Assembly (NCBI GenBank): GCA_022842785.1
Contig: JALHOW010000005.1
Location: forward strand, 1 to 64,000
Length of the DNA: 64,000 bases
Direction of reading: 5' to 3'
Source of the DNA: Hyphomicrobiaceae bacterium
GTDB taxonomy: Bacteria; Pseudomonadota; Alphaproteobacteria; Rhizobiales; Hyphomicrobiaceae
The first letter of the stretch is position 1; the number at the start of each line of letters is the position of its first letter. The notes under the pieces were generated by a model. That model saw nothing but the letters and a program-made list of their open reading frames with translations, searched no databases and was not told the origin of the DNA. Shown here piece after piece: positions 1-64,000 of the stretch. The position numbers were made by a program, and so were the translations under genes.

Positions 1-126
1 GCCGTAGTGCTCGTTGTGGCTGAGGGCGTGCGGCCGCGGGCCGACGAGAGACATCTCGCCCCTGAGCACGTTGAAGAGCTGCGGCAGCTCATCGATGCTC
101 GTGGCGCGCAGCGCGCGGCAGCGCAA
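1..126 (-). pseudogene. C-terminal part of a bacterial sugar transferase (initiating glycosyltransferase), apparently a remnant
   Basis: Read on the minus strand, this stretch encodes the conserved end of the bacterial sugar transferase family (WcaJ/ExoY-like, Pfam Bac_transf), including [19 protein letters not shown] and then [17 protein letters not shown]. These enzymes put the first sugar phosphate on undecaprenyl phosphate at the start of exopolysaccharide assembly. The gene runs off the left edge. Upstream of about position 126 the frame stays open to a stop at 421-423, but the residues no longer resemble the family: the membrane helix and the substrate-binding part that should come before are absent. 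I read it as a truncated or recombined copy. An assembly join at the window edge is also possible. It fits with the polysaccharide kinase further right. Confidence 0.6.
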
Positions 127-970
127 AATCACCCACACACAACCACCAACCCAACACACCCGCACACTTCCGCGTAACCTCCGAGCGGCCACCAGACTGA
201 CGCAACGGTCGGGGGCCAAATGGCTCTGGCGCGCAGCACGAAATCCGCGCCGGATGATCCACCGATATCTACTCTGTATCGGGGCCCTCCCAGGTTTCCT
301 CACCCGCGTGGCACTCTCTCGCAGCGGAGTCGAGGAACCTCGTACCTGGCGCCGAAGATGCGCGCGTGTCCACAACAACGCTTTGCGTTCGTCGCGACGC
401 GCCGCGTGGCATCGCCAGTCTCAGCGCGATGATACTCCCGATCGCACCGGTGCAGAACGGAGATAAACGTCAAGCGAGGACTAACGAGTGACGTTCACCG
501 AACAGGCGAAATCCACGCGAACAACATCAGTTCTACCAGTCGGACCGGAACTCACTGCAATCACCGTTTGCAAGAGCTTCGATGTCACCATAGCCAACCT
601 GTTTCCAAACCATGACCATTCTCGCGACCGATGGATCGGGCTTCTTCGGCTCGCATCACTACCGATCGACTCATCGGGCAACCAACGGTTCGCGCTCAGG
701 CCACGGTTCACAGCTTCCGCTCAATAGCCTGGGTCGATAAGATCAACGTCCAGGCAGATAACTGCGCCTATCGATCAGCTCTCACAGCGCGTTACCAAGT
801 CTTTCGCTCGGCACGTAGGGGCGCAGCAATTGCGCTATACATGAGCATGAATGCAATGTTCTAAGTGCATAGGCACATTGGAAGCTCTTGATGGCATTTG
901 CCACGGTCGCGTGAAAGGCCGGCTTCACGGGGCTCGACATGATGATCGCGGTATCAAAGGGGATTGAGAG
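127..970. other. Non-coding or decayed stretch with no supported gene
   Basis: About 840 bases without a convincing gene on either strand. The short open frames here have no recognisable motifs and overlap one another on opposite strands. The part from about 480 to 960 is visibly richer in A and T than the genes to its right. A purine-rich ribosome-binding site just before 971 belongs to the next gene. The stretch may be debris left by the event that truncated the sugar transferase. Confidence 0.5.
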
Positions 971-3307
971 ATGGCATATCCCGTCGCCGGACGCCGGCGT
1001 CCAATTCTACCTCTGCTCGCCGCATGCTTTTTTGTCGTGGCCGACGCCGCAATCAACCATGTCGGCTTGGGAAGCGGATTTACCGTCTCCGCCAGCGGGC
1101 AGGCTCCTGCGGCGTCTCGCGTCGGATCAGCCCAATCTCGATCGCAGGTGCTGGGACGTGCGCCTGCCGTGCGCATCTTGCGCGACGACCGAGTGGCTAC
1201 ACTCGAGATGGACTATAACGCCCGCAAACCCTTTGGCCAGTTCTGGACCATGTCGGGCGGGCCGGACGATGACGCCGGCTTCTTGATAACTTGGTGGCCG
1301 CAGGCGACAGCCCAGTCCGATAGTACGATCCTCTTGGAGTTCGCGAGCGAAGGCCTGTGTATCAACTCGCCCACTTCGACTGCCGCGACCTTGGTAAGTC
1401 TTCCCGGCACGCCACCGGCGCTCGCCAACCTGCCTCTCGGCGCGCGCTGGATGGTTACAGGAAATCGTCGTGCGCAGTTGCAGCCGTTAGACAACGATCG
1501 CGACTACCGAGTGCGTGTGCAGCGCCTGAGCGCGCGCGGCAAGATCAGTAGTCGGGCAACCGAACTCACCTTCAGCGGGGGCGACGGTGCTCGCGTCGCC
1601 GCGTTACGCAGCAGCCTCACTTACTTTGACGACTTCAACTTGCCGGCGGGCCCAGCCGACGAATTGCTATGGAACAATGCCAGCTCTGTATCCGCTGACC
1701 CGAAGTTCAATCTGTTCTTCATCAACGACCAATTTCACTCACACACTTTGCATGGCACCCGGCTCCGCGGCGCCGATGATCTCTCACAGACCTCGCAGCG
1801 TTTCCGCAAGAGAATCCGCCTTGAGTCCGACGTCCGCCGACGCATCGTATTCGACATGGATACGCCGCACCCCCTGCGTACTGCCTGGTATCTCGACCTC
1901 AATCCGGTTCCCTCCGAGCTTACCGGCCGTAGGAGCTTTTTCGACGAGAACGGAACTCTGGGCCTGCCGGCGGGAATGCTTCGTCTCCGGGCGCAGGGCC
2001 AGACGCTTAGTGTGCACGTAATGGACCTGCAGGGTGCATCTCGCCAAGTGGCGAGCGTCAATATGGAGGAGCGGGGCCTGCAGAGCGTGACCAACGTGCG
2101 GCGAAGCTTCGACGTGCGCGCAGGAACTACTGGCATCGAAGTGCTCATCGACGGCACTAGCGTGATCGATGCAAACTACGGCGGCTTCGTGCTGCCACCG
2201 GCAGACTACGAGTTGCTGTGGGTTGGCTTCGGGTACAATACTACGAAGGATAGCGTGCCATACTTCCTTCACCACTGGGACAACTTCGGCTTCGACGGCC
2301 CAGTGGTCGATCCACGCACAGTGCACAACTATGTCACCCGGATCGAGGGGACCGACTACCAATTGGCGCGGCGCAGCGCGCCGGTCACCTTCACTATCAA
2401 TATTCCCGACGATCTGCGTCCGGTAGTGGCTGACGTCATCGCCGAAGCTTGGCTCGTGGCAACTTATCAAATGGGCGAATTCTCAAACCTCAAAGTGGCA
2501 CCGGGTGACTTCGTGCGCGTCAACGGTGGTGCAAAATTTCCTCTGCCGCAACCCACCAACAACAGCACGCCGCTGAACACCTCCGCCGACAGCTGGGGCA
2601 CGCCGCACACCGCTCGGATCAAGCTTGGCGAGATTGTTCATAAGGGGAGCTCGCCGCTTGTTGTCGGCAGCAACACCTTTCAGTTCAACGTGGAGAACGC
2701 CGGCATTCTGAATGTGCACCTCGAGGTGCTTTACCCGCCGGGGAGCACCCCGATCTATACGCCTCCCTCGGCAATCCACCGGGTACCGATGCACACTGAT
2801 TTGCCGCGCCTGGGGCCACCAGCGCGTTTGCAGCGAATAGCCTCGGTCGACGTTGGCGCCGATCAACACATCAGCAACTCCAAGCGACGTCCCATTCCGG
2901 TCAGCGGGCGTGTGCCGATCAACATCGAGGCAGGCAACAGCAGTTGGGGCAATGGCGCGCAGAATCTCATGAACGTGCCGGTGCGCAGCACCGAGGTGTG
3001 GGCGACAGGCGGCACGTCGGGCCTTGCGCAAATCGAAGTGTTCCTGCGCCCCGCGGGCAGTGGCAGTGAGCCGGGTGAGCGGTTGCTGCAAATCGATACC
3101 GCCATCGACGCACCAGCGCCCCAGGGCCGGTACCTGCTGGACTTCGATTCTAGTTCCTTCCCCAACGGGGACTACGAGCTTTTCGTGCAAGCCACCACGC
3201 CATCGGGATCGAAGAGCCACCCGAGTTATGGAGACGAAATCGACCAGTTCGGCGTCGCCAAACTGTCGGGCGCATACTACCCGATCCCGATCCGGATCCA
3301 GAACTGA
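971..3307 (+). CDS. Large secreted protein of unknown function with a lectin-like middle region
   Basis: A 778-residue protein I cannot assign to a named family. The N-terminus is basic then hydrophobic (RRRPILPLLAACFFVVADA), consistent with export by Sec, and the rest has no membrane segment. Residues about 90-200 look like a fibronectin-III-like beta region. Residues about 210-455 start with a YFDDF motif and end with HHWDNFGFDGP, the kind of pattern seen at the edges of concanavalin A/laminin-G-like jelly-roll domains. The remainder is beta-rich and ends in another Ig-like stretch. An AGGGG-like ribosome-binding site lies about 10 bases upstream of the ATG. It stands alone before a carbamoyltransferase gene. 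A surface or glycan-binding role is inference from location and fold impression only. Confidence 0.6.
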   Translation: MAYPVAGRRRPILPLLAACFFVVADAAINHVGLGSGFTVSASGQAPAASRVGSAQSRSQVLGRAPAVRILRDDRVATLEMDYNARKPFGQFWTMSGGPDDDAGFLITWWPQATAQSDSTILLEFASEGLCINSPTSTAATLVSLPGTPPALANLPLGARWMVTGNRRAQLQPLDNDRDYRVRVQRLSARGKISSRATELTFSGGDGARVAALRSSLTYFDDFNLPAGPADELLWNNASSVSADPKFNLFFINDQFHSHTLHGTRLRGADDLSQTSQRFRKRIRLESDVRRRIVFDMDTPHPLRTAWYLDLNPVPSELTGRRSFFDENGTLGLPAGMLRLRAQGQTLSVHVMDLQGASRQVASVNMEERGLQSVTNVRRSFDVRAGTTGIEVLIDGTSVIDANYGGFVLPPADYELLWVGFGYNTTKDSVPYFLHHWDNFGFDGPVVDPRTVHNYVTRIEGTDYQLARRSAPVTFTINIPDDLRPVVADVIAEAWLVATYQMGEFSNLKVAPGDFVRVNGGAKFPLPQPTNNSTPLNTSADSWGTPHTARIKLGEIVHKGSSPLVVGSNTFQFNVENAGILNVHLEVLYPPGSTPIYTPPSAIHRVPMHTDLPRLGPPARLQRIASVDVGADQHISNSKRRPIPVSGRVPINIEAGNSSWGNGAQNLMNVPVRSTEVWATGGTSGLAQIEVFLRPAGSGSEPGERLLQIDTAIDAPAPQGRYLLDFDSSSFPNGDYELFVQATTPSGSKSHPSYGDEIDQFGVAKLSGAYYPIPIRIQN

Positions 3308-3481
3308 GACCCCAACCAACGCGCCACGACCAATGCGCCTGAAAACCCACTTGGGGTTGTATCTGGGAATAACCAAATAGCGCGCTTTATGGTTCGCCGA
3401 TGGTTGCGTCTAGCTTCCAGAAAATGTAGCCTGGAGTATCCCGTTTGACCTGATTTAAGGATTTCATTCAGGAGCATTCCG

Positions 3482-5257
3482 GTGAATAGGTATGTTATCG
3501 GAATTGGCGGCTACCTAGGTCACGACGCAAACGCAGCCATTGTTTCCAACCAGCAAGTTTTGTTTGCAGCGCAAGAAGAGCGCTATACCCGCAAGAAGCA
3601 CGACCTGGACTTTCCCAGTCATGCCATCCAGGAGTGCTTGTCTTTCGCATCCATTCGGGGCGAGGACGTCACAGACGTGGCGTTTGCCGAAAAGCCGATA
3701 CAATCAGCATTACAAGGGCACCTCGAATTGCCCTACATGCCGCTGCGCAATTTTTTGGGGAGGAGCCTACCTGATCGATTGTCGGGACGTTATCTCCCAA
3801 CCGCAAAAAGATTGTTTCCAAACGCAAATTTCCACTTCGTCTTGCATCATGTGTCGCACGTCGCAGGCGGCTTCGTCAGCTCTCCTTTTGACGAGGCGGC
3901 GTTTCTCTGTGTCGACGGAAAGGGCGAGGACTACTCCGCCACCATCGGCCGCGTCGACGCCAGGGGCGTCGAGATCGCCAGAGAACTGCCGTGGGAGAAC
4001 GGGCTCGGTTTGCTCTACACGATCGTGACCGGCTATCTCGGATTCCGCTCGTTTGGCTCTGAGTACAAAGTCATGGGATTGGCTCCGTACGGCGAGCCAC
4101 GCTTCGTAGATAAATTGCTGTCCCTCTGCGATACGGACGCCAACGGTGCCCTCCGTATGCGACACCACCTAAAGTTCGACGACGCGTCGACCACGAGGGG
4201 CATAGCGCTCGTCGAGGCTGCGCTCGGCGTGGCGGCGAGATCGAACACGGGATCATTACGCCCTGAGCACATCGATATCGCCACATCCATTCAACACCTG
4301 TTCGAAGACGAGATCGCGAAGATGGTGCGTTTTACGCGCACACTCGTCGAGAGCGACAATCTCCTGTTCTGCGGTGGCTGCGCGCAGAATTGCGTTGCCG
4401 CAGGCATGATCCGGCGTTCCGGAGCATATAAGCATGTCTACAATTCTCCGATTGGAGGAGACATGGGCAGCGGTCTCGGCGCGGCGTGTTTCGTCGCGGG
4501 CCGCAATGCTAATGCGATCGCCAAGACCAATGTGCAGGGCTTCTACCTCGGCAGCGAGCCTGGAACGGCTCCAGCGGAGGCCAGCCAGCACCGGATCAGC
4601 TATACAGGCAGCTTACATGAGTATGTCGCTTCCCGGATCGCCGATGGAAAAACGGTTGGCTGGGTGCGGGGCCGCATGGAGCTTGGCGCTCGCGCCCTCG
4701 GTGCGCGCAGCATCCTTGCGGATCCGCGCGTTCCTGGAATGCAATCCAAGCTGAACCTTGCCGTGAAATTTCGCGAAAGTTTCAGGCCTTTCGCGCCGGC
4801 AATCCTTGCCGAGCACGTTTCCGATTGGTTCGATATCAGCGAAGAGTCGGATTACATGAACTACACTGCCTACCTTCTGCCGAGTCGCCGTCGAGAAGGT
4901 TCTCTGCCGAGCAACGCCTCCCTCAAGGAGAGGCTGGATTTCACGAGAAGCGAGATCCAAAGCGTGGTTCACGTCGATTTCTCGGCGCGGCTGCAAACCG
5001 TACGAAGCGAAGTCCATCCCGACTTCCACAAGCTGATAAAATGCTTCTACGCGATTACTGGAATACCGATTGTCATAAACACGTCATTCAATGTCTCGGG
5101 GCAGCCGATCGTGCGGACAGCCGCTGAGGCTTGGCAGTGCTTCTTGCACACCAACCTCGACCTCCTCGTGATCAACGACGATGTTTTCGTGAATCCAAAC
5201 ACGAAAACCATGCAGGAAAAGCAGGAATGGTTGCAGCAATTCTCCGGCGCTGCCTGA
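3482..5257 (+). CDS. NodU/CmcH-family O-carbamoyltransferase
   Basis: This 591-residue protein matches the carbamoyltransferase family that moves a carbamoyl group from carbamoyl phosphate, through carbamoyl adenylate, onto a hydroxyl of a sugar or natural product (NodU on Nod factors, CmcH on cephalosporins, TobZ on tobramycin). The N-terminal Kae1-like domain shows GHDANAA at residues 13-19, the metal-binding HHVSH near 122-126 and FLCVDGKGED near 141-150. The C-terminal YrdC-like domain starts around 395 with GWVRGRMELGARALGARSI and contains FRPFAPAIL. Length is normal for the family. The start is a GTG with AGGAG seven bases upstream. It is the only candidate tailoring carbamoyltransferase near the NRPS/PKS genes, but could equally modify a surface polysaccharide. 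It converges on the tyrosine kinase gene. Confidence 0.9.
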   Translation: MNRYVIGIGGYLGHDANAAIVSNQQVLFAAQEERYTRKKHDLDFPSHAIQECLSFASIRGEDVTDVAFAEKPIQSALQGHLELPYMPLRNFLGRSLPDRLSGRYLPTAKRLFPNANFHFVLHHVSHVAGGFVSSPFDEAAFLCVDGKGEDYSATIGRVDARGVEIARELPWENGLGLLYTIVTGYLGFRSFGSEYKVMGLAPYGEPRFVDKLLSLCDTDANGALRMRHHLKFDDASTTRGIALVEAALGVAARSNTGSLRPEHIDIATSIQHLFEDEIAKMVRFTRTLVESDNLLFCGGCAQNCVAAGMIRRSGAYKHVYNSPIGGDMGSGLGAACFVAGRNANAIAKTNVQGFYLGSEPGTAPAEASQHRISYTGSLHEYVASRIADGKTVGWVRGRMELGARALGARSILADPRVPGMQSKLNLAVKFRESFRPFAPAILAEHVSDWFDISEESDYMNYTAYLLPSRRREGSLPSNASLKERLDFTRSEIQSVVHVDFSARLQTVRSEVHPDFHKLIKCFYAITGIPIVINTSFNVSGQPIVRTAAEAWQCFLHTNLDLLVINDDVFVNPNTKTMQEKQEWLQQFSGAA

Positions 5258-5498
5258 CGGCATGTAGGTGGCTGTTTCGTCACGCGGGGCCGCGCAAACG
5301 CGGCTGGCAGCGCCCACGGCGGGACGCGAACGAATTGAGTGTGAAGTGACTGGCACCGAGGGGATGCGCCTCCTGGCGCCCGCCTCCCCTCGAAATGCCC
5401 GCATTGCACAGCCGATCAGCGTCGGCATCGCGGCTGCTCGCTGAACTTCTTCTCATGCATCGGCGGCGGTCCGCTGAACAACTACGCGGCCGAACGGC

Positions 5499-7739
5499 TC
5501 ATGCGGCCGCCCGGTCGCTGTAGTAATCGCGGAAACGCCCACCCTTGTAGCGCTCGACACTTTTGAGCGCTCGGGGATCAAACTTGTTCAACACGATGCA
5601 CAGGACCCGATCGAGGATCTCCGGGGCTTCGCCGAGGCACTCCAGGACAAGACGCTGGCTGGTCTTGCTCCACTCGACCACGAAGATGAAGGCGTCGCAG
5701 TGCCGCGCAATCATCTTGAAGTCGACGACCGCTGCCATCGGAGGCGTCTCAATGACAACCAAATCGTAGGCATCCCGAGTCGCATCGATCAGCTTCTGCA
5801 TGGCCGGCGTACCAAGCAGTTCCGCAGCGTTGGGTATCCGGTTGAGCAGAGGACAGGGAAGAACATCGAGCTGCAAACGGTCTTTCCGGATGACATACTT
5901 GGAGAATTCCGTTGGCTCTTCCAAAGCCTCTTTCAGGCCGACAGTCGCTTGCGGAGCAACCCTGTCCGTCAGCGAATGGCGATGGAAATCGGCATCGATG
6001 AGGAGTACGCGCTGCGAGGTATGGCAAGAGAAATGCGACGCGAGATTTGTCGCAACTGTCGTCTTGCCCTCGCCCGGGACGGACGAGACAACACACATCA
6101 CCTTCGCTCCAGTCTCTCTTTGAGCGATGTTGATCAATGCCCAGATGCCTCGCAGGGTCTCGGCAAACCTCGAATAGGGGATGTTCAGCGCATACTCACC
6201 GCCCCTAAGGGCAGCCTGATCACGCCGGCGCCCAACCTTCGGCAGTATTGCGCACGCCAGCCCGGTCGCTCGGCTCACCTGCTGAGCCGTCCTGAAGACG
6301 CCAAACGGGGAGTCCCGGGCAAGAAGCAGCGCCCCCCCCAAAAGAAATCCCATGAACGATCCGCCGGCAAGGATCAGGAGCCTCATCTTCGAGGCCTCCG
6401 TTTGAACCGGGGGAGTGGCGTGCGTGACGATCCGCGCATCCGGCGTGATGGACGGCTGCGTGGCGAACAACCTGTCCATATCGCTGGTGCGTTCCAGCAT
6501 CCGGTTGTAGAGGGCCCGAAGGGTCTCAGCCGCACTCCCGAGTTCTTTGATGCGGGCCTGTACGCCGCTATTGGAGCCTTCCTCGGTCAGCACCTGCGAT
6601 ACCGTCGTGGCGAGTTCGTCGTAGCGCGCTCTGGCAAGCTCGTATTCCCGGTCGAACGACCCGGCGAGACGCTTCTGCTCCTCGGATATCGCCGCGCGAA
6701 CCTCGTCCATCCGGCTGCGCATCTTCATAGCCGCGAAATGGTCTTGCCCCACGCGGCTCTCGATGTCGCTTGCGCGGGACGAAAGTTCGAGGTGCTGCGC
6801 GCGCAGCCTCGAAATCAAGTCATTATCCGGCGCGAACGGCCCGCCCAAATCGCCGCTCGCTCTGATCCGTTCGACACGCGATTTTGCTTCAGCCATCGCA
6901 ACCCGCGCAGCGGCCAGATGCGAATGCAGGCTGGTCAGCTGATCACCTGTAAGCGCGTTGCTTCCGGCGCCGACCAGATTGTGCGCCATCCTGTATTCGA
7001 GCAGTGCGCGCTCCGCATCAGCCGCTTGCCGCTTCAGCTCCCCGACGCGTTCCTGCACAAGCCTGCTGGCGATGTTCGTCGCATCGATCTTGACGGTAAT
7101 GTTTCCCTTCAGATACGCGTCGGCAACCGCATTGGCGATCCTTGCCGCCTTGACCGGATCCTTCGCGCTGAACGCCACATTGATGAGGGTTGGCACGTCG
7201 CCTCGCGTGACGGACAGGCCGCGCAGAACGCTGTCGAGAGCGGCCTTCTCAGGATCGATCGGCACCTCGCGAGGCGGGTCAGTCTGGAAAATGAAATGCC
7301 GAGCTTCGCGCACCAAGCCGCGCACGCGCTCCTTCAGATTCAGACCGGTCTCATCTTTTGCACCGTTGAACTCGGGATCTCTGGCCAGCCCCAATGTCCG
7401 AACCACCGGGAGAACGTTGCTCTCCGAGGAGATGATGTAGATCTGCCCCCAGGTGTCGCCGTCATCGATTGACGGCCCGTCGATGATCCTGTTGGTCTGC
7501 AGGTACTTCGTGACGGTTCTCTCGAATACGATGCGCGCATCCGCCTTATAAAGCGGTGGCATCGCTGAAAGCGCGGCAAACGAGGCGGCTATGCCGATCA
7601 AGGTGCCGAGGACGATGTAGAACCATCCACGTCGGACGATCCCGACCATGTCGGCTACGTCGAACTGATAGAATCCTCCGACCCCACCAGGGGTAACTTC
7701 ATCTACGTCAGGGCGAGTGTCAGATTGGGACATAAGCAA
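5499..7739 (-). CDS. Wzz/Wzc (ExoP)-type polysaccharide co-polymerase with tyrosine autokinase domain
   Basis: This 746-residue inner-membrane protein controls chain length and export of capsule or exopolysaccharide. The Wzz-type domain begins at about residue 25, with a first membrane helix near 38-60 (YIVLGTLIGIAASFAALSA). A long coiled-coil periplasmic part follows, then a second helix near 458-480. The cytoplasmic BY-kinase domain carries Walker A (VPGEGKTTVATNLA, about 553), Walker A' (VLLIDADFHRHS, about 580) and Walker B (DLVVIETPP, about 663). The tail has a small tyrosine cluster (RYKGGRFRDYYS) that could be autophosphorylated, shorter than the usual tyrosine-rich tail. Length and layout match ExoP/Wzc proteins. 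No polymerase or flippase gene is in the window, so the polysaccharide locus probably continues elsewhere. It is divergent from the NRPS gene. Confidence 0.93.
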   Translation of the reverse strand: MLMSQSDTRPDVDEVTPGGVGGFYQFDVADMVGIVRRGWFYIVLGTLIGIAASFAALSAMPPLYKADARIVFERTVTKYLQTNRIIDGPSIDDGDTWGQIYIISSESNVLPVVRTLGLARDPEFNGAKDETGLNLKERVRGLVREARHFIFQTDPPREVPIDPEKAALDSVLRGLSVTRGDVPTLINVAFSAKDPVKAARIANAVADAYLKGNITVKIDATNIASRLVQERVGELKRQAADAERALLEYRMAHNLVGAGSNALTGDQLTSLHSHLAAARVAMAEAKSRVERIRASGDLGGPFAPDNDLISRLRAQHLELSSRASDIESRVGQDHFAAMKMRSRMDEVRAAISEEQKRLAGSFDREYELARARYDELATTVSQVLTEEGSNSGVQARIKELGSAAETLRALYNRMLERTSDMDRLFATQPSITPDARIVTHATPPVQTEASKMRLLILAGGSFMGFLLGGALLLARDSPFGVFRTAQQVSRATGLACAILPKVGRRRDQAALRGGEYALNIPYSRFAETLRGIWALINIAQRETGAKVMCVVSSVPGEGKTTVATNLASHFSCHTSQRVLLIDADFHRHSLTDRVAPQATVGLKEALEEPTEFSKYVIRKDRLQLDVLPCPLLNRIPNAAELLGTPAMQKLIDATRDAYDLVVIETPPMAAVVDFKMIARHCDAFIFVVEWSKTSQRLVLECLGEAPEILDRVLCIVLNKFDPRALKSVERYKGGRFRDYYSDRAAA

Positions 7740-7784
7740 ACTCTGGGTTACTCAACGCACGCGGCCGGCGAGAAATGCAAGATT

Positions 7785-7799
7785 TGGGCAAGTTGCCCA
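7785..7799. promoter_or_regulatory. Perfect 15-base inverted repeat TGGGCAA-G-TTGCCCA
   Basis: Two exact 7-base arms around a single G, 46 bases upstream of the tyrosine kinase start. The size and position suit an operator for a dimeric regulator. Which protein binds it cannot be told from sequence. Confidence 0.4.
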
Positions 7800-8068
7800 T
7801 CGGCCCTAGCAGCGCCCATCGGCTTTCGCTTGGACCTAACCAAACCGTCCCGGATAAGCATGTTATGATTGCACCTCTCGTTAGCACACTCCACGAGCCG
7901 TTGGTATCAACGCATCTCAAAAATCCTACAGAGCCATGTCGCCTCGCGTCGGGCTCGTAGGGTGTGCACCCTTTCTCTCACTCTTCTCGCCCGCGCAGCA
8001 CGCGGCATCCCGATGGCGCTCCAATCGCGGCGGGTAACTGGGCAGCCGATGTTGCGTGCGATCGGGCC

Positions 8069-8098
8069 TGTTTCAATGGGGCCCCGCCGCTTGAAACA
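8069..8098. promoter_or_regulatory. Inverted repeat TGTTTCAA-N14-TTGAAACA
   Basis: Two exact 8-base arms (8069-8076 and 8091-8098) with centres 22 bases apart, about two helical turns, 170 bases upstream of the NRPS start. The spacer contains a GGGGCCCC palindrome. The geometry fits a regulator dimer binding adjacent major grooves. The LuxR-type regulator at 20895-21686 is one candidate, by proximity only. Confidence 0.4.
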
Positions 8099-8267
8099 CT
8101 TTCAGCAGACTGCTACAGATGACCGCTGTCCAACTTGGCAAGCTTAGAAATTCCAATATCTTAGAAGCCTTAATAACTGCTTTGTCTCAATCCTATGCAG
8201 GTCGGACCATTCCGGTTTTGGCACGGGGCTTGCGAGGCCGGCTGAAGCATCCTTCAGGATATTGAGA

Positions 8268-11200
8268 ATGAGCACGCTACCCAGCGCTCCGAGGCTGAAC
8301 TGTCTCCTGATCGGGGACGGCTCGCTGTTGACCCAATGTGGCGCGCTGCTGCTGGCTCACGGGCATCAGGTCGCCTGTGTCGTGACAGCCAGCGATGCTG
8401 TCGCCGATTGGGCACGGATGAACGGAGCACAGGTGGTGCCGCCAGGACGGGGTCTTGCCGATCGCCTTGCCGGCAAGAGCTACGACTGGGTGTTCAGCAT
8501 CGCGAACCTGTCCGTGGTCCCGGCTGCCGTCTTGCAGACGGCCACGATCGGCACCGCAAGCTTCCATGACGGTCCGTTGCCACGTTATGCCGGGATCAAC
8601 GCGCCAGCGTGGGCTCTCCTGGCCGGTGAGACAAGTCACGGTGTCACGTGGCACGCAATGTCTGACGTGGTCGATGAAGGCGACATCTACGTGCAGAGCG
8701 TCTTCGACATTGACGAGCACGAAACGGCCTTGACGATCAACACCAAGTGTTTCGAGGCGGGCCTTGCATCGTTCACGGAACTACTTGATCTGATCGAGAA
8801 AGGAGCGCTGGAGCGGCGCAAGCAGGAACTCGGCGAGCGCACGTACCACGCCCGGCACGATCGCCCCCATGCTGCCGCTACACTGAATTTTGCGACATCG
8901 ACAGCCGAAGTCGATCGAGTGGCACGCGCCCTCAACTTTGGTCAGGGCTATGTCAATCCGCTGGGGCTGCCGAAGATCAGGACGCAGCGCGGCGTGTACT
9001 TTGTACGCGAACTCGAGAAAGCCGAGAGCACAACAAATGATACCCCGGGGACGGTATGTGCTTCGGGCCAAGACGGCGCCGTCATCGCAACGGCAGATGG
9101 CGCGGTACGTATCAAGGCTCTGATAGACGCCACAGGCACATCGGTCGAGCTGACAACAGCTCTCTCCGCCGGGGAGAGCATCGCTTCTCTGAATGATGAA
9201 GACGGCGACGCACTTCGGGCGTTCACTGCGGCAACGGCCAAGCACGAAGCCTGGTTCTTGAAACACCTGCAGGCAGGACAATCTCCAGAGATCTACGGAT
9301 CGTTGCCTGCAACCAAGGACAACACACCGAACATCCGATCCTTTCCGTTGCCAGCTCTGTCGGGCTGGACGGACGAGCGCGCCATCGCGGCGATCGCCGG
9401 ATTTTTCTACAGGTCGGGCGCGCCCCTCCCGGTGCGCTTCGCCTATATCAATGACGCATGCGCGACCGACGCCCGGGCGCTTACCGGTTACGTGGCGCCA
9501 GCTCTGCCTTTGGTTGTCGATACTGCAGCCGACGTCACAGGTGACGCGCTTGTCGATGTGGTCAGCTCGGAGATCGCGCAACTCGTCGAACGGCGTGGAT
9601 ATCCGTCGGATTTGATTGTTCGTCATCCGAATGCATCCATTGAACCTTTCGCGGTTGCGATCACCACGGCAACCGACGCTTCGCACCTGCAGCCGGTTCC
9701 GAATGTCCTGCTAACGTTCATCGTATCCAAGACGAGTGGAGCGGCTTCGCTCGAGATCGACACCGCTCGCCTGCCGATCCGGGCGTGCGAGGCACTCATC
9801 GAAAGGCTCGACGCGTTCTTTCGCGACTTCTCCGCTGATGGCACGAGGCGCATCTCGGACCTGCGCGTGATGTCGGAGACCGAGGAACACGCCACCGTTC
9901 ACCAGTGTAACCAGACGAATGTCGCGTTCGATCGTTCGGCGCTGATTCACCGATTGATCGAAGCCCAGGTGGAACGTAGCCCTGATGCCATCGCTCTCGT
10001 TTGCGAGGATCGCTCGCTCACGTATCGCGAACTGGATCGTCAAGCCAACCGCGTTGCAAAGCAGCTTCTGGCGCGCGGCGCCGGTCCCGATAGGTTGGTC
10101 GGACTCTATTTGAACAGGTCGTGCGAGCTCGTGATCGGCGCGCTCGCGATCCTCAAGGCTGGCAGCGCTTACGTGCCGCTGGATCCGACCTATCCTACCG
10201 ATCGCATCGCCTACATGATCGAGGATAGCGAGCTAGGCCTGATCTTAAGCGGTCGAGATCTGACACCTCCCGTGAAATCCGGCAATGTCGGGATCGTCAT
10301 TGTCGAGGATGCACTCTCATCCGAAGATGCAGCGACGCCGCAAAGCGATGTCACCGCCGACCACTTGGCCTACGTGATCTACACCTCGGGATCTACGGGG
10401 CGACCCAAGGGCGTGATGGTCGAGCACCGCAACGCCGTCAACTTCTTCGCCGGCATGGATGGGCGCGTCCCGCGATCACACGAAGGCCAGGACGTCTGGC
10501 TTGCCGTCACAAGCCTGTCGTTCGACATCTCCGTGCTTGAGCTGTTCTGGACGCTGTCGCACGGCTTCAAAGTCGTCATCCAGACCGACAAGCGACACGA
10601 TGCGCCCGCACCGAGACGATCGGCGAAGCAGACGGGCGGCACGGATTTCAGCTTGTTCTTCTGGGGCAACGATGACGGCGTTGGCCCGCGCAAGTACGAA
10701 CTCCTCCTGGAAAGCGCGCGCTATGCCGACAGCCGCGGCTTTCGCGCTGTCTGGACGCCGGAGCGCCACTTTCACGCGTTCGGCGGTCCTTATCCAAATC
10801 CATCTGTAACCGGCGCGGCGGTGGCCGCGATTACGAAGAACCTCGATATACGCGCAGGCAGCTGCGTGCTGCCGCTCCAGCATCCGGCGCGTGTCGCCGA
10901 GGAATGGGCCGTCATCGACAATCTCAGCAATGGCCGTGCGGGCCTTGCCTTTGCCTCCGGCTGGATGCCAGAGGACTTTCTGCTTCGGCCGGAGAATGCA
11001 CCTCCCCACAACAAATCAGCGATGCTTCGCGACATAGAGACTGTACGGCGTCTCTGGCGCGGCGAGTCTGTGGCGTTTCGAGCGCCGGGCGACAAGGAAA
11101 TAAGTGTCGTTACACAACCGCGCCCCGTCAGCAAAGAGCTGCCCATCTGGGTTACCACGGCCGGCAATCCCGACACCTACCGTGACGCCGCCAGGCTTGG

Positions 11201-12935
11201 CGCCAATGTGCTTACGCATCTGCTTGGGCAGTCGATCGAAGAGGTCGGCGAGAAGATTGCGATCTATCGCCAGACGCTGGCCGAAACGGGCCGCAATCCC
11301 GCCGACTATACAGTGACACTGATGCTCCACACGATGATCGGCGAGGACAAGGAGCAGGTGCGCGACATCGTGCGCGAGCCGATGAAGGCTTATCTGCGCA
11401 GCGCAGTTGCCCTGATCAAGGAATACGCGTGGGCATTCCCGGCCTTCAAGAAGCCCGTCGGCGCGTCGAAGCCCATGGACGTCGATCTTCAGTCGCTCGA
11501 CCCGGACGAGCTGGATGCGATCATCGAGTTCGCATTCCTGCGCTACTTCGACGATAGCGGCCTCTTTGGAACGGTCGAGGATGCGCTCGCCCGGGTTGCA
11601 CAGGTCAAAGCGATCGGCGTCGACGAGATCGCCTGCCTCATCGACTTCGGCGTGCCCACTCAGTCTGTCATGAGGTCACTGGCACCGCTCGCAACAGTTG
11701 TTGCTGCTGCCAATCCCGCAAAGGGCGGTACAGCGACCGAAAGCGACTTCAGCGTCGGCAACCTCATCCGCACGTATGGCGTGACGCATCTGCAGTTCAC
11801 GCCTTCGATGGCAGCGATGCTGCTGATGGACGATGGCGCGCGTCAGGCCCTTGCTAAGGTGCGTCATCTGTTCGTTGGTGGCGAAGCGCTGCAAGCCGCC
11901 CTGGTGCGCGAGCTGCGGAGCGCAACGGCCGCCACGATTGAGAACATGTATGGTCCCACGGAGACGACCGTCTGGTCCTCGACGATGACGGTCGGCGAGC
12001 AGCCGGACGGTGTCGTCTCCCTGGGCACGCCCATTGCGAACACGCAGCTCTACATTCTAGATCAGGGGCTGCGGCCCGTGCCCACTGGGCAGCCCGGAGA
12101 GCTGCTGATTGGTGGTGATGGGGTGACGCGCGGATACCTCAAGCGCCCCGAGCTGACGGACGAACGGTTCCTGCCCAATCCGTTCACGCAGGAGGGCCGC
12201 ATGTATCGCACCGGCGATCTCGTGCGTCGGGACGAGCAAGGCGCGATCCAGTTCATCGGGCGGGTCGATCATCAGGTGAAGGTGCGCGGCTACCGCATTG
12301 AGCTAGGCGAGATCGAAGCGCATCTCGCAACTCACCCGTCTGTCGCGGAGGCCGTCGCTGTGGTGCGCGAGGACGAGCCGAATGACGTGCGTATCGTTGC
12401 TTACGTTCGGCCTCGTGGTTCCGATGTTTCAGACGAGGCATTGCGCGCGCATGTGCGCCAGAAGTTGCCCGACTACATGATGCCCGCGCACTTCGTTCCC
12501 TTGCAGAAATTTCCTCTCACACCGAACGCGAAGGTCGATCGCGCGCGCCTTCCGCGACCGGGGGACGTCCGGGCACCTAAGCCCGAGACGAAGCCTGTCG
12601 CGGAGCAGGCGTTCGTCGCCCCCGCTGGTGACGCTGCACAGCATATTGCTGACGCCTTCAAACGCATCCTCGGGTGCGAGCGTGTGGGCATGAACGACAA
12701 CTTCTTCAATCTGGGAGGCCATTCTCTGCTGGCGGTCCAACTTCACCGTGACCTCAAGACAAGTCTCACGTCGGAGCTGACCATCACGGATATCTACCGC
12801 TTCCCGACCGTCGCCGGGCTTGCTGCGCGGGTCACCAATCGAGGGGCGGCCAATGTTCAGCTCGGCAACGTCGCGGATCGTGCGGCAGCGCGGCGCAATG
12901 CGCTCGCCGCTCGTTCGGGGCGCCGTGGGAGCTGA
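8268..12935 (+). CDS. Single-module NRPS: formyltransferase / partial condensation / adenylation with embedded luciferase-like monooxygenase / carrier protein
   Basis: A 1555-residue synthetase. Residues about 10-180 are a methionyl-tRNA-formyltransferase-like domain (FHDGPLPRYAG near 103, DEGDI near 138), with its C-terminal subdomain to about 255. Residues about 365-535 resemble only the C-terminal lobe of a condensation domain; no HHxxxDG motif is present. Adenylation starts near 565 (YTSGSTGRPKG near 705, FDISVLE near 745). It is interrupted at about 790-1140 by an FMN-dependent luciferase-like monooxygenase, then resumes with NMYGPTETT near 1227, VKVRGYRIELGEIE near 1335 and the terminal lysine in NAKVDRARL near 1420. 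A carrier domain ends it (NLGGHSLLAVQL, near 1487; Ser is the phosphopantetheine site). The pocket residues I align suggest glycine. There is no thioesterase, so the product must pass on, probably to the nearby PKS. The ATG at 8268 is preferred over a TTG two codons upstream. Confidence 0.93.
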   Translation: MSTLPSAPRLNCLLIGDGSLLTQCGALLLAHGHQVACVVTASDAVADWARMNGAQVVPPGRGLADRLAGKSYDWVFSIANLSVVPAAVLQTATIGTASFHDGPLPRYAGINAPAWALLAGETSHGVTWHAMSDVVDEGDIYVQSVFDIDEHETALTINTKCFEAGLASFTELLDLIEKGALERRKQELGERTYHARHDRPHAAATLNFATSTAEVDRVARALNFGQGYVNPLGLPKIRTQRGVYFVRELEKAESTTNDTPGTVCASGQDGAVIATADGAVRIKALIDATGTSVELTTALSAGESIASLNDEDGDALRAFTAATAKHEAWFLKHLQAGQSPEIYGSLPATKDNTPNIRSFPLPALSGWTDERAIAAIAGFFYRSGAPLPVRFAYINDACATDARALTGYVAPALPLVVDTAADVTGDALVDVVSSEIAQLVERRGYPSDLIVRHPNASIEPFAVAITTATDASHLQPVPNVLLTFIVSKTSGAASLEIDTARLPIRACEALIERLDAFFRDFSADGTRRISDLRVMSETEEHATVHQCNQTNVAFDRSALIHRLIEAQVERSPDAIALVCEDRSLTYRELDRQANRVAKQLLARGAGPDRLVGLYLNRSCELVIGALAILKAGSAYVPLDPTYPTDRIAYMIEDSELGLILSGRDLTPPVKSGNVGIVIVEDALSSEDAATPQSDVTADHLAYVIYTSGSTGRPKGVMVEHRNAVNFFAGMDGRVPRSHEGQDVWLAVTSLSFDISVLELFWTLSHGFKVVIQTDKRHDAPAPRRSAKQTGGTDFSLFFWGNDDGVGPRKYELLLESARYADSRGFRAVWTPERHFHAFGGPYPNPSVTGAAVAAITKNLDIRAGSCVLPLQHPARVAEEWAVIDNLSNGRAGLAFASGWMPEDFLLRPENAPPHNKSAMLRDIETVRRLWRGESVAFRAPGDKEISVVTQPRPVSKELPIWVTTAGNPDTYRDAARLGANVLTHLLGQSIEEVGEKIAIYRQTLAETGRNPADYTVTLMLHTMIGEDKEQVRDIVREPMKAYLRSAVALIKEYAWAFPAFKKPVGASKPMDVDLQSLDPDELDAIIEFAFLRYFDDSGLFGTVEDALARVAQVKAIGVDEIACLIDFGVPTQSVMRSLAPLATVVAAANPAKGGTATESDFSVGNLIRTYGVTHLQFTPSMAAMLLMDDGARQALAKVRHLFVGGEALQAALVRELRSATAATIENMYGPTETTVWSSTMTVGEQPDGVVSLGTPIANTQLYILDQGLRPVPTGQPGELLIGGDGVTRGYLKRPELTDERFLPNPFTQEGRMYRTGDLVRRDEQGAIQFIGRVDHQVKVRGYRIELGEIEAHLATHPSVAEAVAVVREDEPNDVRIVAYVRPRGSDVSDEALRAHVRQKLPDYMMPAHFVPLQKFPLTPNAKVDRARLPRPGDVRAPKPETKPVAEQAFVAPAGDAAQHIADAFKRILGCERVGMNDNFFNLGGHSLLAVQLHRDLKTSLTSELTITDIYRFPTVAGLAARVTNRGAANVQLGNVADRAAARRNALAARSGRRGS

Positions 12936-12958
12936 GCGTTGTGAAGGATTGCGTTGTG

Positions 12959-14104
12959 ATGCAGCCGTACTTGGTTCGCATGGGAGCCATCCTGGCGGCT
13001 CTACTCATTCTCGCCGGCCAGGGAGGCTTAGCCATGGGTCAAGGGGCAAGCGAAGCGACCGGACCGTCGGCCTGGACGCCTAAGGATCACGTCCGCGCCT
13101 TCTACTCTGGCCATAGCCTCAGCGACGGAGTGCCGGAGGTTGTCGAACAGATCGCACGATCGCTCGGACACCGCCTGAACTTCGAGGTGCAATCTCTAGG
13201 CTATTCTCTTTTGCGTCAGCGGACAAAAGGGGAAGACCGTTCGGCCTCCGACTGGTCGGGCTATCGTGCCGGCAACAATCGGAGAGGCAGCGGTCTGAAC
13301 GTAGCCGAAGAGCTTCGACAACCCCGGCGACTGCCCCCTGGAGACAAGTACGATGCGCTCGTCGTGACCGAGCGTCATGAGCTTCCAGACGTCGCCGTCA
13401 AGGAACGCACGGCGTTTTATCTAGTCGACATGGCCAAGCATCTTCTTTCCGGCAATCCAAATGCCGAGATCTTGTTCTACCATACTTGGCTGTATATCGA
13501 TCCGGATGCGCCATGGCCCTGGATAGACTATGAGCGTGCGGTTTTGCCGATGTGGGAATGCGTGGCCAGCCGGGCAAACCTCGACTTGCCGAAGCGAGGC
13601 GATAGTCCTCGTATACGCGTGGTTCCCGGCGGAAGTGCTCTGGCGGAACTCGTAGCAGCGCTGTGGGACGGCAAGGTACCCGGCATTGCCCCCAGCACTC
13701 CTGGTGCGCGTGTGCGGCTTCTCTTTTCCGACAACGTGCACATGAGCGACATCGGTCGCTACTACATCGCTCTAGTGCACTACGCGGTTCTGTTCGGCCG
13801 GAGTCCCGAGGGCGCCATCATCCCGAGGCAGTTGTCACAGGAAGCAGGCCGGCATCTGCAGACAATGGCGTGGCAGTATGCTTCTGCTTACGGCCAGAGC
13901 GCCAATGCCGCCGGAGAGCGGGATATGGCTACGTGCCGAACCCTAATGCAGGAAGAGATCTGCCCGGCCTACATGGCTTTCCGGCAGCGCAAAAGGATAC
14001 CGGTGGTGGCCGCGCTCAAGCGCCAGCTCGACACATACATGTGCCGGCACGCTTATACCGACCCGCAGGATCCCGACAATCCTTTCGCCTCTCCGCAAAA
14101 GTAA
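12959..14104 (+). CDS. Exported SGNH/GDSL-hydrolase-like protein
   Basis: A 381-residue protein starting six bases after a GTG alternative at 12941; the ATG at 12959 has AAGGA about ten bases upstream and gives a cleaner signal peptide (VRMGAILAALLILAGQGGLA). YSGHSLSDG near residue 45 stands where SGNH hydrolases have the GDS block with the catalytic serine. DNVHMSDIG near 260 matches the closing DxxH block. These enzymes cleave or transfer esters, often O-acetyl groups on glycans. It lies 23 bases behind the NRPS stop on the same strand and so is probably cotranscribed with it. This suggests a role in maturing or deacylating the product outside the cytoplasm, although a glycan esterase is as likely. 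It converges on the PKS gene with 26 bases between the stops. Confidence 0.7.
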   Translation: MQPYLVRMGAILAALLILAGQGGLAMGQGASEATGPSAWTPKDHVRAFYSGHSLSDGVPEVVEQIARSLGHRLNFEVQSLGYSLLRQRTKGEDRSASDWSGYRAGNNRRGSGLNVAEELRQPRRLPPGDKYDALVVTERHELPDVAVKERTAFYLVDMAKHLLSGNPNAEILFYHTWLYIDPDAPWPWIDYERAVLPMWECVASRANLDLPKRGDSPRIRVVPGGSALAELVAALWDGKVPGIAPSTPGARVRLLFSDNVHMSDIGRYYIALVHYAVLFGRSPEGAIIPRQLSQEAGRHLQTMAWQYASAYGQSANAAGERDMATCRTLMQEEICPAYMAFRQRKRIPVVAALKRQLDTYMCRHAYTDPQDPDNPFASPQK

Positions 14105-14130
14105 TCGGCGCTACAAGGCGCGTGTCCTCT

Positions 14131-17100
14131 TCAGCTCGCAACCGTGCGCAGTGTTTCTGATTGTGCCGCCAGGCGCGGCTCACTTTCGAGCCGTGGCTCA
14201 GCGTCGCGAACCATGTGCTCCCGGACTTGTCGCTGAAGATATGACTTCAGCCGCCGAGCCAGAACACTGACGTGCGGCTGTTCGCACATGGACGAATGGT
14301 CACCCGGGCACTCGTTGACCTCGATATCGTCGAGAACCAATCTCTCCCAGCCGTTCAAGCGCCCGATATCGACGCCAAGCACGAAGCCGGTGTTGGCCTT
14401 GAAAAGCATGGCGTTGCCCGCGTAGGCGGTGGGCTGGTAGGTCGCGAAAGCTTCGTTCCAAGTATCAGCGATGTTCTCGATGCGATAGTGATATGGGAAC
14501 AGCCTGCGCAGCGGCTTGCGCACAACCGCTGCGACCGCTTCCACGCGCCGATTCCAAACACCGACGGCGGCACCCACGATGTAGCGCAGGCCTCCCTCGC
14601 GAAAACCTTCGGCATGTCGACCTATCTTGCCCGCGATAGACGGCAACTCGACGCCGGGCGCCACCGAGTCGAGGAAGACCAGCGCTCCGATCCGCTCTCC
14701 CTGAGCGACAAGCTGCTTGGACATTTCGAATGCCACCACGCCACCACCCGAATAACCGCCGAGATAATACGGTCCGTCAGGCTGCTGGCGCTTGATCTCC
14801 GCGATGTAGTGCGCGGCCATTTCCGGAATAGTCCGGTGCAGTTTCGACATGCCGTCCAAGCCTTGCGGTTGCAGGCCATAGAACGGCTGATCGATACCCA
14901 TCTGAAGGGCCAACGCACGCAAATTGAGCAGGTTGCCGCCCATGCCGGCCACGCAGTAGAACGCTGGGCCCTTGCCGAGGGGCTGGACAGGAACCAGCGA
15001 CGAGTACTCCGACTTAGAGGACGCGACAGTGGCGTCGGCATTCACGTGCTGGCCGCCTCCAGAGGAACGCTTCTGTGGAGACTGCGTATCGAGCAGCGCG
15101 GCGAGCGGACGTATTGTCGGCCTCTCGAAGAGCGTTGAGAGGGGGAGCGAGATGCCGTAGTGCTTCTTAACCGCCACGAAAAGTCGAACCGCGTGGAGGG
15201 AATGTCCTCCCAGCTGGAAGAAGTCGTCGTTAACGCCAATCTGGCGTATGCCGAGCAGCTCCGACCAGACGCGCGCAAGAAGTTTTTCGCTGTCCGTTTC
15301 CGGTGCTTCGTAAGTCGTATCGAGATCGGGCCGGGAGAATCCTCCCGCTCCGTCATCGTCGGCATCGCTGAGGGAGACTTCGACGTCGCCAGCCTCGAGC
15401 GAGCGATCCCAAGCCCCAACATCCATCGACGAGGCAATGCACTGCACCAGATTGGGCTGTGCCATGATGCGATCGAACGCCTCTAGTCCTTCTGCAGGCG
15501 TAATGGCATCGCGCAGGACTTTCTCAAGAGCCGTATCACTTGTCGACACGGTGTTGCTTGCGGCTGTCGCTCCAGCGAGGGCTGAGTTGACATCGATCCG
15601 CCGCATCCCGAAACGGCTGATCTCGCAGAAGGGGCGCCCATCGGCATCCATCAGCGTGATATCGAAGAACGCCTCGCCATTTCCTGTCTCCGGCCGAACG
15701 CGAACGTGGCTGAAGAAGCGCTGCGGCATACGGTCGAACAGACGGAGACGTCCGTACAGCACGGGAACGTAGAAATCGGTGTCGGGATCAAAGCCGGGGA
15801 TGAGACGCTGAGAACCGCCGGTCGCCATGTCGAGCATAGCGGGATGCAGCAGGTAGTGCTCCAGGTCCGGCGCAAACTTCGGATCGAGCGCAAGCTCCTG
15901 CAGCGCTTCGCGCCTGCCGAAGTGACCTGACCTCACGTTTGCCCACCTCGGCCCAAAATCGACGAAACTCGTGTCGCCAGTGCCACCGCGCAGCACGCTG
16001 AGATGGCTAGTGCAACGGTCGATGATCGACTGAAGGTCGACCGGAGCTGGAGCGGCGCCGTGGTAGGTGCTTACGTCGCCGATAACATGAGGCAGACTGC
16101 GCACGTCGTCGCCGGCGGTGCGCATGGTGATCTGGCTCGCGCCTCCCCCGTCCGCCACCTCTATGACGAGACGACGTGTGGTGCCTTCCGCAACCTGAAA
16201 CGGCATGAGGAAGGTCAGGTCGTTGATCTCGATCGAGGTCGGAGCTTTGCCGACGCTGAAGGCTGCGCGCGCGAGTTCCACGAACGTGGTGCCGGAGAGC
16301 AGCGCCATCCCATTCTTGATCTTGTGCTCGGACAGCAGCCAGTGCCGGTCGATCGAGAAGTCCGTGACAAAGGTGCGGCCGGTATCGGGATCATCGGAGT
16401 AGCCGTCGAGTGCAGGATGCGCCACCAAGGACGAAGGCGCGCGACCGTGTTGCTGTTCGTTGCTCGCACGCGCCGCCATGCCGATGTCGCGCCACGCATT
16501 CCAGTTGATCACGACTGTGCGCCCTGGCGCGCGCGAAGCACGATCGACCGCAAAAGCATCCAGGAAGGCGTTGGCCGCGGTGTAGTCAACTTGCCCAGGA
16601 AGGCCCAAGCTCGAGGCAATCGAAGAGAACAGGATGAAAAAGTCGAGTGGCTCCTGAAGCAACCGATCCAAATGGATCGTGCCCGCCACTTTCGGAAGAA
16701 GTACGCGCTGCATCGAGCTCAGCGACTTGGTTTCGATGGGCTCGTCGTCCATCACGCCGGCAGCGTGAATGACGCCAGTTACCAGTCCGAACTTGGCGCG
16801 GATCCGCTGCAGCGCCACCTCGACGCGATCGCGGTCCGCCACATCACAGGTGAAAACTTCGACCTCCGAGCCGAGCTGTCTGATCGCGCGAATCCGGCGC
16901 AAGCGCTGCGCCCCGACGCTCTCTTCCGGAAGGACGCGCAGGACATCGTCCCACTCCGACTCGGGCGGCAGTTCGCTGCGTGCGAGCAGCGCGAGCTTGA
17001 CTTTCTTCAGCCGAGCAAAGTGCTCCGCAATCTCGAGGGCGATGCCGCCGAGCCCACCCGTAACGACGTAGACGCCGCCCTCGCGCAGCCAGGGTGCACC

Positions 17101-20100
17101 CGGATTTGCCGCCGGAACCCGCAACTTGTTCAGCGACTGGACCCAGCGAGATCCACCACGCAGCGCAACGAGACGCTCGTCGGGAGGGGCGTTCAACTCG
17201 ATGAGGACAGCGTCCTCGACCTGACGCGTCGTGCGCGCCATCCAGACGCCCTCGACATCGATGCAGCGCGTCTTGATGTGCGGGGTCTCGCGTGGTGCCA
17301 CCAGTACCGGACCGACGAGCGTCGCTCGCAGCGGATCGCAGGGTTCATCGTTGACCTGGGCGAGCTGACGCGTCACGACGCTGAAGTTGACAGCCTCCCC
17401 CTGACGACCAAGTGCACGGATGATGGCCGTCGGCACGAAAAATGTGGCGCGGAGCTTCTCCTGAAAGTCCTCTTGCCTCACGCGCGAACCGAGCGTGGTG
17501 GACAACCGATTGAGACCGCAGCAGTAGACCACGTCGGTCGGCTGGAAGCCCGTTTCTCTGAGTTCGTCCTGAAGCTCCTGATGCTGGCTCGACGACCTGA
17601 GGTCTATGTTCCAGAGCCGATCATGGATCTTCTTGAACTCGGAACCATCGGTGACAACAACCACACTGCCCTCGAGCCGCTTCGCGATCCGCTTTGCGAG
17701 CGTCGATCCGTCCGAGTAAATGAGCCAGCGCCGCTCTGCACCATCCTTTGCGTCGGCGATCTCATCAGTTCGCGACAGAAGCGGAGACCGCACCCAAGCC
17801 GGCGCGGCGAACCAATCCTCGATCGACTCATGCTTCAGCGTGGCGGCATTGGCGGACCGCGGCGCATGATGCGGAGCGATCCAGTAAGGTGCGTGCTGAA
17901 ACGGATAGCTCGGCAGCGGGATGCGCCGCGTCTCAATGCCGGCCCACAGCCGCTCCAACGGCACCGGAATTCCCGTTGCCCAGGCGCGCCCGACAGCACC
18001 GAGAAAGTGTACGCGGTCGTCGACTGCTTCATCGGCGTGCGGAAGGCTGTTGATCACCTGATTGGCGTTGATCGAGCCCTGTGCCTTCACAAGGGACGAC
18101 ATGGCGCGGCCTGGCCCAACCTCGATGTAGATTCTCTCGGGGTCTTGCGCCACTACGCGCATGCCTTCAGCGAATTTGACCGTCGAACTCAAATGTGCGC
18201 GCCAGTAGGCGGGATCACGGGCCTGCGCGTCCGTGAGCCACGTGCCTGTGAGGTTCGAGGCGATCGGTATCTTCGGAGCAGCGAGAGAAGCGGTCTTTAG
18301 GAAGCTCTCGAAGCGTTCGAGAATCGGCTGCAACATTCGGGAATGAGCTGCGATGTCGATTGGAACGCGGATCGCTTGAATGTCGTCCGCGGCGAGAGCA
18401 GCTCGGAAACGATCAAGCGCATCGTTGTTTCCGGAGACGACACATAGCTCAGGGGCGTTCACCGATGCCAGATCGAGGTCCGGCGGCAAGCGGGCGAGAA
18501 GGTTCTCCTCGGCGAGCGGAACGCTCATCATTCCACCGGCTGGAATCTCGGTGAATAGCCGGCCACGCAGATGCACGAGCTCGACGGCCGTCTTGTAGCT
18601 CAGCACTCCGGCGATGCAGGCGGCAGCATTCTCACCCATGGAATGCCCGATAAGCGCAACGGGCTTAATGCCCCAGCTCATCCACAACCGCGCGACAGCG
18701 ATCTCCGTTATGAGGATGGCCGGGAGTTGCAGCGCCGGATTGAGAAAGCGCTGCGCTGCGTCAGGCGTTGCCTCGTCGAGCCATAGCGCGCGGATCTCAG
18801 AGGCAACGTCAGCAGGGAGGTAGCCAAGCCCTTCATCGACGGTCTTGCGAAAAACCGGGTCCTCTCGATAAAGCGACCGGCCCATGCCTGGATGTTGAGC
18901 CCCACCACCAGGGAAGAGGAAGACCGTTCCCGAAGCTTTTTCGACGAGGGTATGAGCGGCAGCGGCGCTCCGGTCCGTTGCGCGCAAAACTGAGATAGCC
19001 TGCGTACGGTCGCGGGCAGCGACGGCGCGCCGGTGCGCAAAGTGCGACCGGCCATGAAAGAGCGTCGATGCGATGTCGGGGAGCGCGGTGTTGGCATCGG
19101 ACGCCAGGAAATCTGCGAGCCGCCGACCACTCTCGTCCAACGCCTTTCGGCTCTTGGCTGATAGAACGAGGAGATGCGGCCCCTCGCCGTCGCCGCGCGC
19201 ACCAATCGGCCGAGCTGGAGCCTGCTCGAGCACGGCGTGCGCGTTAGTTCCCCCGACGCCCAGCGAGTTGACGCCGGCCCGCCGCGGCCCTTGGGTCTCC
19301 GGCCACGGCGTCAGGCGATCACAGACCAGGAACGGGCCGGCCGCGAAATTAATGGCCGGGTTTGGTTTCTCGTAACCGAGCGTAGGCGGGATCTCGCCGT
19401 GCTCCAAAGCCAGCGTGGCCTTGATCAGGCTCACGACGCCAGCAGCCGTATCGAGATGACCGATGTTCGACTTGACCGAGCCGACACGACAGAATCCCTT
19501 CTTGTCGGTCGAATGCCTGAACGCGTCGGTCAGCGCTTCAATTTCGATCGGATCGCCTATGCGTGTTCCCGTGCCGTGACATTCGACGTACTGCACCGTA
19601 TCGGCCTTGATACCGGCCAAGATGTGCGCTTCGACAATCGCTTCGGCCTGCCCCGTCACACTCGGCGCCAGGTAGCCTGCCTTGCTCGCCCCGTCGTTGT
19701 TGATGGCAGTTGCCTTGATCACGGCCCGGATCGGATCACCGTCGGCAATGGCATCCGCTAGTCGGCGCAGCACGACAACGCCCGCGCCGCTGCCGAACAC
19801 GGTACCCTCCGCACGATGGTCGAAGGCGCGGCAGTGGCCGTCGGGCGAAAGGATCTCTCCGTCCTGGTAGATGTAACCACGGCGGTGCGGCAGCTCGATC
19901 GTCACTCCGCCTGCCAACGCCATGTCGCATTCGCCGTTGATCAGGCTCTGACAGGCATAGTGGATGGCCACGAGCGAGGTCGAACAAGCAGTCTGTACGT
20001 TGACGCTCGGACCGTGCAGATCGAACAGGTGAGAAACCCGGGTTGCGAGAAAGTCTTTATCGTTGCCGGTATGCCGAAGAAGGAACATACCGACCTGGTC

Positions 20101-20532
20101 GAGAAGTTTTTGGTGGCTGCAAACGTTGAAGTAGAAATAGCTACCCATTCCGCAGCCAGCGAATACAGCCACTGGACCATTGAGGCTTTTGGCCGGGCGC
20201 GCAGAACTCTCGATGGCTTCCCAGGCGCATTCCAAAAAATGGCGGTGCTGCGGGTCCATGATAGCCGCCTCCTGGCGGCTGAACCCAAAGAAGTCCGGAT
20301 CGAACAGCTCCATGCCATCGAGGTCAGCGGTGCGAGCGACATAGTTCTTGTCGCGGAGCTTGTCGGGCGCTTCGCCGCCCGCGAGCAGCTCCTCCTCCGT
20401 CAGCGAGCGAATGGATTCAACACCATCCCTGAGGTTTCGCCAGAATTGCTCGACGGAACTGGCACCGGGCACACGAAGAGCCATGCCAACGATAGCAATA
20501 TCCGTTACTGGAGGATCGAAATGCTCGGTCAT
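14131..20532 (-). CDS. Single-module type I polyketide synthase, KS-AT-KR-DH-ACP-TE
   Basis: A 2133-residue PKS. KS at about 8-430 has the active cysteine in TACSTSL (about 181) and histidines in HGTGT (about 319) and NIGH (about 355). AT at about 530-850 has GHSMG (about 631) and IAAHS at the substrate-selectivity site, which I cannot read as clear malonyl or methylmalonyl. KR at about 880-1340 has YVVTGGLGG (about 1157), an MDD motif of B-type KRs and the catalytic Ser/Tyr (FSSIASS, VDYTAAN). A dehydratase-fold domain follows at about 1385-1640, with its histidine in EHKIKNG and DMATGGSQ, but Ser replaces the usual Pro after LL. ACP carries GGHSLHAV near 1774. TE at about 1860-2100 has GYSGGG near 1927 and a late GDHSS. 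The terminal TE makes this the likely release module. The start codon has no clear Shine-Dalgarno. Confidence 0.95.
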   Translation of the reverse strand: MTEHFDPPVTDIAIVGMALRVPGASSVEQFWRNLRDGVESIRSLTEEELLAGGEAPDKLRDKNYVARTADLDGMELFDPDFFGFSRQEAAIMDPQHRHFLECAWEAIESSARPAKSLNGPVAVFAGCGMGSYFYFNVCSHQKLLDQVGMFLLRHTGNDKDFLATRVSHLFDLHGPSVNVQTACSTSLVAIHYACQSLINGECDMALAGGVTIELPHRRGYIYQDGEILSPDGHCRAFDHRAEGTVFGSGAGVVVLRRLADAIADGDPIRAVIKATAINNDGASKAGYLAPSVTGQAEAIVEAHILAGIKADTVQYVECHGTGTRIGDPIEIEALTDAFRHSTDKKGFCRVGSVKSNIGHLDTAAGVVSLIKATLALEHGEIPPTLGYEKPNPAINFAAGPFLVCDRLTPWPETQGPRRAGVNSLGVGGTNAHAVLEQAPARPIGARGDGEGPHLLVLSAKSRKALDESGRRLADFLASDANTALPDIASTLFHGRSHFAHRRAVAARDRTQAISVLRATDRSAAAAHTLVEKASGTVFLFPGGGAQHPGMGRSLYREDPVFRKTVDEGLGYLPADVASEIRALWLDEATPDAAQRFLNPALQLPAILITEIAVARLWMSWGIKPVALIGHSMGENAAACIAGVLSYKTAVELVHLRGRLFTEIPAGGMMSVPLAEENLLARLPPDLDLASVNAPELCVVSGNNDALDRFRAALAADDIQAIRVPIDIAAHSRMLQPILERFESFLKTASLAAPKIPIASNLTGTWLTDAQARDPAYWRAHLSSTVKFAEGMRVVAQDPERIYIEVGPGRAMSSLVKAQGSINANQVINSLPHADEAVDDRVHFLGAVGRAWATGIPVPLERLWAGIETRRIPLPSYPFQHAPYWIAPHHAPRSANAATLKHESIEDWFAAPAWVRSPLLSRTDEIADAKDGAERRWLIYSDGSTLAKRIAKRLEGSVVVVTDGSEFKKIHDRLWNIDLRSSSQHQELQDELRETGFQPTDVVYCCGLNRLSTTLGSRVRQEDFQEKLRATFFVPTAIIRALGRQGEAVNFSVVTRQLAQVNDEPCDPLRATLVGPVLVAPRETPHIKTRCIDVEGVWMARTTRQVEDAVLIELNAPPDERLVALRGGSRWVQSLNKLRVPAANPGAPWLREGGVYVVTGGLGGIALEIAEHFARLKKVKLALLARSELPPESEWDDVLRVLPEESVGAQRLRRIRAIRQLGSEVEVFTCDVADRDRVEVALQRIRAKFGLVTGVIHAAGVMDDEPIETKSLSSMQRVLLPKVAGTIHLDRLLQEPLDFFILFSSIASSLGLPGQVDYTAANAFLDAFAVDRASRAPGRTVVINWNAWRDIGMAARASNEQQHGRAPSSLVAHPALDGYSDDPDTGRTFVTDFSIDRHWLLSEHKIKNGMALLSGTTFVELARAAFSVGKAPTSIEINDLTFLMPFQVAEGTTRRLVIEVADGGGASQITMRTAGDDVRSLPHVIGDVSTYHGAAPAPVDLQSIIDRCTSHLSVLRGGTGDTSFVDFGPRWANVRSGHFGRREALQELALDPKFAPDLEHYLLHPAMLDMATGGSQRLIPGFDPDTDFYVPVLYGRLRLFDRMPQRFFSHVRVRPETGNGEAFFDITLMDADGRPFCEISRFGMRRIDVNSALAGATAASNTVSTSDTALEKVLRDAITPAEGLEAFDRIMAQPNLVQCIASSMDVGAWDRSLEAGDVEVSLSDADDDGAGGFSRPDLDTTYEAPETDSEKLLARVWSELLGIRQIGVNDDFFQLGGHSLHAVRLFVAVKKHYGISLPLSTLFERPTIRPLAALLDTQSPQKRSSGGGQHVNADATVASSKSEYSSLVPVQPLGKGPAFYCVAGMGGNLLNLRALALQMGIDQPFYGLQPQGLDGMSKLHRTIPEMAAHYIAEIKRQQPDGPYYLGGYSGGGVVAFEMSKQLVAQGERIGALVFLDSVAPGVELPSIAGKIGRHAEGFREGGLRYIVGAAVGVWNRRVEAVAAVVRKPLRRLFPYHYRIENIADTWNEAFATYQPTAYAGNAMLFKANTGFVLGVDIGRLNGWERLVLDDIEVNECPGDHSSMCEQPHVSVLARRLKSYLQRQVREHMVRDAEPRLESEPRLAAQSETLRTVAS

Positions 20533-20894
20533 GGCGACTGTGAGGTGTAAAGCGGTGAGCTTTCACTCGCAGGGCTCAGAAGCGCAGCGAGCTGTTTTTG
20601 AAGTGGCGAAGGGTATCTGCGACCCGCACGCCGCCACATTATAGGCTTGTGTAGGGGCCTCACCGTTAACTTGCGGTAAAAAGTGATCTTTTTCAACGTG
20701 GGATGACTTTCCCAACCGAATGAGGCGCCGACAAACGCAATTCTAGCTGCCAACTGCGATCTGTCGCAATTGCCCCCATAGAGTGACTATGGAGCATGTC
20801 CCAGATGATACAATCGGCATCCTTTCTCCGGCGCAGGGCACCCCTCCGCCGCTTGGTCGCCCGACATTGCTTTCGCTAATGTCGGACTGAGTAT
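20533..20894. promoter_or_regulatory. Gap upstream of the PKS gene, presumed promoter region
   Basis: 362 bases between the PKS start and the stop of the regulator gene, both on the minus strand. No gene was found. The stretch is A/T-rich around 20640-20710, as expected of a promoter. A GCAATTGCCCCC element near 20766 shares half of the TTGCCCA arm of the repeat at 7785-7799, but has no matching second arm. I saw no clear terminator for the PKS region here. Confidence 0.35.
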
Positions 20895-21686
20895 CTAGAG
20901 CTTCTGCTCTGCTGCAAAACCGTTCGCCAAGTAGGCGACCTCGGTGCGGTTCTTGGCGTTGAGCTTCTTCATGATGTTGCGCACGTGAACCTTCACTGTG
21001 CTCTCACACATGTTCAGCTCATAGGCGATGATCTTGTTCGCCTTGCCCTTGCGGAGCGCATCGATCACCGCAACCTGACGGCGGGTGAACATTCCCCGCG
21101 GTCCCGGCACCGACCCCTCCCGCTCCGGCATGAGCTTGCGCGCCACAAGCAGGCTCTCCGCCGGAAAATACTGCCCCCCCGCAGCAACCAGACGCAGCGC
21201 GTGCGCCGCAACCTCGAGCGAAATATCCGCCGGCATGAAGCCTTTCGCACCCTTGTCCATCACCGTCATCACCAGCTCGGGATCCTCGGCATCGGACATC
21301 ACCACCACCGGCACGCCACCGCCCGCAGCCTGCAAGCGCGAGAGTTGCGCATCCACCTCACGTACGCCGGCGCCGATCGCACACAGCACCACGATCGCCA
21401 CCTTCGGCGTTGCAGCGCGCGCCACATACTCCTCGACGCTCGCTACACCCACACCATCGAGCGTCGTCGCTTCAGATAAGATCGATTGGATGCAGTCCCG
21501 CACGAATGCGCGACGCTCGATAATCACGACCGACATCGTCGCCTTCGCAAGCGCCGGCACAAGATCTGCGCGCGTCTCCACCGCGCACGGCATACCGTTC
21601 GCGCGCTGGATGTCGTTCTGACGTGCGGGCTTGTCCTGAATTGATGCGATCGTGCTCGGAACGGAGCGTTGCGAAGAGGTCCGCAT
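20895..21686 (-). CDS. LuxR/NarL-type transcriptional regulator with a degenerate receiver domain
   Basis: Up to 263 residues. The C-terminus (about 195-258) is a clear LuxR helix-turn-helix, with FTRRQVAVIDALRKGKANK followed by the recognition helix in CESTVKVHVRNIMKKLNA. Residues about 51-170 have the order of a response-regulator receiver (SVVIIERRAF, VPVVVMSD, GAKGFMPAD), but the phosphate-accepting aspartate at the end of the third strand is replaced: the segment reads IVVLCAIGAG. So it is probably not controlled by ordinary phosphorylation. An internal ATG at 21536 has a better ribosome-binding site (GAAGG, five bases) and would remove a 50-residue unstructured leader, giving 213 residues. 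It lies just upstream of the PKS gene in the same direction and is the obvious candidate regulator of the region. Confidence 0.88.
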   Translation of the reverse strand: MRTSSQRSVPSTIASIQDKPARQNDIQRANGMPCAVETRADLVPALAKATMSVVIIERRAFVRDCIQSILSEATTLDGVGVASVEEYVARAATPKVAIVVLCAIGAGVREVDAQLSRLQAAGGGVPVVVMSDAEDPELVMTVMDKGAKGFMPADISLEVAAHALRLVAAGGQYFPAESLLVARKLMPEREGSVPGPRGMFTRRQVAVIDALRKGKANKIIAYELNMCESTVKVHVRNIMKKLNAKNRTEVAYLANGFAAEQKL

Positions 21687-22250
21687 TTTACACTCTTACT
21701 CTCTGATCAACATTGGATAGCGACGGTTGAACCGCCGCCTACAGATCATGCGCTCGTCAGTCCTCAATGGGACACACTTTATACCAATATTCGCCACCAT
21801 TTAGCCGCTTTTTCCCTTGAATCCAAACTCAGCATTTGTGCATCATTAATGCAACACTTGCTCATTTCGAAGGCACGCCCGAAAGGACGTACGGCTTACG
21901 AGCCGCTGAGCATCGGAAACTACGTTCGCAGGCCCATTCGGAAGATGTAAGCAGACTTACGGGAGCGCCGTCCCAATCGGAGGCGACCGGCAGCCTTTCG
22001 ACAGTCCGTCTTTCGAGATTCGTGCCAGATGCCCGCCCACCACACTCGGCTGGCCATTGTGCGTCGATAGTATGTGGCGGCTGTGACAATGAGCGCGCGC
22101 CGGCAGCCCTCCGACCGGCGCACGAGATCGCCGCCAAGGCTGTCGCTTGGCGCTATGCTCACCAGAGCACCCGGATCTACCGCCGAAGCTGTGAGGTCGT
22201 TGGCCGCGTGCTTGATATTGCCAGGGCACTTGCTTATAGCTCTCCGCCAC
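21687..22250. other. Intergenic region with no supported gene
   Basis: About 560 bases between the regulator start and tRNA-Ser. The part nearest the regulator (21690-21860) is A/T-rich and probably holds its promoter. A TGCAT/ATGCA inverted repeat lies near 21839-21853. The rest shows only short open frames on both strands with no recognisable motif. Confidence 0.4.
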
Positions 22251-22342
<92 letters not shown>

Positions 22343-22566
22343 AGCCTTGCGAAAAATCCCAATCCAATCAGTCGCGTAGATCAACCATTCCCTGAACAGT
22401 AGCACGGACCCTAGCAACAACATGGCTATGGCGATCTAGTGTGGCGGATATTAACCGATAGCTCCCATCATTCCTACGTATGCCCCCACGTGCTTTTCGA
22501 TGCAGAAGCGCTGACGCGTCGTGCGCCAGGGGGCCAGTTTGGGGGGCTCACGCCGAGGATGCATTG

Positions 22567-23601
22567 ATGCTTCGATCGCGGGCGAAAGATCTCCTGCAAT
22601 CTGCTGTGCGCGCGGGCTATGCGAGGCGCCGCAAGGCGACGATGCCGAGTTCCGAGATGCCTGCTCTTTCCCCGATCGTGCTCGGGACCGCTCACTTTCA
22701 CCGGTTGTATAGGCGGTGGCGCTTCCCGCGAGAGGCGCAGGTGTCGGCACTACTCGATGCCGCATTCGACGCGGGGTGTAACACCTTCGACACTGCACGG
22801 GCTTATGGGGCTGGGCTGAGCGAAAGCCTAATTGGAAAGTGGATACGTTCAAGGCGCGTTCGCGACAAAGTCGTCATAGTCGGCAAGGGTGGACATCCTG
22901 ACGCGAGTTGGACGAGCCGTCTGAGCCCCGAAGCGCTGACGGAAGATCTCGATCGGACGCTGAGCTCTCTGGCCGTCGAACACGTAGATCTGTATTTGCT
23001 CCATCGTGACGATCCCAGCATCGATGTCGGGCCGATCATGGAAACGCTGCATACTTTCGTGCAAGCGGGAAAGGTCGCAGCTATCGGCGCATCAAATTGG
23101 TCTCATGCGCGCATTGAGGAAGCGAATACTTACGCCGCCGAACGCGGCCTCACGCCTTTCGTTGCCAGCAGTCCTCAGTTGAGTCTGGCAGAGATGGTTT
23201 CCGTTCCATGGTCAGGCTGCCTCAGCATCACTGGCGATGAAGGTGCGGCGGCGCGTGCCTGGTACGCTGCGACGCAGATGCCGGTGCTGGCCTGGTCACC
23301 CTTGGGCGGCGGATATCTGACGCAACGGAACGCTGCAGCCGATACGCAATCGGGACCGTACACCAGCGAAGCCAACATCAAACGTCGCGATCGCCTGCAC
23401 GAACTGGCGGCTCGCCGAGGCGTGCCGGCGGAGCAGCTCGCGCTTGCCTATCTTTTGCAGCAGGACATGAAAGTGATCCCCGTCGTGGCGGCTAGCACGC
23501 CGGCCAGAATTCGGGACCTGCTGGCAGCGACCGGAATACCGCTATCGCTCGAAGATCGGAACTGGCTCGATCTCCGAGCGGATCGCCATAGCTCGGCATA
23601 G
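22567..23601 (+). CDS. Aldo/keto reductase
   Basis: 344 residues from the ATG at 22567 (GAGG about eight bases upstream); a longer frame reaches back to 22480, but its extra residues look like non-coding sequence. NAD(P)H-dependent aldo/keto reductases reduce carbonyls in a TIM barrel. The family motif FDTARAYGAGLSE carries the catalytic Asp and Tyr, VGKGG the Lys and LYLLHRDDP the His. GASNWS and AWSPLGGGYL follow in order, and the C-terminal VIPVVAASTP matches the cofactor phosphate-binding end. The stop is ten bases before a GMC oxidoreductase, so the two are almost certainly an operon acting on the same sugar or alcohol. Substrate unknown. Confidence 0.92.
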   Translation: MLRSRAKDLLQSAVRAGYARRRKATMPSSEMPALSPIVLGTAHFHRLYRRWRFPREAQVSALLDAAFDAGCNTFDTARAYGAGLSESLIGKWIRSRRVRDKVVIVGKGGHPDASWTSRLSPEALTEDLDRTLSSLAVEHVDLYLLHRDDPSIDVGPIMETLHTFVQAGKVAAIGASNWSHARIEEANTYAAERGLTPFVASSPQLSLAEMVSVPWSGCLSITGDEGAAARAWYAATQMPVLAWSPLGGGYLTQRNAAADTQSGPYTSEANIKRRDRLHELAARRGVPAEQLALAYLLQQDMKVIPVVAASTPARIRDLLAATGIPLSLEDRNWLDLRADRHSSA

Positions 23602-23611
23602 TGGGGCGACC

Positions 23612-25216
23612 ATGTCGTTCGAGATCCTGAAGAGGCCGAAGCCCTGGGACGTGGTCGTCATCGGTTCAGGAGCAACGGGTGGCTGGGCTGCACTGCAGTT
23701 GAGCCAGCGAGGGCTCTCGGTGCTCGTGTTGGAGGCGGGCCCTGATTGGATCGACGCCGCAGTTCCGCAGAACGCACTGCAGCTTCGGGCAAAGCAGTTC
23801 CGTGACGGGGCCATGGGTCATCGCAACGTCCAATCGCGGATACCGACATATTGGGAGCTGGATCCGGATCTGTTCGTGCTGGACACCGAGCATCCGTATC
23901 GCACGCCCGAGGACAAGAATTTCGACTGGATTCGAACCCGCACCGTGAATGGCCGGCTCCTGACCTGGGGTGGCATCGGCGTGCGTGTTTCAGACCACGA
24001 GCTCAAAGCAGCGGAGCAGGATGGTTTCGGTGAGACGTGGCCTTTCGACTACCAAGTTCTAAAGCCCCACTTCGATCAGATCGATGACTTCTTTGCCGTC
24101 TATGGAGAGCGCGATGGGCTGCCACAACTGCCAGATGGCAAGTATGTAGCCAGTCCTCGCCTGACGGAGGCGGAGCATCGCTTCAAAGAAGCATTGTCCG
24201 CTCGCTACACGGACCGCCAGGTCATCGCCGCTCGCGGAGTTCTTGCGCGCGCCTCGTCACGGCCAAATGGCGAAGCTCCACCGCCATCGCCCCTGCGGAT
24301 AGCAGTGAGGCAGCATGGCGCAAACCTGCGGGCCAACGCCGTAGTCAGCCAAATTCTCGTTGCAAGCGACGGCCGCGCCCAGGGAGTAGCGTTCTACGAC
24401 CGGTTGACGAAGCGTAGCCACGAGGTGAGCTGCCGAGCGGTGGCCGTATGTGCATCCACGTTGGAATCTACGCGCATCCTACTGAACTCGACTTCTCCCC
24501 GGCATCCAGAGGGCCTCGGCAATTCGTCCGGCGCACTCGGGCGATACCTGATGGACCACTGCGCGATCTTCGCAACTGGCTCCGCGCCAGGCGACGGTTC
24601 GCTGGCCTGGAGTGATGGCTCGGGCGGGCCGAAGAACATCATGATTCCGCGCTTTCACAATCTCGAGAACCGGGCAGGTGGCGCCTTCCTGCGGGGCTAT
24701 GGGATCTTCGGGAACATTGGGCGCACCCCGTCGCCTTCCGGAAAGCGCAAAAGAGGCAACCAGCACCAAGTGCCGTTGGGCCTGGTCGCCTACGGCGAAA
24801 TGCTGCCTCGTCCCGAAAATCGCGTGACGATTGATCGGGAGCAGCGAGATGCTTGGGGAATCCCGACGCTCAGCATCGATTGCGCGTTCTCTCCAAATGA
24901 GTACGCGATGATGGGTCACATGCTGGCGTCCATGGAGGAGATGGTGCACGTAGCTGGCGGTCGCCTGGAAGGTGCGCCACATCGTTTTGCTCCGGGTGCC
25001 TTTGTGCATGAGACGGGAACGGCGCGCATGGGCACCGATCCGCGCGCTTCGGTGCTGAACGGGTTCGCTCAGTGCTGGGACGCGGACAATGTCTATGTGA
25101 TGGATGGCGCAGCCTGGCCCACTAGTGCCTGGCAGAACCCAACATTCACAATGATGGCAGTGGCAGGACGAGCAAGCGAGCACCTTGCGGATAACGTGAT
25201 CGCCGGGCGGCTCTAA
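23612..25216 (+). CDS. GMC-family FAD oxidoreductase
   Basis: 534 residues of the glucose-methanol-choline oxidoreductase family, which oxidise alcohols, often sugar hydroxyls, using FAD. The dinucleotide fold GSGATGGWAAL is at residues 17-27 and the acidic end of the next strand at LVLEAGP. The C-terminal domain has HETGTARMG near 466, with the catalytic His, and WQNPTFTMMA near 508, with the Asn. No signal peptide or small haem-carrying subunit gene is seen next to it, unlike some gluconate and fructose dehydrogenases. It is coupled to the preceding aldo/keto reductase. The pair might oxidise then reduce a sugar position, as in sugar 3-keto pathways; this is inference. Confidence 0.92.
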   Translation: MSFEILKRPKPWDVVVIGSGATGGWAALQLSQRGLSVLVLEAGPDWIDAAVPQNALQLRAKQFRDGAMGHRNVQSRIPTYWELDPDLFVLDTEHPYRTPEDKNFDWIRTRTVNGRLLTWGGIGVRVSDHELKAAEQDGFGETWPFDYQVLKPHFDQIDDFFAVYGERDGLPQLPDGKYVASPRLTEAEHRFKEALSARYTDRQVIAARGVLARASSRPNGEAPPPSPLRIAVRQHGANLRANAVVSQILVASDGRAQGVAFYDRLTKRSHEVSCRAVAVCASTLESTRILLNSTSPRHPEGLGNSSGALGRYLMDHCAIFATGSAPGDGSLAWSDGSGGPKNIMIPRFHNLENRAGGAFLRGYGIFGNIGRTPSPSGKRKRGNQHQVPLGLVAYGEMLPRPENRVTIDREQRDAWGIPTLSIDCAFSPNEYAMMGHMLASMEEMVHVAGGRLEGAPHRFAPGAFVHETGTARMGTDPRASVLNGFAQCWDADNVYVMDGAAWPTSAWQNPTFTMMAVAGRASEHLADNVIAGRL

Positions 25217-25619
25217 GATCCGATTGCCTGGCGACGATGGCGAGACACTTTTCTTAGGCGGGGTTCGAGCGCTGTTGGCTGGGGCGGGGGCTTCGAATTC
25301 GCGACCTCCTGCCCCCACAGAACGGTTCTGCGCCCGGCGGAGATGATCGATACTTGCGCGGTCGAACTGTGGCGTCCAGGCTCAACCACGCCCGCAGTTC
25401 GAGGGGCGGGGCGGTGAAGTCCGCATGACATGGACTTGACCGGGATCGACACAGAGTCGTATGGAGCGCTGTGAACTGACGGGCCGGATTCTATCGACCG
25501 TTCATGGGCGTGGGCTAAGTGCCGCGGAGCTAGGTGGAGCTTGGTTTAGGGCGATCTCGCCTCCGCCGCCCCACTGTAGCGGCCCGCTCCCGAAATCCAG
25601 CCAGTCAGTGTCAGCACAA
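25217..25619. other. Non-coding gap between the GMC gene and tRNA-Gln
   Basis: About 400 bases with no gene. It contains a minus-strand tRNA-like remnant, listed separately, and otherwise nothing I can identify. Confidence 0.45.
25276..25320 (-). pseudogene. tRNA 3'-half remnant (tRNA-Pro-like), decayed
   Basis: On the minus strand this reads like the second half of a tRNA: GGGGCAGG as the 3' anticodon arm, AGGTCGCGAATTCGAA as variable loop plus T-loop, and CGCCCCAGCCA as acceptor 3' strand with encoded CCA. The T stem does not pair, and no 5' half or matching acceptor strand can be found, so it cannot be a working tRNA. The last 11 bases are identical to the 3' end of tRNA-Gln at 25620-25694, but in inverted orientation. 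It may be a relic of integration or of a lost tRNA gene. Confidence 0.35.
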
Positions 25620-25694
25620 TGGGGCGTAGCCAAGTGGTAAGGCAGCGGATTTTGATTCCGCCATGCGGAGGTTCGAACCCTCCCGCCCCAGCCA
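25620..25694 (+). tRNA. tRNA-Gln (anticodon UUG)
   Basis: Acceptor TGGGGCG (25620-25626) pairs with CGCCCCA (25684-25690), and GCCA follows with encoded CCA at 25692-25694. The anticodon stem GCGGA/TCCGC encloses TTTTGAT with TTG at 25652-25654. The T-arm GGAGGTTCGAACCCTCC is canonical. 75 bases including CCA. Confidence 0.97.
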
Positions 25695-26104
25695 AATTCA
25701 ACTTCGGCGAGAGCCCAACCTCCAGAGCGGGGCGAAGAGCGGGCGCCGTCAGCAGCAGACACCTCTCGTTAAGCCTACCGTAGCGCCATGGCGCCTGTGT
25801 CGGCGACACTACTGGCTGGCACGCCCCTTGCTCTTCTTCCCTTTGCCTATGTGGAAGGACAGTTCTCGCGACATGAAAACCTAGCATCTCGCAATCGGGG
25901 ACGGGAGTATCGCACTGGCGGACGCGCGTTGACCGTAGAATACAGTTACTGGAGCTCCTCACAACCTCCTGTTGCTTGCACTGAAGGCGTAATTGACGTC
26001 GCGTCGTGATTCGAGAAAGCTGGCTAGGTTATGTGGGCGCATTAGTTTGGAGATGCGGACGTATGTTGGAGTTTGGCGCAGGAGCGGAGAACAAGAAGAG
26101 TTCG
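25695..26104. other. Intergenic region before the Hint-domain gene
   Basis: About 410 bases with only short frames lacking motifs or good ribosome-binding sites. The promoter of the Hint-domain gene should lie in the last 150 bases. No tRNA-Gln terminator with a T run was seen. Confidence 0.4.
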
Positions 26105-26956
26105 ATGCTCACCCGGCGGAGCCTTGTAGCTGCAGCCGGCATACTCATGACCATGAGCCCATTGGCCGCCGGCAAGGCTGCGGCGTCTGGGCGTCGCGGT
26201 GGTGGCAACGGTGGTAGTAACGGCAACGGCGGTGGTCGCGGCGGCCATGGCCACGGCGGCGGCCACGGCAATGGCGGTGGCTACGGCGGCGGCAGTAGCA
26301 AGGGCAGCGGCGCGCACTGTTTTCTCTCCGGGACTCGGATATCGACGCCCGAAGGTGACGTCGGCATTGAGAACTTGAGCATTGGTGATCTAGTCACCAC
26401 CAACGACGGCACCGCAAAGCCCGTGCGCTGGATCGGCAAGATGGTATTCGAGCGCCTCGGCCAGTCATGGCCTGAGAATGCGCGACCGATTCTCATCCAG
26501 AAGGATGCGTTGGGCGATGCGTGCCCGCAACGCGATCTCTATCTGTCGCGAACCCACATGCTCTATCTCGACGGCGTACTGATCCCCGCCGGCGATCTGG
26601 CCAATGGCAGCACAATTGCTGAGGTGGACCCGGACACCGACCGTCTCGAGTACTTCCATATCGAACTCGATAGTCACGATGTCCTACTCGCCGAGGGAGC
26701 ACCTTGCGAGAGCCTGCTGGTCAGAGCCGACTATCGCGGCGAGTTCGACAATGCCGACGAGTACACCGAGCTCTACGGCGCTGTCCCGTCCGTGGCGATG
26801 TTGCCGTGTGCCCCGATCGCCGCATTCTACGGCCGTCGCGGCGCACTCGCTTCCCGGCTCAGGAGTGCGCTGGCGCCAGCGATCGACATCCGCAAACCGG
26901 TCGACGTCATTCGCGACCAGCTGGAAGAGCGGGCGGGGCTGAATAAGGCAGCGTGA
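26105..26956 (+). CDS. Exported Hint-domain (Hint_2) protein with a Gly/His-rich linker
   Basis: 283 residues from the ATG at 26105, which has AAGAAGAG upstream; a GTG at 26006 would add 33 residues ahead of the signal. The N-terminus LTRRSLVAAAGILMTMSPLA has a twin-arginine-like RR followed by a hydrophobic stretch. Then comes about 45 residues made almost only of Gly, His, Asn, Ser and Arg. The rest is a Hint (hedgehog/intein) domain of the Hint_2 type: CFLSGTRISTPEGDVGIENL with the nucleophile-position Cys, GDLVTT, RWIG, and SRTHMLYLDG with the block-B-like His. Hint domains can self-cleave, but in many alphaproteobacterial secreted proteins their role is unproven. Function unknown; a cell-surface or secreted processing protein is possible. 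Confidence 0.85.
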   Translation: MLTRRSLVAAAGILMTMSPLAAGKAAASGRRGGGNGGSNGNGGGRGGHGHGGGHGNGGGYGGGSSKGSGAHCFLSGTRISTPEGDVGIENLSIGDLVTTNDGTAKPVRWIGKMVFERLGQSWPENARPILIQKDALGDACPQRDLYLSRTHMLYLDGVLIPAGDLANGSTIAEVDPDTDRLEYFHIELDSHDVLLAEGAPCESLLVRADYRGEFDNADEYTELYGAVPSVAMLPCAPIAAFYGRRGALASRLRSALAPAIDIRKPVDVIRDQLEERAGLNKAA

Positions 26957-26990
26957 CCCGCTCGATCGCTGCGCAGCCTACCAAGACAGT

Positions 26991-27025
26991 ACAGGCGTCG
27001 GCTCTCCCAGGCCGGCGCCTGTTTT
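26991..27025 (+). terminator. Intrinsic terminator after the Hint-domain gene
   Basis: A 12-base-pair stem (ACAGGCGTCGGC / GCCGGCGCCTGT, one G-T pair) with an 8-base loop, followed by TTTTC. It starts 34 bases after the stop codon. This is the clearest intrinsic terminator in the window. Confidence 0.85.
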
Positions 27026-27080
27026 CATCTGATGTGACTGCTGCGCCCGAACGTCCGATCCCTGACGCTGCCGGTTGGCA

Positions 27081-27407
27081 CTACGACGTCTGCGTCGAGA
27101 GCTTCAGGCCGACCGCACCGATGGCAATCATCGCGATGAACAGCAGTTGTATCGGCGAGAGCGTCTGACGCAGAATGAACCAGCCCGCGAGCGCAATGAG
27201 CGCGATGCCAGATCCTGCCCAGATGGCATAGGTGACGCCGACAGGAATGCGCGTCAGCACGATCGATAGCCCGACGAAGCAGCCGCCGAAGATCGCCAGA
27301 GACGCAAAGCCGTAGAGGGGCTTCTCGAAGCCCTGAGATTTGTTCAGCAACAGCGTCGCAGTCACTTCCGCGAGAATGCACGCGCCGAGCAGCAGCCAGG
27401 GATTCAT
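27081..27407 (-). CDS. Small multidrug resistance (SMR/EmrE-SugE) family transporter
   Basis: 108 residues with four membrane helices, the size of EmrE. The proton- and drug-coupling glutamate sits in helix 1 (ACILAEVTATLLL, residue 14). GVTYAIWAGSGI in helix 3 is the family signature of EmrE-type members. These antiporters act as dual-topology dimers exporting cationic compounds such as quaternary ammonium or guanidinium in exchange for protons. The ATG has GAGAGAGG upstream. No partner subunit or guanidine riboswitch is visible, so substrate type is undecided. Confidence 0.92.
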   Translation of the reverse strand: MNPWLLLGACILAEVTATLLLNKSQGFEKPLYGFASLAIFGGCFVGLSIVLTRIPVGVTYAIWAGSGIALIALAGWFILRQTLSPIQLLFIAMIAIGAVGLKLSTQTS

Positions 27408-27546
27408 GTGTCAACCTCTCTCGATCCGGCTCTGCGTCCGGCTCGAGCCTCCTAACCTGCTTCTGCGCTGCGCCGCAAGCAGCAAGGCAGCGGGAGAGCG
27501 CGAGTCAAACCCGCGTTCAGGTCGGTGGAGCGAGAGGACGTCGCGC

Positions 27547-27984
27547 TCAGCGGCAGACCAGAACCGGTACCGTACTGTGCGTAACGACCTTATTGGCCTG
27601 GCTGCCGAGCAACAGGCGCTGCACGCCACTGCGGCCGTGCGAGGCCATGACGATCAGATCCGCGCCATCATCCTTGGCCGTCTCCAGGATGCCCTCGGCG
27701 GGGAACTGGTCCTTCACATAGCGCTTCTGGCAAGCGACGCCTGACGCCTCCGCGCGCTTTGCCACGGCCGAAAGGACTGCCGAGGCATTCACCTCGCACG
27801 CCCGCTCATACTCGTCGATCGGGAAGGAGGCCCCCACCTCGCCAGTGACGAATGCCGTCCAGGGATCGGAAACGGTAACCACGATCACCTTGGCGCCGAG
27901 TGCCTTTGCGAGTGCGAGCCCGTGCGTCACGCCCTTCTCGGCAAGCTCGGAGCCGTCGGTCGCAATCAGGAGGTTTTTGTACAT
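27547..27984 (-). CDS. Universal stress protein (UspA family)
   Basis: 145 residues from the ATG at 27984, where the Usp fold begins (MYKNLLIATDGSELAEKG) and a GAGAGAGGG ribosome-binding site precedes it; the frame continues open upstream, but those residues are not Usp-like. DLIVMASHGRSGVQRLLLGS near the end is the ATP-binding signature (G-x2-G-x9-G-S/T) of the MJ0577-like, nucleotide-binding subgroup. Such proteins accumulate under starvation, oxidative or envelope stress. Single-domain, cytoplasmic, monocistronic as far as can be seen. Confidence 0.93.
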   Translation of the reverse strand: MYKNLLIATDGSELAEKGVTHGLALAKALGAKVIVVTVSDPWTAFVTGEVGASFPIDEYERACEVNASAVLSAVAKRAEASGVACQKRYVKDQFPAEGILETAKDDGADLIVMASHGRSGVQRLLLGSQANKVVTHSTVPVLVCR

Positions 27985-28127
27985 GTCACCGGCCCTCTCT
28001 CTGGCCCTCGCGTTGGTGCGCTCAATAGATCGGCGGGCATGGTGCCATGCCGTCCGCAGCATCACAATTGCTGCTGCTTGTATGGCGCGCACGCCCCCAT
28101 CGCGCCTTGATCGCTATCAAGGGATGG

Positions 28128-28547
28128 TCAGTCCGGGTCGGTGAGGCGGTCGATCTGGCGGCGGTCCCGCTTGGTCGGACGGCCAGAGCCGCTCGGTCTC
28201 TCTGCACGACCGGGCTGAACCGGCGCCGCGCTCGCGGGCGGCGAGCGATCGACATAGAGAGCCTGCGCCTCCGTGGCGGGGCCGCGCCGGCTACCGATTG
28301 CCACCACCTCGAGCACCCTGATGCGCGGGCCGACGGCGATGGTCAGCACATCCCCAACGCGCACGGTCTGGCTGGGCTTCGTCGTACGCTCGCGATTGAG
28401 ACGGACCTTGCCTTCCTCGACCAGCCCGGCGGCGAGCGTGCGCGACTTCACCACACGCGCGAACCACAGCCACTTGTCGAGACGGAGCTGCCCGCCCTCT
28501 GCAGTGGCGCTGTCAGCCTCCATGCCTGGGCCGCGCTCCGGCGTCAT
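28128..28547 (-). CDS. hslR: S4-domain RNA-binding protein, HslR (Hsp15)-like
   Basis: 139 residues. The S4 domain (about 20-80) opens with LRLDKWLWFARVVKSR and continues with KVRLNRERTTKPSQTVRVGD, the pattern of heat-shock protein 15, which binds stalled 50S subunits carrying nascent tRNA. The tail is basic and disordered, ending in KRDRRQIDRL. Its ATG overlaps the stop of the helicase gene in an ATGA, so translation is probably coupled. This order of helicase then S4 protein is common in Hyphomicrobiales. Confidence 0.9.
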   Translation of the reverse strand: MTPERGPGMEADSATAEGGQLRLDKWLWFARVVKSRTLAAGLVEEGKVRLNRERTTKPSQTVRVGDVLTIAVGPRIRVLEVVAIGSRRGPATEAQALYVDRSPPASAAPVQPGRAERPSGSGRPTKRDRRQIDRLTDPD

Positions 28548-31500
28548 GAAGAGCCCGTCTCGTTGCCTCGCTTCTCGAGTTGCTGCTTCAGAGCGCTGAG
28601 TGCCGCGAAGGGCGAATCGGGATCGACCGTTGTGCGCTTCGGCGGTGCAGCCGAGCGCGTGTAACCCTGCGAGCGATCCTCACGCTGCGGACGGCGGTCC
28701 TCCCGTCGGCCTTCTCCATGCCCCTTGCCGCCGCCAGGGCGGCGATCGCGGTCCTCGCGAGGCCCTCGTGCCGCCTGGTCAGGCCGGCCCTCGCGACGCT
28801 CGCCATCGCGGTTACGTGGCGGACCGCCACGCTGATTGCGATCACGACGCGGCTCATCGCGACGGTCTGTCTGCTGCGCGGGATCTGCAGGGGCCGCCTC
28901 GCCCCCAGTCTGCGCCGCAGCGGGCGCTGCAGGCGCTCCCGGCCGATTGGGCTGGCGATTACCACCATCGCGACGGCCATCGCGCCCACCGTCGCGTCCG
29001 CCTTCACGACCCTGGCGGCGATGACGCTCGCCCTGACGCTCTTGTCGGCCGTCGACAGCGCGGTGCTCTCCACGATGGCGGCGGCGCGGGCGCCAGATCT
29101 CGATGAGGACTTCCTCAGCGGGTGCGGCTGCACCATCGCCAGAAGGCTCGGAAGCTGAAGCGGCTTCGGCTGTTTCTGGCGCTGTCGGCTCCGGGGCAGC
29201 CTCTGCGCTGACAGCCTCGACGCTGTCCGAGGCTTCGGCCTCTGCAACGGCGGCAGGCTCAGGAGTTGCGGGCGCTGCCTCCGATGGCTCTACCGGAGCG
29301 ATCTCCGCTTCAGCCTCGGGAGGTGTCGGCGCGGCCTCGCTTGCATCGGCGGCAAGCTCCTCCGAAGCGGCGGCACTTTCCTCCGTGGTCGCGGTCTCCG
29401 CGTCAGCCGCGGGCGCCGTCGTCGCAGCTTGCGCGACAGGCGTAATCGGCGCCGGATCAATCATGCTCTTCGGTGCCGGGCGGCGATCCACATGGAAGCC
29501 GAGAGCGCGCAGCACGCCGCCCAGTTCCTCAGCCGAACAGCCGAGGATCGAGAGCATCTCCGGCACCACGACGAAGCCGCCGTCGCCGGTTGCGCCCTTG
29601 GGCCGCATGCCGCCGCCAGAGCCAGGCTTCCAGGCAACGAGAGGACGGATCTGATCCGCCAGCCGCTCGAGGATGTCCGTGCGCACCGCGCGTTGGCCGC
29701 AGAGGTGATAGCCCGTGGCGCGATAGAAGGCACCGGGCAACGCCGGATCGGCAGGGACCGACGTGCGGCCCGCCTTCGGCGGCTCGGGAAGCGTATCGAG
29801 AGTGAGCGCGTGCTCACCCGCGTGCTTGAGTGCCCAGAGAACGAGGCGCAGATCGCCGGCTGCAGGCTTGAGCAGCAGCGGCAGATAGATGTTGAAGGCA
29901 CCGAAGCGCACACCGTACTTGCGAAGCTGCCCGCGCGCCGCCTGATCGAGCGCCCGGATATCATCGGCGACGGCTTGCCGCTCGAGTATGCCGAGCCCCT
30001 CCTTGAGGCGGAAGGCAATGCCGCGCGCCATGCCGGAGAGATCCTCGGCTGACGAAAGCTCGATCAGCGGCTTCAGGCGCTCGTTGATGACCTCGCCCAT
30101 CCAGGCATCGAGGCGCGACTGCACGCGCTCTTTATCGGGACCAGTGAGATTGTCGTCGGCCAGCAGGACGACCTGCGGCTTCAGCGGATCCTCGCCCGGC
30201 TCGAGACGCGCGACCTCTTCGTCGCGCCAAAGCACGCGCCCGTTGCGGGTGAGCTTGAAGGCGTCCGTGCGCGCCGAGGCGACGCGCCGCGCGCGCATCG
30301 CAAATTCCTTCACCAGCACGTGGGCTGCCGCATTGCGCGCGGCCTTGCCCTGAATGCCCTGCGCTTCGGCATTGGCGTCGGGCGAGAAGCGGAAGCCCTT
30401 GAGGCGTCCGACGTAGTGGTTCTCGACCATAATCGCGCCATCGGCGGCTATGTCGGCATTCATCTCGTCTTTGTCGCGCAGCCCCTTCATGAGCGCACTC
30501 GTGCGCTTGTCGATGAAGCGTTGCGTCAGTTGCTCGTGCAGCGCATCGGACAACGAGTCCTCGATGGCCCGCGTGCGTTCCTGCCAGTGGCCCGGATCCT
30601 CGAGCCAGTCGGCGCGATTGGCGACGAACGTCCATGTGCGGATGTGCGCAATGCGTGTCGCCAGCGTATCGATATCGCCATCGGTGCGATCGTTGAGCCC
30701 TACCTGATTGGCAAACCAGTCAGTCGGGATGCGCTCCTCCGGCGACAGGAGAAACTTGTAGAGCGTGCCGACCAGCTCGGCGTGGCTCTGCGACGAAATC
30801 TTCCGGTAGTCGGGCACCTGGCAGACTTCCCAGAGCCGTCCGACGGCTGCCGTCCCCTGAGCTTTCGCGCGCACGTCCGCATCCGCGCTGACGGCCTCGA
30901 GCGCCAGCACATCGTCCGCCATGCGGGCACGCTGCAGCCGGATCTCGTTCGGCGCCTCGCGCAGGCTTTCGCGCAGGCGCTCGAGCGTCGCGAGATCGAG
31001 GTCGCGATTGCGCCACTGGAGAACCTTCACGCTGTCGAACGAATGCGTCTCGAGTCTGTCGATGACATCCGCCGTGAAAGGCTCGGCGTCTCCGGTCACG
31101 CCGAACGTGCCGTCATTCATGTAGCGACCGGCGCGCCCCGCGATCTGCGAGAGCTCGCCGGGCGTGAGATCGCGATGGTTCTGGCCATCGAATTTGCGCG
31201 TCGCCGAGAAGGCCACGTGATCGACGTCGAGATTGAGGCCCATGCCGATCGCGTCGGTGGCGACGAGGTAATCGACATCGCCCGACTGATAGAGCGCGAC
31301 CTGGGCATTGCGGGTGCGCGGAGAGAGCGCGCCGAGCACGACGGCCGCACCACCGATCTGGCGTCGGATCAGCTCGGCGATCGTGTAGACCTCGGCTGCC
31401 GAGAAGGCGACGATCGCCGTGCGCTTGGGCAGGCGTGTGAGCTTCTTCTGGCCGGCGTAGGTGAGCTTGGACAGGCGCGGGCGCGAGATGAAGTTCGCGC

Positions 31501-31924
31501 CGGGGATGAGATCGCTGATCGCGTCGCGCATGGTGCCGGCGCCGAGCAGCAGCGTCTCGGAACGGCCACGGGCATGCAGCAGGCGATCTGTGAAGACATG
31601 GCCACGATCGGGGTCGGAGGCGAGCTGGATCTCGTCGATCGCCAGGAAATCGACATCGACGTCCCGCGGCATGGCCTCGACGGTCGAGACCCAATAGCGC
31701 GGGCGCTCGGGCTTGATCTTTTCCTCGCCCGTGATGAGCGCGACACTGCCCGGGCCGACGCGGGCCACGATCCGATCGTACACTTCGCGTGCAAGCAGCC
31801 GCAGAGGCAGGCCGATCATTCCACTCTCGTGCCCGAGCATGCGCTCGATGGCGAGATGGGTCTTGCCCGTGTTGGTCGGGCCAAGGACGGCCGTCACATT
31901 GCGGATGCGGGTCTCAAACGGCAT
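28544..31924 (-). CDS. SUV3-like DExH RNA helicase with a long low-complexity C-terminal tail
   Basis: 1126 residues from the ATG at 31924, chosen because AGGAG stands five bases upstream; an ATG at 31987 lacks this. Walker A GPTNTGKT is at residues 15-22 and DEIQ at 97-100. VATDAIGMGLNLDVDHVAFS and QIAGRAGR complete the superfamily 2 motifs, in the arrangement of mitochondrial SUV3. The helicase core ends near 350 and a helical SUV3-type region follows. From about 860 the protein turns to Ala/Glu/Pro-rich sequence, then about 130 residues rich in Arg, Gly, Asp and Gln, and ends with a short conserved-looking piece (DPDSPFAALSALKQQL). The tail probably binds RNA or partners. It is much longer than yeast SUV3. 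Confidence 0.92.
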   Translation of the reverse strand: MPFETRIRNVTAVLGPTNTGKTHLAIERMLGHESGMIGLPLRLLAREVYDRIVARVGPGSVALITGEEKIKPERPRYWVSTVEAMPRDVDVDFLAIDEIQLASDPDRGHVFTDRLLHARGRSETLLLGAGTMRDAISDLIPGANFISRPRLSKLTYAGQKKLTRLPKRTAIVAFSAAEVYTIAELIRRQIGGAAVVLGALSPRTRNAQVALYQSGDVDYLVATDAIGMGLNLDVDHVAFSATRKFDGQNHRDLTPGELSQIAGRAGRYMNDGTFGVTGDAEPFTADVIDRLETHSFDSVKVLQWRNRDLDLATLERLRESLREAPNEIRLQRARMADDVLALEAVSADADVRAKAQGTAAVGRLWEVCQVPDYRKISSQSHAELVGTLYKFLLSPEERIPTDWFANQVGLNDRTDGDIDTLATRIAHIRTWTFVANRADWLEDPGHWQERTRAIEDSLSDALHEQLTQRFIDKRTSALMKGLRDKDEMNADIAADGAIMVENHYVGRLKGFRFSPDANAEAQGIQGKAARNAAAHVLVKEFAMRARRVASARTDAFKLTRNGRVLWRDEEVARLEPGEDPLKPQVVLLADDNLTGPDKERVQSRLDAWMGEVINERLKPLIELSSAEDLSGMARGIAFRLKEGLGILERQAVADDIRALDQAARGQLRKYGVRFGAFNIYLPLLLKPAAGDLRLVLWALKHAGEHALTLDTLPEPPKAGRTSVPADPALPGAFYRATGYHLCGQRAVRTDILERLADQIRPLVAWKPGSGGGMRPKGATGDGGFVVVPEMLSILGCSAEELGGVLRALGFHVDRRPAPKSMIDPAPITPVAQAATTAPAADAETATTEESAAASEELAADASEAAPTPPEAEAEIAPVEPSEAAPATPEPAAVAEAEASDSVEAVSAEAAPEPTAPETAEAASASEPSGDGAAAPAEEVLIEIWRPRRRHRGEHRAVDGRQERQGERHRRQGREGGRDGGRDGRRDGGNRQPNRPGAPAAPAAAQTGGEAAPADPAQQTDRRDEPRRDRNQRGGPPRNRDGERREGRPDQAARGPREDRDRRPGGGKGHGEGRREDRRPQREDRSQGYTRSAAPPKRTTVDPDSPFAALSALKQQLEKRGNETGSS

Positions 31925-32195
31925 ATCCACTCCTGGGAAATTTCCCGTGCCAAGGGCAGGCATCGCAGAGCGGTGTGCGGCAATCAAGCGGTGAATTCGG
32001 CGAATGGCCGAAATATTCCCGTCCTATGGTGGCCCGGGAACGGATTTACTCGGCGGCCGCACCCGCGGAATCGAGCTGCGCCTTGTTTTCGCACCAACCT
32101 CGCCACTGTCATGCACGCTCACCAAGCATGAGCGATATGCGCTGCCAAGCACCCAAGCAGACATGCAGATGTCCGGTCAGCCTGCGAAATGCACT

Positions 32196-33053
32196 TCAGT
32201 TGACGAGCGCGATCTGCTCGCGATTTGTGCGAATGGTGAGGCTCTGCGCTACGAGCTCGGCCGAACCGGCAAAGGTCGGCATCGTGATGCGGTGCGGCAC
32301 GAAGAGCCCGGCGCCCGGAACGGCGCGGAAGGCGATCTCTATGCCGAGATTCCGCTTCAGCTGCTCTGCTTTCTCGTCATCCACATGGCCGGCGATCGGC
32401 AGAACGCGGACCCGGCAGACGCTCAACGTCTCGGGTGTCGCTCCCGCCTTGCTCTCGGCGAGGGGCACCTCACCCTTGGGCGAGAACGTCAGATCGAAGC
32501 GTGCCTTGCCATCGAACACGGCAACACGCTGATTGCACGGATTTCCGTCCTTCGGGCGGCTCAGCGCGAGCATCGCGCTCAACGGATCGAGCACGCCACG
32601 CATGTGCACCGGCTGAACCGGAACCGTGCCCGGTGGGTCCGGCATGGCCGGATTGAAATCGACGGTCTTCACGGCGCCATTGGCGAAGGCCATGCGCACC
32701 GCCCCGGTCTTCGAGCTCCCACGGAAGTCGAAGGAGAAGCCGGAAGGCCGCGGTGCATCACCAGCGAGCGCGCCGGCAACGCGTGTCGCGCCGTTCCAGC
32801 GCACGAGCCCCAGCAGGGCGGAGATGTCGGCATTGGCCGAGACGGCATAGGTACGACCGTGCACGCTCGAATTGAACGTGAACTGGCCGACTTCAAAGCC
32901 GTTGAATTGGATGCGGTAGTTGGCCTGGATCTCAGCCGGCCAAGGCTCCGAACCGTGAGCCGCAGGCGTAACCGCCAAGGTCGAGAAAGCTGCGAGGCCG
33001 AAGGCGGCCATCGCGGAGCTGCGCACTGACTTAAACACAGACAAGGTGGCCAT
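32196..33053 (-). CDS. Exported DUF3108-family protein
   Basis: 285 residues from the ATG at 33053. The first 37 are a signal peptide (AMAAFGLAAFSTLAVTPAAHG). The mature part matches the DUF3108 pattern: ANYRIQFNGFEVGQFTF at its start, then alternating beta strands, FSFDFRG, VHMRGVLDPLSAMLAL, and CRVRVLPIAGH. In Hyphomicrobiales a DUF3108 gene often neighbours the SUV3-like helicase, as here. A periplasmic beta-barrel-like lipid-binding fold has been proposed for relatives; the function is unknown. A further in-frame ATG at 33110 would lengthen the leader. Confidence 0.85.
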   Translation of the reverse strand: MATLSVFKSVRSSAMAAFGLAAFSTLAVTPAAHGSEPWPAEIQANYRIQFNGFEVGQFTFNSSVHGRTYAVSANADISALLGLVRWNGATRVAGALAGDAPRPSGFSFDFRGSSKTGAVRMAFANGAVKTVDFNPAMPDPPGTVPVQPVHMRGVLDPLSAMLALSRPKDGNPCNQRVAVFDGKARFDLTFSPKGEVPLAESKAGATPETLSVCRVRVLPIAGHVDDEKAEQLKRNLGIEIAFRAVPGAGLFVPHRITMPTFAGSAELVAQSLTIRTNREQIALVN

Positions 33054-33315
33054 GACGCTGCCCGCAACTCCACAAAACAAGCTCGAACCGAACGACGCTA
33101 CTGAGCCCACCAGCCACGATTACGAGGTAGGCCGCGTTTGCGTCGAATATGTGTCGTGGTTAACGGTCCCATCATTTGATTAACAACCCATTCCAAACCG
33201 AGCCATCCTCGGTCATGGTATGCGAGGTTTGCGATACTGCAGGCCACGGAGCACCATTCGGCATTGCACCGTGTCCCGCGGGCATCGCAGTCCCGATCGA
33301 CAGCAAGAGCACGCG

Positions 33316-33495
33316 ATGCGCCTCAATCCTCCGTCCATCCCGGTTTTCCTGATCGCACTAGTGCTGGCGACCCTTGCCATGCTCATGAAGACCGGGTTCG
33401 TCGCAATCCCGCGCTACCTGCCGCATCAGGAATACTGGCTCGCCATCAGCGCGTATTTCGTGCTGCTGATCGGCAACATCGTGAAGGGCTTGTAG
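33316..33495 (+). CDS. Small membrane protein, two helices
   Basis: 59 residues from the ATG at 33316 with AAGAG about eight bases upstream. Two hydrophobic helices, IPVFLIALVLATLAMLM and YWLAISAYFVLLIGNIV, are joined by a short positively charged turn with RYLPHQ. The composition looks like a genuine conserved alphaproteobacterial small protein, not a random frame. Divergent from the DUF3108 gene. Function unknown. Confidence 0.65.
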   Translation: MRLNPPSIPVFLIALVLATLAMLMKTGFVAIPRYLPHQEYWLAISAYFVLLIGNIVKGL

Positions 33496-33544
33496 GGAGC
33501 TGGATCACTGTCCAGCGAACGCGGGCACCTGCCGTGCGGTTCCG

Positions 33545-34324
33545 TCAGCCGGTAGAGGCCGAAAGGATCGCGCCGAGCCCCGAGAGTACCAACAGCACGA
33601 GAACCGCCATACGGAACGCGCCCTGCGTGAGATAGCGCGAGAGCCGCAGCCCGAGCAGCGTGCCGAGATAGACGACGGGCGCGAGGGCCAATGCGAGCCA
33701 CCACACGCCCTCACCCATGCCGGCCCAGAACGTATTGAGCGCCGTCACGAACAGATAGCAGATGCCGAAGAACGCCACCGCCAGCGCACGTGCGTTCGCG
33801 TGCGGAAGCGGCGCGTGGGAGAGGTACAGCATGAGCGGCGGCCCCGGCATGACGAGGAGCGCCGTCATGGCGCCTGAGGTTGCACCGGTCAGATAGGCGA
33901 GAGGGGGTGGCGTCGCGTCGCCACCGGGCTCACCAGCCTTCCGGTCCGGCGGCCTGCGCGCGAACCAGCCCGCCTCGCGGGCAATGAGCAGCGCCGTGAA
34001 AATCAAGATGAGCACGCCGACGGTGAGCTTCAATGTCTTGACGTCGAGCCGCATGAAAACGAGGAGTCCGAGTGGACTGCCGACCAGCGCACCGATGACG
34101 AACACCTTGAGCATGTGCCTCGGCACGAGCGCCCACACGCCCCGAAGCATCATGATCGTCTGCACGAGATGGACCACGACGAGCACTTGCAGCGCGGCGT
34201 GCGAGTTCATCGCGACCAGAAACAGTGGCGCCGCGACGATGGCAAAGCCAAAGCCCGTCGCCGCCTGCACGACCGCGCCGCCAAGCGCGCCGAGCCCCAG
34301 CAGCGCCAATGCCCCCGGATCCAT
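33545..34324 (-). CDS. TauE/SafE-family sulfite/organosulfur exporter-like permease
   Basis: 259 residues with about eight hydrophobic helices in two repeats. The family pattern is GALGGAVVQAATGFGFAIVAAPLF at the start and YLTGATSGAMTALLVMPGPPLMLYL at the start of the second half, each with the Gly-rich loop typical of TauE/SafE. Members move sulfite, sulfoacetate or related anions. It starts three bases after the stop of the DUF486 gene, so they form an operon. The substrate cannot be inferred. Confidence 0.9.
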   Translation of the reverse strand: MDPGALALLGLGALGGAVVQAATGFGFAIVAAPLFLVAMNSHAALQVLVVVHLVQTIMMLRGVWALVPRHMLKVFVIGALVGSPLGLLVFMRLDVKTLKLTVGVLILIFTALLIAREAGWFARRPPDRKAGEPGGDATPPPLAYLTGATSGAMTALLVMPGPPLMLYLSHAPLPHANARALAVAFFGICYLFVTALNTFWAGMGEGVWWLALALAPVVYLGTLLGLRLSRYLTQGAFRMAVLVLLVLSGLGAILSASTG

Positions 34325-34327
34325 TGC

Positions 34328-34687
34328 TCAGCTCTTACCGAAGAAGACGAAGGCGGCGCCTGCGGCAATCAGCGTGAAGCCGACCAGGTGGTTCCAGCCG
34401 AGCCCCTCCTTGAGCACCACGACGGAGAAGCCCGCGAACACGATCAGCGTGATCACTTCCTGGATGGTTTTGAGCTGGGCTGCCGAGTAGACGGCGTGAC
34501 CATAGCGGTTCGCGGGCACGGCGAGACAGTACTCGACAAAGGCAATGCCCCAGGAGACGAGAATGACCAACATCAGGGGCTTCGACTTGTAGTTCAGGTG
34601 TCCATACCAGGCGAGCGTCATGAAGACGTTCGACGCGATGAGAAGTAGGATGGGCATGGCGTACGCAAGGGGCCCCGCTGTCGGCAT
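34328..34687 (-). CDS. DUF486 (DMT-like) small membrane protein
   Basis: 119 residues and four helices. The signature runs NVFMTLAWYGHLNY, SWGIAFVEYCLAVPANR and SAAQLKTIQEVITLIVFAGF, characteristic of the DUF486 / DMT_6 family distantly related to small drug/metabolite transporters. Substrate unknown. It precedes the TauE/SafE gene by three bases. Confidence 0.9.
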   Translation of the reverse strand: MPTAGPLAYAMPILLLIASNVFMTLAWYGHLNYKSKPLMLVILVSWGIAFVEYCLAVPANRYGHAVYSAAQLKTIQEVITLIVFAGFSVVVLKEGLGWNHLVGFTLIAAGAAFVFFGKS

Positions 34688-34742
34688 CGCATCTTCTCCA
34701 AGTCATGAGGATGCCCGCGGCATGCGGGCTCGGGGGACGCAA

Positions 34743-35267
34743 TCAGCTCTTGTCGCCAGGGCGGCCTTTGCGCGGATCGACCGGACGCTCATCGAGGCGC
34801 TCGAAGTCGCCTTCTATGACCGGCCCGCTGTTCCCGACACCAGTGTTGCCTTGGCCAGGACGAGGCTCCTGTCGCCGCTCGTTTTCGTAGACTTCCACAT
34901 GGACGTCAGCAGCGCCGAACATGCCTGCGGCAAGCCGCCCGGCCATGAATTTGCGCACCGGCGGGATGAGGAGCAGAAATCCGAGCGTATCCGTGATGAG
35001 GCCAGGCATGATCAGGAAGAAACCGGCCATGACCGTCATGGCCCCCTCCATCATGGCGCCGACGGGCGGCTCGCCCCGCATCACCGCCTCCTGGGTGCGG
35101 AGCATCATGGTCAGTCCCTGCCGCTGCATGACGCCGACGCCAAGAATCGCCGTCCCGACGACAATGGCGAGCGTCACCCACACACCTGCCCACTGCCCAA
35201 ACATCACGAGCAGGGCGATTTCCAGCAACGGCAGTACGGTAAGCAGCGCGAACAGTGCCAAGCGCAT
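34743..35267 (-). CDS. fxsA: FxsA-family membrane protein
   Basis: 174 residues from the ATG at 35267, where the family sequence begins (MRLALFALLTVLPLLEIALL); an ATG at 35327 would add 20 residues. Core helices with GTAILGVGVMQRQGL and FFLIMPGLITDTLGFLLLIPPVR are the FxsA hallmark. E. coli FxsA alleviates phage T7 exclusion by the F plasmid; its normal role is unknown. The last 55 residues are polar and disordered. In many Hyphomicrobiales secB lies between this gene and the Tim44-like gene; no secB is present in the gap here. Confidence 0.92.
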   Translation of the reverse strand: MRLALFALLTVLPLLEIALLVMFGQWAGVWVTLAIVVGTAILGVGVMQRQGLTMMLRTQEAVMRGEPPVGAMMEGAMTVMAGFFLIMPGLITDTLGFLLLIPPVRKFMAGRLAAGMFGAADVHVEVYENERRQEPRPGQGNTGVGNSGPVIEGDFERLDERPVDPRKGRPGDKS

Positions 35268-35532
35268 AGGGCGTTTCCCAGCGGGATTTGGGGCTGCATA
35301 TGGCCGGAATGAGGCCACTTTGGGCATCGCATTCCGGTTGGCTTCACTCCATGAATGCCGTAAGTTCGGCGAGAATACCAGCGGCGGCGGTCTCTTAGAC
35401 GGTCCCTTACGGTCTTGAGCGCCCTGCGAGGGTTGCAGGTAGAGGCCTGGACCGAAGACGTGGTTACTCCTACATCATAGGACTGCGGCCTACGCTGGCG
35501 AGAGGCCTATTCTATGGAAAGCGGCTGACCTT

Positions 35533-36279
35533 ATGGACGGCAAGATCGACATATTCACCATCATGTTCCTGGTTCTGGCGGTGGTGATCATTCTGAAGCT
35601 CAGGAGCGTCCTCGGCAGGCGCACGGGCGATGACGAAGCGCGGATCGATCGCAAGCGCGAGCAAGCGCTCGAGCGGGCGCAGGCTTCGGCCAAAAACGGT
35701 ACGAACGACAAGGTCGTGGCCCTGCCTCGGCGGGAGCGCCCGGAGCAAGCAGGCGAGGCAACAGCCTCGGCAGCGGCCAATGACGCTGCGGAGGAGCGCG
35801 TGCGCACCTTTGCCGGCGGCGACAACAACCTCGAAGAGGGGCTCCTCTCGATCGTACGTGCCGACCGCAGTTTTGAACCGGACGGCTTCGTCAAGGGTGC
35901 CCGCCAAGCCTACGAGATGATCGTAACGGCGTTCGCGGAGGGTAACCGCAAGGCGCTCCGCGCGCTGCTGAGCAAGGAAGTCTTCGATGGCTTCTCCGGC
36001 GCCATCAGCGATCGCGAGGCGCGCGGTGAGATCATCGACCAGAGCTTCGTCGGCATCAACAAAGCGGACCTGCTCGAAGCCGAGCTGAAGAACGGCACGG
36101 CTCACGTGACCATCAAGTTCGTCAGCGAGCTCATCTCGGCGACGCGCGACAAGGCCGGTGCTGTCATTTCCGGCGACGCGAAGAAGATCAAGGAAGTGGT
36201 CGATATCTGGACGTTTGCGCGCGAGGTCGCTTCGCGGGATCCGAACTGGCGCCTGATCGCCACCCAGGCCCCGAACTGA
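35533..36279 (+). CDS. Tim44-like domain protein (TimA family)
   Basis: 248 residues. One N-terminal helix (IFTIMFLVLAVVIILKL) anchors it to the inner membrane. A charged linker follows, and then a Tim44-like domain from about residue 105 (FVKGARQAYEMIVTAFAEG, VFDGFSGAI, FVGINKADLLEAEL, DIWTFAREVASRDPNWRLI). The alphaproteobacterial family is the ancestor of mitochondrial Tim44 and some members assist envelope protein complexes. It precedes MltA on the same strand, a classic order in this group. Confidence 0.94.
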   Translation: MDGKIDIFTIMFLVLAVVIILKLRSVLGRRTGDDEARIDRKREQALERAQASAKNGTNDKVVALPRRERPEQAGEATASAAANDAAEERVRTFAGGDNNLEEGLLSIVRADRSFEPDGFVKGARQAYEMIVTAFAEGNRKALRALLSKEVFDGFSGAISDREARGEIIDQSFVGINKADLLEAELKNGTAHVTIKFVSELISATRDKAGAVISGDAKKIKEVVDIWTFAREVASRDPNWRLIATQAPN

Positions 36280-36378
36280 GGCCAGCGGTTCGACAACAGC
36301 TTCGGAGTTGCAGGCCAGTCGTCACGGGGGTGGCGCGCTGGCCAAGCGAGGGAATGACGGAGCCACACGGGGGGCGTC

Positions 36379-37704
36379 GTGCATCTGCAGGACAAGCGCG
36401 TCGCAGTGGCGTGTGCCTCAGGAGCACGATGGCGCCCGGCAATCCGGTCTCTTTGCTGTGCCGTGCTCGGTGCTAGTCTAGTTGCAGTTCCACCCTGGTC
36501 GAACGGGAGCGCCGAAGTGCCGCGCGGAGCACCAGTGAGCACGACTACCAACCCTTCAGCATCCTTCGAGCCCGTCACCTTCGCCGATCTCCCTGGCTGG
36601 GACACCGACGACCACCTCGCTGCCTTCAAGGCTTTCCGCGCCTCCTGTCCGCGCCTCAGGGCGGCCGCACGTGCCGGCAATCGCGCCGGCGCGATCGCGC
36701 TGCCCCCGGCTCTGCTGGCCACCTGCGATACTGCGGCAGCCCTCCCCGAACCTGTGAGCCGCGCAGCCGCGCGCGCGTTCTTCGAGCGCGAGTTCCAGCC
36801 CCATCGCGTCGTCCACGCGGCAAAGGAAGGGTTGCTGACTGGCTACTACGAGCCCGTACTCGAAGGCTCGCGCACTCAGGACGAAAAGTTCGCAACGCCA
36901 ATCTACCGACGCCCCGCGGATCTCGTAAATCTGGTCCATGAGGCCGAGCGCGGCGCCAAGGCCAACCAGCTCACTCACGCCCGAAAGACCGCGGCGGGAA
37001 CCGAGCCCTATTCGACTCGCGCCGAGATCGAAGCAGGTGCACTCGGGGGCAAAAATCTCGAGTTCCTCTACCTCGCTGATGCCGTCGAAACCTTCTTCAT
37101 GCACATCCAGGGCTCGGGTCGTATTCGGCTCACGGACGGCTCGATGGTGCGCGTGCACTATGATGGCAAGAACGGGCATCCCTATACGTCCATCGGGCGC
37201 TACCTGATCGACAACAACATCCTCGCCGCCGACAAGATCACCATGCAGGCGCTCGGCCGCTGGCTCCGCGCGGATCCCGACCGCGGCCGCCACGTCATGC
37301 AGCAGAACGCGTCCTTCGTTTTCTTCCGCGAGCTTCAGGGTGACGAAGCCCAGGGTCCGCTCGGCGTGCTCTCGATCCCGCTCGTTGCCGGCCGCAGCCT
37401 CGCCGTTGACGCGGGGACGCACGCTATCGGCACGCCGGTGTACGTGTCTTCGCCCGCGCTCACACACGCCTCACGCACGAAGAAGGATGGCGGATTCCAC
37501 CGCCTGATGATCGCGCACGATGTCGGCTCGGCCATCCGCGGGCCCGAGCGCGGCGACATCTACTTTGGATCGGGGGACAAGGCCGGAAAGCTCGCCGGCG
37601 TCACCAAGCATCCCGGCCGCTTCTTCGTGCTGCTGCCGCGTGGCAACGCTTCGATCGAGGCGAGCACCAAAGGCAGTGGCCGCGCACGCCAGGCAAAGCA
37701 ATGA
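36379..37704 (+). CDS. mltA: Membrane-bound lytic murein transglycosylase A
   Basis: 441 residues from a GTG. After a hydrophobic export signal (SLCCAVLGASLVAVPPW) the MltA barrel begins near 60 (FADLPGWDTDD). LTGYYEPVLEGS and FFMHIQGSGRIRL are family signatures. The C-terminal 3D domain has LMIAHDVGSAIRGPERGD and IYFGSG, including the catalytic aspartate. It cleaves peptidoglycan glycan strands to 1,6-anhydro products. There is no obvious lipobox cysteine, so membrane anchoring would be by the signal. Its stop overlaps the start of the Smr gene (ATGA). Confidence 0.94.
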   Translation: MHLQDKRVAVACASGARWRPAIRSLCCAVLGASLVAVPPWSNGSAEVPRGAPVSTTTNPSASFEPVTFADLPGWDTDDHLAAFKAFRASCPRLRAAARAGNRAGAIALPPALLATCDTAAALPEPVSRAAARAFFEREFQPHRVVHAAKEGLLTGYYEPVLEGSRTQDEKFATPIYRRPADLVNLVHEAERGAKANQLTHARKTAAGTEPYSTRAEIEAGALGGKNLEFLYLADAVETFFMHIQGSGRIRLTDGSMVRVHYDGKNGHPYTSIGRYLIDNNILAADKITMQALGRWLRADPDRGRHVMQQNASFVFFRELQGDEAQGPLGVLSIPLVAGRSLAVDAGTHAIGTPVYVSSPALTHASRTKKDGGFHRLMIAHDVGSAIRGPERGDIYFGSGDKAGKLAGVTKHPGRFFVLLPRGNASIEASTKGSGRARQAKQ

Positions 37705-38372
37705 CGAAACGGCCGCCGCACGGCCGTGATGTGACCACTGGCCCGAATAAACGCAAATCCTCGAAAGGCGGCACATCGCCCGCGGACATCGCGCTGTGGC
37801 ATCACACTGCAAGCTCGGTGACTCCGCTCAAGAAGGCCAAGGCGCGCGTCCCCGACGTCGGGCCGCCGGAGGAGACGAAGCCGAAATCCGAGCCCGCACC
37901 CGTTCGGATGCCGCCGATCAAGGCCGCCCCAAAGCAGAACACCACACGGGCGGCGCCACCGCTTCAGCCACAGCGCACGCCCCTGCCAAAAGCGCCGCCA
38001 CCACTCGTCCCCATCGAGCGTCGCAAGGCGCGCCGCATCGCCCGTGGCCACGTCGAGATCGACGCGCGTCTCGACTTGCATGGCCTCAGACAAACCGATG
38101 CCGAGCGTCGGCTGCGCACCTTCCTGCTGCGCGCCCGCGCCGATGGCCTGCGCACTGTCCTCGTGATCACGGGCAAGGGGGCTGATCGCGATACCGATGA
38201 TGGGCACATCGCCCTCGGGCGCAGCGAGCGCGGCGTGCTGCGCCGCAGTGTCCCTCTATGGCTCGAAGCGCCAGAGCTGCGCGATTGCGTCGCCGGCATC
38301 GCGCCAGCGCACGTCCGCCATGGCGGTAGCGGCGCGCTCTACATTCACCTGCGCAAGATGCGCGGTCGTTGA
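37701..38372 (+). CDS. Smr-domain protein
   Basis: 223 residues. The first 110 are basic and Pro/Lys-rich. The Smr domain follows, with RLDLHGLRQTDAERRL at about 125-140, VLVITGKGAD and the late HGGSGALYIHLRK. Smr domains nick or cleave nucleic acids, and stand-alone versions act in RNA or ribosome quality control. The ATG overlaps the mltA stop, so translation is coupled. It converges on the PEP-mutase-family gene with four bases between stops. Confidence 0.93.
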   Translation: MTKRPPHGRDVTTGPNKRKSSKGGTSPADIALWHHTASSVTPLKKAKARVPDVGPPEETKPKSEPAPVRMPPIKAAPKQNTTRAAPPLQPQRTPLPKAPPPLVPIERRKARRIARGHVEIDARLDLHGLRQTDAERRLRTFLLRARADGLRTVLVITGKGADRDTDDGHIALGRSERGVLRRSVPLWLEAPELRDCVAGIAPAHVRHGGSGALYIHLRKMRGR

Positions 38373-38376
38373 GCTG

Positions 38377-39291
38377 CTAACCCGGCTGGTCCGGCGCGAT
38401 GCTCTTCACGATCGAAGCATCGAGCGCCTCGTAGTCGTGGTAGCGGATCAGCTCGTAGAGGCGCTTGCGCGTCTGCATGTTGTCGAGCTGCGGTGCGGTC
38501 GTGCCGTCGCGCGCGAGAGCCGCAAAGAAGGTTTCCATGGCCTGCGCGGCAATGCGCAGCGAGGATACCGGCCAGATGACAATGCGCACGCCCGCCGCCT
38601 CGAGCGTCGCCGCATCGATCAGCGGCGTGCGGCCAAACTCGGTCATGTTGATCATTGTCGGCACTGGCACGGCCGAGGTGAAAGCCTGGATCTGTTCGAG
38701 GCTCGTCAACGCATCCGGGAATACGACATCAGCGCCCGCCGCCGCATAGGCCCGCGCCCGCGCAATCGCTCCTTGCAGACCTTCCGAGGCAGCCGCATCC
38801 GTCCGCGCAATGATCGTGAGGTGGCGACGTGCCTTGCGCGCGGCCGCGATCTTAGCCGCCATCTGCTCGGTTGGAATGATGGTCTTGTCGTTGAGGTGGC
38901 CGCACTTCTTGGGCAGTATCTGATCCTCGATGTGGACCGCAGCGGCGCCTGCATCCTCGAGCTCGCGCACGAGCCGCATGGCATTCAGTGCCTCGCCATA
39001 CCCCGTATCGCCGTCAACGATGAGCGGCAGGCCGGTCGCACGCGCGATTGCGCGCACGGTTCCGGTCAATTCCTCCATGGTGAGCACGCCGAGATCGGGA
39101 AGTCCGCGGCTGGCCGTTACCGCAGCACCCGACACATACAGCACGTCGAAACCGGCTTCGCGCGCGATGAGGCCTGCCATGGCGTCATGCGCCCCTGGCG
39201 CCCGCACGATCCCGCTGCCCGCGAGGCGCTGACGAAGCCACTCGCCCATGCGCTCTCCCGCGCCACCCTGCGGCTCGAGCCATGTCGTCAT
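38377..39291 (-). CDS. Isocitrate lyase/PEP mutase superfamily enzyme (methylisocitrate-lyase-like)
   Basis: 304 residues from the ATG at 39291 with AGGAG seven bases upstream; the frame stays open far upstream, but that part overlaps the antisense of the next gene. Superfamily motifs: APGAHDAMAGLIA, YVSGAAVTASRGLPD, the metal-binding IVDGDTGYGE, HIEDQILPKKCGH and the aspartate/arginine in IARTDA. KKCGH is the loop bearing the catalytic Cys of isocitrate and methylisocitrate lyases. It most resembles PrpB and carboxyphosphonoenolpyruvate mutase-like proteins. Methylisocitrate lyase or oxaloacetate decarboxylase are both possible. No prpC or prpD lies nearby. Confidence 0.9.
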   Translation of the reverse strand: MTTWLEPQGGAGERMGEWLRQRLAGSGIVRAPGAHDAMAGLIAREAGFDVLYVSGAAVTASRGLPDLGVLTMEELTGTVRAIARATGLPLIVDGDTGYGEALNAMRLVRELEDAGAAAVHIEDQILPKKCGHLNDKTIIPTEQMAAKIAAARKARRHLTIIARTDAAASEGLQGAIARARAYAAAGADVVFPDALTSLEQIQAFTSAVPVPTMINMTEFGRTPLIDAATLEAAGVRIVIWPVSSLRIAAQAMETFFAALARDGTTAPQLDNMQTRKRLYELIRYHDYEALDASIVKSIAPDQPG

Positions 39292-39320
39292 TTGAGGCTC
39301 CTGCTGATGCCGATTTGACC

Positions 39321-41594
39321 CTACGGATGATACTCCGAGATCGAGTAAATCACGATCGGCTCCTCGATGAGCTTTATGTCGAGCGCGTGCGTCCCCACGA
39401 GCTGCGGATTGTTCGGCGGTGGGGTCTTGCCACGTGGCGGCGCCATCCAGAAGCTGCGCGGCGGCGTGCGGTCGAGCGCGATCGGATAGATCGTCACCTT
39501 GTCCGGCTCGAACTTCATGCGCAGGAAGTTGCGATAGTCGCCGATGCGCAGAGCCGCGAAGGCATCCTCCGTGTGCATGCGCATGAGGCAGCCCGCCAGC
39601 ACCCAGTAAAGGCCCCAAATGAATGCTCCGATGAAACCACCAATGAAGATCATCTCGATCGGGTACATCACGAAGCCGACAATCTGGCGCACTTCCTTGT
39701 AGGGAAGCCCTCCGCCCTCCTCACCCACCGGCTCCAAAGCCTCAGTGATTGGACGCAGCGGTGGCAGCTCCCTGTTGCTCGGGTATTGGATCGAGCGGCC
39801 ACTCCGACGCGCAAGGTCCTCGCGCTCGATGATCTGGCGCTGCTCGATGGCTTGGCGCGTAATCGGCTCGAGCGTTTCCGTGATGACGTCGCGGACGATA
39901 TCGGGCTGCTGCGCGCGGTCCTGCCAGATCTTGTCGACCTGCGTCTTGATGGTCGGCGTGATCTCGTTGTGGAAGAGGACGAGCGCGAGGCCGATCGTGA
40001 ACATCGCGAACACATGAGCAAGGAAGTGCGCGCTACCGACCAGGAACTTGACGAGATAGTGCTTCCATCGCGGTCGTTCGACCGAATCCACGTACCAGCA
40101 CAGGAGTATCCAAAGCCCGCCCATCATCGCGACGAGCGATATCGAGACCAGGAGCCCCTGGACGAGATAGAGCGGCATATACGCGACGAGACCCCAGAAC
40201 GTCTCCGGCGTTACGACATCGATCTGGCCGTTCGAAATGTTGTGCTGGCTCGCGATCGAATAGAACTGCCAAGTGATCATCCAATAGATGAACCCGATGC
40301 CGACGCCGAAGAAGTAGTTCGTCAAGGGGAAGTACAGTCCCTTGAGGCTCAGCAGGAAACTCGTCGTCTTGCTCGGGTAGACCTTGGCCGTACGCTCGCG
40401 CGCGCGCTTGCGGCGGGCCTCGCGCCGTGACGGCTTTTCAGGCGCGGTCGCTGCCTCGGATTCCGCGGCGTTCGGCGTGTTGTTCTTGAGGCGAAGGTCA
40501 TGACGCTCGGATGTCACACCTGCCTCGGGCTGGAACTTGGTTTCGAGCCCCTCAGGTCCCGCTACGTTCGGATTGGGCCACGTGATGGAGATCTCGTTCT
40601 TCAGCGTGTGCGTCGGGTGGAGGAACGATCCACCGCCACCGGACGTGAACAGGTGCACGTCGATGCCGGGTGCGTAGTAGCGGTTGTAGTGGTGCCAGTC
40701 GCCGGCAACGACGGCGCAGATGTTGATGCCGCGGCGGCGCGCAATCGACGTGATCTTGAAGAAGTTGCTGTCCTCGTCGAAGCCCTGGTCTTCCGCGATC
40801 ATCCAGGTCGGCTGCGCAATGCAGATGATGAGATTATCACCCGGCCCCATGAGCCCGGCGATCGCCTCGAAGTAGTTCACCTGCGAGATGTCGAGATACT
40901 GCGAGAACTGGATATCGCAGCCCCAAATCCACCAGCGGTACGGCAGCTCGATCGCCCAATAGCTGCGGTGCTGCTTGCACTGCCAGCCGCCGATCTTGTT
41001 CCCGTTCTGCTGGGACATGCGGTCGCGCGCCGAGCAGAAGAGGCTGTCGAACGCCGAAAGGCCGTCGTACCAGTCGTGATTGCCCGGAATGGCGAACAGC
41101 TTCCGCTCCGCCGTGGGCACGTTGTAGGCCCAGTCGTACGGCGTCTGCAGGCGGAGCTTGTATTCCTCGCGCGTCGCCTGGGGATAGCATTGGTCGCCGC
41201 CCATGATCAGGATGGAGCCGGCCGTCAGAGGCTCGTCCACGTCCTTGATCTTGAGCTGCGGCTGCGCGAGCAGGTAGGCGGTCGTGTATGTCTGGTCGAA
41301 CCCATCGCCGATGTCCGCGATGTAGTCGATCCAGAAGGCGCCGTTCTCGCCGAGCGCGACGCGCCGGTCCGGATCGTCGCTGCGAATGTCGGAATAGTTG
41401 TAGCGATTGATGATCGTCTCGACCGGCGCGACATCCGTCGCTGCCTGGATGAGACGCTGGTCGGCATATTGACCGAAAACAGACGAGATAATCGTCCGCA
41501 CGCCGACCCGGGCGAGGAGACGCGGCTCGTACCAGCCGACAAGGCCGGGCATCTCGCCACTGTTGAGCTTCTCGATCGGTGTTTTTTCTACCAT
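39321..41594 (-). CDS. Large membrane-anchored calcineurin-like metallophosphoesterase
   Basis: 757 residues from the ATG at 41594. The N-terminal half holds the metallophosphoesterase signatures GGDQCYP, IPGNHDWYDG and VVAGDWHHYNRY. Near 370-410 is a very basic linker (RREARRKRARERTAK). At least five hydrophobic helices follow between about 420 and 690 (GVGIGFIYWMITW, YLVQGLLVSISLVAMMGGL, VFAMFTIGLALVLF, GFIGAFIWGLYWVLAGCL), with a hydrophilic stretch between them, and a soluble tail. So the enzymatic domain is cytoplasmic or periplasmic depending on the helix count. This is an uncommon architecture; I do not recognise a characterised homologue and cannot name the substrate. Confidence 0.85.
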   Translation of the reverse strand: MVEKTPIEKLNSGEMPGLVGWYEPRLLARVGVRTIISSVFGQYADQRLIQAATDVAPVETIINRYNYSDIRSDDPDRRVALGENGAFWIDYIADIGDGFDQTYTTAYLLAQPQLKIKDVDEPLTAGSILIMGGDQCYPQATREEYKLRLQTPYDWAYNVPTAERKLFAIPGNHDWYDGLSAFDSLFCSARDRMSQQNGNKIGGWQCKQHRSYWAIELPYRWWIWGCDIQFSQYLDISQVNYFEAIAGLMGPGDNLIICIAQPTWMIAEDQGFDEDSNFFKITSIARRRGINICAVVAGDWHHYNRYYAPGIDVHLFTSGGGGSFLHPTHTLKNEISITWPNPNVAGPEGLETKFQPEAGVTSERHDLRLKNNTPNAAESEAATAPEKPSRREARRKRARERTAKVYPSKTTSFLLSLKGLYFPLTNYFFGVGIGFIYWMITWQFYSIASQHNISNGQIDVVTPETFWGLVAYMPLYLVQGLLVSISLVAMMGGLWILLCWYVDSVERPRWKHYLVKFLVGSAHFLAHVFAMFTIGLALVLFHNEITPTIKTQVDKIWQDRAQQPDIVRDVITETLEPITRQAIEQRQIIEREDLARRSGRSIQYPSNRELPPLRPITEALEPVGEEGGGLPYKEVRQIVGFVMYPIEMIFIGGFIGAFIWGLYWVLAGCLMRMHTEDAFAALRIGDYRNFLRMKFEPDKVTIYPIALDRTPPRSFWMAPPRGKTPPPNNPQLVGTHALDIKLIEEPIVIYSISEYHP

Positions 41595-41697
41595 CCCACC
41601 CCCCGACGAAACAGGAACATGAACGCGTCGAGCGGCCGGACACGCGCCGGCCTGCACTGCGGAGCCCCACCCCGCAGCCGCCTAGGCAACATACACG

Positions 41698-42692
41698 TCA
41701 GCCGTCGTTTAGATGACAGGCGGAATAACGCGCCGGTGCAATTTCCTTGAGCACTGGCACTTCATTGCGACAGCGGTCGAAGGCATGCGGGCAGCGGGGG
41801 TGGAAATGACAGCCACTCGGCGGGTTGAGGGGAGAGGGAATCTCGCCCTTGATCGGGTGGAATGTCCGCTTTTCCGTCGAAATGCGCGGTACCTCGGCCA
41901 GGAGCGCCTGCGCATAGGGGTGATTGGGGCCGTCGAAGAGCGTCTCGGTCGATGCCGCCTCGACCACGCGGCCGAGGTACATGATCACCACGCGGTCGGT
42001 GATGTGCTGGACGACGCCGAGATCGTGGCTGATGAAGAGATATGTCAGGTCGAACTCGGATCTCAGATCCATGAACAGGTTGATGATCTGAGCCTGGATG
42101 GACACATCGAGTGCCGCGATGGCCTCGTCACAGACGAGGAACTCGGGATTGACCGCGAGCGCACGCGCAATGCCGATGCGGCTCCTCTGACCGCCGGAGA
42201 ACTGGTGCGGATAGCGGCGCTTGAGTTCGGGATCGAGACCGACCCTGCGCATCATGTCATCGACGTACGTCGGCATGCCGGCGCGCGTCGTGATGCCGTG
42301 CACGAGCGGCGCCTCGCCGACTATGGCTTCGACGCGCGCGCGTGGATTGAGCGAGGCATAGGGATCCTGGAAGATCATCTGGATCGCGAGGCGTGCAGCG
42401 TGCGCCTCGGCACTTGACAGCGCGTCGCGCGACTTGCCCTTGAATTGGACCTCGCCTTCAGTTGGCGTCAACAGCCCGGCAATCATGCGTCCGAGCGTAG
42501 ACTTTCCGCAGCCGGACTCGCCGACGAGGCCGACGACCTCGCCCTTCATGATCTCGAGATCAACATGATCGACGGCGTGAACGGTTTCCTCACGCACGTC
42601 CGCGCCGAGATGGCCGGCAATGCGCCCGGCGAAATCGGGCTTCTTCACGAAGCGCTTCGAGAGACCCCGTGCGCTGACCAGAGGCTCCCCGC

Positions 42693-42696
<4 letters not shown>
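41698..42696 (-). CDS. Dipeptide/oligopeptide-type ABC transporter ATPase (DppF/OppF-like)
   Basis: 332 residues. Walker A GESGCGKS at 59-66, Walker B following FSGGQRSRIGIARALAVNPEFLVCDEA, and the C-terminal oligopeptide-family extension with PPSGCHFHPRCPHAFDRC. Its ATG overlaps the stop of the first ATPase gene (ATGA), so the pair is translated together. A heterodimer with the neighbouring ATPase would drive import of the substrate bound by the protein encoded at 45677-47263. Confidence 0.94.
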
Positions 42697-43708
<1,012 letters not shown>

Positions 43709-43712
<4 letters not shown>

Positions 43713-44635
43713 TTACTGAGCCTCGGATTGAGCACGTCGCGGAGCTGATCGCCGACGAGATTGATCACGACGATGGTCATCAGCAGCACGAGGCCGGGGA
43801 AGAAGCTGATCCAGTACTCACCCGAGAGCATGTACTGGAAGCCGTTTGAGATGAGCAGGCCAAGCGACGGTTCCGTTTGCGGCAGGCCGACGCCTAGGAA
43901 TGAGAGTGTTGCTTCGAGCGAGATCGCGTGCGCCGTCTGCACGGTGACGACCACGATCAGCGGCGGCAGGCAGTTCGGCAGGATGTGGCGGAAAAGAATG
44001 CGCGCGTTCGACAGCCCGAGGCAGCGTGCGGCCTCGACATACTCCTTTCGGCTCTCAACAAGCGCAGAGCCGCGCACCGTGCGCGCGTAGTAGGCCCACT
44101 GCACGGTGACGAGTGCGATGATGATCTTGTCGACACCCTTGCCGAGGATCGCGATAAGCATGAGCGCGACGAGGATCGCTGGGAACGAGAGCTGCAGGTC
44201 GACGATGCGCATGATGATGCTCTCGGTGCGACCGCCGGCATACGCCGCGATGAGCCCGATCGCCGCGCCGAGCGCCATGGCGATGACACCCGACATGACG
44301 CCTACCGCGAGAGAAATGCGCAGTCCGTAGAGCATGGCGCTCACGAGATCGCGGCCGGCGCCATCCGTGCCGAGCCAGTGTGTGTACTTGCCGCTGGCGG
44401 CTGGCGTGCCGGGTTTCAGGCGGCTGTCCATAATGTCGACTTGTGCGAGATCATAGGGATTCTGCGGCACGATCCATGGCGCAATCAGCGCCAGCACCAT
44501 GGTCACGATGAGCAGGATGAACGCGATCGTAGCAAGCCGGCTCTCGGTGAAGTCGGCGACGAACCGCTGGAACGGTGTCTGGGCCGCGGGGCGCGCGGCG
44601 GGCGTTGGCACGGTGCCGACATCGGTCACGCTCAT
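43709..44635 (-). CDS. ABC transporter permease (DppC/OppC-like)
   Basis: 308 residues. A cytoplasmic N-terminus and first helix ([21 protein letters not shown]) precede the periplasmic loop with [21 protein letters not shown], which is the DppC signature. Five further helices follow. The EAA loop in [21 protein letters not shown] contacts the ATPases. Four-base overlaps on both sides couple it to dppB- and dppD-like genes. Confidence 0.95.
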
Positions 44636-45609
44636 GCGGATTTCTCCCCGATGCGCACACGCGGATCCAAGACCGAGTAGAGGATGTCGACCACGAGATT
44701 GATGATCACGAAGAGCAGCACGATGATGATGAGGTAGGCGACGATGACCGGCCGGTCGAGGCTCTGGATCGAGTCGATCAGCAGCTTGCCCATGCCCGGC
44801 CAGGCGAAAATCGTCTCGGTAACAACCGAGAACGCGACGAGATTGCCGAACTCCAGTCCGAGCACCGTCACCACCGGGATCATGATGTTCTTCAGGAGGT
44901 GCACGCCGACAATGCGGCTGCTCGATATGCCCTTCGCCCGGGCGAACTTGATGTAGTCCTGATGGATCGCCTCACGCGTACCGGCGCGCGTCAGGCGGAT
45001 CACGAGGCTGATCTTGAGCAGCGCGAGATTGAGCGCCGGCATGGCGATATGGCGCAAGCCATCAATCGTGAACAGGCTCGACGTGATGCCGAGGAAGGTC
45101 GCAGTGGGGCCGCGCCCTGTCGAGGGCAGCCAGCCGAGCATGACCGCGAACACCATGATCATCATGATGCCAACCCAGAAGGTCGGCAGCGAGAAGCCGA
45201 GGATCGACGTCGCCATGATGGACTTGGAAAAGAAATTATCGGGCTTGAGGCCGGCATAGAGGCCGAGCGGAATACCGAACACGATCGACATGAGCGTCGC
45301 GGCGATCGCGATCTCGAGCGTCGCCGGCATCCGATCGACGATCAGCTTCAGCGCCGACGTGCCATGGACGAACGACGTGCCGAGGTTGCCTGTCAGCGCG
45401 TTCGTGATGAAGTTGAAATACTGGATGTAGATCGGCTGGTCCAAGCCGAGACGCCGGATCGTCCGCTCGATCTCGGCCTGATCCGCCTGAGGGTCGATCA
45501 GGAGGTAGACCGGATCGCCGATGACGTTCAGCCCGAGGAAGACGATGACCGACATCGCCAACACGACGGCGGCGCTCTGCATCAGGCGACGGATGATGTA
45601 GGCGGTCAA
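44632..45609 (-). CDS. ABC transporter permease (DppB/OppB-like)
   Basis: 325 residues starting at a TTG at 45609, chosen because GGAG lies six bases upstream and the protein then begins MTAYIIRRLMQSAAVVLAMS, the usual DppB start; another TTG lies six codons upstream. Six helices. The EAA loop is FARAKGISSSRIVGVHLLKN. The late SVVTETIFAWPGMGKLL is the DppB hallmark. First gene after the binding-protein gene, separated from it by a strong hairpin. Confidence 0.93.
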   Translation of the reverse strand: MTAYIIRRLMQSAAVVLAMSVIVFLGLNVIGDPVYLLIDPQADQAEIERTIRRLGLDQPIYIQYFNFITNALTGNLGTSFVHGTSALKLIVDRMPATLEIAIAATLMSIVFGIPLGLYAGLKPDNFFSKSIMATSILGFSLPTFWVGIMMIMVFAVMLGWLPSTGRGPTATFLGITSSLFTIDGLRHIAMPALNLALLKISLVIRLTRAGTREAIHQDYIKFARAKGISSSRIVGVHLLKNIMIPVVTVLGLEFGNLVAFSVVTETIFAWPGMGKLLIDSIQSLDRPVIVAYLIIIVLLFVIINLVVDILYSVLDPRVRIGEKSA

Positions 45610-45633
45610 GCGAGGCTCCGAATGCAAATAACA

Positions 45634-45659
45634 CCGCCTCCGCGGCCAAGCGGAGGCGG
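45634..45659 (-). promoter_or_regulatory. Intergenic hairpin between the binding-protein gene and the permease gene
   Basis: A perfect 10-base-pair stem (CCGCCTCCGC / GCGGAGGCGG) with a 6-base loop, in the 67-base gap of the ABC operon. There is no real T run after it on the minus strand. Such structures commonly protect the upstream binding-protein message or partly stop transcription, making binding protein more abundant than permease. Confidence 0.7.
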
Positions 45660-45676
45660 CTTGCGCATTGCGCGCC

Positions 45677-47263
45677 TTACTGCTCGCTCACGCTCGTCGC
45701 GATCGTGTACTCGTCGGTCCGCGGCGTGTAGCTCAGCCCTTTGCGCGTCGCCCAGGTATTGAGCTGATAGTGGCTGACGATCACGCCAACGTCCTCGATG
45801 GCGACTTCGCTGGCCTTGGCGAGGAGTTCGCCGCGCTTGGCGTCATCCACCGTGGCGAGCGCCTGATCGATTACCTTATCGAGCTCGGGATTGGAGTAGC
45901 GACCGCGGTTGGCCGTACCCATGCCCTTGACCTTGTCGAAGGTGGCGACCAGCGACTTCAGCGGCGATGATACTTCGCCCGTACCGGCACCCCAGCCCAC
46001 AAGGATGAAGCTGAACTCGGGATTGCCGCCAGCACCCGCCGACGCACGATTGAAGAAGACTGCCGGCGGCATGGTTTCGACCTTGGTCTCCACGCCGATG
46101 CGCGTGAACATCTGCGCCACGGCCTCGGCCATGCGCGCATCATTGATGTAGCGGCCATTCGGGCTGTGCAGCGTCAACTTGAAGCCGTTCGGAAAGCCGG
46201 CTTCCGCGAGCAGCTTCTTGGCGCCATCGGGATCGAAAGCCTCGGGCTTCAGCTTCTTGGAGACGCCAAAGAACCCGTCGGCCAGGAACTGCGAAGCCGG
46301 CACAGCGGCCTTCTCCATCAGGCGATCGACGATCGCCGGACGGTTGATCGCCTTGGAGAGCGCCTTGCGGACGCGAACATCCTTGAGCGGATTCTTGATC
46401 TTCGAGCCATCGTTCGCCGTGATGAACGGCGACTCGTCGCGCCACTGGTCCATGTGGAAGAAGATGACGCGGTTCGACAGACCCTGCCCCAACGAGACCT
46501 TCGCATCACCCTGGAGACGCGCGATGTCCGTGGTCGGCACCTCCTCGATGACGTCGACGTCGCCCGCGAGCAGCGCGGCAACGCGAGCCGGACCGGTCTT
46601 GATCGGCCGGATGGTCACCTTCGCCCACTTGGGCTTGCCGCCCCAATAGTCGTCATTGCGCACGACGACGTAGCGGTCACCCTTCACGAACTCGGAGAAT
46701 TTGAACGGGCCCGTACCGATCGCGGCCTTGCCGGAATTGAAGTCGTCGGTCTTGGCGCCGGTCGCTGCCTTCTTGGAGATGATGGCGATCGTCGCCATGT
46801 CGTTCGGCATGAGCGGATAGGGCTCTTTCGTCGTCACGCGAACCGTATGATCGTCGACCTTGCTGAAGGTCTTGCCGCGGACGTAGAGCGCGAAGCTGCC
46901 CGGGCTGTTCTCGACGTTCGGCGCGCGCTCCATCGAGAAGATGACGTCGTCGGCCGTGAATGGCGAGCCGTCATGCCACTTCACGCCCGTGCGCAGCTTG
47001 AACTCCCAGGTATTTTCGTCGATCGTCTTCCAGCTCGTCGCGAGGCCCGGAATCGGCGTCTGCTTCTCATCGAAGTGCACCAGCCGCTCGTAGACGTGCG
47101 ACGTCAGCGCGTTGTTCGGCGTCAGGTTGTGGAAATGCGGGTCCATCGCCGACGGCTCGGCGGAGAGCGCCATCCTCAGATCCTTGGCGATTGCCGAGGG
47201 CGCTGCAGCCAGGGCCAGACCCGCTGCAACAACGGCAGCGAGAACCGACTTGGAAAACGTCAT
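45677..47263 (-). CDS. ABC transporter substrate-binding protein, family 5 (SBP_bac_5)
   Basis: 528 residues. Signal peptide SVLAAVVAAGLALAAAPSAIA with cleavage expected after AIA. The mature protein starts KDLRMALSAEPSAMDPHFHN and has HVYERLVHFDE, KWHDGSPFTADDVIFSMER (the family signature) and later VTIRPI, all typical of peptide-, nickel- and opine-type binding proteins. GGAGGAA stands before the ATG. First gene of the transporter operon. Substrate could be a di- or oligopeptide or another small ligand; the family is too broad to say. Confidence 0.94.
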   Translation of the reverse strand: MTFSKSVLAAVVAAGLALAAAPSAIAKDLRMALSAEPSAMDPHFHNLTPNNALTSHVYERLVHFDEKQTPIPGLATSWKTIDENTWEFKLRTGVKWHDGSPFTADDVIFSMERAPNVENSPGSFALYVRGKTFSKVDDHTVRVTTKEPYPLMPNDMATIAIISKKAATGAKTDDFNSGKAAIGTGPFKFSEFVKGDRYVVVRNDDYWGGKPKWAKVTIRPIKTGPARVAALLAGDVDVIEEVPTTDIARLQGDAKVSLGQGLSNRVIFFHMDQWRDESPFITANDGSKIKNPLKDVRVRKALSKAINRPAIVDRLMEKAAVPASQFLADGFFGVSKKLKPEAFDPDGAKKLLAEAGFPNGFKLTLHSPNGRYINDARMAEAVAQMFTRIGVETKVETMPPAVFFNRASAGAGGNPEFSFILVGWGAGTGEVSSPLKSLVATFDKVKGMGTANRGRYSNPELDKVIDQALATVDDAKRGELLAKASEVAIEDVGVIVSHYQLNTWATRKGLSYTPRTDEYTIATSVSEQ

Positions 47264-47283
47264 TCGGGAGTTCCTCCATTATC

Positions 47284-47305
47284 AGGGGACATTCGGCGGT
47301 CCCCT
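47284..47305 (-). promoter_or_regulatory. Leader hairpin upstream of the binding-protein gene
   Basis: Arms AGGGGAC and GTCCCCT pair over 7 bases around a 8-base loop, about 20 bases before the start codon and just outside its ribosome-binding site. It may stabilise the transcript or affect translation. Weak evidence. Confidence 0.3.
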
Positions 47306-47423
47306 TCTGGGCGGCACATACAGCAACACCGGGCGGGCCAGCCAGCCCGTCCGGTCATGCCGCTACCGTAAACACAAGATCAGCCACTGCCAAGCAGATC
47401 GGGCGCTGTAGCGCCCGCGGATG

Positions 47424-48086
47424 CTACCAGGTCCGGCGTGACCCGACATCGATGTGGAAGAAGCCGCGCCGATAGAACTTCAGTCCGCCGACCGACGCGT
47501 GGCTGCGCAGGAATGCATGCACGCCACGAGCACCGCTACCATGGACTCGGAAGTCGACGGCATTGCCGGAGAGGTGATGCGAGTGACGCGCACCGCCAAC
47601 CCGAGCGTTATGACGGCGAGCGCGGCAGGTGGAGTTGACCGTCACCGGGCCAAACCTGCTCGCGACCTCATAGACGACAGACCGGAGGCGCGCATTCAGG
47701 CATCCCGAACTCGCGACCCACTTCACACCGCGCCCGGCGAGACTGGTGCCGACCTCTGGTTTCGGCTCATAGCTTCCACCGAGGCTCGCGACCTGGACGC
47801 CGCGCTTCCGCTTGGTGCCGGCCATCTTCCTCGTTTTCTTCCCGCCGCTCGAAATACGACGGCTGCCGCCTGTGAGACTCTCGCGCGAACGCTCTGTCCT
47901 GCCGGCGCCAAGGCCCATGCGCCGTGCCGGTTTGCGGGTTTGCTCCGACGCAAATGACGTGGACAGCCATTCACCGACGTTCTGCGCCTGTGCGCTGCCG
48001 GAAGTCAGCACCGCCACGGCGGCGCCGAGCACAATCGTACCTGTGACCGCCGCTGTCCGGCAGCAGCAATTGATGAACGAGCGCAT
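47424..48086 (-). CDS. Exported M15-family (Peptidase_M15_3) peptidoglycan peptidase-like protein
   Basis: 220 residues from the ATG at 48086, with GGGGAG about ten bases upstream and a signal peptide (AAVTGTIVLGAAVAVLTSGSAQA). The open frame reaches back to 48305, but those residues are not signal-like. A basic linker (RRMGLGAGR, KKTRKMAGTKRKR) leads to the C-terminal domain. The zinc site is SHHLSGNAVDF, with FFHIDVG closing it. NSTCRARRHNARVGGARHSH is the family signature. These enzymes trim cell-wall peptides. A GGGCGC/GCGCCC hairpin lies just after the stop, without a T run. Confidence 0.9.
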   Translation of the reverse strand: MRSFINCCCRTAAVTGTIVLGAAVAVLTSGSAQAQNVGEWLSTSFASEQTRKPARRMGLGAGRTERSRESLTGGSRRISSGGKKTRKMAGTKRKRGVQVASLGGSYEPKPEVGTSLAGRGVKWVASSGCLNARLRSVVYEVASRFGPVTVNSTCRARRHNARVGGARHSHHLSGNAVDFRVHGSGARGVHAFLRSHASVGGLKFYRRGFFHIDVGSRRTW

Positions 48087-48241
48087 ACTCTGCGTACTCC
48101 CCTTATGCCGGAGCACGGCCCGAGCGGCCGTGTCCGCGTGTGTGCAGCCCCCGCCGACAGCACAAGGGGTAGGTGCAATTACCGAGCCTGTTAAGCTATT
48201 GTTTAGGTTGATGGTTAACCCGCGATAGCACCGTATCGAGA

Positions 48242-49570
48242 CTAATCGCCCTCGTGAAAGCGCACCGGCTCCCCTACGGCGGGGGTCAGGATCTCCCCGT
48301 CCCACATGACCGGGTTACCCCTCACGAAGGTGCCGACCGGCCACCCACGCACACTGCCGCCGTCGTAGGGCGTCCAGCCGGCGCGCGACTTTATCCAATC
48401 GTTGGTGATGGTCATGGTGCGCTTCAAATCGACCACCGTCAGGTCGGCGTCATAACCGACCGCGATGCGGCCCTTGCCCACGATCCCGAAGAGCCGCGCC
48501 GGGCCGTGGCTCGTCAGATCGACGAAACGTTGCAGCGTCAATCGGCCGGCATTCACGTGGTCCAGCATGACCGGCACCAGCGTCTGCACCCCGGTCATGC
48601 CCGAGTGGCTTTCGGGATACGGGTGGTCCTTCTCCTCCCGCGTGTGGGGCGCATGGTCCGAACCGAGGACGTCGACCGTGCCGTCGGCAATGCCGGCCCA
48701 GAGCGCCTGGAGATGACGCCCATCACGCACCGGCGGGTTCATCTGGGCGAAGGTGCCGAGCCGCTCGTAGCAGTCCGGCGCCATGAGCGTCAGATGATGC
48801 GGGGTGACCTCGACACTGGCCCAGGCCTTGTGTTCGCCGAGGTAGGCCATCTCCTCCGCCGTCGAGACATGCAGCACGTGGACTCGCTTGCGGTAACGCT
48901 CGGCGAGGCGGACCAGACGGTCCGTGGCCATCATGGCCGCGATCTCGTCCCGCCACACGGGATGCGACGAGGGATCGTTCGGCCGGCGCAAGCCTGCCCG
49001 CTCCCTGAGCCGCGCCTCGTCCTCGGCATGGAATGCCGCCCGGCGTGAAATCGCCGCGATCACCCGCTCGAGGGTCGCCTCGTCCTCGATCAGCAGGTCC
49101 CCGGTCGACGCGCCCATGAATACCTTGATGCCGGCGGAAGCCTCGAGGTGCTCAAGATGTGGAATGTCGCCGACGTTCTCCCGTGTCCCACCGACGAAAA
49201 AGGCAAAGTCGCAGTTCATCCGACCGCGCGCCCGCGAAACCTTGTCGGCGAGCGTCTCCTCGGTCGTCGTCAGCGGCTTGGTGTTCGGCATCTCGAAGAC
49301 CGCCGTGACACCGCCGGCGACAGCCGCGAGGCTGCCCGACGCTAGGTCCTCCTTGTGCTCGAGCCCCGGCTCGCGGAAATGCACCTGCGTGTCGATCACG
49401 CCGGGGAGAACGTGCAGATCCTTGGCGTCGATGATCTCCGCTGCCCGTGCCCCGGAAAGATCGCCGATGCCCGCGATCCGTCCGCCGACGATGCCGATGT
49501 CGCGGACACCTTCGCCGTCGTGATTGACGACCGTTCCCCCCTTGAGGATAAGGTCGAAGTGATCTGCCAT
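48242..49570 (-). CDS. pyrC: Class I dihydroorotase-family amidohydrolase
   Basis: 442 residues. GGAGGG lies before the ATG. The dihydroorotase pattern is clear: VLPGVIDTQVHFREPGLEHKED, FEMPNTKPLTT, IKVFMGASTG with the carbamylated lysine position, FHAEDE, VHVLHVST and LGSDHAPHTREEK. It catalyses the third step of pyrimidine synthesis. One oddity: the HxH metal motif after the first strand reads Q-V-H, with Gln in place of the first His. Length is normal. It is divergent from the ygfZ operon across 135 bases, as in many Hyphomicrobiales. Confidence 0.9.
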   Translation of the reverse strand: MADHFDLILKGGTVVNHDGEGVRDIGIVGGRIAGIGDLSGARAAEIIDAKDLHVLPGVIDTQVHFREPGLEHKEDLASGSLAAVAGGVTAVFEMPNTKPLTTTEETLADKVSRARGRMNCDFAFFVGGTRENVGDIPHLEHLEASAGIKVFMGASTGDLLIEDEATLERVIAAISRRAAFHAEDEARLRERAGLRRPNDPSSHPVWRDEIAAMMATDRLVRLAERYRKRVHVLHVSTAEEMAYLGEHKAWASVEVTPHHLTLMAPDCYERLGTFAQMNPPVRDGRHLQALWAGIADGTVDVLGSDHAPHTREEKDHPYPESHSGMTGVQTLVPVMLDHVNAGRLTLQRFVDLTSHGPARLFGIVGKGRIAVGYDADLTVVDLKRTMTITNDWIKSRAGWTPYDGGSVRGWPVGTFVRGNPVMWDGEILTPAVGEPVRFHEGD

Positions 49571-49705
49571 GCCGCCCTCCAGTCATCACACTGGCTGCGC
49601 CGCCGCACGCGGCTTGCCGCCCGGCGCGAAATACCCCAGATGTGAGGGGCGCGCCAGCCGCCCGATACGCCGTGCTGGGCCGTGCCGCGCAGGAGTACGG
49701 AAGAA

Positions 49706-50584
49706 ATGAGCACCACTGTTGTCGCGCTGCTTGCCGATCGCGGCGTCGTGTCGCTCTCGGGGGCCGACGCCGTCGACTTCCTCGACAATATCGCCACGAA
49801 CGATCTTTCGAGCGTGCCGAAGGGCGAAGCGCGCTTTGCCGGCCTCCTGACACCGCAAGGCAAGATCCTCTTCGAGTTCTTCGCGCTCCGGACCGAGGAT
49901 GGCTGGCTGCTCGAGACGCGCGCCGATCGCGTGGCCGATCTGATCAAGCGGCTGACCCTGTACAAGCTGCGCGCGAAGGTCACGATTGCAGACGTTTCCG
50001 CCGACTATGGCGTCGCCGTTGCCTGGGGACCGGGGAAGCCCGTTGTCGATGGCGGGCGGTTGTATGCGGATCCACGCCACGGCGACCTCGGCTGGCGCAT
50101 CCTCGCCCCGCGCGGCGATCTCGCAGGCCTCTCCGGCGAAGCCGTTCCCGAAAGCCGCTACCACGAGCGCCGGGTCGAACTCGGCGTCGCCGAGGGCGGA
50201 TACGACTACGTACTCGGTGATACGTTCCCGCATGAAGCCAACTACGATCGGCAGCACGGCGTGTCCTTCATCAAGGGATGCTTCGTCGGCCAGGAGGTGG
50301 TGGCGCGCATGCAGAACAAGTCGGTCGTACGCAAACGCGTGACGCTCGTCACGGGTACGGAGCCGCTGCAAACCGGTGCCGAAATCCGGGTCGGTGCCGC
50401 CGTCATCGGCACGCTCGGTACGGTCGCTGGTCCTCATGGCCTCGCCTTGCTGCGGCTCGACCGCGCAGTCGAAACCGCCGACAAGGGCGAGCCCCTGGTC
50501 GCCGGCACCAGCACGATCATCGTCGATACGGGCGCGCTCGATCGCTACCGGGCGAGCGTCGCAGCAAAGGCATCCGCGCCATGA
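49706..50584 (+). CDS. ygfZ: YgfZ/GcvT-fold folate-binding protein
   Basis: 292 residues from the ATG at 49706. Starts in the GcvT fold (VVALLADRGVVSLSGADAVDFL) and carries the diagnostic KGCFVGQE near residue 189, the KGCYxGQE motif whose Cys is needed for repair of iron-sulfur enzymes such as MiaB in E. coli YgfZ. Its stop overlaps the tag start (ATGA), starting a three-gene coupled operon ygfZ-tag-HD. Confidence 0.93.
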   Translation: MSTTVVALLADRGVVSLSGADAVDFLDNIATNDLSSVPKGEARFAGLLTPQGKILFEFFALRTEDGWLLETRADRVADLIKRLTLYKLRAKVTIADVSADYGVAVAWGPGKPVVDGGRLYADPRHGDLGWRILAPRGDLAGLSGEAVPESRYHERRVELGVAEGGYDYVLGDTFPHEANYDRQHGVSFIKGCFVGQEVVARMQNKSVVRKRVTLVTGTEPLQTGAEIRVGAAVIGTLGTVAGPHGLALLRLDRAVETADKGEPLVAGTSTIIVDTGALDRYRASVAAKASAP

Positions 50585-51189
50585 CGAAGGCAGAGGTCAT
50601 CCGTTGCGGCTGGGCCGGCATTACCGATGCCGAATACACCCGCTACCACGACGAAGAGTGGGGCGTTCCCAGGTCCGACGACAAGGCGCTCTTCGAGAAG
50701 CTCATTCTCGAAGGCTTTCAAGCCGGCTTGTCATGGATCACCATTCTCAGGAAGCGCGAGAACTTCCGCACGGCCTTCCACGGCTTCGATGCCGAACGCG
50801 TTGCACGCTACAGCGCCCGCGATATCGAGCGGCTCATGAGCGACGCCGGGATTGTTCGCAACAAAGCGAAGATCGAGGCGACGATCGAGAACGCACAGGC
50901 TTACCTGCGGCTCAAGGAGCGCACGAGCCTCGGCAAATTCCTCTGGGAGTTCCTCGACGGCAAGCCGGTGATCCACGAGCGGCGCACCATGCGCGACATC
51001 CCGCCCGAAACGCCCCAGTCCAAAGCGATCTCGAAGGCGCTCAAGAAGGAGGGCTTCCGCTTCGTCGGCCCGACGACGGTCTATGCGTTCATGCAATCCA
51101 CGGGCTTCGTCAACGACCACATTGTCGATTGCCACCGGCACGCGCCATGTGCGGCGCTGCAGCGCAAGTTCAAGGCACCCAAGACATGA
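50581..51189 (+). CDS. tag: DNA-3-methyladenine glycosylase I
   Basis: 202 residues from the ATG at 50581, overlapping the ygfZ stop. The zinc ligands of Tag are visible: C9 in RCGWAG, H23 in RYHDEEWG, and the late His and Cys in NDHIVDCHRH. FQAGLSWITILRKRENFR forms the base-binding helix region, including the Glu/Trp of the catalytic pocket. It removes 3-methyladenine from DNA by flipping the base out. Constitutive in E. coli. Confidence 0.95.
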   Translation: MTKAEVIRCGWAGITDAEYTRYHDEEWGVPRSDDKALFEKLILEGFQAGLSWITILRKRENFRTAFHGFDAERVARYSARDIERLMSDAGIVRNKAKIEATIENAQAYLRLKERTSLGKFLWEFLDGKPVIHERRTMRDIPPETPQSKAISKALKKEGFRFVGPTTVYAFMQSTGFVNDHIVDCHRHAPCAALQRKFKAPKT

Positions 51190-51800
51190 GCGGCACGACC
51201 CACGACGGAAAGTCGCGCGCCTGGCAACGGATGCTGTCGGGCCGCCGCCTCGATCTGCTCGCGCCATCGCCCGACGACATCGCCATCGAGGACATCGCGC
51301 ACGGCCTCGCGCGCGTGGCGCGATGGAATGGTCAGACACGCGGCGATCATGCCTTCTCCGTCGCGGAGCATACCGTGCTCGTGGACGACATTGCCGGCAC
51401 GCTCAATCCGCAATGGGATAACCGATGGCGTCTCGCCGCACTGCTCCACGACGCGCCTGAGTACGTGATCGGCGACCTCATCAGTCCCTTCAAGGCCGCC
51501 ATCGGCTTCGACTACAAGACCATCGAAAATCGCCTGCTGGAAGCGATCCATCTGCGCTTTGGTCTTCCCGCGTCATTGCCTGCAGAGATCACAGCCGCCA
51601 TCAAGCACGCCGATCGCATCGCCGCGTATTACGAAGCAACCCTGCTCGCCGGCTTCTCGACGGAGGAGGCCGATCGGTACTTCGGCATCCCCGCCATTCC
51701 ACCCAGCCTCGAAGCACTGCTCTCGCGCCTTGAGCCATCGCCAGTGGCGGCGGCTCAGGCGGCATTCCTCTCGCGCTTCAGGACGCTTAGCGGCCCCTGA
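51186..51800 (+). CDS. HD-domain (YfbR-like) metal-dependent phosphohydrolase
   Basis: 204 residues from the ATG at 51186, overlapping the tag stop. Metal ligands of the HD fold: H in DHAFSVAEH, the HD pair in LLHDAPEYVIGDLISPFK and a late D in IKHADRIAAYYE. The order resembles YfbR 5'-nucleotidases and related proteins; substrate is not certain. Last gene of the ygfZ-tag operon. Its end overlaps the end of the enoyl-CoA hydratase-like gene on the other strand by 14 bases. Confidence 0.9.
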   Translation: MSGTTHDGKSRAWQRMLSGRRLDLLAPSPDDIAIEDIAHGLARVARWNGQTRGDHAFSVAEHTVLVDDIAGTLNPQWDNRWRLAALLHDAPEYVIGDLISPFKAAIGFDYKTIENRLLEAIHLRFGLPASLPAEITAAIKHADRIAAYYEATLLAGFSTEEADRYFGIPAIPPSLEALLSRLEPSPVAAAQAAFLSRFRTLSGP

Positions 51801-52584
51801 ACTGCGGCTTGCGCTTCTCCATGAACGCGCGCCGGCCCTCGGCATAATCCTCACTCTCGAAGCAAGCCTCGACGAACTGGTCGAGGCGGGCGAGATCGGG
51901 ATTTTCCGGATTGTCGAAGAGTTCGTCGATGGACTCCTTGGCAGCCCTGATGGAGAGCGGCGCATTGATCGCCATCTCCTCCGCCACCTTCCGCGTTGCA
52001 GCTTCCAGCTCGGCGGACGGCACGACGGTGTTCACCATGCCCATGGCAAGCGCATCGGCCGCTGAATATCGCCTGGCGGTGAAGAGCATCTCCTTGGCCT
52101 TCGCCGCCGACATCACGGCCAGCATGGGCCTGATCCAGCGCGGGTTGTAGCCGATCGACAGCTTGGCTGCCGGAATGGAGAAGATCGCGTCGTCGGACGC
52201 CCAGCGCATGTCGCAGCAGATGGCGAGTTCACAGCCGCCACCGAAGCAGTAGCCGTGCACCATGGCGATAGTGGGCTTGCTCGCACGCCCGACCGCCTCG
52301 AAGGCCTCGTGGTTGATCTCGTCGTAGCGGCGCGCTTCGGCGCCCGTGCGGTTACCCTCGAACTCGGAGATGTCGGCACCGGCGGAGAAGGCCTTGGTAC
52401 CGGCCCCGCGGAGCACGATCACGCGCACGTCGGGATTGGCCTCCGCCTCGCGGATGTGCCGCGGCAGCGCCTCCCACATATCCCGTGTATAGGCATTGAG
52501 ACGCGCGGGGTTGTCGGCGATGATCGTGCAGATGCCGCCCTCGATCCGTGTGCGCAGCGTCGGGGGCGATGTCTCGGTCGGCAT
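51787..52584 (-). CDS. Enoyl-CoA hydratase/isomerase family protein
   Basis: 265 residues from the ATG at 52584, CAGGAG six bases upstream; a longer frame exists. Crotonase fold: FSAGADISEFEG forms the first oxyanion-hole loop and GYCFGGGCELAICCD carries the first catalytic-glutamate position. In the second active-site loop, IPAAKLSIGYNPRW, the second Glu of classic hydratases is Ala. So the chemistry may be isomerase, hydrolase or lyase, not simple hydration. Divergent from the YfhO-like gene. Confidence 0.9.
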   Translation of the reverse strand: MPTETSPPTLRTRIEGGICTIIADNPARLNAYTRDMWEALPRHIREAEANPDVRVIVLRGAGTKAFSAGADISEFEGNRTGAEARRYDEINHEAFEAVGRASKPTIAMVHGYCFGGGCELAICCDMRWASDDAIFSIPAAKLSIGYNPRWIRPMLAVMSAAKAKEMLFTARRYSAADALAMGMVNTVVPSAELEAATRKVAEEMAINAPLSIRAAKESIDELFDNPENPDLARLDQFVEACFESEDYAEGRRAFMEKRKPQFRGR

Positions 52585-52736
52585 GTCGGCTCCTGAGCGT
52601 TTCTCGTTTTCCGGCGGCACTCTAACCGCATTCTTGGTGGGGCACGCCACTGCCTTACGGCATGGCAACCCCTCTTTGACGGCAACACCGCGAGGACCCG
52701 GGCGGACCGAGATGTTCACCAGGGCGAAGAGCTCGA

Positions 52737-55166
52737 TTGCCAAGAATCGTCTTTCTGCCTAGTTTTCAGGCTCTGACTTCCCGCCCTTTGCTCCGCTGCC
52801 TGCGGTCTAATCCCGTGTCCCAATATTCGGCGACGTCCGGCTACCGGGTTGCTGCGCTCGCACTGGCTGCGGGCTGGCTCGTGCTTTGCGCGCCTTGGCT
52901 CTTCGGCAATGTCGCCATACCCTACGACGCCAAGGCGCACTTCCAGGCGCAGGTCCAGTTCCTGGCTAATGCGCTCCACACCGGCCAGTCACCGTTCTGG
53001 AACCCGCACATCTTTGCAGGCTCGCCGCAGATCGCGGACCCGCAGAGCCTCGTGCTCTCGCCGGCCGTGCTGATCGCGCTTCTGGATCGCTCGCCGAGCT
53101 TCCGGCTTGTCGACGGCTACACGTTCGGCCTGCTCGCCCTCGGCGGCTTCTCGATCATGTTCTTCTTCCGCGATCGCGGCTGGCACCCCGCGGGCGCGAT
53201 CGTCGCCGCGCTGGCGTTCGCCTTCGGAGCCTCGGCCGCATGGCGCGTGCAGCATGTCGGACAGGTCCAGTCCTTCGCCTTCTTTGCGGTCGCGCTCTGG
53301 CTTCTGGCGCGGACCATCGACCGCCGATCGACCCGCTGGGGTATCGGCGCCGGCGTGGCCATGGGCTTGATGATCGTCGAGCCGGATCAGGTCGCCTACC
53401 TCGCCGGGCTCGTTCTCGTTGGATACGTGCTCAATCACTGGCTTGATGGAGACGGGCGCGCGGAACGCTTCAAAGCGAGCCTGCGCCCGCTGATGGCTGC
53501 AGGCATTACGTGCGTCGTCCTTTCGGCGCTCCCGCTCCTCCTGACGGTCCTGTTCGTCCTCTCGTCGAGCCGGCCGAGTATTCCATTTGCCGAAGCCACG
53601 CGCGGCTCACTCCATCCGGCCTCGCTGCTCACGCTCGTCTTTGCCGATCTCTACGGCGCCTTCGACAAGGCCGTCGAATATTGGGGGCCCTTCAGCTGGA
53701 CGTGGGATCCCAATGAGGTCACGCTCTCGCAGAACATGAGCCAGCTCTATATCGGCGCCCTGCCGATTGCCCTGCTGGCTGGCCTCGGCTTTTCCCGGCG
53801 CCTGCTGCTAACGCGCGAGATCCGCTTTTTCTCGATCGCCGCCGTACTGATGACCCTTTACGCGCTTGGTTCGAACACGCCGGTCTTCAGGCTATTCTAC
53901 GAGGCGCTCCCGGGAGTTGCGCTCTTCCGTAGGCCGGCGGACGCGACGTTCCTCGTCGGTGGGCTGCTGGCGATCCTCAGCGGCTATCTCGTGCACCGCT
54001 GGATGACGAATACGGCGCTCGCCGAACCGGCACACCCGCGCCTGCGCCTCAAGGTGTCGCTGCTCCTCCTGCTTGCGGCTGCGGCGGTCGCGGTGGCCCT
54101 TTCGCAAAACCGGCTCGACGTCGCCATTCGCCCCATGGCGATCAGCTTCACCTGGATCGCGGCCAGCGTCGGCATCCTCCTGCTGGTGACGCGCATCAGC
54201 GATCGCACGTCGTGGGTGGTCGTCCCGGCACTCGCGGCGATCCTCACGGCTGACCTCGCCCTCAACAATGGCCCGAACGAGTCGACCGCGCTTCCGACCG
54301 AAAACTTCGCGATGCTCAATCCGGACACGCCGGGCGAGACCATCCGCATCATCAAGAGCCTTGCCCAGCAGCCACCCGGCTCAGCACGACGCGATCGCGT
54401 GGAGCTTGCCGGCCTCGGCTTCGAATGGCCGAATACGGCCATGGTCCACGGCTTCGACCACACGCTCGGCTACAATCCGCTGCGCCTCGCCGACTTCACC
54501 CGGGCCGTCGGCGCCGAGGACTCGATCATCGGCCCGAACCAACGCCGCTTCACGCCGCTCTTTCCGTCGTACCGCTGCCGCCTCGCCAACCTGCTGGGGC
54601 TCCGCTACATCGTCTCACCTGTGCCCATCGACCGGATCGACCGCACGGCCAAGCCGACGGACCTGCGCTTCATGGCGCGGACACCCGACGGCTACATCTA
54701 CGAGAATACCGAGGCGCTGCCGCGGGTCCTCTTCGTGCGGAACTGGCAGATTGCCGACTTCGCACGGATCATGCGCGACGGCAAATGGCCCGCCGCAGAC
54801 CCACGCACGACCGTCCTGCTCGACAAGCGGCCGAGCCTGCCCGCACCCCTGACGTTCGAGCCGCCATGGATTCTCGAGGCGCCTACAGTCCGCATCATCC
54901 GCTACGAGAACACTGTCATAGATATCGAGGTCGAGACCACCGAGCCGGGCTTCGTGGTACTCAACGATGTCTGGCATCCATGGTGGTTTGCGACGGTCGA
55001 TGGACATGCCGCGCCGATCCTCAAAGCGAATGTGCTCTTCCGGGCCATAGCTGTCGGCTCCGGCGGGCACACCATCCGCTTCCAGTTCGCGCCGGTCGCC
55101 GGCGCGCTCCAGGAGCTTCGCTCGAAGCTCAGCGTGTACCGGGCAAATAGTGCGACGTCGAATTAA
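52737..55166 (+). CDS. YfhO-like polytopic membrane protein
   Basis: Up to 809 residues. A TTG start at 52737 has GAAGAG about six bases upstream; a GTG at 52815 would remove 26 residues and leave the first helix (VAALALAAGWLVLCAPWLF) intact. About 12 helices fill the first 490 residues, with the loop YDAKAHFQAQVQFL and PFWNPHIFAGSPQIADPQ typical of the YfhO family (GT-C fold, thought to use polyprenyl-phosphate sugars). The last 270 residues are mostly outside the membrane, with a C-terminal jelly-roll-like end FVVLNDVWHPWWFATVDG. Members glycosylate lipoteichoic acid in Bacillus; the target here is unknown. Confidence 0.85.
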   Translation: MPRIVFLPSFQALTSRPLLRCLRSNPVSQYSATSGYRVAALALAAGWLVLCAPWLFGNVAIPYDAKAHFQAQVQFLANALHTGQSPFWNPHIFAGSPQIADPQSLVLSPAVLIALLDRSPSFRLVDGYTFGLLALGGFSIMFFFRDRGWHPAGAIVAALAFAFGASAAWRVQHVGQVQSFAFFAVALWLLARTIDRRSTRWGIGAGVAMGLMIVEPDQVAYLAGLVLVGYVLNHWLDGDGRAERFKASLRPLMAAGITCVVLSALPLLLTVLFVLSSSRPSIPFAEATRGSLHPASLLTLVFADLYGAFDKAVEYWGPFSWTWDPNEVTLSQNMSQLYIGALPIALLAGLGFSRRLLLTREIRFFSIAAVLMTLYALGSNTPVFRLFYEALPGVALFRRPADATFLVGGLLAILSGYLVHRWMTNTALAEPAHPRLRLKVSLLLLLAAAAVAVALSQNRLDVAIRPMAISFTWIAASVGILLLVTRISDRTSWVVVPALAAILTADLALNNGPNESTALPTENFAMLNPDTPGETIRIIKSLAQQPPGSARRDRVELAGLGFEWPNTAMVHGFDHTLGYNPLRLADFTRAVGAEDSIIGPNQRRFTPLFPSYRCRLANLLGLRYIVSPVPIDRIDRTAKPTDLRFMARTPDGYIYENTEALPRVLFVRNWQIADFARIMRDGKWPAADPRTTVLLDKRPSLPAPLTFEPPWILEAPTVRIIRYENTVIDIEVETTEPGFVVLNDVWHPWWFATVDGHAAPILKANVLFRAIAVGSGGHTIRFQFAPVAGALQELRSKLSVYRANSATSN

Positions 55167-55330
55167 TCCGGCGCGGCCCCGCTTATTCCAACATGCGAAA
55201 TGCAATGCGCTTTCCCGTTTAGAGCCAATGGGTAGACGCCGTTGGAACAAGAGGTCTAGGATGGCCCCGTCCGAATAACGTCGGTGGGCGCCGTGGCGAA
55301 ACGCCGACATAAGGGGAGGAGCAGGGACGC

Positions 55331-55831
55331 ATGGCAGTTGAAGACCCGGCCGGGCGGTCGGCCGGCGAAGACGCGCGCAGCACATTCCTCAACAGAGAGG
55401 TTCTGGCCGGCCTCTTCCTCCTTGTCTCCGCGGCAGTCGGCTACTACGCGGCATTCCCACTGGATGCGGGCTCGATGTCCGGCGTCGGCTCCGGCCTCCT
55501 GCCCAAGGCGGTCGCCATCCTGCTCGGTGCATTCGGTGTCTACCTGGTCATCGTCGGGCTGATTGGCACTCACGAGCGTGTCGAAGGCTTCTCCCTGCGC
55601 GGCACAATCTTCGTTCTCGGCGCCATCATGGCCTTTGCGGCCACAGTTCGCCCGCTTGGGCTCCTGGTTGCGGGCCCCTTGTCGATGCTTCTTTCCTCCA
55701 TGGCCGACCCGGATACCCGCCCGATGGAGATCATCGTTTTCACGGCGTGCATGACCGTGGGCTGCTATCTGCTCTTCAAGGTTGTCCTGAACCTGCCTAT
55801 TCCCGTCCTGCCGCCTGTGCTCGGATACTGA
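55331..55831 (+). CDS. tctB: Tripartite tricarboxylate transporter small membrane subunit TctB
   Basis: 166 residues with four hydrophobic helices, starting with LNREVLAGLFLLVSAAVGYY and ending in a conserved TctB-like YLLFKVVLNLPIPVLP. GGGGAGGAG before the ATG is a strong ribosome-binding site. It precedes tctA by ten bases. Together the three genes take up a carboxylate such as citrate, tricarballylate or an aromatic acid using an extracytoplasmic receptor. Confidence 0.92.
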   Translation: MAVEDPAGRSAGEDARSTFLNREVLAGLFLLVSAAVGYYAAFPLDAGSMSGVGSGLLPKAVAILLGAFGVYLVIVGLIGTHERVEGFSLRGTIFVLGAIMAFAATVRPLGLLVAGPLSMLLSSMADPDTRPMEIIVFTACMTVGCYLLFKVVLNLPIPVLPPVLGY

Positions 55832-55841
55832 GGCGCGCAAC

Positions 55842-57344
55842 ATGTGGGATCTCATTTCCAATCTTCAGCTCGGCCTCAGCGTTGCTGGCTCGCTCAAGAA
55901 CGCGGGGCTTTGCTTTCTCGGCTGCTTGATCGGCACGCTCATTGGCGTGCTGCCCGGCGTCGGGCCCATCGCCACCATCGCGATGCTGCTTCCGCTCACA
56001 TTCGGGCTCGACCCGGTCGGCGCGCTGATCATGCTGGCCGGCATCTACTATGGCGCGCAGTACGGCGGCTCGACCACGGCGATCCTCGTCAATATTCCGG
56101 GTGAAGCGACCGCCGTCGTGACCGTCCTCGACGGCCACCAGATGGCCAAGCAGGGCCGGGCCGGCATCGCGCTCGGCATTGCCGCCATCGGCTCGTTCAT
56201 CGCGGGCACGATTGCGACGGTGATCATTGCCGCCGCCGCAAAGCCGCTCACGACGCTCGCGCTGCTGTTCGGGCCGGCCGACTACTTCGCGCTCATGGTG
56301 CTCGGGCTCATGTTCGCCGTCGTGCTGGCGCGCGGATCGGTGCCGAAGGCCATTGCGATGATCCTTTTCGGCATCCTGCTCTCGACTGTCGGTACCGACA
56401 TCGAGACCGGCGAGGACCGACTGACCTTTGGCTGGATGGAGATCGCCGACGGCATCGACTTCGCGGTCATCGCCATGGGCATGTTCGGGTTCGCGGAAAT
56501 CCTGCGCAACCTCGAACACAAGGAAGCTCGTGCCGTCGTCAGCGACAAGATCGGCCGCCTGCTGCCCAACATGGCGGACTTCAAGGCGTCCATCGCGCCG
56601 ATCCTGCGAGGCACGGGCATCGGTTCGCTCCTCGGCTTCCTGCCTGGAAACGGCGCCGTGCTCGGCCCCTTCGCGTCCTACTCGATCGAGAAGAAGATCT
56701 CCAAGGATCCCTCGCGCTTCGGCCAAGGCGCAATCGAAGGCGTGGCCGGCCCCGAGTCTGCCAACAACGCGGGCGCCCAGACGGCATTCATCCCGCTCCT
56801 CACGCTCGGCATTCCGCCCAATGCCGTGATGGCGCTCATGATCGGCGCCATGACCATCCACGGCATCGTGCCAGGCCCACAGATCATCACGAAGCAGCCC
56901 GAACTCTTCTGGGGCATGATCGCTTCGATGTGGATCGGCAATCTCATGCTGCTCATCATCAACCTGCCGCTGATCGGCATCTGGGTGAAGCTGCTCCGCG
57001 TGCCTTACAGGCTGATGTTCCCGGCGATCATCATCTTCTGCTGCATCGGCATCTACTCGATCAACAATTCGCCGACGGAGGTCGTCCTGACGGCCGCCTT
57101 CGCGCTCTTCGGATATCTGCTGATCAAGCTCGGCTTCGAGGCGGCACCGCTTCTTCTCGGCTTCGTTCTCGGCAGGCTGATGGAGGAGAAGCTCCGTCAG
57201 GCCATGGTCATCTCGCGCGGCAGCCTGTGGACATTCCTGGAGCGTCCAGTATCGCTGACCTTGCTCGTGTTTGCGCTGATCATAGTCATCGTGTCGGCGC
57301 TGCCGGCCATCAGCAAGAGCCGCGATAAGGTATTCACTGAATGA
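55842..57344 (+). CDS. tctA: Tripartite tricarboxylate transporter large permease TctA
   Basis: 500 residues and about 12 helices in two inverted halves. The TctA signatures are GVLPGVGPIATIAMLLPLTFGL, YYGAQYGGSTTAILVNIPGE and, in the second half, GLLGFLPGNGAVLGPFASYS plus EGVAGPESANNAGAQTAFIPLLTLGIPPNAV (split here into two pieces). It is driven by the ion gradient. Ends 68 bases before tctC, whose own ribosome-binding site follows an A/C-rich leader. Confidence 0.96.
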   Translation: MWDLISNLQLGLSVAGSLKNAGLCFLGCLIGTLIGVLPGVGPIATIAMLLPLTFGLDPVGALIMLAGIYYGAQYGGSTTAILVNIPGEATAVVTVLDGHQMAKQGRAGIALGIAAIGSFIAGTIATVIIAAAAKPLTTLALLFGPADYFALMVLGLMFAVVLARGSVPKAIAMILFGILLSTVGTDIETGEDRLTFGWMEIADGIDFAVIAMGMFGFAEILRNLEHKEARAVVSDKIGRLLPNMADFKASIAPILRGTGIGSLLGFLPGNGAVLGPFASYSIEKKISKDPSRFGQGAIEGVAGPESANNAGAQTAFIPLLTLGIPPNAVMALMIGAMTIHGIVPGPQIITKQPELFWGMIASMWIGNLMLLIINLPLIGIWVKLLRVPYRLMFPAIIIFCCIGIYSINNSPTEVVLTAAFALFGYLLIKLGFEAAPLLLGFVLGRLMEEKLRQAMVISRGSLWTFLERPVSLTLLVFALIIVIVSALPAISKSRDKVFTE

Positions 57345-57412
57345 GCGCCTCAAAGCGCCCACCCAACTACAATAACAAACGACATCAACAACACCACGTG
57401 AGGAGACTAGTC

Positions 57413-58387
57413 ATGCAAATCACACGCCGCACCGCGATCGCTGCGATCGCGGCACTCGGTGTGACGGCCGCACCCGCCGTCGCGCAGCAATATCCGACGA
57501 AGCCCATCACCGCGATCGTCCCGTTCGCAGCCGGTGGTCCGACGGACGTCGTCACGCGCCTCGTGACCGAGCACATGTCGCGCACACTCGGCCAGCAGAT
57601 CGTGGTCGAGAACATCGGCGGCGCCGGTGGCTCGATCGGCATGTCGCGTGCCGCAGCCGCAGCACCCGATGGCTACACGATCGCCGTCGGCAACATGGGT
57701 ACGCAGTCGGCAGCGCCCGCGCTCTATCCGAACCTCAAGTACGACCCGGCGACGAGCTTCACCCAGATCAGCGTCGTCAACTACACGCCGCAGACAATCG
57801 TCTCGAAGAAGACGCTCGAGCCGGCCGACCTCAAGGCATTTCTCGCCCACCTCAAGGCCAATAGCGAGAAGATGAACTATGGGCATGCCGGCGTCGGTTC
57901 GATTTCCTACGTGTCGGGCCTCGTGTTCAACTCGCAGTTCGGCTTCAAGCCGGGTCTCGTCGCCTACAAGGGCACCGGACCGGCGCTGAACGATCTCGTC
58001 GGCGGCCAGATCGACTACATGGTCGACCAGTCCATGAACGTGATCCCGCAGATCACGGCCGGCACGATCAAGGCTTACGCCGTCGCACACCCCGAGCGGA
58101 TCGCGGCACTCCCTGACGTGCCGACCACGAAGGAGCTCGGCGTCGACTTCATCTTCAGCGCCTGGAATGCGATGGTCGCCCCGAAGGGTCTGCCGAAAGA
58201 TATCCAGGACAAGCTGCTCGATGCGCTCAGCAAGGCCATGGATGATCCGACGATCATCAAGCGCTACGAGGATCTCGGCTCGACCGCGCCGAAGGGTGCG
58301 GATCGCGGTCCGGCGGGCCTCCAGAAGCTCGTTGAATCGGAAGTCGCGCGCATTACACCCGTGCTGAAGGCGGCAGCCGCGAAATAA
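57413..58387 (+). CDS. tctC: Tripartite tricarboxylate transporter receptor TctC (Bug family)
   Basis: 324 residues from the ATG at 57413, with AGGAG eight bases upstream; an earlier ATG overlapping the tctA stop gives a leader without signal character. Signal peptide RRTAIAAIAALGVTAAPAVA. The mature protein starts QQYPTKPITAIVPFAAGGPTD, the Bug signature, and has DYMVDQSMNVIPQI in the ligand region. It binds the carboxylate outside the cytoplasm. Placing the receptor last (tctB-tctA-tctC) is an alternative to the more usual tctC-B-A order. Confidence 0.95.
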   Translation: MQITRRTAIAAIAALGVTAAPAVAQQYPTKPITAIVPFAAGGPTDVVTRLVTEHMSRTLGQQIVVENIGGAGGSIGMSRAAAAAPDGYTIAVGNMGTQSAAPALYPNLKYDPATSFTQISVVNYTPQTIVSKKTLEPADLKAFLAHLKANSEKMNYGHAGVGSISYVSGLVFNSQFGFKPGLVAYKGTGPALNDLVGGQIDYMVDQSMNVIPQITAGTIKAYAVAHPERIAALPDVPTTKELGVDFIFSAWNAMVAPKGLPKDIQDKLLDALSKAMDDPTIIKRYEDLGSTAPKGADRGPAGLQKLVESEVARITPVLKAAAAK

Positions 58388-58700
58388 ATCGCGCCGCGCG
58401 AGCCTTTCAGTATCGGTAAGTATTGAGCGAATAGAATGGGGGTGCGGCTCCGGCCGGCGCCCCCATTTGCATTGTATTGGCAGCATAAGTCGCCAAATGC
58501 GTCGCATCGGGACGGCCAAGAGCGTATAAGACGGGCAATGTGTGCTCCCGTGTGGGATCGGAAATCGGCTTCCTGCGCACTCATCGGCAGGTTGCAGCGC
58601 CCTGCACGAGGACCGCACGTCGTACTTGGCGGCGGAGATACCGGATCGGAAGGCAACCTGCCCCTCGGGCTGGCGTTGTCATGACGAGGAGGCGGGCACG
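58388..58700. promoter_or_regulatory. Gap between tctC and fadE
   Basis: About 310 bases with no gene. It holds an intrinsic terminator for the transporter operon near 58437 and should hold the fadE promoter between about 58480 and 58690. No regulator site stands out. Confidence 0.5.
58437..58468 (+). terminator. Probable intrinsic terminator after tctBAC
   Basis: A 9-base-pair stem (TGGGGGTGC / GCGCCCCCA, one G-T pair) with an 11-base GC-rich loop, followed by TTT then GCATTGTATT. It lies 50 bases after the tctC stop. The T run is short, so termination may be partial. Confidence 0.65.
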
Positions 58701-61208
58701 ATGGTAGCGCTGGTATTTGTCTTGGCTTGCGTGATCGCAGCATTCGTCCTTTCGATGCATCGAGCTTCGATCGTCGCATGGGCTTTGACGGCGGCAGCTG
58801 CTGCTGCGGTCTGGCAGACCGGACTTATCCACGGCACGTTCCACATGCCCGAGCTTGGCTGGCTTGGCCTGCTCGGCTGGCTGCCGGCGATCGTGCTCGG
58901 CTGGCTCTCCGTTCCGTCGCTGCGACGTACCTGGCTGACAGGTCCCATCTACGAACAGATCAAGAAGATCCTGCCTCGCGTCTCCGACACCGAGCAGCAG
59001 GCGCTGGAGGCCGGCACTGTCGGCTTCGATGCCGAGATCTTCTCGGGCCAGCCGAACTGGGAGCGGCTCAGTGCGATCCCCGCTATCGAGCTGACGGCCG
59101 AGGAACGCGCGTTCCTCGATGGGCCGACCACCGAGCTCTGCGGCATGATCAACGACTGGCAGGTGCGTCACAACGACCGCGAGATCCCGAAAGAGATCTG
59201 GGATTTCACCAAGCGCCACGGCTTCCTCGGCATGCTCATCTCCAAGGAGCATGGCGGTCTCGGCTTCTCTCCGCAGGCGCAGTCGCTGATCCTCGGCAAG
59301 ATCGCCTCACGCTCGCCGGACGTGTGCACGATCGTCATGGTGCCGAATTCGCTCGGCCCAGGCGAACTCATCGAGAAGTACGGCACGCCCGAGCAGAAGC
59401 ACCACTTCCTGCCACGTCTCGCGCAGGGCCTCGAAGTTCCCTGCTTCTCGCTCACCGGCCCAACCTCGGGCTCGGACGCGGCGACCATGCGCGATATCGG
59501 CTATGTGACGCGCGGCGTGCACGAGGGCAAGGAAGTGCTCGGCATTCGCCTGTCCTGGGAAAAGCGCTACATTACGCTCGGCCCTGTCGCGACGCTGGTC
59601 GGCCTCGCGTTCCGCCTGTTCGATCCCGAAAACCATCTCGGCAAGGGCGAGGACATCGGCATCACCGTCGCCCTCATTCCAGCCGATCATCCGGGCGTGC
59701 ACATCGGTCGGCGTCACCTTCCCTCGGGCGCTGCTTTCCCGAATGGCCCGAACTGGGGCCAGGACGTTTTCATTCCCATGGATTGGGTCATCGGCGGCGA
59801 GCGCATGGTCGGCAACGGCTGGCGCATGCTCATGGAATGTCTTGCTGCCGGCCGCGCCATCTCGCTTCCCTCGTCCGGCACTGCCGGCGCCAAGATGATG
59901 CTGCGCGTGACCACCGCCTACGGCCGCATTCGCAAGCAGTTCGGCCTCCCCGTCGCGAAGATGGAAGGTCTCGAGGAGCCGCTCACGCGCATGATCGAGA
60001 CGGCCTACGTCAACGAGGCCGGACGCGCCGTGACCGCAGCCATGGTCTCCGCTGGCGAGAAGCCCTCGGTCATCTCCGCGATCATGAAGTACCAGTCGAC
60101 GGAAAAGCTGCGCCAAGCTGTCAACGACGCCATGGACCTACATGGCGGGCGCGGCATCTGCGATGGTCCGACGAACTACCTCCAGTCGGCCTATCAGATG
60201 GTCCCCGTTGGCATCACGGTCGAAGGCGCCAACATCCTGACGCGTTCGCTGATAACCTTCGCGCAGGGCGCGCTGCGCTCGCATCCCTATCTCTACGATG
60301 AGATCAAAGCGGCTCAGAACCCTGATCCGCGCCGTGGCCTAGCCGCCTTCGACATCGCATTCGGCAATCACGTCACGTTCTCGCTCTCGAATGCGTTCGG
60401 CGCCTTCTTCCACAACATCACGGGCGGCCTCTTCGCCGCTGTGCCCGACAAAGCCTACGGCACGGCGGAATGGTATCGCCAGCTCGGTCGTTCCTCGCGC
60501 AACTTCGCCCTCGTCGCCGATGTGACCGTCGCGGTGCTCGGTGGTGGCCTCAAGACACGGCAGAAAATCACGGGCCGCCTCGCAGACGCACTCTCCGAGC
60601 TCTATCTGCTCTCCTGCGTGCTCAAGCGCTACAAGGACGACGGCAAGCCGGCCGGTGACCGCCTCATCGTCGAACTCGCGGCGCGCAATTCCCTCTATCG
60701 CTTCCAGCAGGCCATCGCCGGCACCATCGAGAACTTCCCGAACGGCGTCGTGCGCTTCATGCTGGGCGTGCTCGTTTTCCCGCTCGGCCGGCCCTACAAG
60801 CCTGCGAGCGACCGTCTCGGCCATGAGGTCGTCGCGCTCGCCATCCAGCCGGGCGAGGTGCGCGATCGCCTGACGCGCGACATTTACATCTCACGCGACG
60901 TCAATGATCCGACCGGCCTCCTCGAGGTCACACTCGAGAAAGTCGTCGCGGCAGAGGAAGCCGAGCGCAAACTCGAGCGTGCGATCCGAGCGGGGACCGT
61001 GCGCCGCTATCACGGCATCGACTGGCTCGGCGACGCGGAGAAGGCCGGCGTTCTCACAAAGGAGGAGACCGCACTCCTCCGCGAGGTCGAGATGCTCACG
61101 GCGCGCGTCATCGCCGTCGATCACTTCGATCCTGCCGAACTCAAGCCGAACTACATGAAGCCCGGACACAACGCCGCTGCCATCCAGCGCAGCGCCGCAG
61201 CAGAGTAA
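58701..61208 (+). CDS. fadE: Acyl-CoA dehydrogenase, FadE type
   Basis: 835 residues from the ATG at 58701 with GAGGAGG about seven bases upstream. The first 60 residues are two hydrophobic helices (VALVFVLACVIAAFVL, WLGLLGWLPAIVLGWL), as in proteobacterial FadE, placing it at the inner membrane. The acyl-CoA dehydrogenase core follows (about 150-590: MLISKEHGGLGFSPQAQS, CFSLTGPTSGSDA, YQSTEKLRQAVNDAMDLHGG), and then a FadE-specific C-terminal region. It makes 2-trans-enoyl-CoA in the first step of beta-oxidation. Followed 20 bases later by the multifunctional enzyme. Confidence 0.96.
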   Translation: MVALVFVLACVIAAFVLSMHRASIVAWALTAAAAAAVWQTGLIHGTFHMPELGWLGLLGWLPAIVLGWLSVPSLRRTWLTGPIYEQIKKILPRVSDTEQQALEAGTVGFDAEIFSGQPNWERLSAIPAIELTAEERAFLDGPTTELCGMINDWQVRHNDREIPKEIWDFTKRHGFLGMLISKEHGGLGFSPQAQSLILGKIASRSPDVCTIVMVPNSLGPGELIEKYGTPEQKHHFLPRLAQGLEVPCFSLTGPTSGSDAATMRDIGYVTRGVHEGKEVLGIRLSWEKRYITLGPVATLVGLAFRLFDPENHLGKGEDIGITVALIPADHPGVHIGRRHLPSGAAFPNGPNWGQDVFIPMDWVIGGERMVGNGWRMLMECLAAGRAISLPSSGTAGAKMMLRVTTAYGRIRKQFGLPVAKMEGLEEPLTRMIETAYVNEAGRAVTAAMVSAGEKPSVISAIMKYQSTEKLRQAVNDAMDLHGGRGICDGPTNYLQSAYQMVPVGITVEGANILTRSLITFAQGALRSHPYLYDEIKAAQNPDPRRGLAAFDIAFGNHVTFSLSNAFGAFFHNITGGLFAAVPDKAYGTAEWYRQLGRSSRNFALVADVTVAVLGGGLKTRQKITGRLADALSELYLLSCVLKRYKDDGKPAGDRLIVELAARNSLYRFQQAIAGTIENFPNGVVRFMLGVLVFPLGRPYKPASDRLGHEVVALAIQPGEVRDRLTRDIYISRDVNDPTGLLEVTLEKVVAAEEAERKLERAIRAGTVRRYHGIDWLGDAEKAGVLTKEETALLREVEMLTARVIAVDHFDPAELKPNYMKPGHNAAAIQRSAAAE

Positions 61209-61227
61209 CCAGCGTGAGAGGTCTTCC

Positions 61228-63219
61228 ATGACCGATATGAACAGCCTCAGAGACTGGCGCTTCTCCATCGACGAGCAGCAGATTGCCTGGGCCATCTTCG
61301 ACCGCGAAGGCGAGAGCCAGAATTCGCTCGGCCGCCGGCCCCTCGAAGAGCTTGGCGCCATCATCGAGCGCGTCGAAGCCGGTGCACGCGATCGGTCCAT
61401 CGTCGGTCTGGCGATCCTCTCGGGCAAAGAAAAGGGCTTCATCGTCGGCGCGGATGTGCGCGAGTTCGAGCAGTTCACGAACGAAGCCGACGTTCGGACC
61501 GCCCTCCGCCCGGTGCTCGACATGCTCGACCGCATCGAGAAAATGCCCGTGCCGGTCGTGTGCGGCATCCACGGCTTCTGCCTCGGCGGCGGCCTCGAAC
61601 TGGCCCTCGCCTGCCACTATCGCATTGCCACGCGGGACGACAGCACACGGGTCGGCTTTCCCGAAGTTCGCCTCGGCATATTCCCCGGCTTCAACGGCAC
61701 GGCCCGCTCGATCCGCCAGGCCGGCGCGCTCGGCGCCATGCCCATGATGCTTTCGGGCTCCATGGTCCGAGCCAGTGCCGCCCGCGCCATGGGCCTCATC
61801 GACGAACTGGTCGCGAGCCCGGCGAACCTTTCCTGGGCCGCCCGCAAGGCCATCACGCAGAAGCGTCGCTCGAAGCCCATGGGTGGCTGGCGCAATCTCG
61901 CGCGCCTCTGGCCGGCCCGGAATCTCGTCGTCTCCAAAATGCGTGCCGAGACGGCGAAAAAGGTGCGCGAGGACCACTATCCCGCGCCTTTCCGGCTCAT
62001 CGATCTCTTCGAGCTGCACGGCGGCAATCTCGACGCCATGAAAGCCGCCGAGACGCAAGCCTTCGCGCCACTCATGGTCTCCGAGACCTCCCGCAATCTG
62101 CGTCGCGTGTTCAAACTCATGGAGATGCTCAAGGCGCAGGCGCCGAAGGACATCAACTTCAAGCCGCAGCGCGTGCACGTGATCGGTGCCGGCGTCATGG
62201 GGGCCGACATCGCCGGCTGGTGCGTCGCGCAAGGCATGGAAGTGACACTGCAGGATCTGTCCGCGGACGCGATCGCCAAGGGCATTGCGGCGCAGGGCAA
62301 GCTGTTCAGCCGTCGCTTCCGCACGAAGGCGCTCAAGGACGCCGCCAAGGCGCGCCTCATTGCCGATCCGAACGGCGACGGCATTCCGCGTGCCGACGTC
62401 GTGATCGAGGCCATCGTCGAGAAAGTCGAGGTCAAGCAGAACCTCTTCAAGAGCCTCGAAGGCAAGATGAAGCTCGGCGCCGTGATGGCGACCAACACGT
62501 CGTCGATCATGATCGAGGACATCGCGGCTGGCCTGAGTGACCCCGGCCGCCTGATCGGCATCCACTTCTTCAATCCGGTCGCCCAGATGCCCCTAGTCGA
62601 GGTAATCCGCGGCAAGCAATCGCGCGAGGATGAGGTCCGCAAGGGCTGCGCCTTCGTCACGGCGATCGACAAATTCCCGCTCATCGTGAAGAGCAACCCG
62701 GGCTTCCTGGTCAACCGCGTGCTGGCCCCATACATGATGAATGCAATGCTGCGCCTCGAGAAAGGCGAAGCCGCAGAGCTGCTCGACGAGGCCGCGCGCA
62801 CCTTCGGCATGCCTATGGGGCCGATCGAGCTTGCCGATACGGTCGGTCTCGACATCTGCGCGCACGTCGGGCGCATTCTCGGCTTCTCCGCCGACGGCTC
62901 GCGCCTAGAGCGACTCGTCGCTGCGAACAAGCTCGGCAAGAAGACGGGCGAGGGATTCTACGTTTGGAAAGACGGCAAGCCAGTGAAGACCGAGAAGCCG
63001 TACGACAAGCGCGATCTCGAGCGCATCGGACGCGAACTCGTCGAGCCTCTCATCCGCGAATGCGAGAAATGCCTTGCAGAGGGCATTGTCGAGAGCGCCG
63101 ATCTGGTCGATGCGGGCGTCATCTTCGGCACGGGTTTCGCGCCCTTCCGCGGTGGACCATTGCACTATCGCACTTCCGCTGGCGGACAGGCTGCACCGGC
63201 GCAGCAGGCTGCTGAATAG
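61228..63219 (+). CDS. fadJ: Multifunctional enoyl-CoA hydratase / 3-hydroxyacyl-CoA dehydrogenase (FadJ/FadB type)
   Basis: 663 residues. The N-terminal crotonase domain (1-about 200) has FIVGADVREFEQF, the catalytic glutamates in GGGLELAL and FPEVRLGIFPG. The dehydrogenase begins near 310 with HVIGAGVMGADIAG (NAD binding) and has the catalytic histidine in GIHFFNPVAQMPLVEV and the glutamate in PIELADTVGLD. Length fits the single-chain alpha subunit of fatty-acid oxidation, somewhat shorter than E. coli FadB/FadJ (about 715-730). No thiolase gene follows in the window. GAGAGGT precedes the ATG. Confidence 0.95.
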   Translation: MTDMNSLRDWRFSIDEQQIAWAIFDREGESQNSLGRRPLEELGAIIERVEAGARDRSIVGLAILSGKEKGFIVGADVREFEQFTNEADVRTALRPVLDMLDRIEKMPVPVVCGIHGFCLGGGLELALACHYRIATRDDSTRVGFPEVRLGIFPGFNGTARSIRQAGALGAMPMMLSGSMVRASAARAMGLIDELVASPANLSWAARKAITQKRRSKPMGGWRNLARLWPARNLVVSKMRAETAKKVREDHYPAPFRLIDLFELHGGNLDAMKAAETQAFAPLMVSETSRNLRRVFKLMEMLKAQAPKDINFKPQRVHVIGAGVMGADIAGWCVAQGMEVTLQDLSADAIAKGIAAQGKLFSRRFRTKALKDAAKARLIADPNGDGIPRADVVIEAIVEKVEVKQNLFKSLEGKMKLGAVMATNTSSIMIEDIAAGLSDPGRLIGIHFFNPVAQMPLVEVIRGKQSREDEVRKGCAFVTAIDKFPLIVKSNPGFLVNRVLAPYMMNAMLRLEKGEAAELLDEAARTFGMPMGPIELADTVGLDICAHVGRILGFSADGSRLERLVAANKLGKKTGEGFYVWKDGKPVKTEKPYDKRDLERIGRELVEPLIRECEKCLAEGIVESADLVDAGVIFGTGFAPFRGGPLHYRTSAGGQAAPAQQAAE

Positions 63220-63431
63220 GCTCCCCGCCTGAGCGTCAGATGACACCGAGCTGCCGAGCCCCACTGTCGGGGCCAACGCAATTTCGGCTGATTGCTGCGT
63301 TGTTCCAGGAGTTGCACGCACCACGCGCGTGTCCGTGCCGTTGCGCGCGCGCCGCCCCTCGGCTAATGCTGGCTCAGCTTCTGCTTGCGGGCCTGCCGGC
63401 CTCGGATTTTCCGGGCTGCAGCCGCAAGCAT

Positions 63432-63508
63432 GGCCCCGTAGCTCAGTCGGATAGAGCATCTGCCTTCTAAGCAGAGGGTCGCAGGTTCGAATCCTGCCGG
63501 GGTCGCCA
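63432..63508 (+). tRNA. tRNA-Arg (anticodon UCU)
   Basis: Acceptor GGCCCCG pairs with CGGGGTC (one G-T), with encoded CCA at 63506-63508. The anticodon stem TCTGC/GCAGA encloses CTTCTAA with TCT at 63466-63468. The T-loop GGTTCGAATCC is canonical. 77 bases including CCA. It reads AGA codons. Confidence 0.97.
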
Positions 63509-63722
63509 CTCAGAAGCCAGCCGCTGAAGATGCTGGCCCTCCGGGCCGCTCCCAAACCGCTTGCAACCATAGTGAACGCTCACCACGGCGGATGAGCGCT
63601 TCCGGGATTGCGTCTGTCTTCTACATGCGCCGCAGAGCAATCCGCGCGCTGATGCTGCACCGATCCGACGCCACGCACACCCAACAAGCAGACACGACGC
63701 GCACCGTCGCGCACAGAATTGG

Positions 63723-63736
63723 CAACAATATTGTTG
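63723..63736. promoter_or_regulatory. Perfect palindrome CAACAATATTGTTG upstream of the GntR gene, overlapping a TTGACA box
   Basis: A 14-base perfect palindrome, 57 bases before the GntR start. Its right end overlaps TTGACA at 63734-63739, a good -35 box, so a bound regulator would block the promoter. GntR-family proteins usually bind such palindromes near their own genes. It is the best candidate operator for autoregulation. Confidence 0.55.
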
Positions 63737-63793
63737 ACACATTTGACGCCATCTCACTAAGCTCTCCTATCTCGTCGTTTCTTCGAGCGCCGC

Positions 63794-64000
63794 ATGTCTG
63801 TTAAAATACTGAAATTGAGGGATAAAAGTCCGAAGCGCGGTGGCGATACGAGCCGCCGCGGCAAGCTTACAGCCACGCCTGAAGAGATCCTTGAAACGCT
63901 CCGTCGACGCATCGCCGGGCAGGAAATTCCGCCAGGCGCAAAACTGCGCGAGCAGGACCTCTCTGCGGAATTTGGCGTCCCGCGCACGCGCATTCGGGAT
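63794..64000 (+). CDS. GntR-family transcriptional regulator, N-terminal part (cut by window edge)
   Basis: 69 residues are visible before the right edge. After a basic 25-residue leader, the winged helix-turn-helix of GntR regulators starts: PEEILETLRRRIAGQEIPPG, then KLREQDLSAEFGVPRTRIRD, with the family's PG turn and the recognition helix. The effector domain, and so the subfamily (FadR, HutC and so on), lies outside the window. It could be a fatty-acid regulator given its fadE-fadJ neighbours, but a tRNA gene stands between them. Confidence 0.85.
   Translation, partial: MSVKILKLRDKSPKRGGDTSRRGKLTATPEEILETLRRRIAGQEIPPGAKLREQDLSAEFGVPRTRIRD

Follow-up and report, generated by a model that had tools for sequence, protein, structure and literature searches.

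Formyltransferase (FT) start modules are represented by linear gramicidin synthetase LgrA, in which the FT is fused ahead of adenylation (A) and carrier (T) domains, and the catalytic residues of formyltransferases are an Asn-x-His motif and an Asp. Glycine modules with a monooxygenase in the A domain are reportedly present in MtaG and MelG of the myxothiazol and melithiazol systems, where they are terminal and carry a thioesterase (TE) on the same protein. The rhizobial capsule synthase RkpA is a PKS-like, fatty-acid-like synthase encoded in a capsule locus and is not known to have an NRPS partner. To our knowledge, no Wzx/Wzy exopolysaccharide locus has been described with an NRPS-PKS line.

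The NRPS-PKS pair analysed here lies in the first 64,000 nucleotides of contig JALHOW010000005.1 of a Hyphomicrobiaceae bacterium (the window). The original prediction presented it as a stand-alone compact metabolite cluster; this framing is unsupported, since exopolysaccharide genes surround the pair in most relatives, and that setting is the new point of the present analysis.

Domain architecture of the NRPS and PKS

The domain anatomy and coordinates originally proposed for the two proteins were borne out by the ORFs, Pfam, TIGR04020 and, for the C-terminal half condensation domain (half-C), hhalign. The NRPS comprises a formyltransferase, a half-C, an A domain split by a TIGR04020 monooxygenase, and a carrier:

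8262 (TTG) or 8268 (ATG) to 12935, forward strand: NRPS ORF, 1557 or 1555 aa
8268 to 9167, forward strand: formyltransferase region and C-terminal subdomain, limits approximate; the N-x-H motif reads S-F-H
9195 to 9902, forward strand: half-C (condensation domain C-terminal lobe) from hhalign and AF2, limits approximate
9960 to 10598, forward strand: adenylation domain, first part, ending at motif FDISVLELFWTL (PF00501, 567-779)
10647 to 11699, forward strand: luciferase-like monooxygenase that interrupts the A domain (TIGR04020, 796-1146)
11679 to 12533, forward strand: remainder of the A domain, with the code DILQFGMVWK (glycine predicted)
12645 to 12833, forward strand: carrier (T) domain, GGHS (PF00550)

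Pfam detected Formyl_trans_N (1.2e-14), Bac_luciferase (3.1e-45), AMP-binding as two stretches, AMP-binding_C and PP-binding, and no TE domain on the NRPS. Like LgrA, the protein has its FT fused ahead of A-T, and the A and T domains of the two align. The FT itself matches that of LgrA weakly by sequence (14.9 bits). Its C-terminal subdomain is retained, Formyl_trans_C scoring 20.8 bits (E 4.5e-4), marginally below the 21.1 cut-off, and its best Foldseek matches are methionyl-tRNA formyltransferase (Fmt) and ArnA. Also unlike LgrA, a half-C precedes the A domain, a monooxygenase lies within it, and the partner is a PKS ending in a TE. An AlphaFold model spanning the FT and the half-C had a mean pLDDT of 94.6, and the 50 Foldseek matches listed cover the FT part. 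For the half-C, hhalign aligned residues ~312-562 over 233 columns with the C-terminal portion of a condensation domain, directly ahead of the A domain that follows it (97.1% probability, E 7.1e-11; template built on 3 sequences). Pfam, even with the threshold relaxed to E 10, matched nothing at window positions 9165-9900; we rejected the view that this empty result disproves the half-C, which hhalign supports.

The catalytic Asn-x-His and Asp of an LgrA-type start are incomplete in the window copy, in which SFH replaces NFH and the Asp is kept. Among 78 aligned sequences, NFH occurs in 77 and the Asp in all 78; the window copy is the sole one with Ser in place of the catalytic Asn (1/78), and the sister copy L046 has NFH. 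An N-formylated product had been predicted. The FT domain is present, but Ser in place of the catalytic Asn makes formylation by the window copy doubtful.

The inserted oxygenase scored 476.5 bits against TIGR04020 (curated cut-off 244.45), like the MupA/Atu3671 luciferase-like monooxygenases, for which flavin-dependent oxidation of a carrier-bound residue is predicted, and a solved PuwE chain (6ket) aligns with NRPS residues 793-1153. The MupA/Atu3671 name spans the oxygenase alone; the FT, the PKS partner and the locus lie beyond it. All 79 aligned NRPSs carry the adenylation code DILQ-x-G-[ML]-[IV]-W. As in MtaG/MelG-type modules, a glycine code accompanies an integrated monooxygenase (MOX): glycine is predicted as the substrate because the window code DILQFGMVWK resembles DILQLGMIWK, the code of four Gly domains with MOX in a survey (PMC12283262). 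Unlike MtaG and MelG, the window module is a start module with a formyltransferase cap in a polysaccharide setting, and it is neither terminal nor joined to a TE.

The PKS has the order KS-AT-KR-DH-ACP-TE:

14131 to 20532, reverse strand: PKS ORF, 2133 aa
19372 to 20502, reverse strand: ketosynthase (KS; TACSTSL, ECHGTGT, NIGHLD), Pfam and motifs
17968 to 18924, reverse strand: acyltransferase (AT; GHSMGE), Pfam and motif
16486 to 17076, reverse strand: ketoreductase (KR; DYTAAN), Pfam and motif
15589 to 16419, reverse strand: dehydratase (DH), motif His and Asp kept, motif Pro replaced by Ser in the window copy
15091 to 15282, reverse strand: acyl carrier (ACP; GGHS), Pfam and motif
14233 to 14889, reverse strand: thioesterase (GYSGG, GDH), end approximate
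14131 to 17850, reverse strand: stretch past the AT, unusually divergent by sliding and per-domain identity, with a step at about residue 895

Pfam matches were ketoacyl-synt N and C, Acyl_transf_1, KR, PKS_DH_N, PS-DH, PP-binding and Thioesterase, with no ER domain, and the solved structures that KS-AT matches best are modular PKSs. The proposed start module, combining a formyltransferase with an oxygenase inside the A domain and partnered by one TE-ending PKS, is supported, as is, at the level of prediction, a small product. The residual of the window PKS was the lowest among 56. We take the divergence past the AT to be real because these domains are merely 24-49% identical to those of genome G399 and 28-47% to those of G297. 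The same identities led us to reject a clean recent block transfer in which a donor resembling G399 or G297 supplied the SGNH gene together with the rear part of the PKS.

Genes surrounding the pair

The two genes do not form a single operon; they are convergent, with an SGNH-hydrolase-like gene in between. The neighbouring features are as follows:

1 to 119, reverse strand: Bac_transf (sugar transferase) gene fragment at the contig edge (PF02397 at C5:10-117)
3482 to 5257, forward strand: NodU-type carbamoyltransferase (Carbam_trans_N and _C)
5499 to 7739, reverse strand: Wzz/Wzc-like protein for polysaccharide chain length, carrying an ATPase domain (Wzz and AAA_31)
12941 to 14104, forward strand: SGNH-hydrolase-like protein (GHSL, D-x-x-H; alignment of 22), starting 5 nt past the NRPS stop codon

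The SGNH protein is a candidate polysaccharide esterase or acyltransferase. In Foldseek, its AF2 model (pLDDT 83.6) matched 4i8i (DUF4886) alone below E 0.001, and weaker matches include CE2 esterases and an LPS acetyltransferase domain. It is 68% identical to its counterpart in G297. The Wzz/Wzc-like protein groups with Wzc-like genes from six relatives' loci, and such a gene also adjoins the NRPS at the contig edge of L046 (64% over 81 aa). Membership of the carbamoyltransferase in the system is uncertain, and its score with the NodU model was far under the cut-off.

Window bases 1-119 are identical (119/119) to C11:1-119, the start of contig C11, which continues with Bac_transf, WecG and flippase genes; window 105-167 resembles C11:1721-1785, and window 199-373 resembles C11:2501-2675. 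Unlike Wzx/Wzy loci, the window has just parts of the gene set: beside the pair, the Wzc-like gene is the sole intact member, and its own support for a polysaccharide setting is limited to the Wzc-like gene, the SGNH gene and the broken sugar-transferase fragment. The genome's two ACPS-family matches are both on other contigs; one is carried by a 274-aa ORF at C6 that could serve as the PPTase.

Conservation and polysaccharide setting in relatives

Far from being rarely found together, the two genes form a conserved pair: the PKS lies inside the fetched flanks of the NRPS in 65/80 relatives' loci and was matched outside them in 11 of 13 further genomes searched (two matches partial). NRPS and PKS distances were correlated over 56 pairs (Mantel r = 0.94; best of 2000 permutations, 0.20). 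We thus rejected the ideas that the pair is unique or that the genes are neighbours by chance. Nor is the FT/A(LLM) protein rare: 216 relatives passed the scan, and plasmid copies carry the RefSeq name "MupA/Atu3671 family FMN-dependent luciferase-like monooxygenase" (7 among the 30 matches listed). A variant line in G399 has C-A(LLM)-MT-T with a like PKS, plus PPTase, Bac_transf and Wzc-like genes. The G399 locus also holds an SGNH protein 75% identical to the window's.

As in Wzx/Wzy exopolysaccharide loci, the relatives' pairs lie amid flippase, O-antigen-ligase/polymerase type, chain-length, export and sugar-transferase genes. Polysaccharide-type clusters, typed by Pfam on representatives, contributed at least one gene in 72/80 loci and at least three in 52/80, many of these loci coming from related rhizobia and Rhodobacteraceae and so not being independent, with those outside Pseudomonadota being MAGs. 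Such genes occurred in 20/20 loci (20 genomes) versus 1/20 control segments, and at least three in 15/20 versus 0/20, a comparison that favours the test loci because the scoring families were defined on them; the control set was 20 segments of 20 kb at fixed positions, drawn from 19 of the 20 locus genomes. Two tests are largely free of this bias. In one, Pfam was run on each locus's four closest ORFs outside the core genes and on four ORFs from the middle of each segment (80 versus 80), which gave Glycos_transf_2 10, Polysacc_synt_3 8, WecG 7, Glycos_transf_1 6 and Bac_transf 3, with controls each <2. In the other, Bac_transf was present in 13/36 loci versus 0.68 expected from whole-genome counts.

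Individual loci agree. In the annotated record of Aminobacter pAM01, NRPS, PPTase, glycosyltransferase and hypothetical genes overlap end to end and are followed by GH9, O-antigen ligase, export protein and flippase genes; the hypothetical gene sits where the A. niigataensis locus L043 carries an SGNH gene. The Ruegeria conchae record has PKS-GT2-NRPS-PPTase within a polysaccharide region. Past the NRPS of the same-genus genome G002 come GT1, GT1, GH9, Wzy, SGNH, GT1, PKS, Wzc, Wza, WecG, GT2, Wzx, GT1, GMC and Bac_transf. Of 34 cluster PPTase genes, 32 share the strand of the NRPS and begin no more than 50 nt from its stop codon. The setting recurs across many genera despite rearranged gene orders. 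Eight of the 80 loci (5 to 25 kb) contained no typed polysaccharide genes; the Wzx/Wzy set was absent from the G016 locus (NRPS 42% identical), which had a single weak Wza-like match, and from the G297 stretches, which had zero matches to polysaccharide-type clusters.

Discussion

The NRPS, PKS, PPTase and SGNH genes are linked to polysaccharide genes in relatives. Because the conserved pair usually lies in exopolysaccharide clusters, it probably supplies the sugar coat with a small chemical group. We somewhat favour a role for the family in supplying a small acyl group for cell-surface polysaccharide, a judgment that concerns the polysaccharide role and not the exact structure. RkpA, as described, is alike in its PKS-like character and capsule locus and differs in being fatty-acid-like and in having no known NRPS partner.

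From domain anatomy, the A domain would load glycine onto the NRPS carrier, the formyltransferase would cap its amine, and the flavin monooxygenase would oxidise the alpha carbon to give alpha-hydroxyglycine, either kept or fragmented to a glyoxylyl unit; the half-C may be structural. The PKS would then add one malonate unit, followed by reduction and dehydration, and the TE would release or transfer a C4 acyl group such as 4-formamido(-4-hydroxy)but-2-enoyl. We infer that this product is attached to the polysaccharide, the putative acceptor being a sugar amine or hydroxyl in a Wzx/Wzy-type repeat unit, and the SGNH protein may edit or transfer the acyl group outside the cytoplasm. No dedicated acyltransferase shared by all relatives' loci was identified, and the TE could release a free acid instead of transferring the acyl.

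A free acid is the starting point of an alternative in which the product, a formyl-hydroxyglycyl-ketide acid that may cyclise to an amino-butenolide, is secreted as a signal, antimetabolite or chelator, with the polysaccharide genes as regular neighbours or its glycosylators. The terminal TE, the complete domains and a TolC-family gene adjoining the PKS in Aminobacter are consistent with it. The palmerolide cluster, whose product is free, also has glycosyltransferase and polysaccharide-synthesis genes (PMC8739492), and a flavin monooxygenase has been proposed to form the alpha-hydroxycarboxylate chelators of the siderophore fabrubactin (PMC12971057; fabrubactin is also mentioned in PMC11837247); the word "formyl" is absent from PMC12971057. 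Yet the polysaccharide setting persists over rearranged gene orders in many genera, with PPTase and glycosyltransferase genes close or overlapping, and we regard a free metabolite, siderophore-like or otherwise, as unlikely. Iterative use of the single PKS module would instead yield a lipid or primer on which the polysaccharide is anchored or begun, headed by the formyl-glycyl group. Although chain-length and sugar-transferase genes lie near the pair in relatives, the lack of an ER domain and the modular character of the solved KS-AT relatives (compatible as this is with iteration) make such a lipid quite improbable.

The window copy looks altered, and the pathway may be decaying or changed in this genome, with formylation lost, the PKS past the AT replaced or relaxed, and polysaccharide genes broken or moved. 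The Ser in the FT motif and the intact NFH of its sister copy, the low residual and identity step of the PKS, the Pro-to-Ser change in the DH, the remote ACPS matches and the fragmentary sugar-transferase gene all point this way. Both giant ORFs are nevertheless open and retain the A, KS, AT, KR, ACP and TE motifs, the lone Ser could be a sequencing error, and the ORF at C6 may supply the PPTase, so that we consider decay rather unlikely; it would be compatible with the family's polysaccharide role.

Among the papers listed by searches of an open-access library, we found no description of an NRPS-PKS line in a polysaccharide locus. We propose, tentatively, that supplying an acyl substituent to Wzx/Wzy exopolysaccharides is a widespread, undescribed pathway, with a formyl-glycyl-ketide as the substituent and another cap in the C-A(LLM)-MT-T variant. 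If true, clusters mined as small-molecule producers would belong to the making of exopolysaccharide in rhizobia, methylotrophs and marine Rhodobacteraceae, among others, and assembly-line enzymology would be tied to surface and biofilm chemistry, offering a route to amino-acid-derived sugar acylation and a function for orphan FT-A(LLM)-T genes.

Architecture of the NRPS and PKS genes

The two assembly-line genes are convergent in the window, and the original prediction was correct in the coordinates and domain strings that it gave for both:

8268-12935, + strand: NRPS; formyltransferase (FT), stretch with no Pfam match, adenylation (A) domain split by a luciferase-like monooxygenase (LLM), carrier
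12941-14104, + strand: intervening ORF (SGNH gene) between NRPS and PKS; begins 5 nt past the NRPS stop codon
14131-20532, - strand: PKS; KS-AT-KR-DH-ACP-TE

A TIGR04020 luciferase-like monooxygenase (scoring 476.5 bits against the model; cut-off 244.45) interrupts the A domain after the motif FDISVLELFWTL; the remaining A domain and the carrier follow. At what we take to be the code positions, the A-domain code reads DILQFGMVWK, and DILQ-x-G-[ML]-[IV]-W is present in all 79 aligned NRPSs, the window's among them. Glycine is the predicted substrate, because DILQLGMIWK is common to four Gly-activating domains with a monooxygenase in one survey (PMC12283262).

The half condensation domain proposed between FT and A was borne out despite the silence of Pfam, which gave no match in 9165-9900 even at E 10. 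A profile built from aligned homologues of this region matched, with 97.1% probability, the C-terminal portion of a genuine condensation domain that lies immediately upstream of its A domain; the window's own genome has no match to the PF00668 condensation domain. An AF2 model of FT plus half-C (8268-9956) had a mean pLDDT of 94.6, and its FT part resembles methionyl-tRNA formyltransferase (3tqq) and the isolated ArnA FT domain (2bln), each with TM 0.84 when scaled to target length; the 50 structure-search matches listed concern FT and are silent on half-C. FT-half-C also occurs, at ~28% identity, at NRPS/PKS genes of rhizobial and Mycetohabitans plasmids; the start unit therefore also exists outside the present NRPS-PKS system. 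The plasmid matches H13-H30 place FT-half-C at longer NRPS/PKS genes; the one on S. meliloti ml59 pSymA, for example, runs across the beginning of a 29-kb gene.

Distribution and pairing

A scan of genome contigs passed 216 relatives, the best 80 of which were taken further. By record title these are mainly Hyphomicrobiales and Rhodobacteraceae, with some Burkholderiales and with MAGs labelled Holophagae, Planctomycetota, Rhodothermales, Salinivenus and Ignavibacteriaceae. FT-half-C was found at E <= 1e-60 in at least 10 of 397 sampled genomes of the window's order, a count that may be too low because scoring was limited to the best three candidates per genome.

A PKS match above 400 bits lies inside the fetched flanks of 65 of the 80 loci. 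For the remaining 15, a match was present elsewhere in 11 of 13 genomes searched (partial for L051 and L116) and absent from the whole-genome search for L053 and L100; L041 and the sister copy, L046, fell outside this search. Across 56 loci, distances among the NRPSs track those among the PKSs (matrix correlation r = 0.94; highest of 2000 permutations, 0.20), a value that owes part to related hosts. Gene order differs, being divergent in rhizobia, tandem in Burkholderiales, convergent in Hyphomicrobium and PKS-GT2-NRPS in many Rhodobacteraceae.

Two relatives carry variant NRPSs of ~1860 aa. That of G399 (L173:6541-12141:-) has a full Condensation domain, an A domain with LLM, a methyltransferase and a carrier, and is accompanied by a PKS of the same kind as the window's, by PPTase, Bac_transf and Wzc-like genes, and by an SGNH protein that shares 75% identity with its window counterpart across 351 aa. 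That of G297 (L176:3042-8618:+), typed only from BLAST matches and its N-terminal sequence, is similar and lies beside this kind of PKS; its SGNH is 68% identical to the window's. Across these variants the cap differs while PKS and SGNH are kept. Another A-domain ORF of ~1360 aa lies on a different contig of the window's genome (G000:C6:207938-212017; L166:2939-7018), and matches in frames of comparable length turn up repeatedly in the family.

Polysaccharide setting

ORFs from the 80 loci and 30 kb of the window were clustered, and clusters were typed by Pfam on representatives. PPTase and polysaccharide flippase clusters each occur in 35 loci, WecG and Bac_transf each in 24, and an SGNH cluster in 23, the window among them; others comprise several glycosyltransferase, Wzz/Wzc, Wza, Wzy-type and GH9 clusters. 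Polysaccharide-type genes number at least one in 72 of the 80 loci and at least three in 52; eight loci have none of the typed genes. In a controlled comparison, 20 of 20 loci (20 genomes) had at least one such gene and 15 at least three, compared with 1 and 0 of 20 control segments (20 kb, fixed position, from 19 of the same genomes, on contigs also holding a Bac_transf gene). Because the cluster families had been defined on the test loci, two extra tests were run. Bac_transf was observed in 13 of 36 loci (L066 and L109 outside the count) against 0.68 expected from whole-genome counts. A Pfam scan of the 80 nearest non-core ORFs found PPTase (12), Glycos_transf_2 (10), Polysacc_synt_3 (8), WecG (7), Glycos_transf_1 (6) and Bac_transf (3); 80 central control ORFs gave fewer than two for each of these six families, with at least one Capsule_synth match among the control families listed, a list that omits some single-member families.

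Gene spacing gives evidence of operons. PPTase cluster genes begin within 50 nt of the NRPS stop codon on the same strand in 32 of 34 cases, as does the SGNH gene in seven loci including the window. Four successive genes overlap by 1 to 4 nt on Aminobacter pAM01, namely those for the NRPS, the PPTase, a glycosyltransferase and a hypothetical protein, the last in the position that SGNH occupies in locus L043. Beyond them lie genes for GH9, an O-antigen ligase, an export protein and a flippase. Ruegeria conchae has PKS-GT2-NRPS-PPTase inside a polysaccharide region, and in the same-genus genome G002 both genes lie within one long polysaccharide locus. Against a polysaccharide reading, eight loci have none of the typed genes, as given above, the G016 locus has one weak match of this type and the G297 stretches match none of the polysaccharide clusters.

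State of the window copy

An upstream Wzc-like gene in the window clusters with those from six relatives' loci. Bases 1-119 carry a Bac_transf fragment and are identical to the first bases of contig C11 of the same genome, which continues with Bac_transf, WecG and flippase genes; 1-373 holds this fragment and two short pieces resembling the WecG region of C11, and is either an assembly junction or what is left of a duplicated polysaccharide locus. The surroundings also hold a 778-aa ORF (971-3304) that matches no Pfam family, has an N-terminus that looks signal-like by eye, and adjoins a carbamoyltransferase gene; aldo/keto reductase and GMC oxidoreductase genes (22480-25213), the latter tied by single-linkage clustering to GMC genes recurring across relatives' loci; a Hint_2-domain protein (26006-26953); and oligopeptide-type ABC transporter and amidohydrolase genes (42693-49570).

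The window copy may itself be altered or decaying. Its FT N-x-H motif is SFH, where 77 of 78 sequences with data, the sister copy included, have NFH; Ser replaces the Pro of its DH motif, with His and Asp retained; its contig has no ACPS-family match; and PKS identity falls beyond residue ~895. Both ORFs are open, which argues against decay. The FT Asp is retained in 78 of 78 sequences, the KS, AT, KR, ACP and TE motifs are retained in the PKS, and its KS and AT are conserved to the same degree as those of relatives (80% and 69% identity to locus L038).

Proposed pathway

Each component of the system is already known. Searches of an open-access library listed no description of an NRPS-PKS line associated with Wzx/Wzy loci, and an earlier description is possible. 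Judging from domain order and family chemistry, the NRPS would carry out formyl-glycyl loading and the LLM alpha oxidation; LLM hydroxylation within assembly lines is described in PMC8739492. The PKS would add one malonate extension, followed by reduction and dehydration, and the TE would transfer the product. A free metabolite is the next candidate for that product; the gene setting makes a polysaccharide substituent its likeliest destination.
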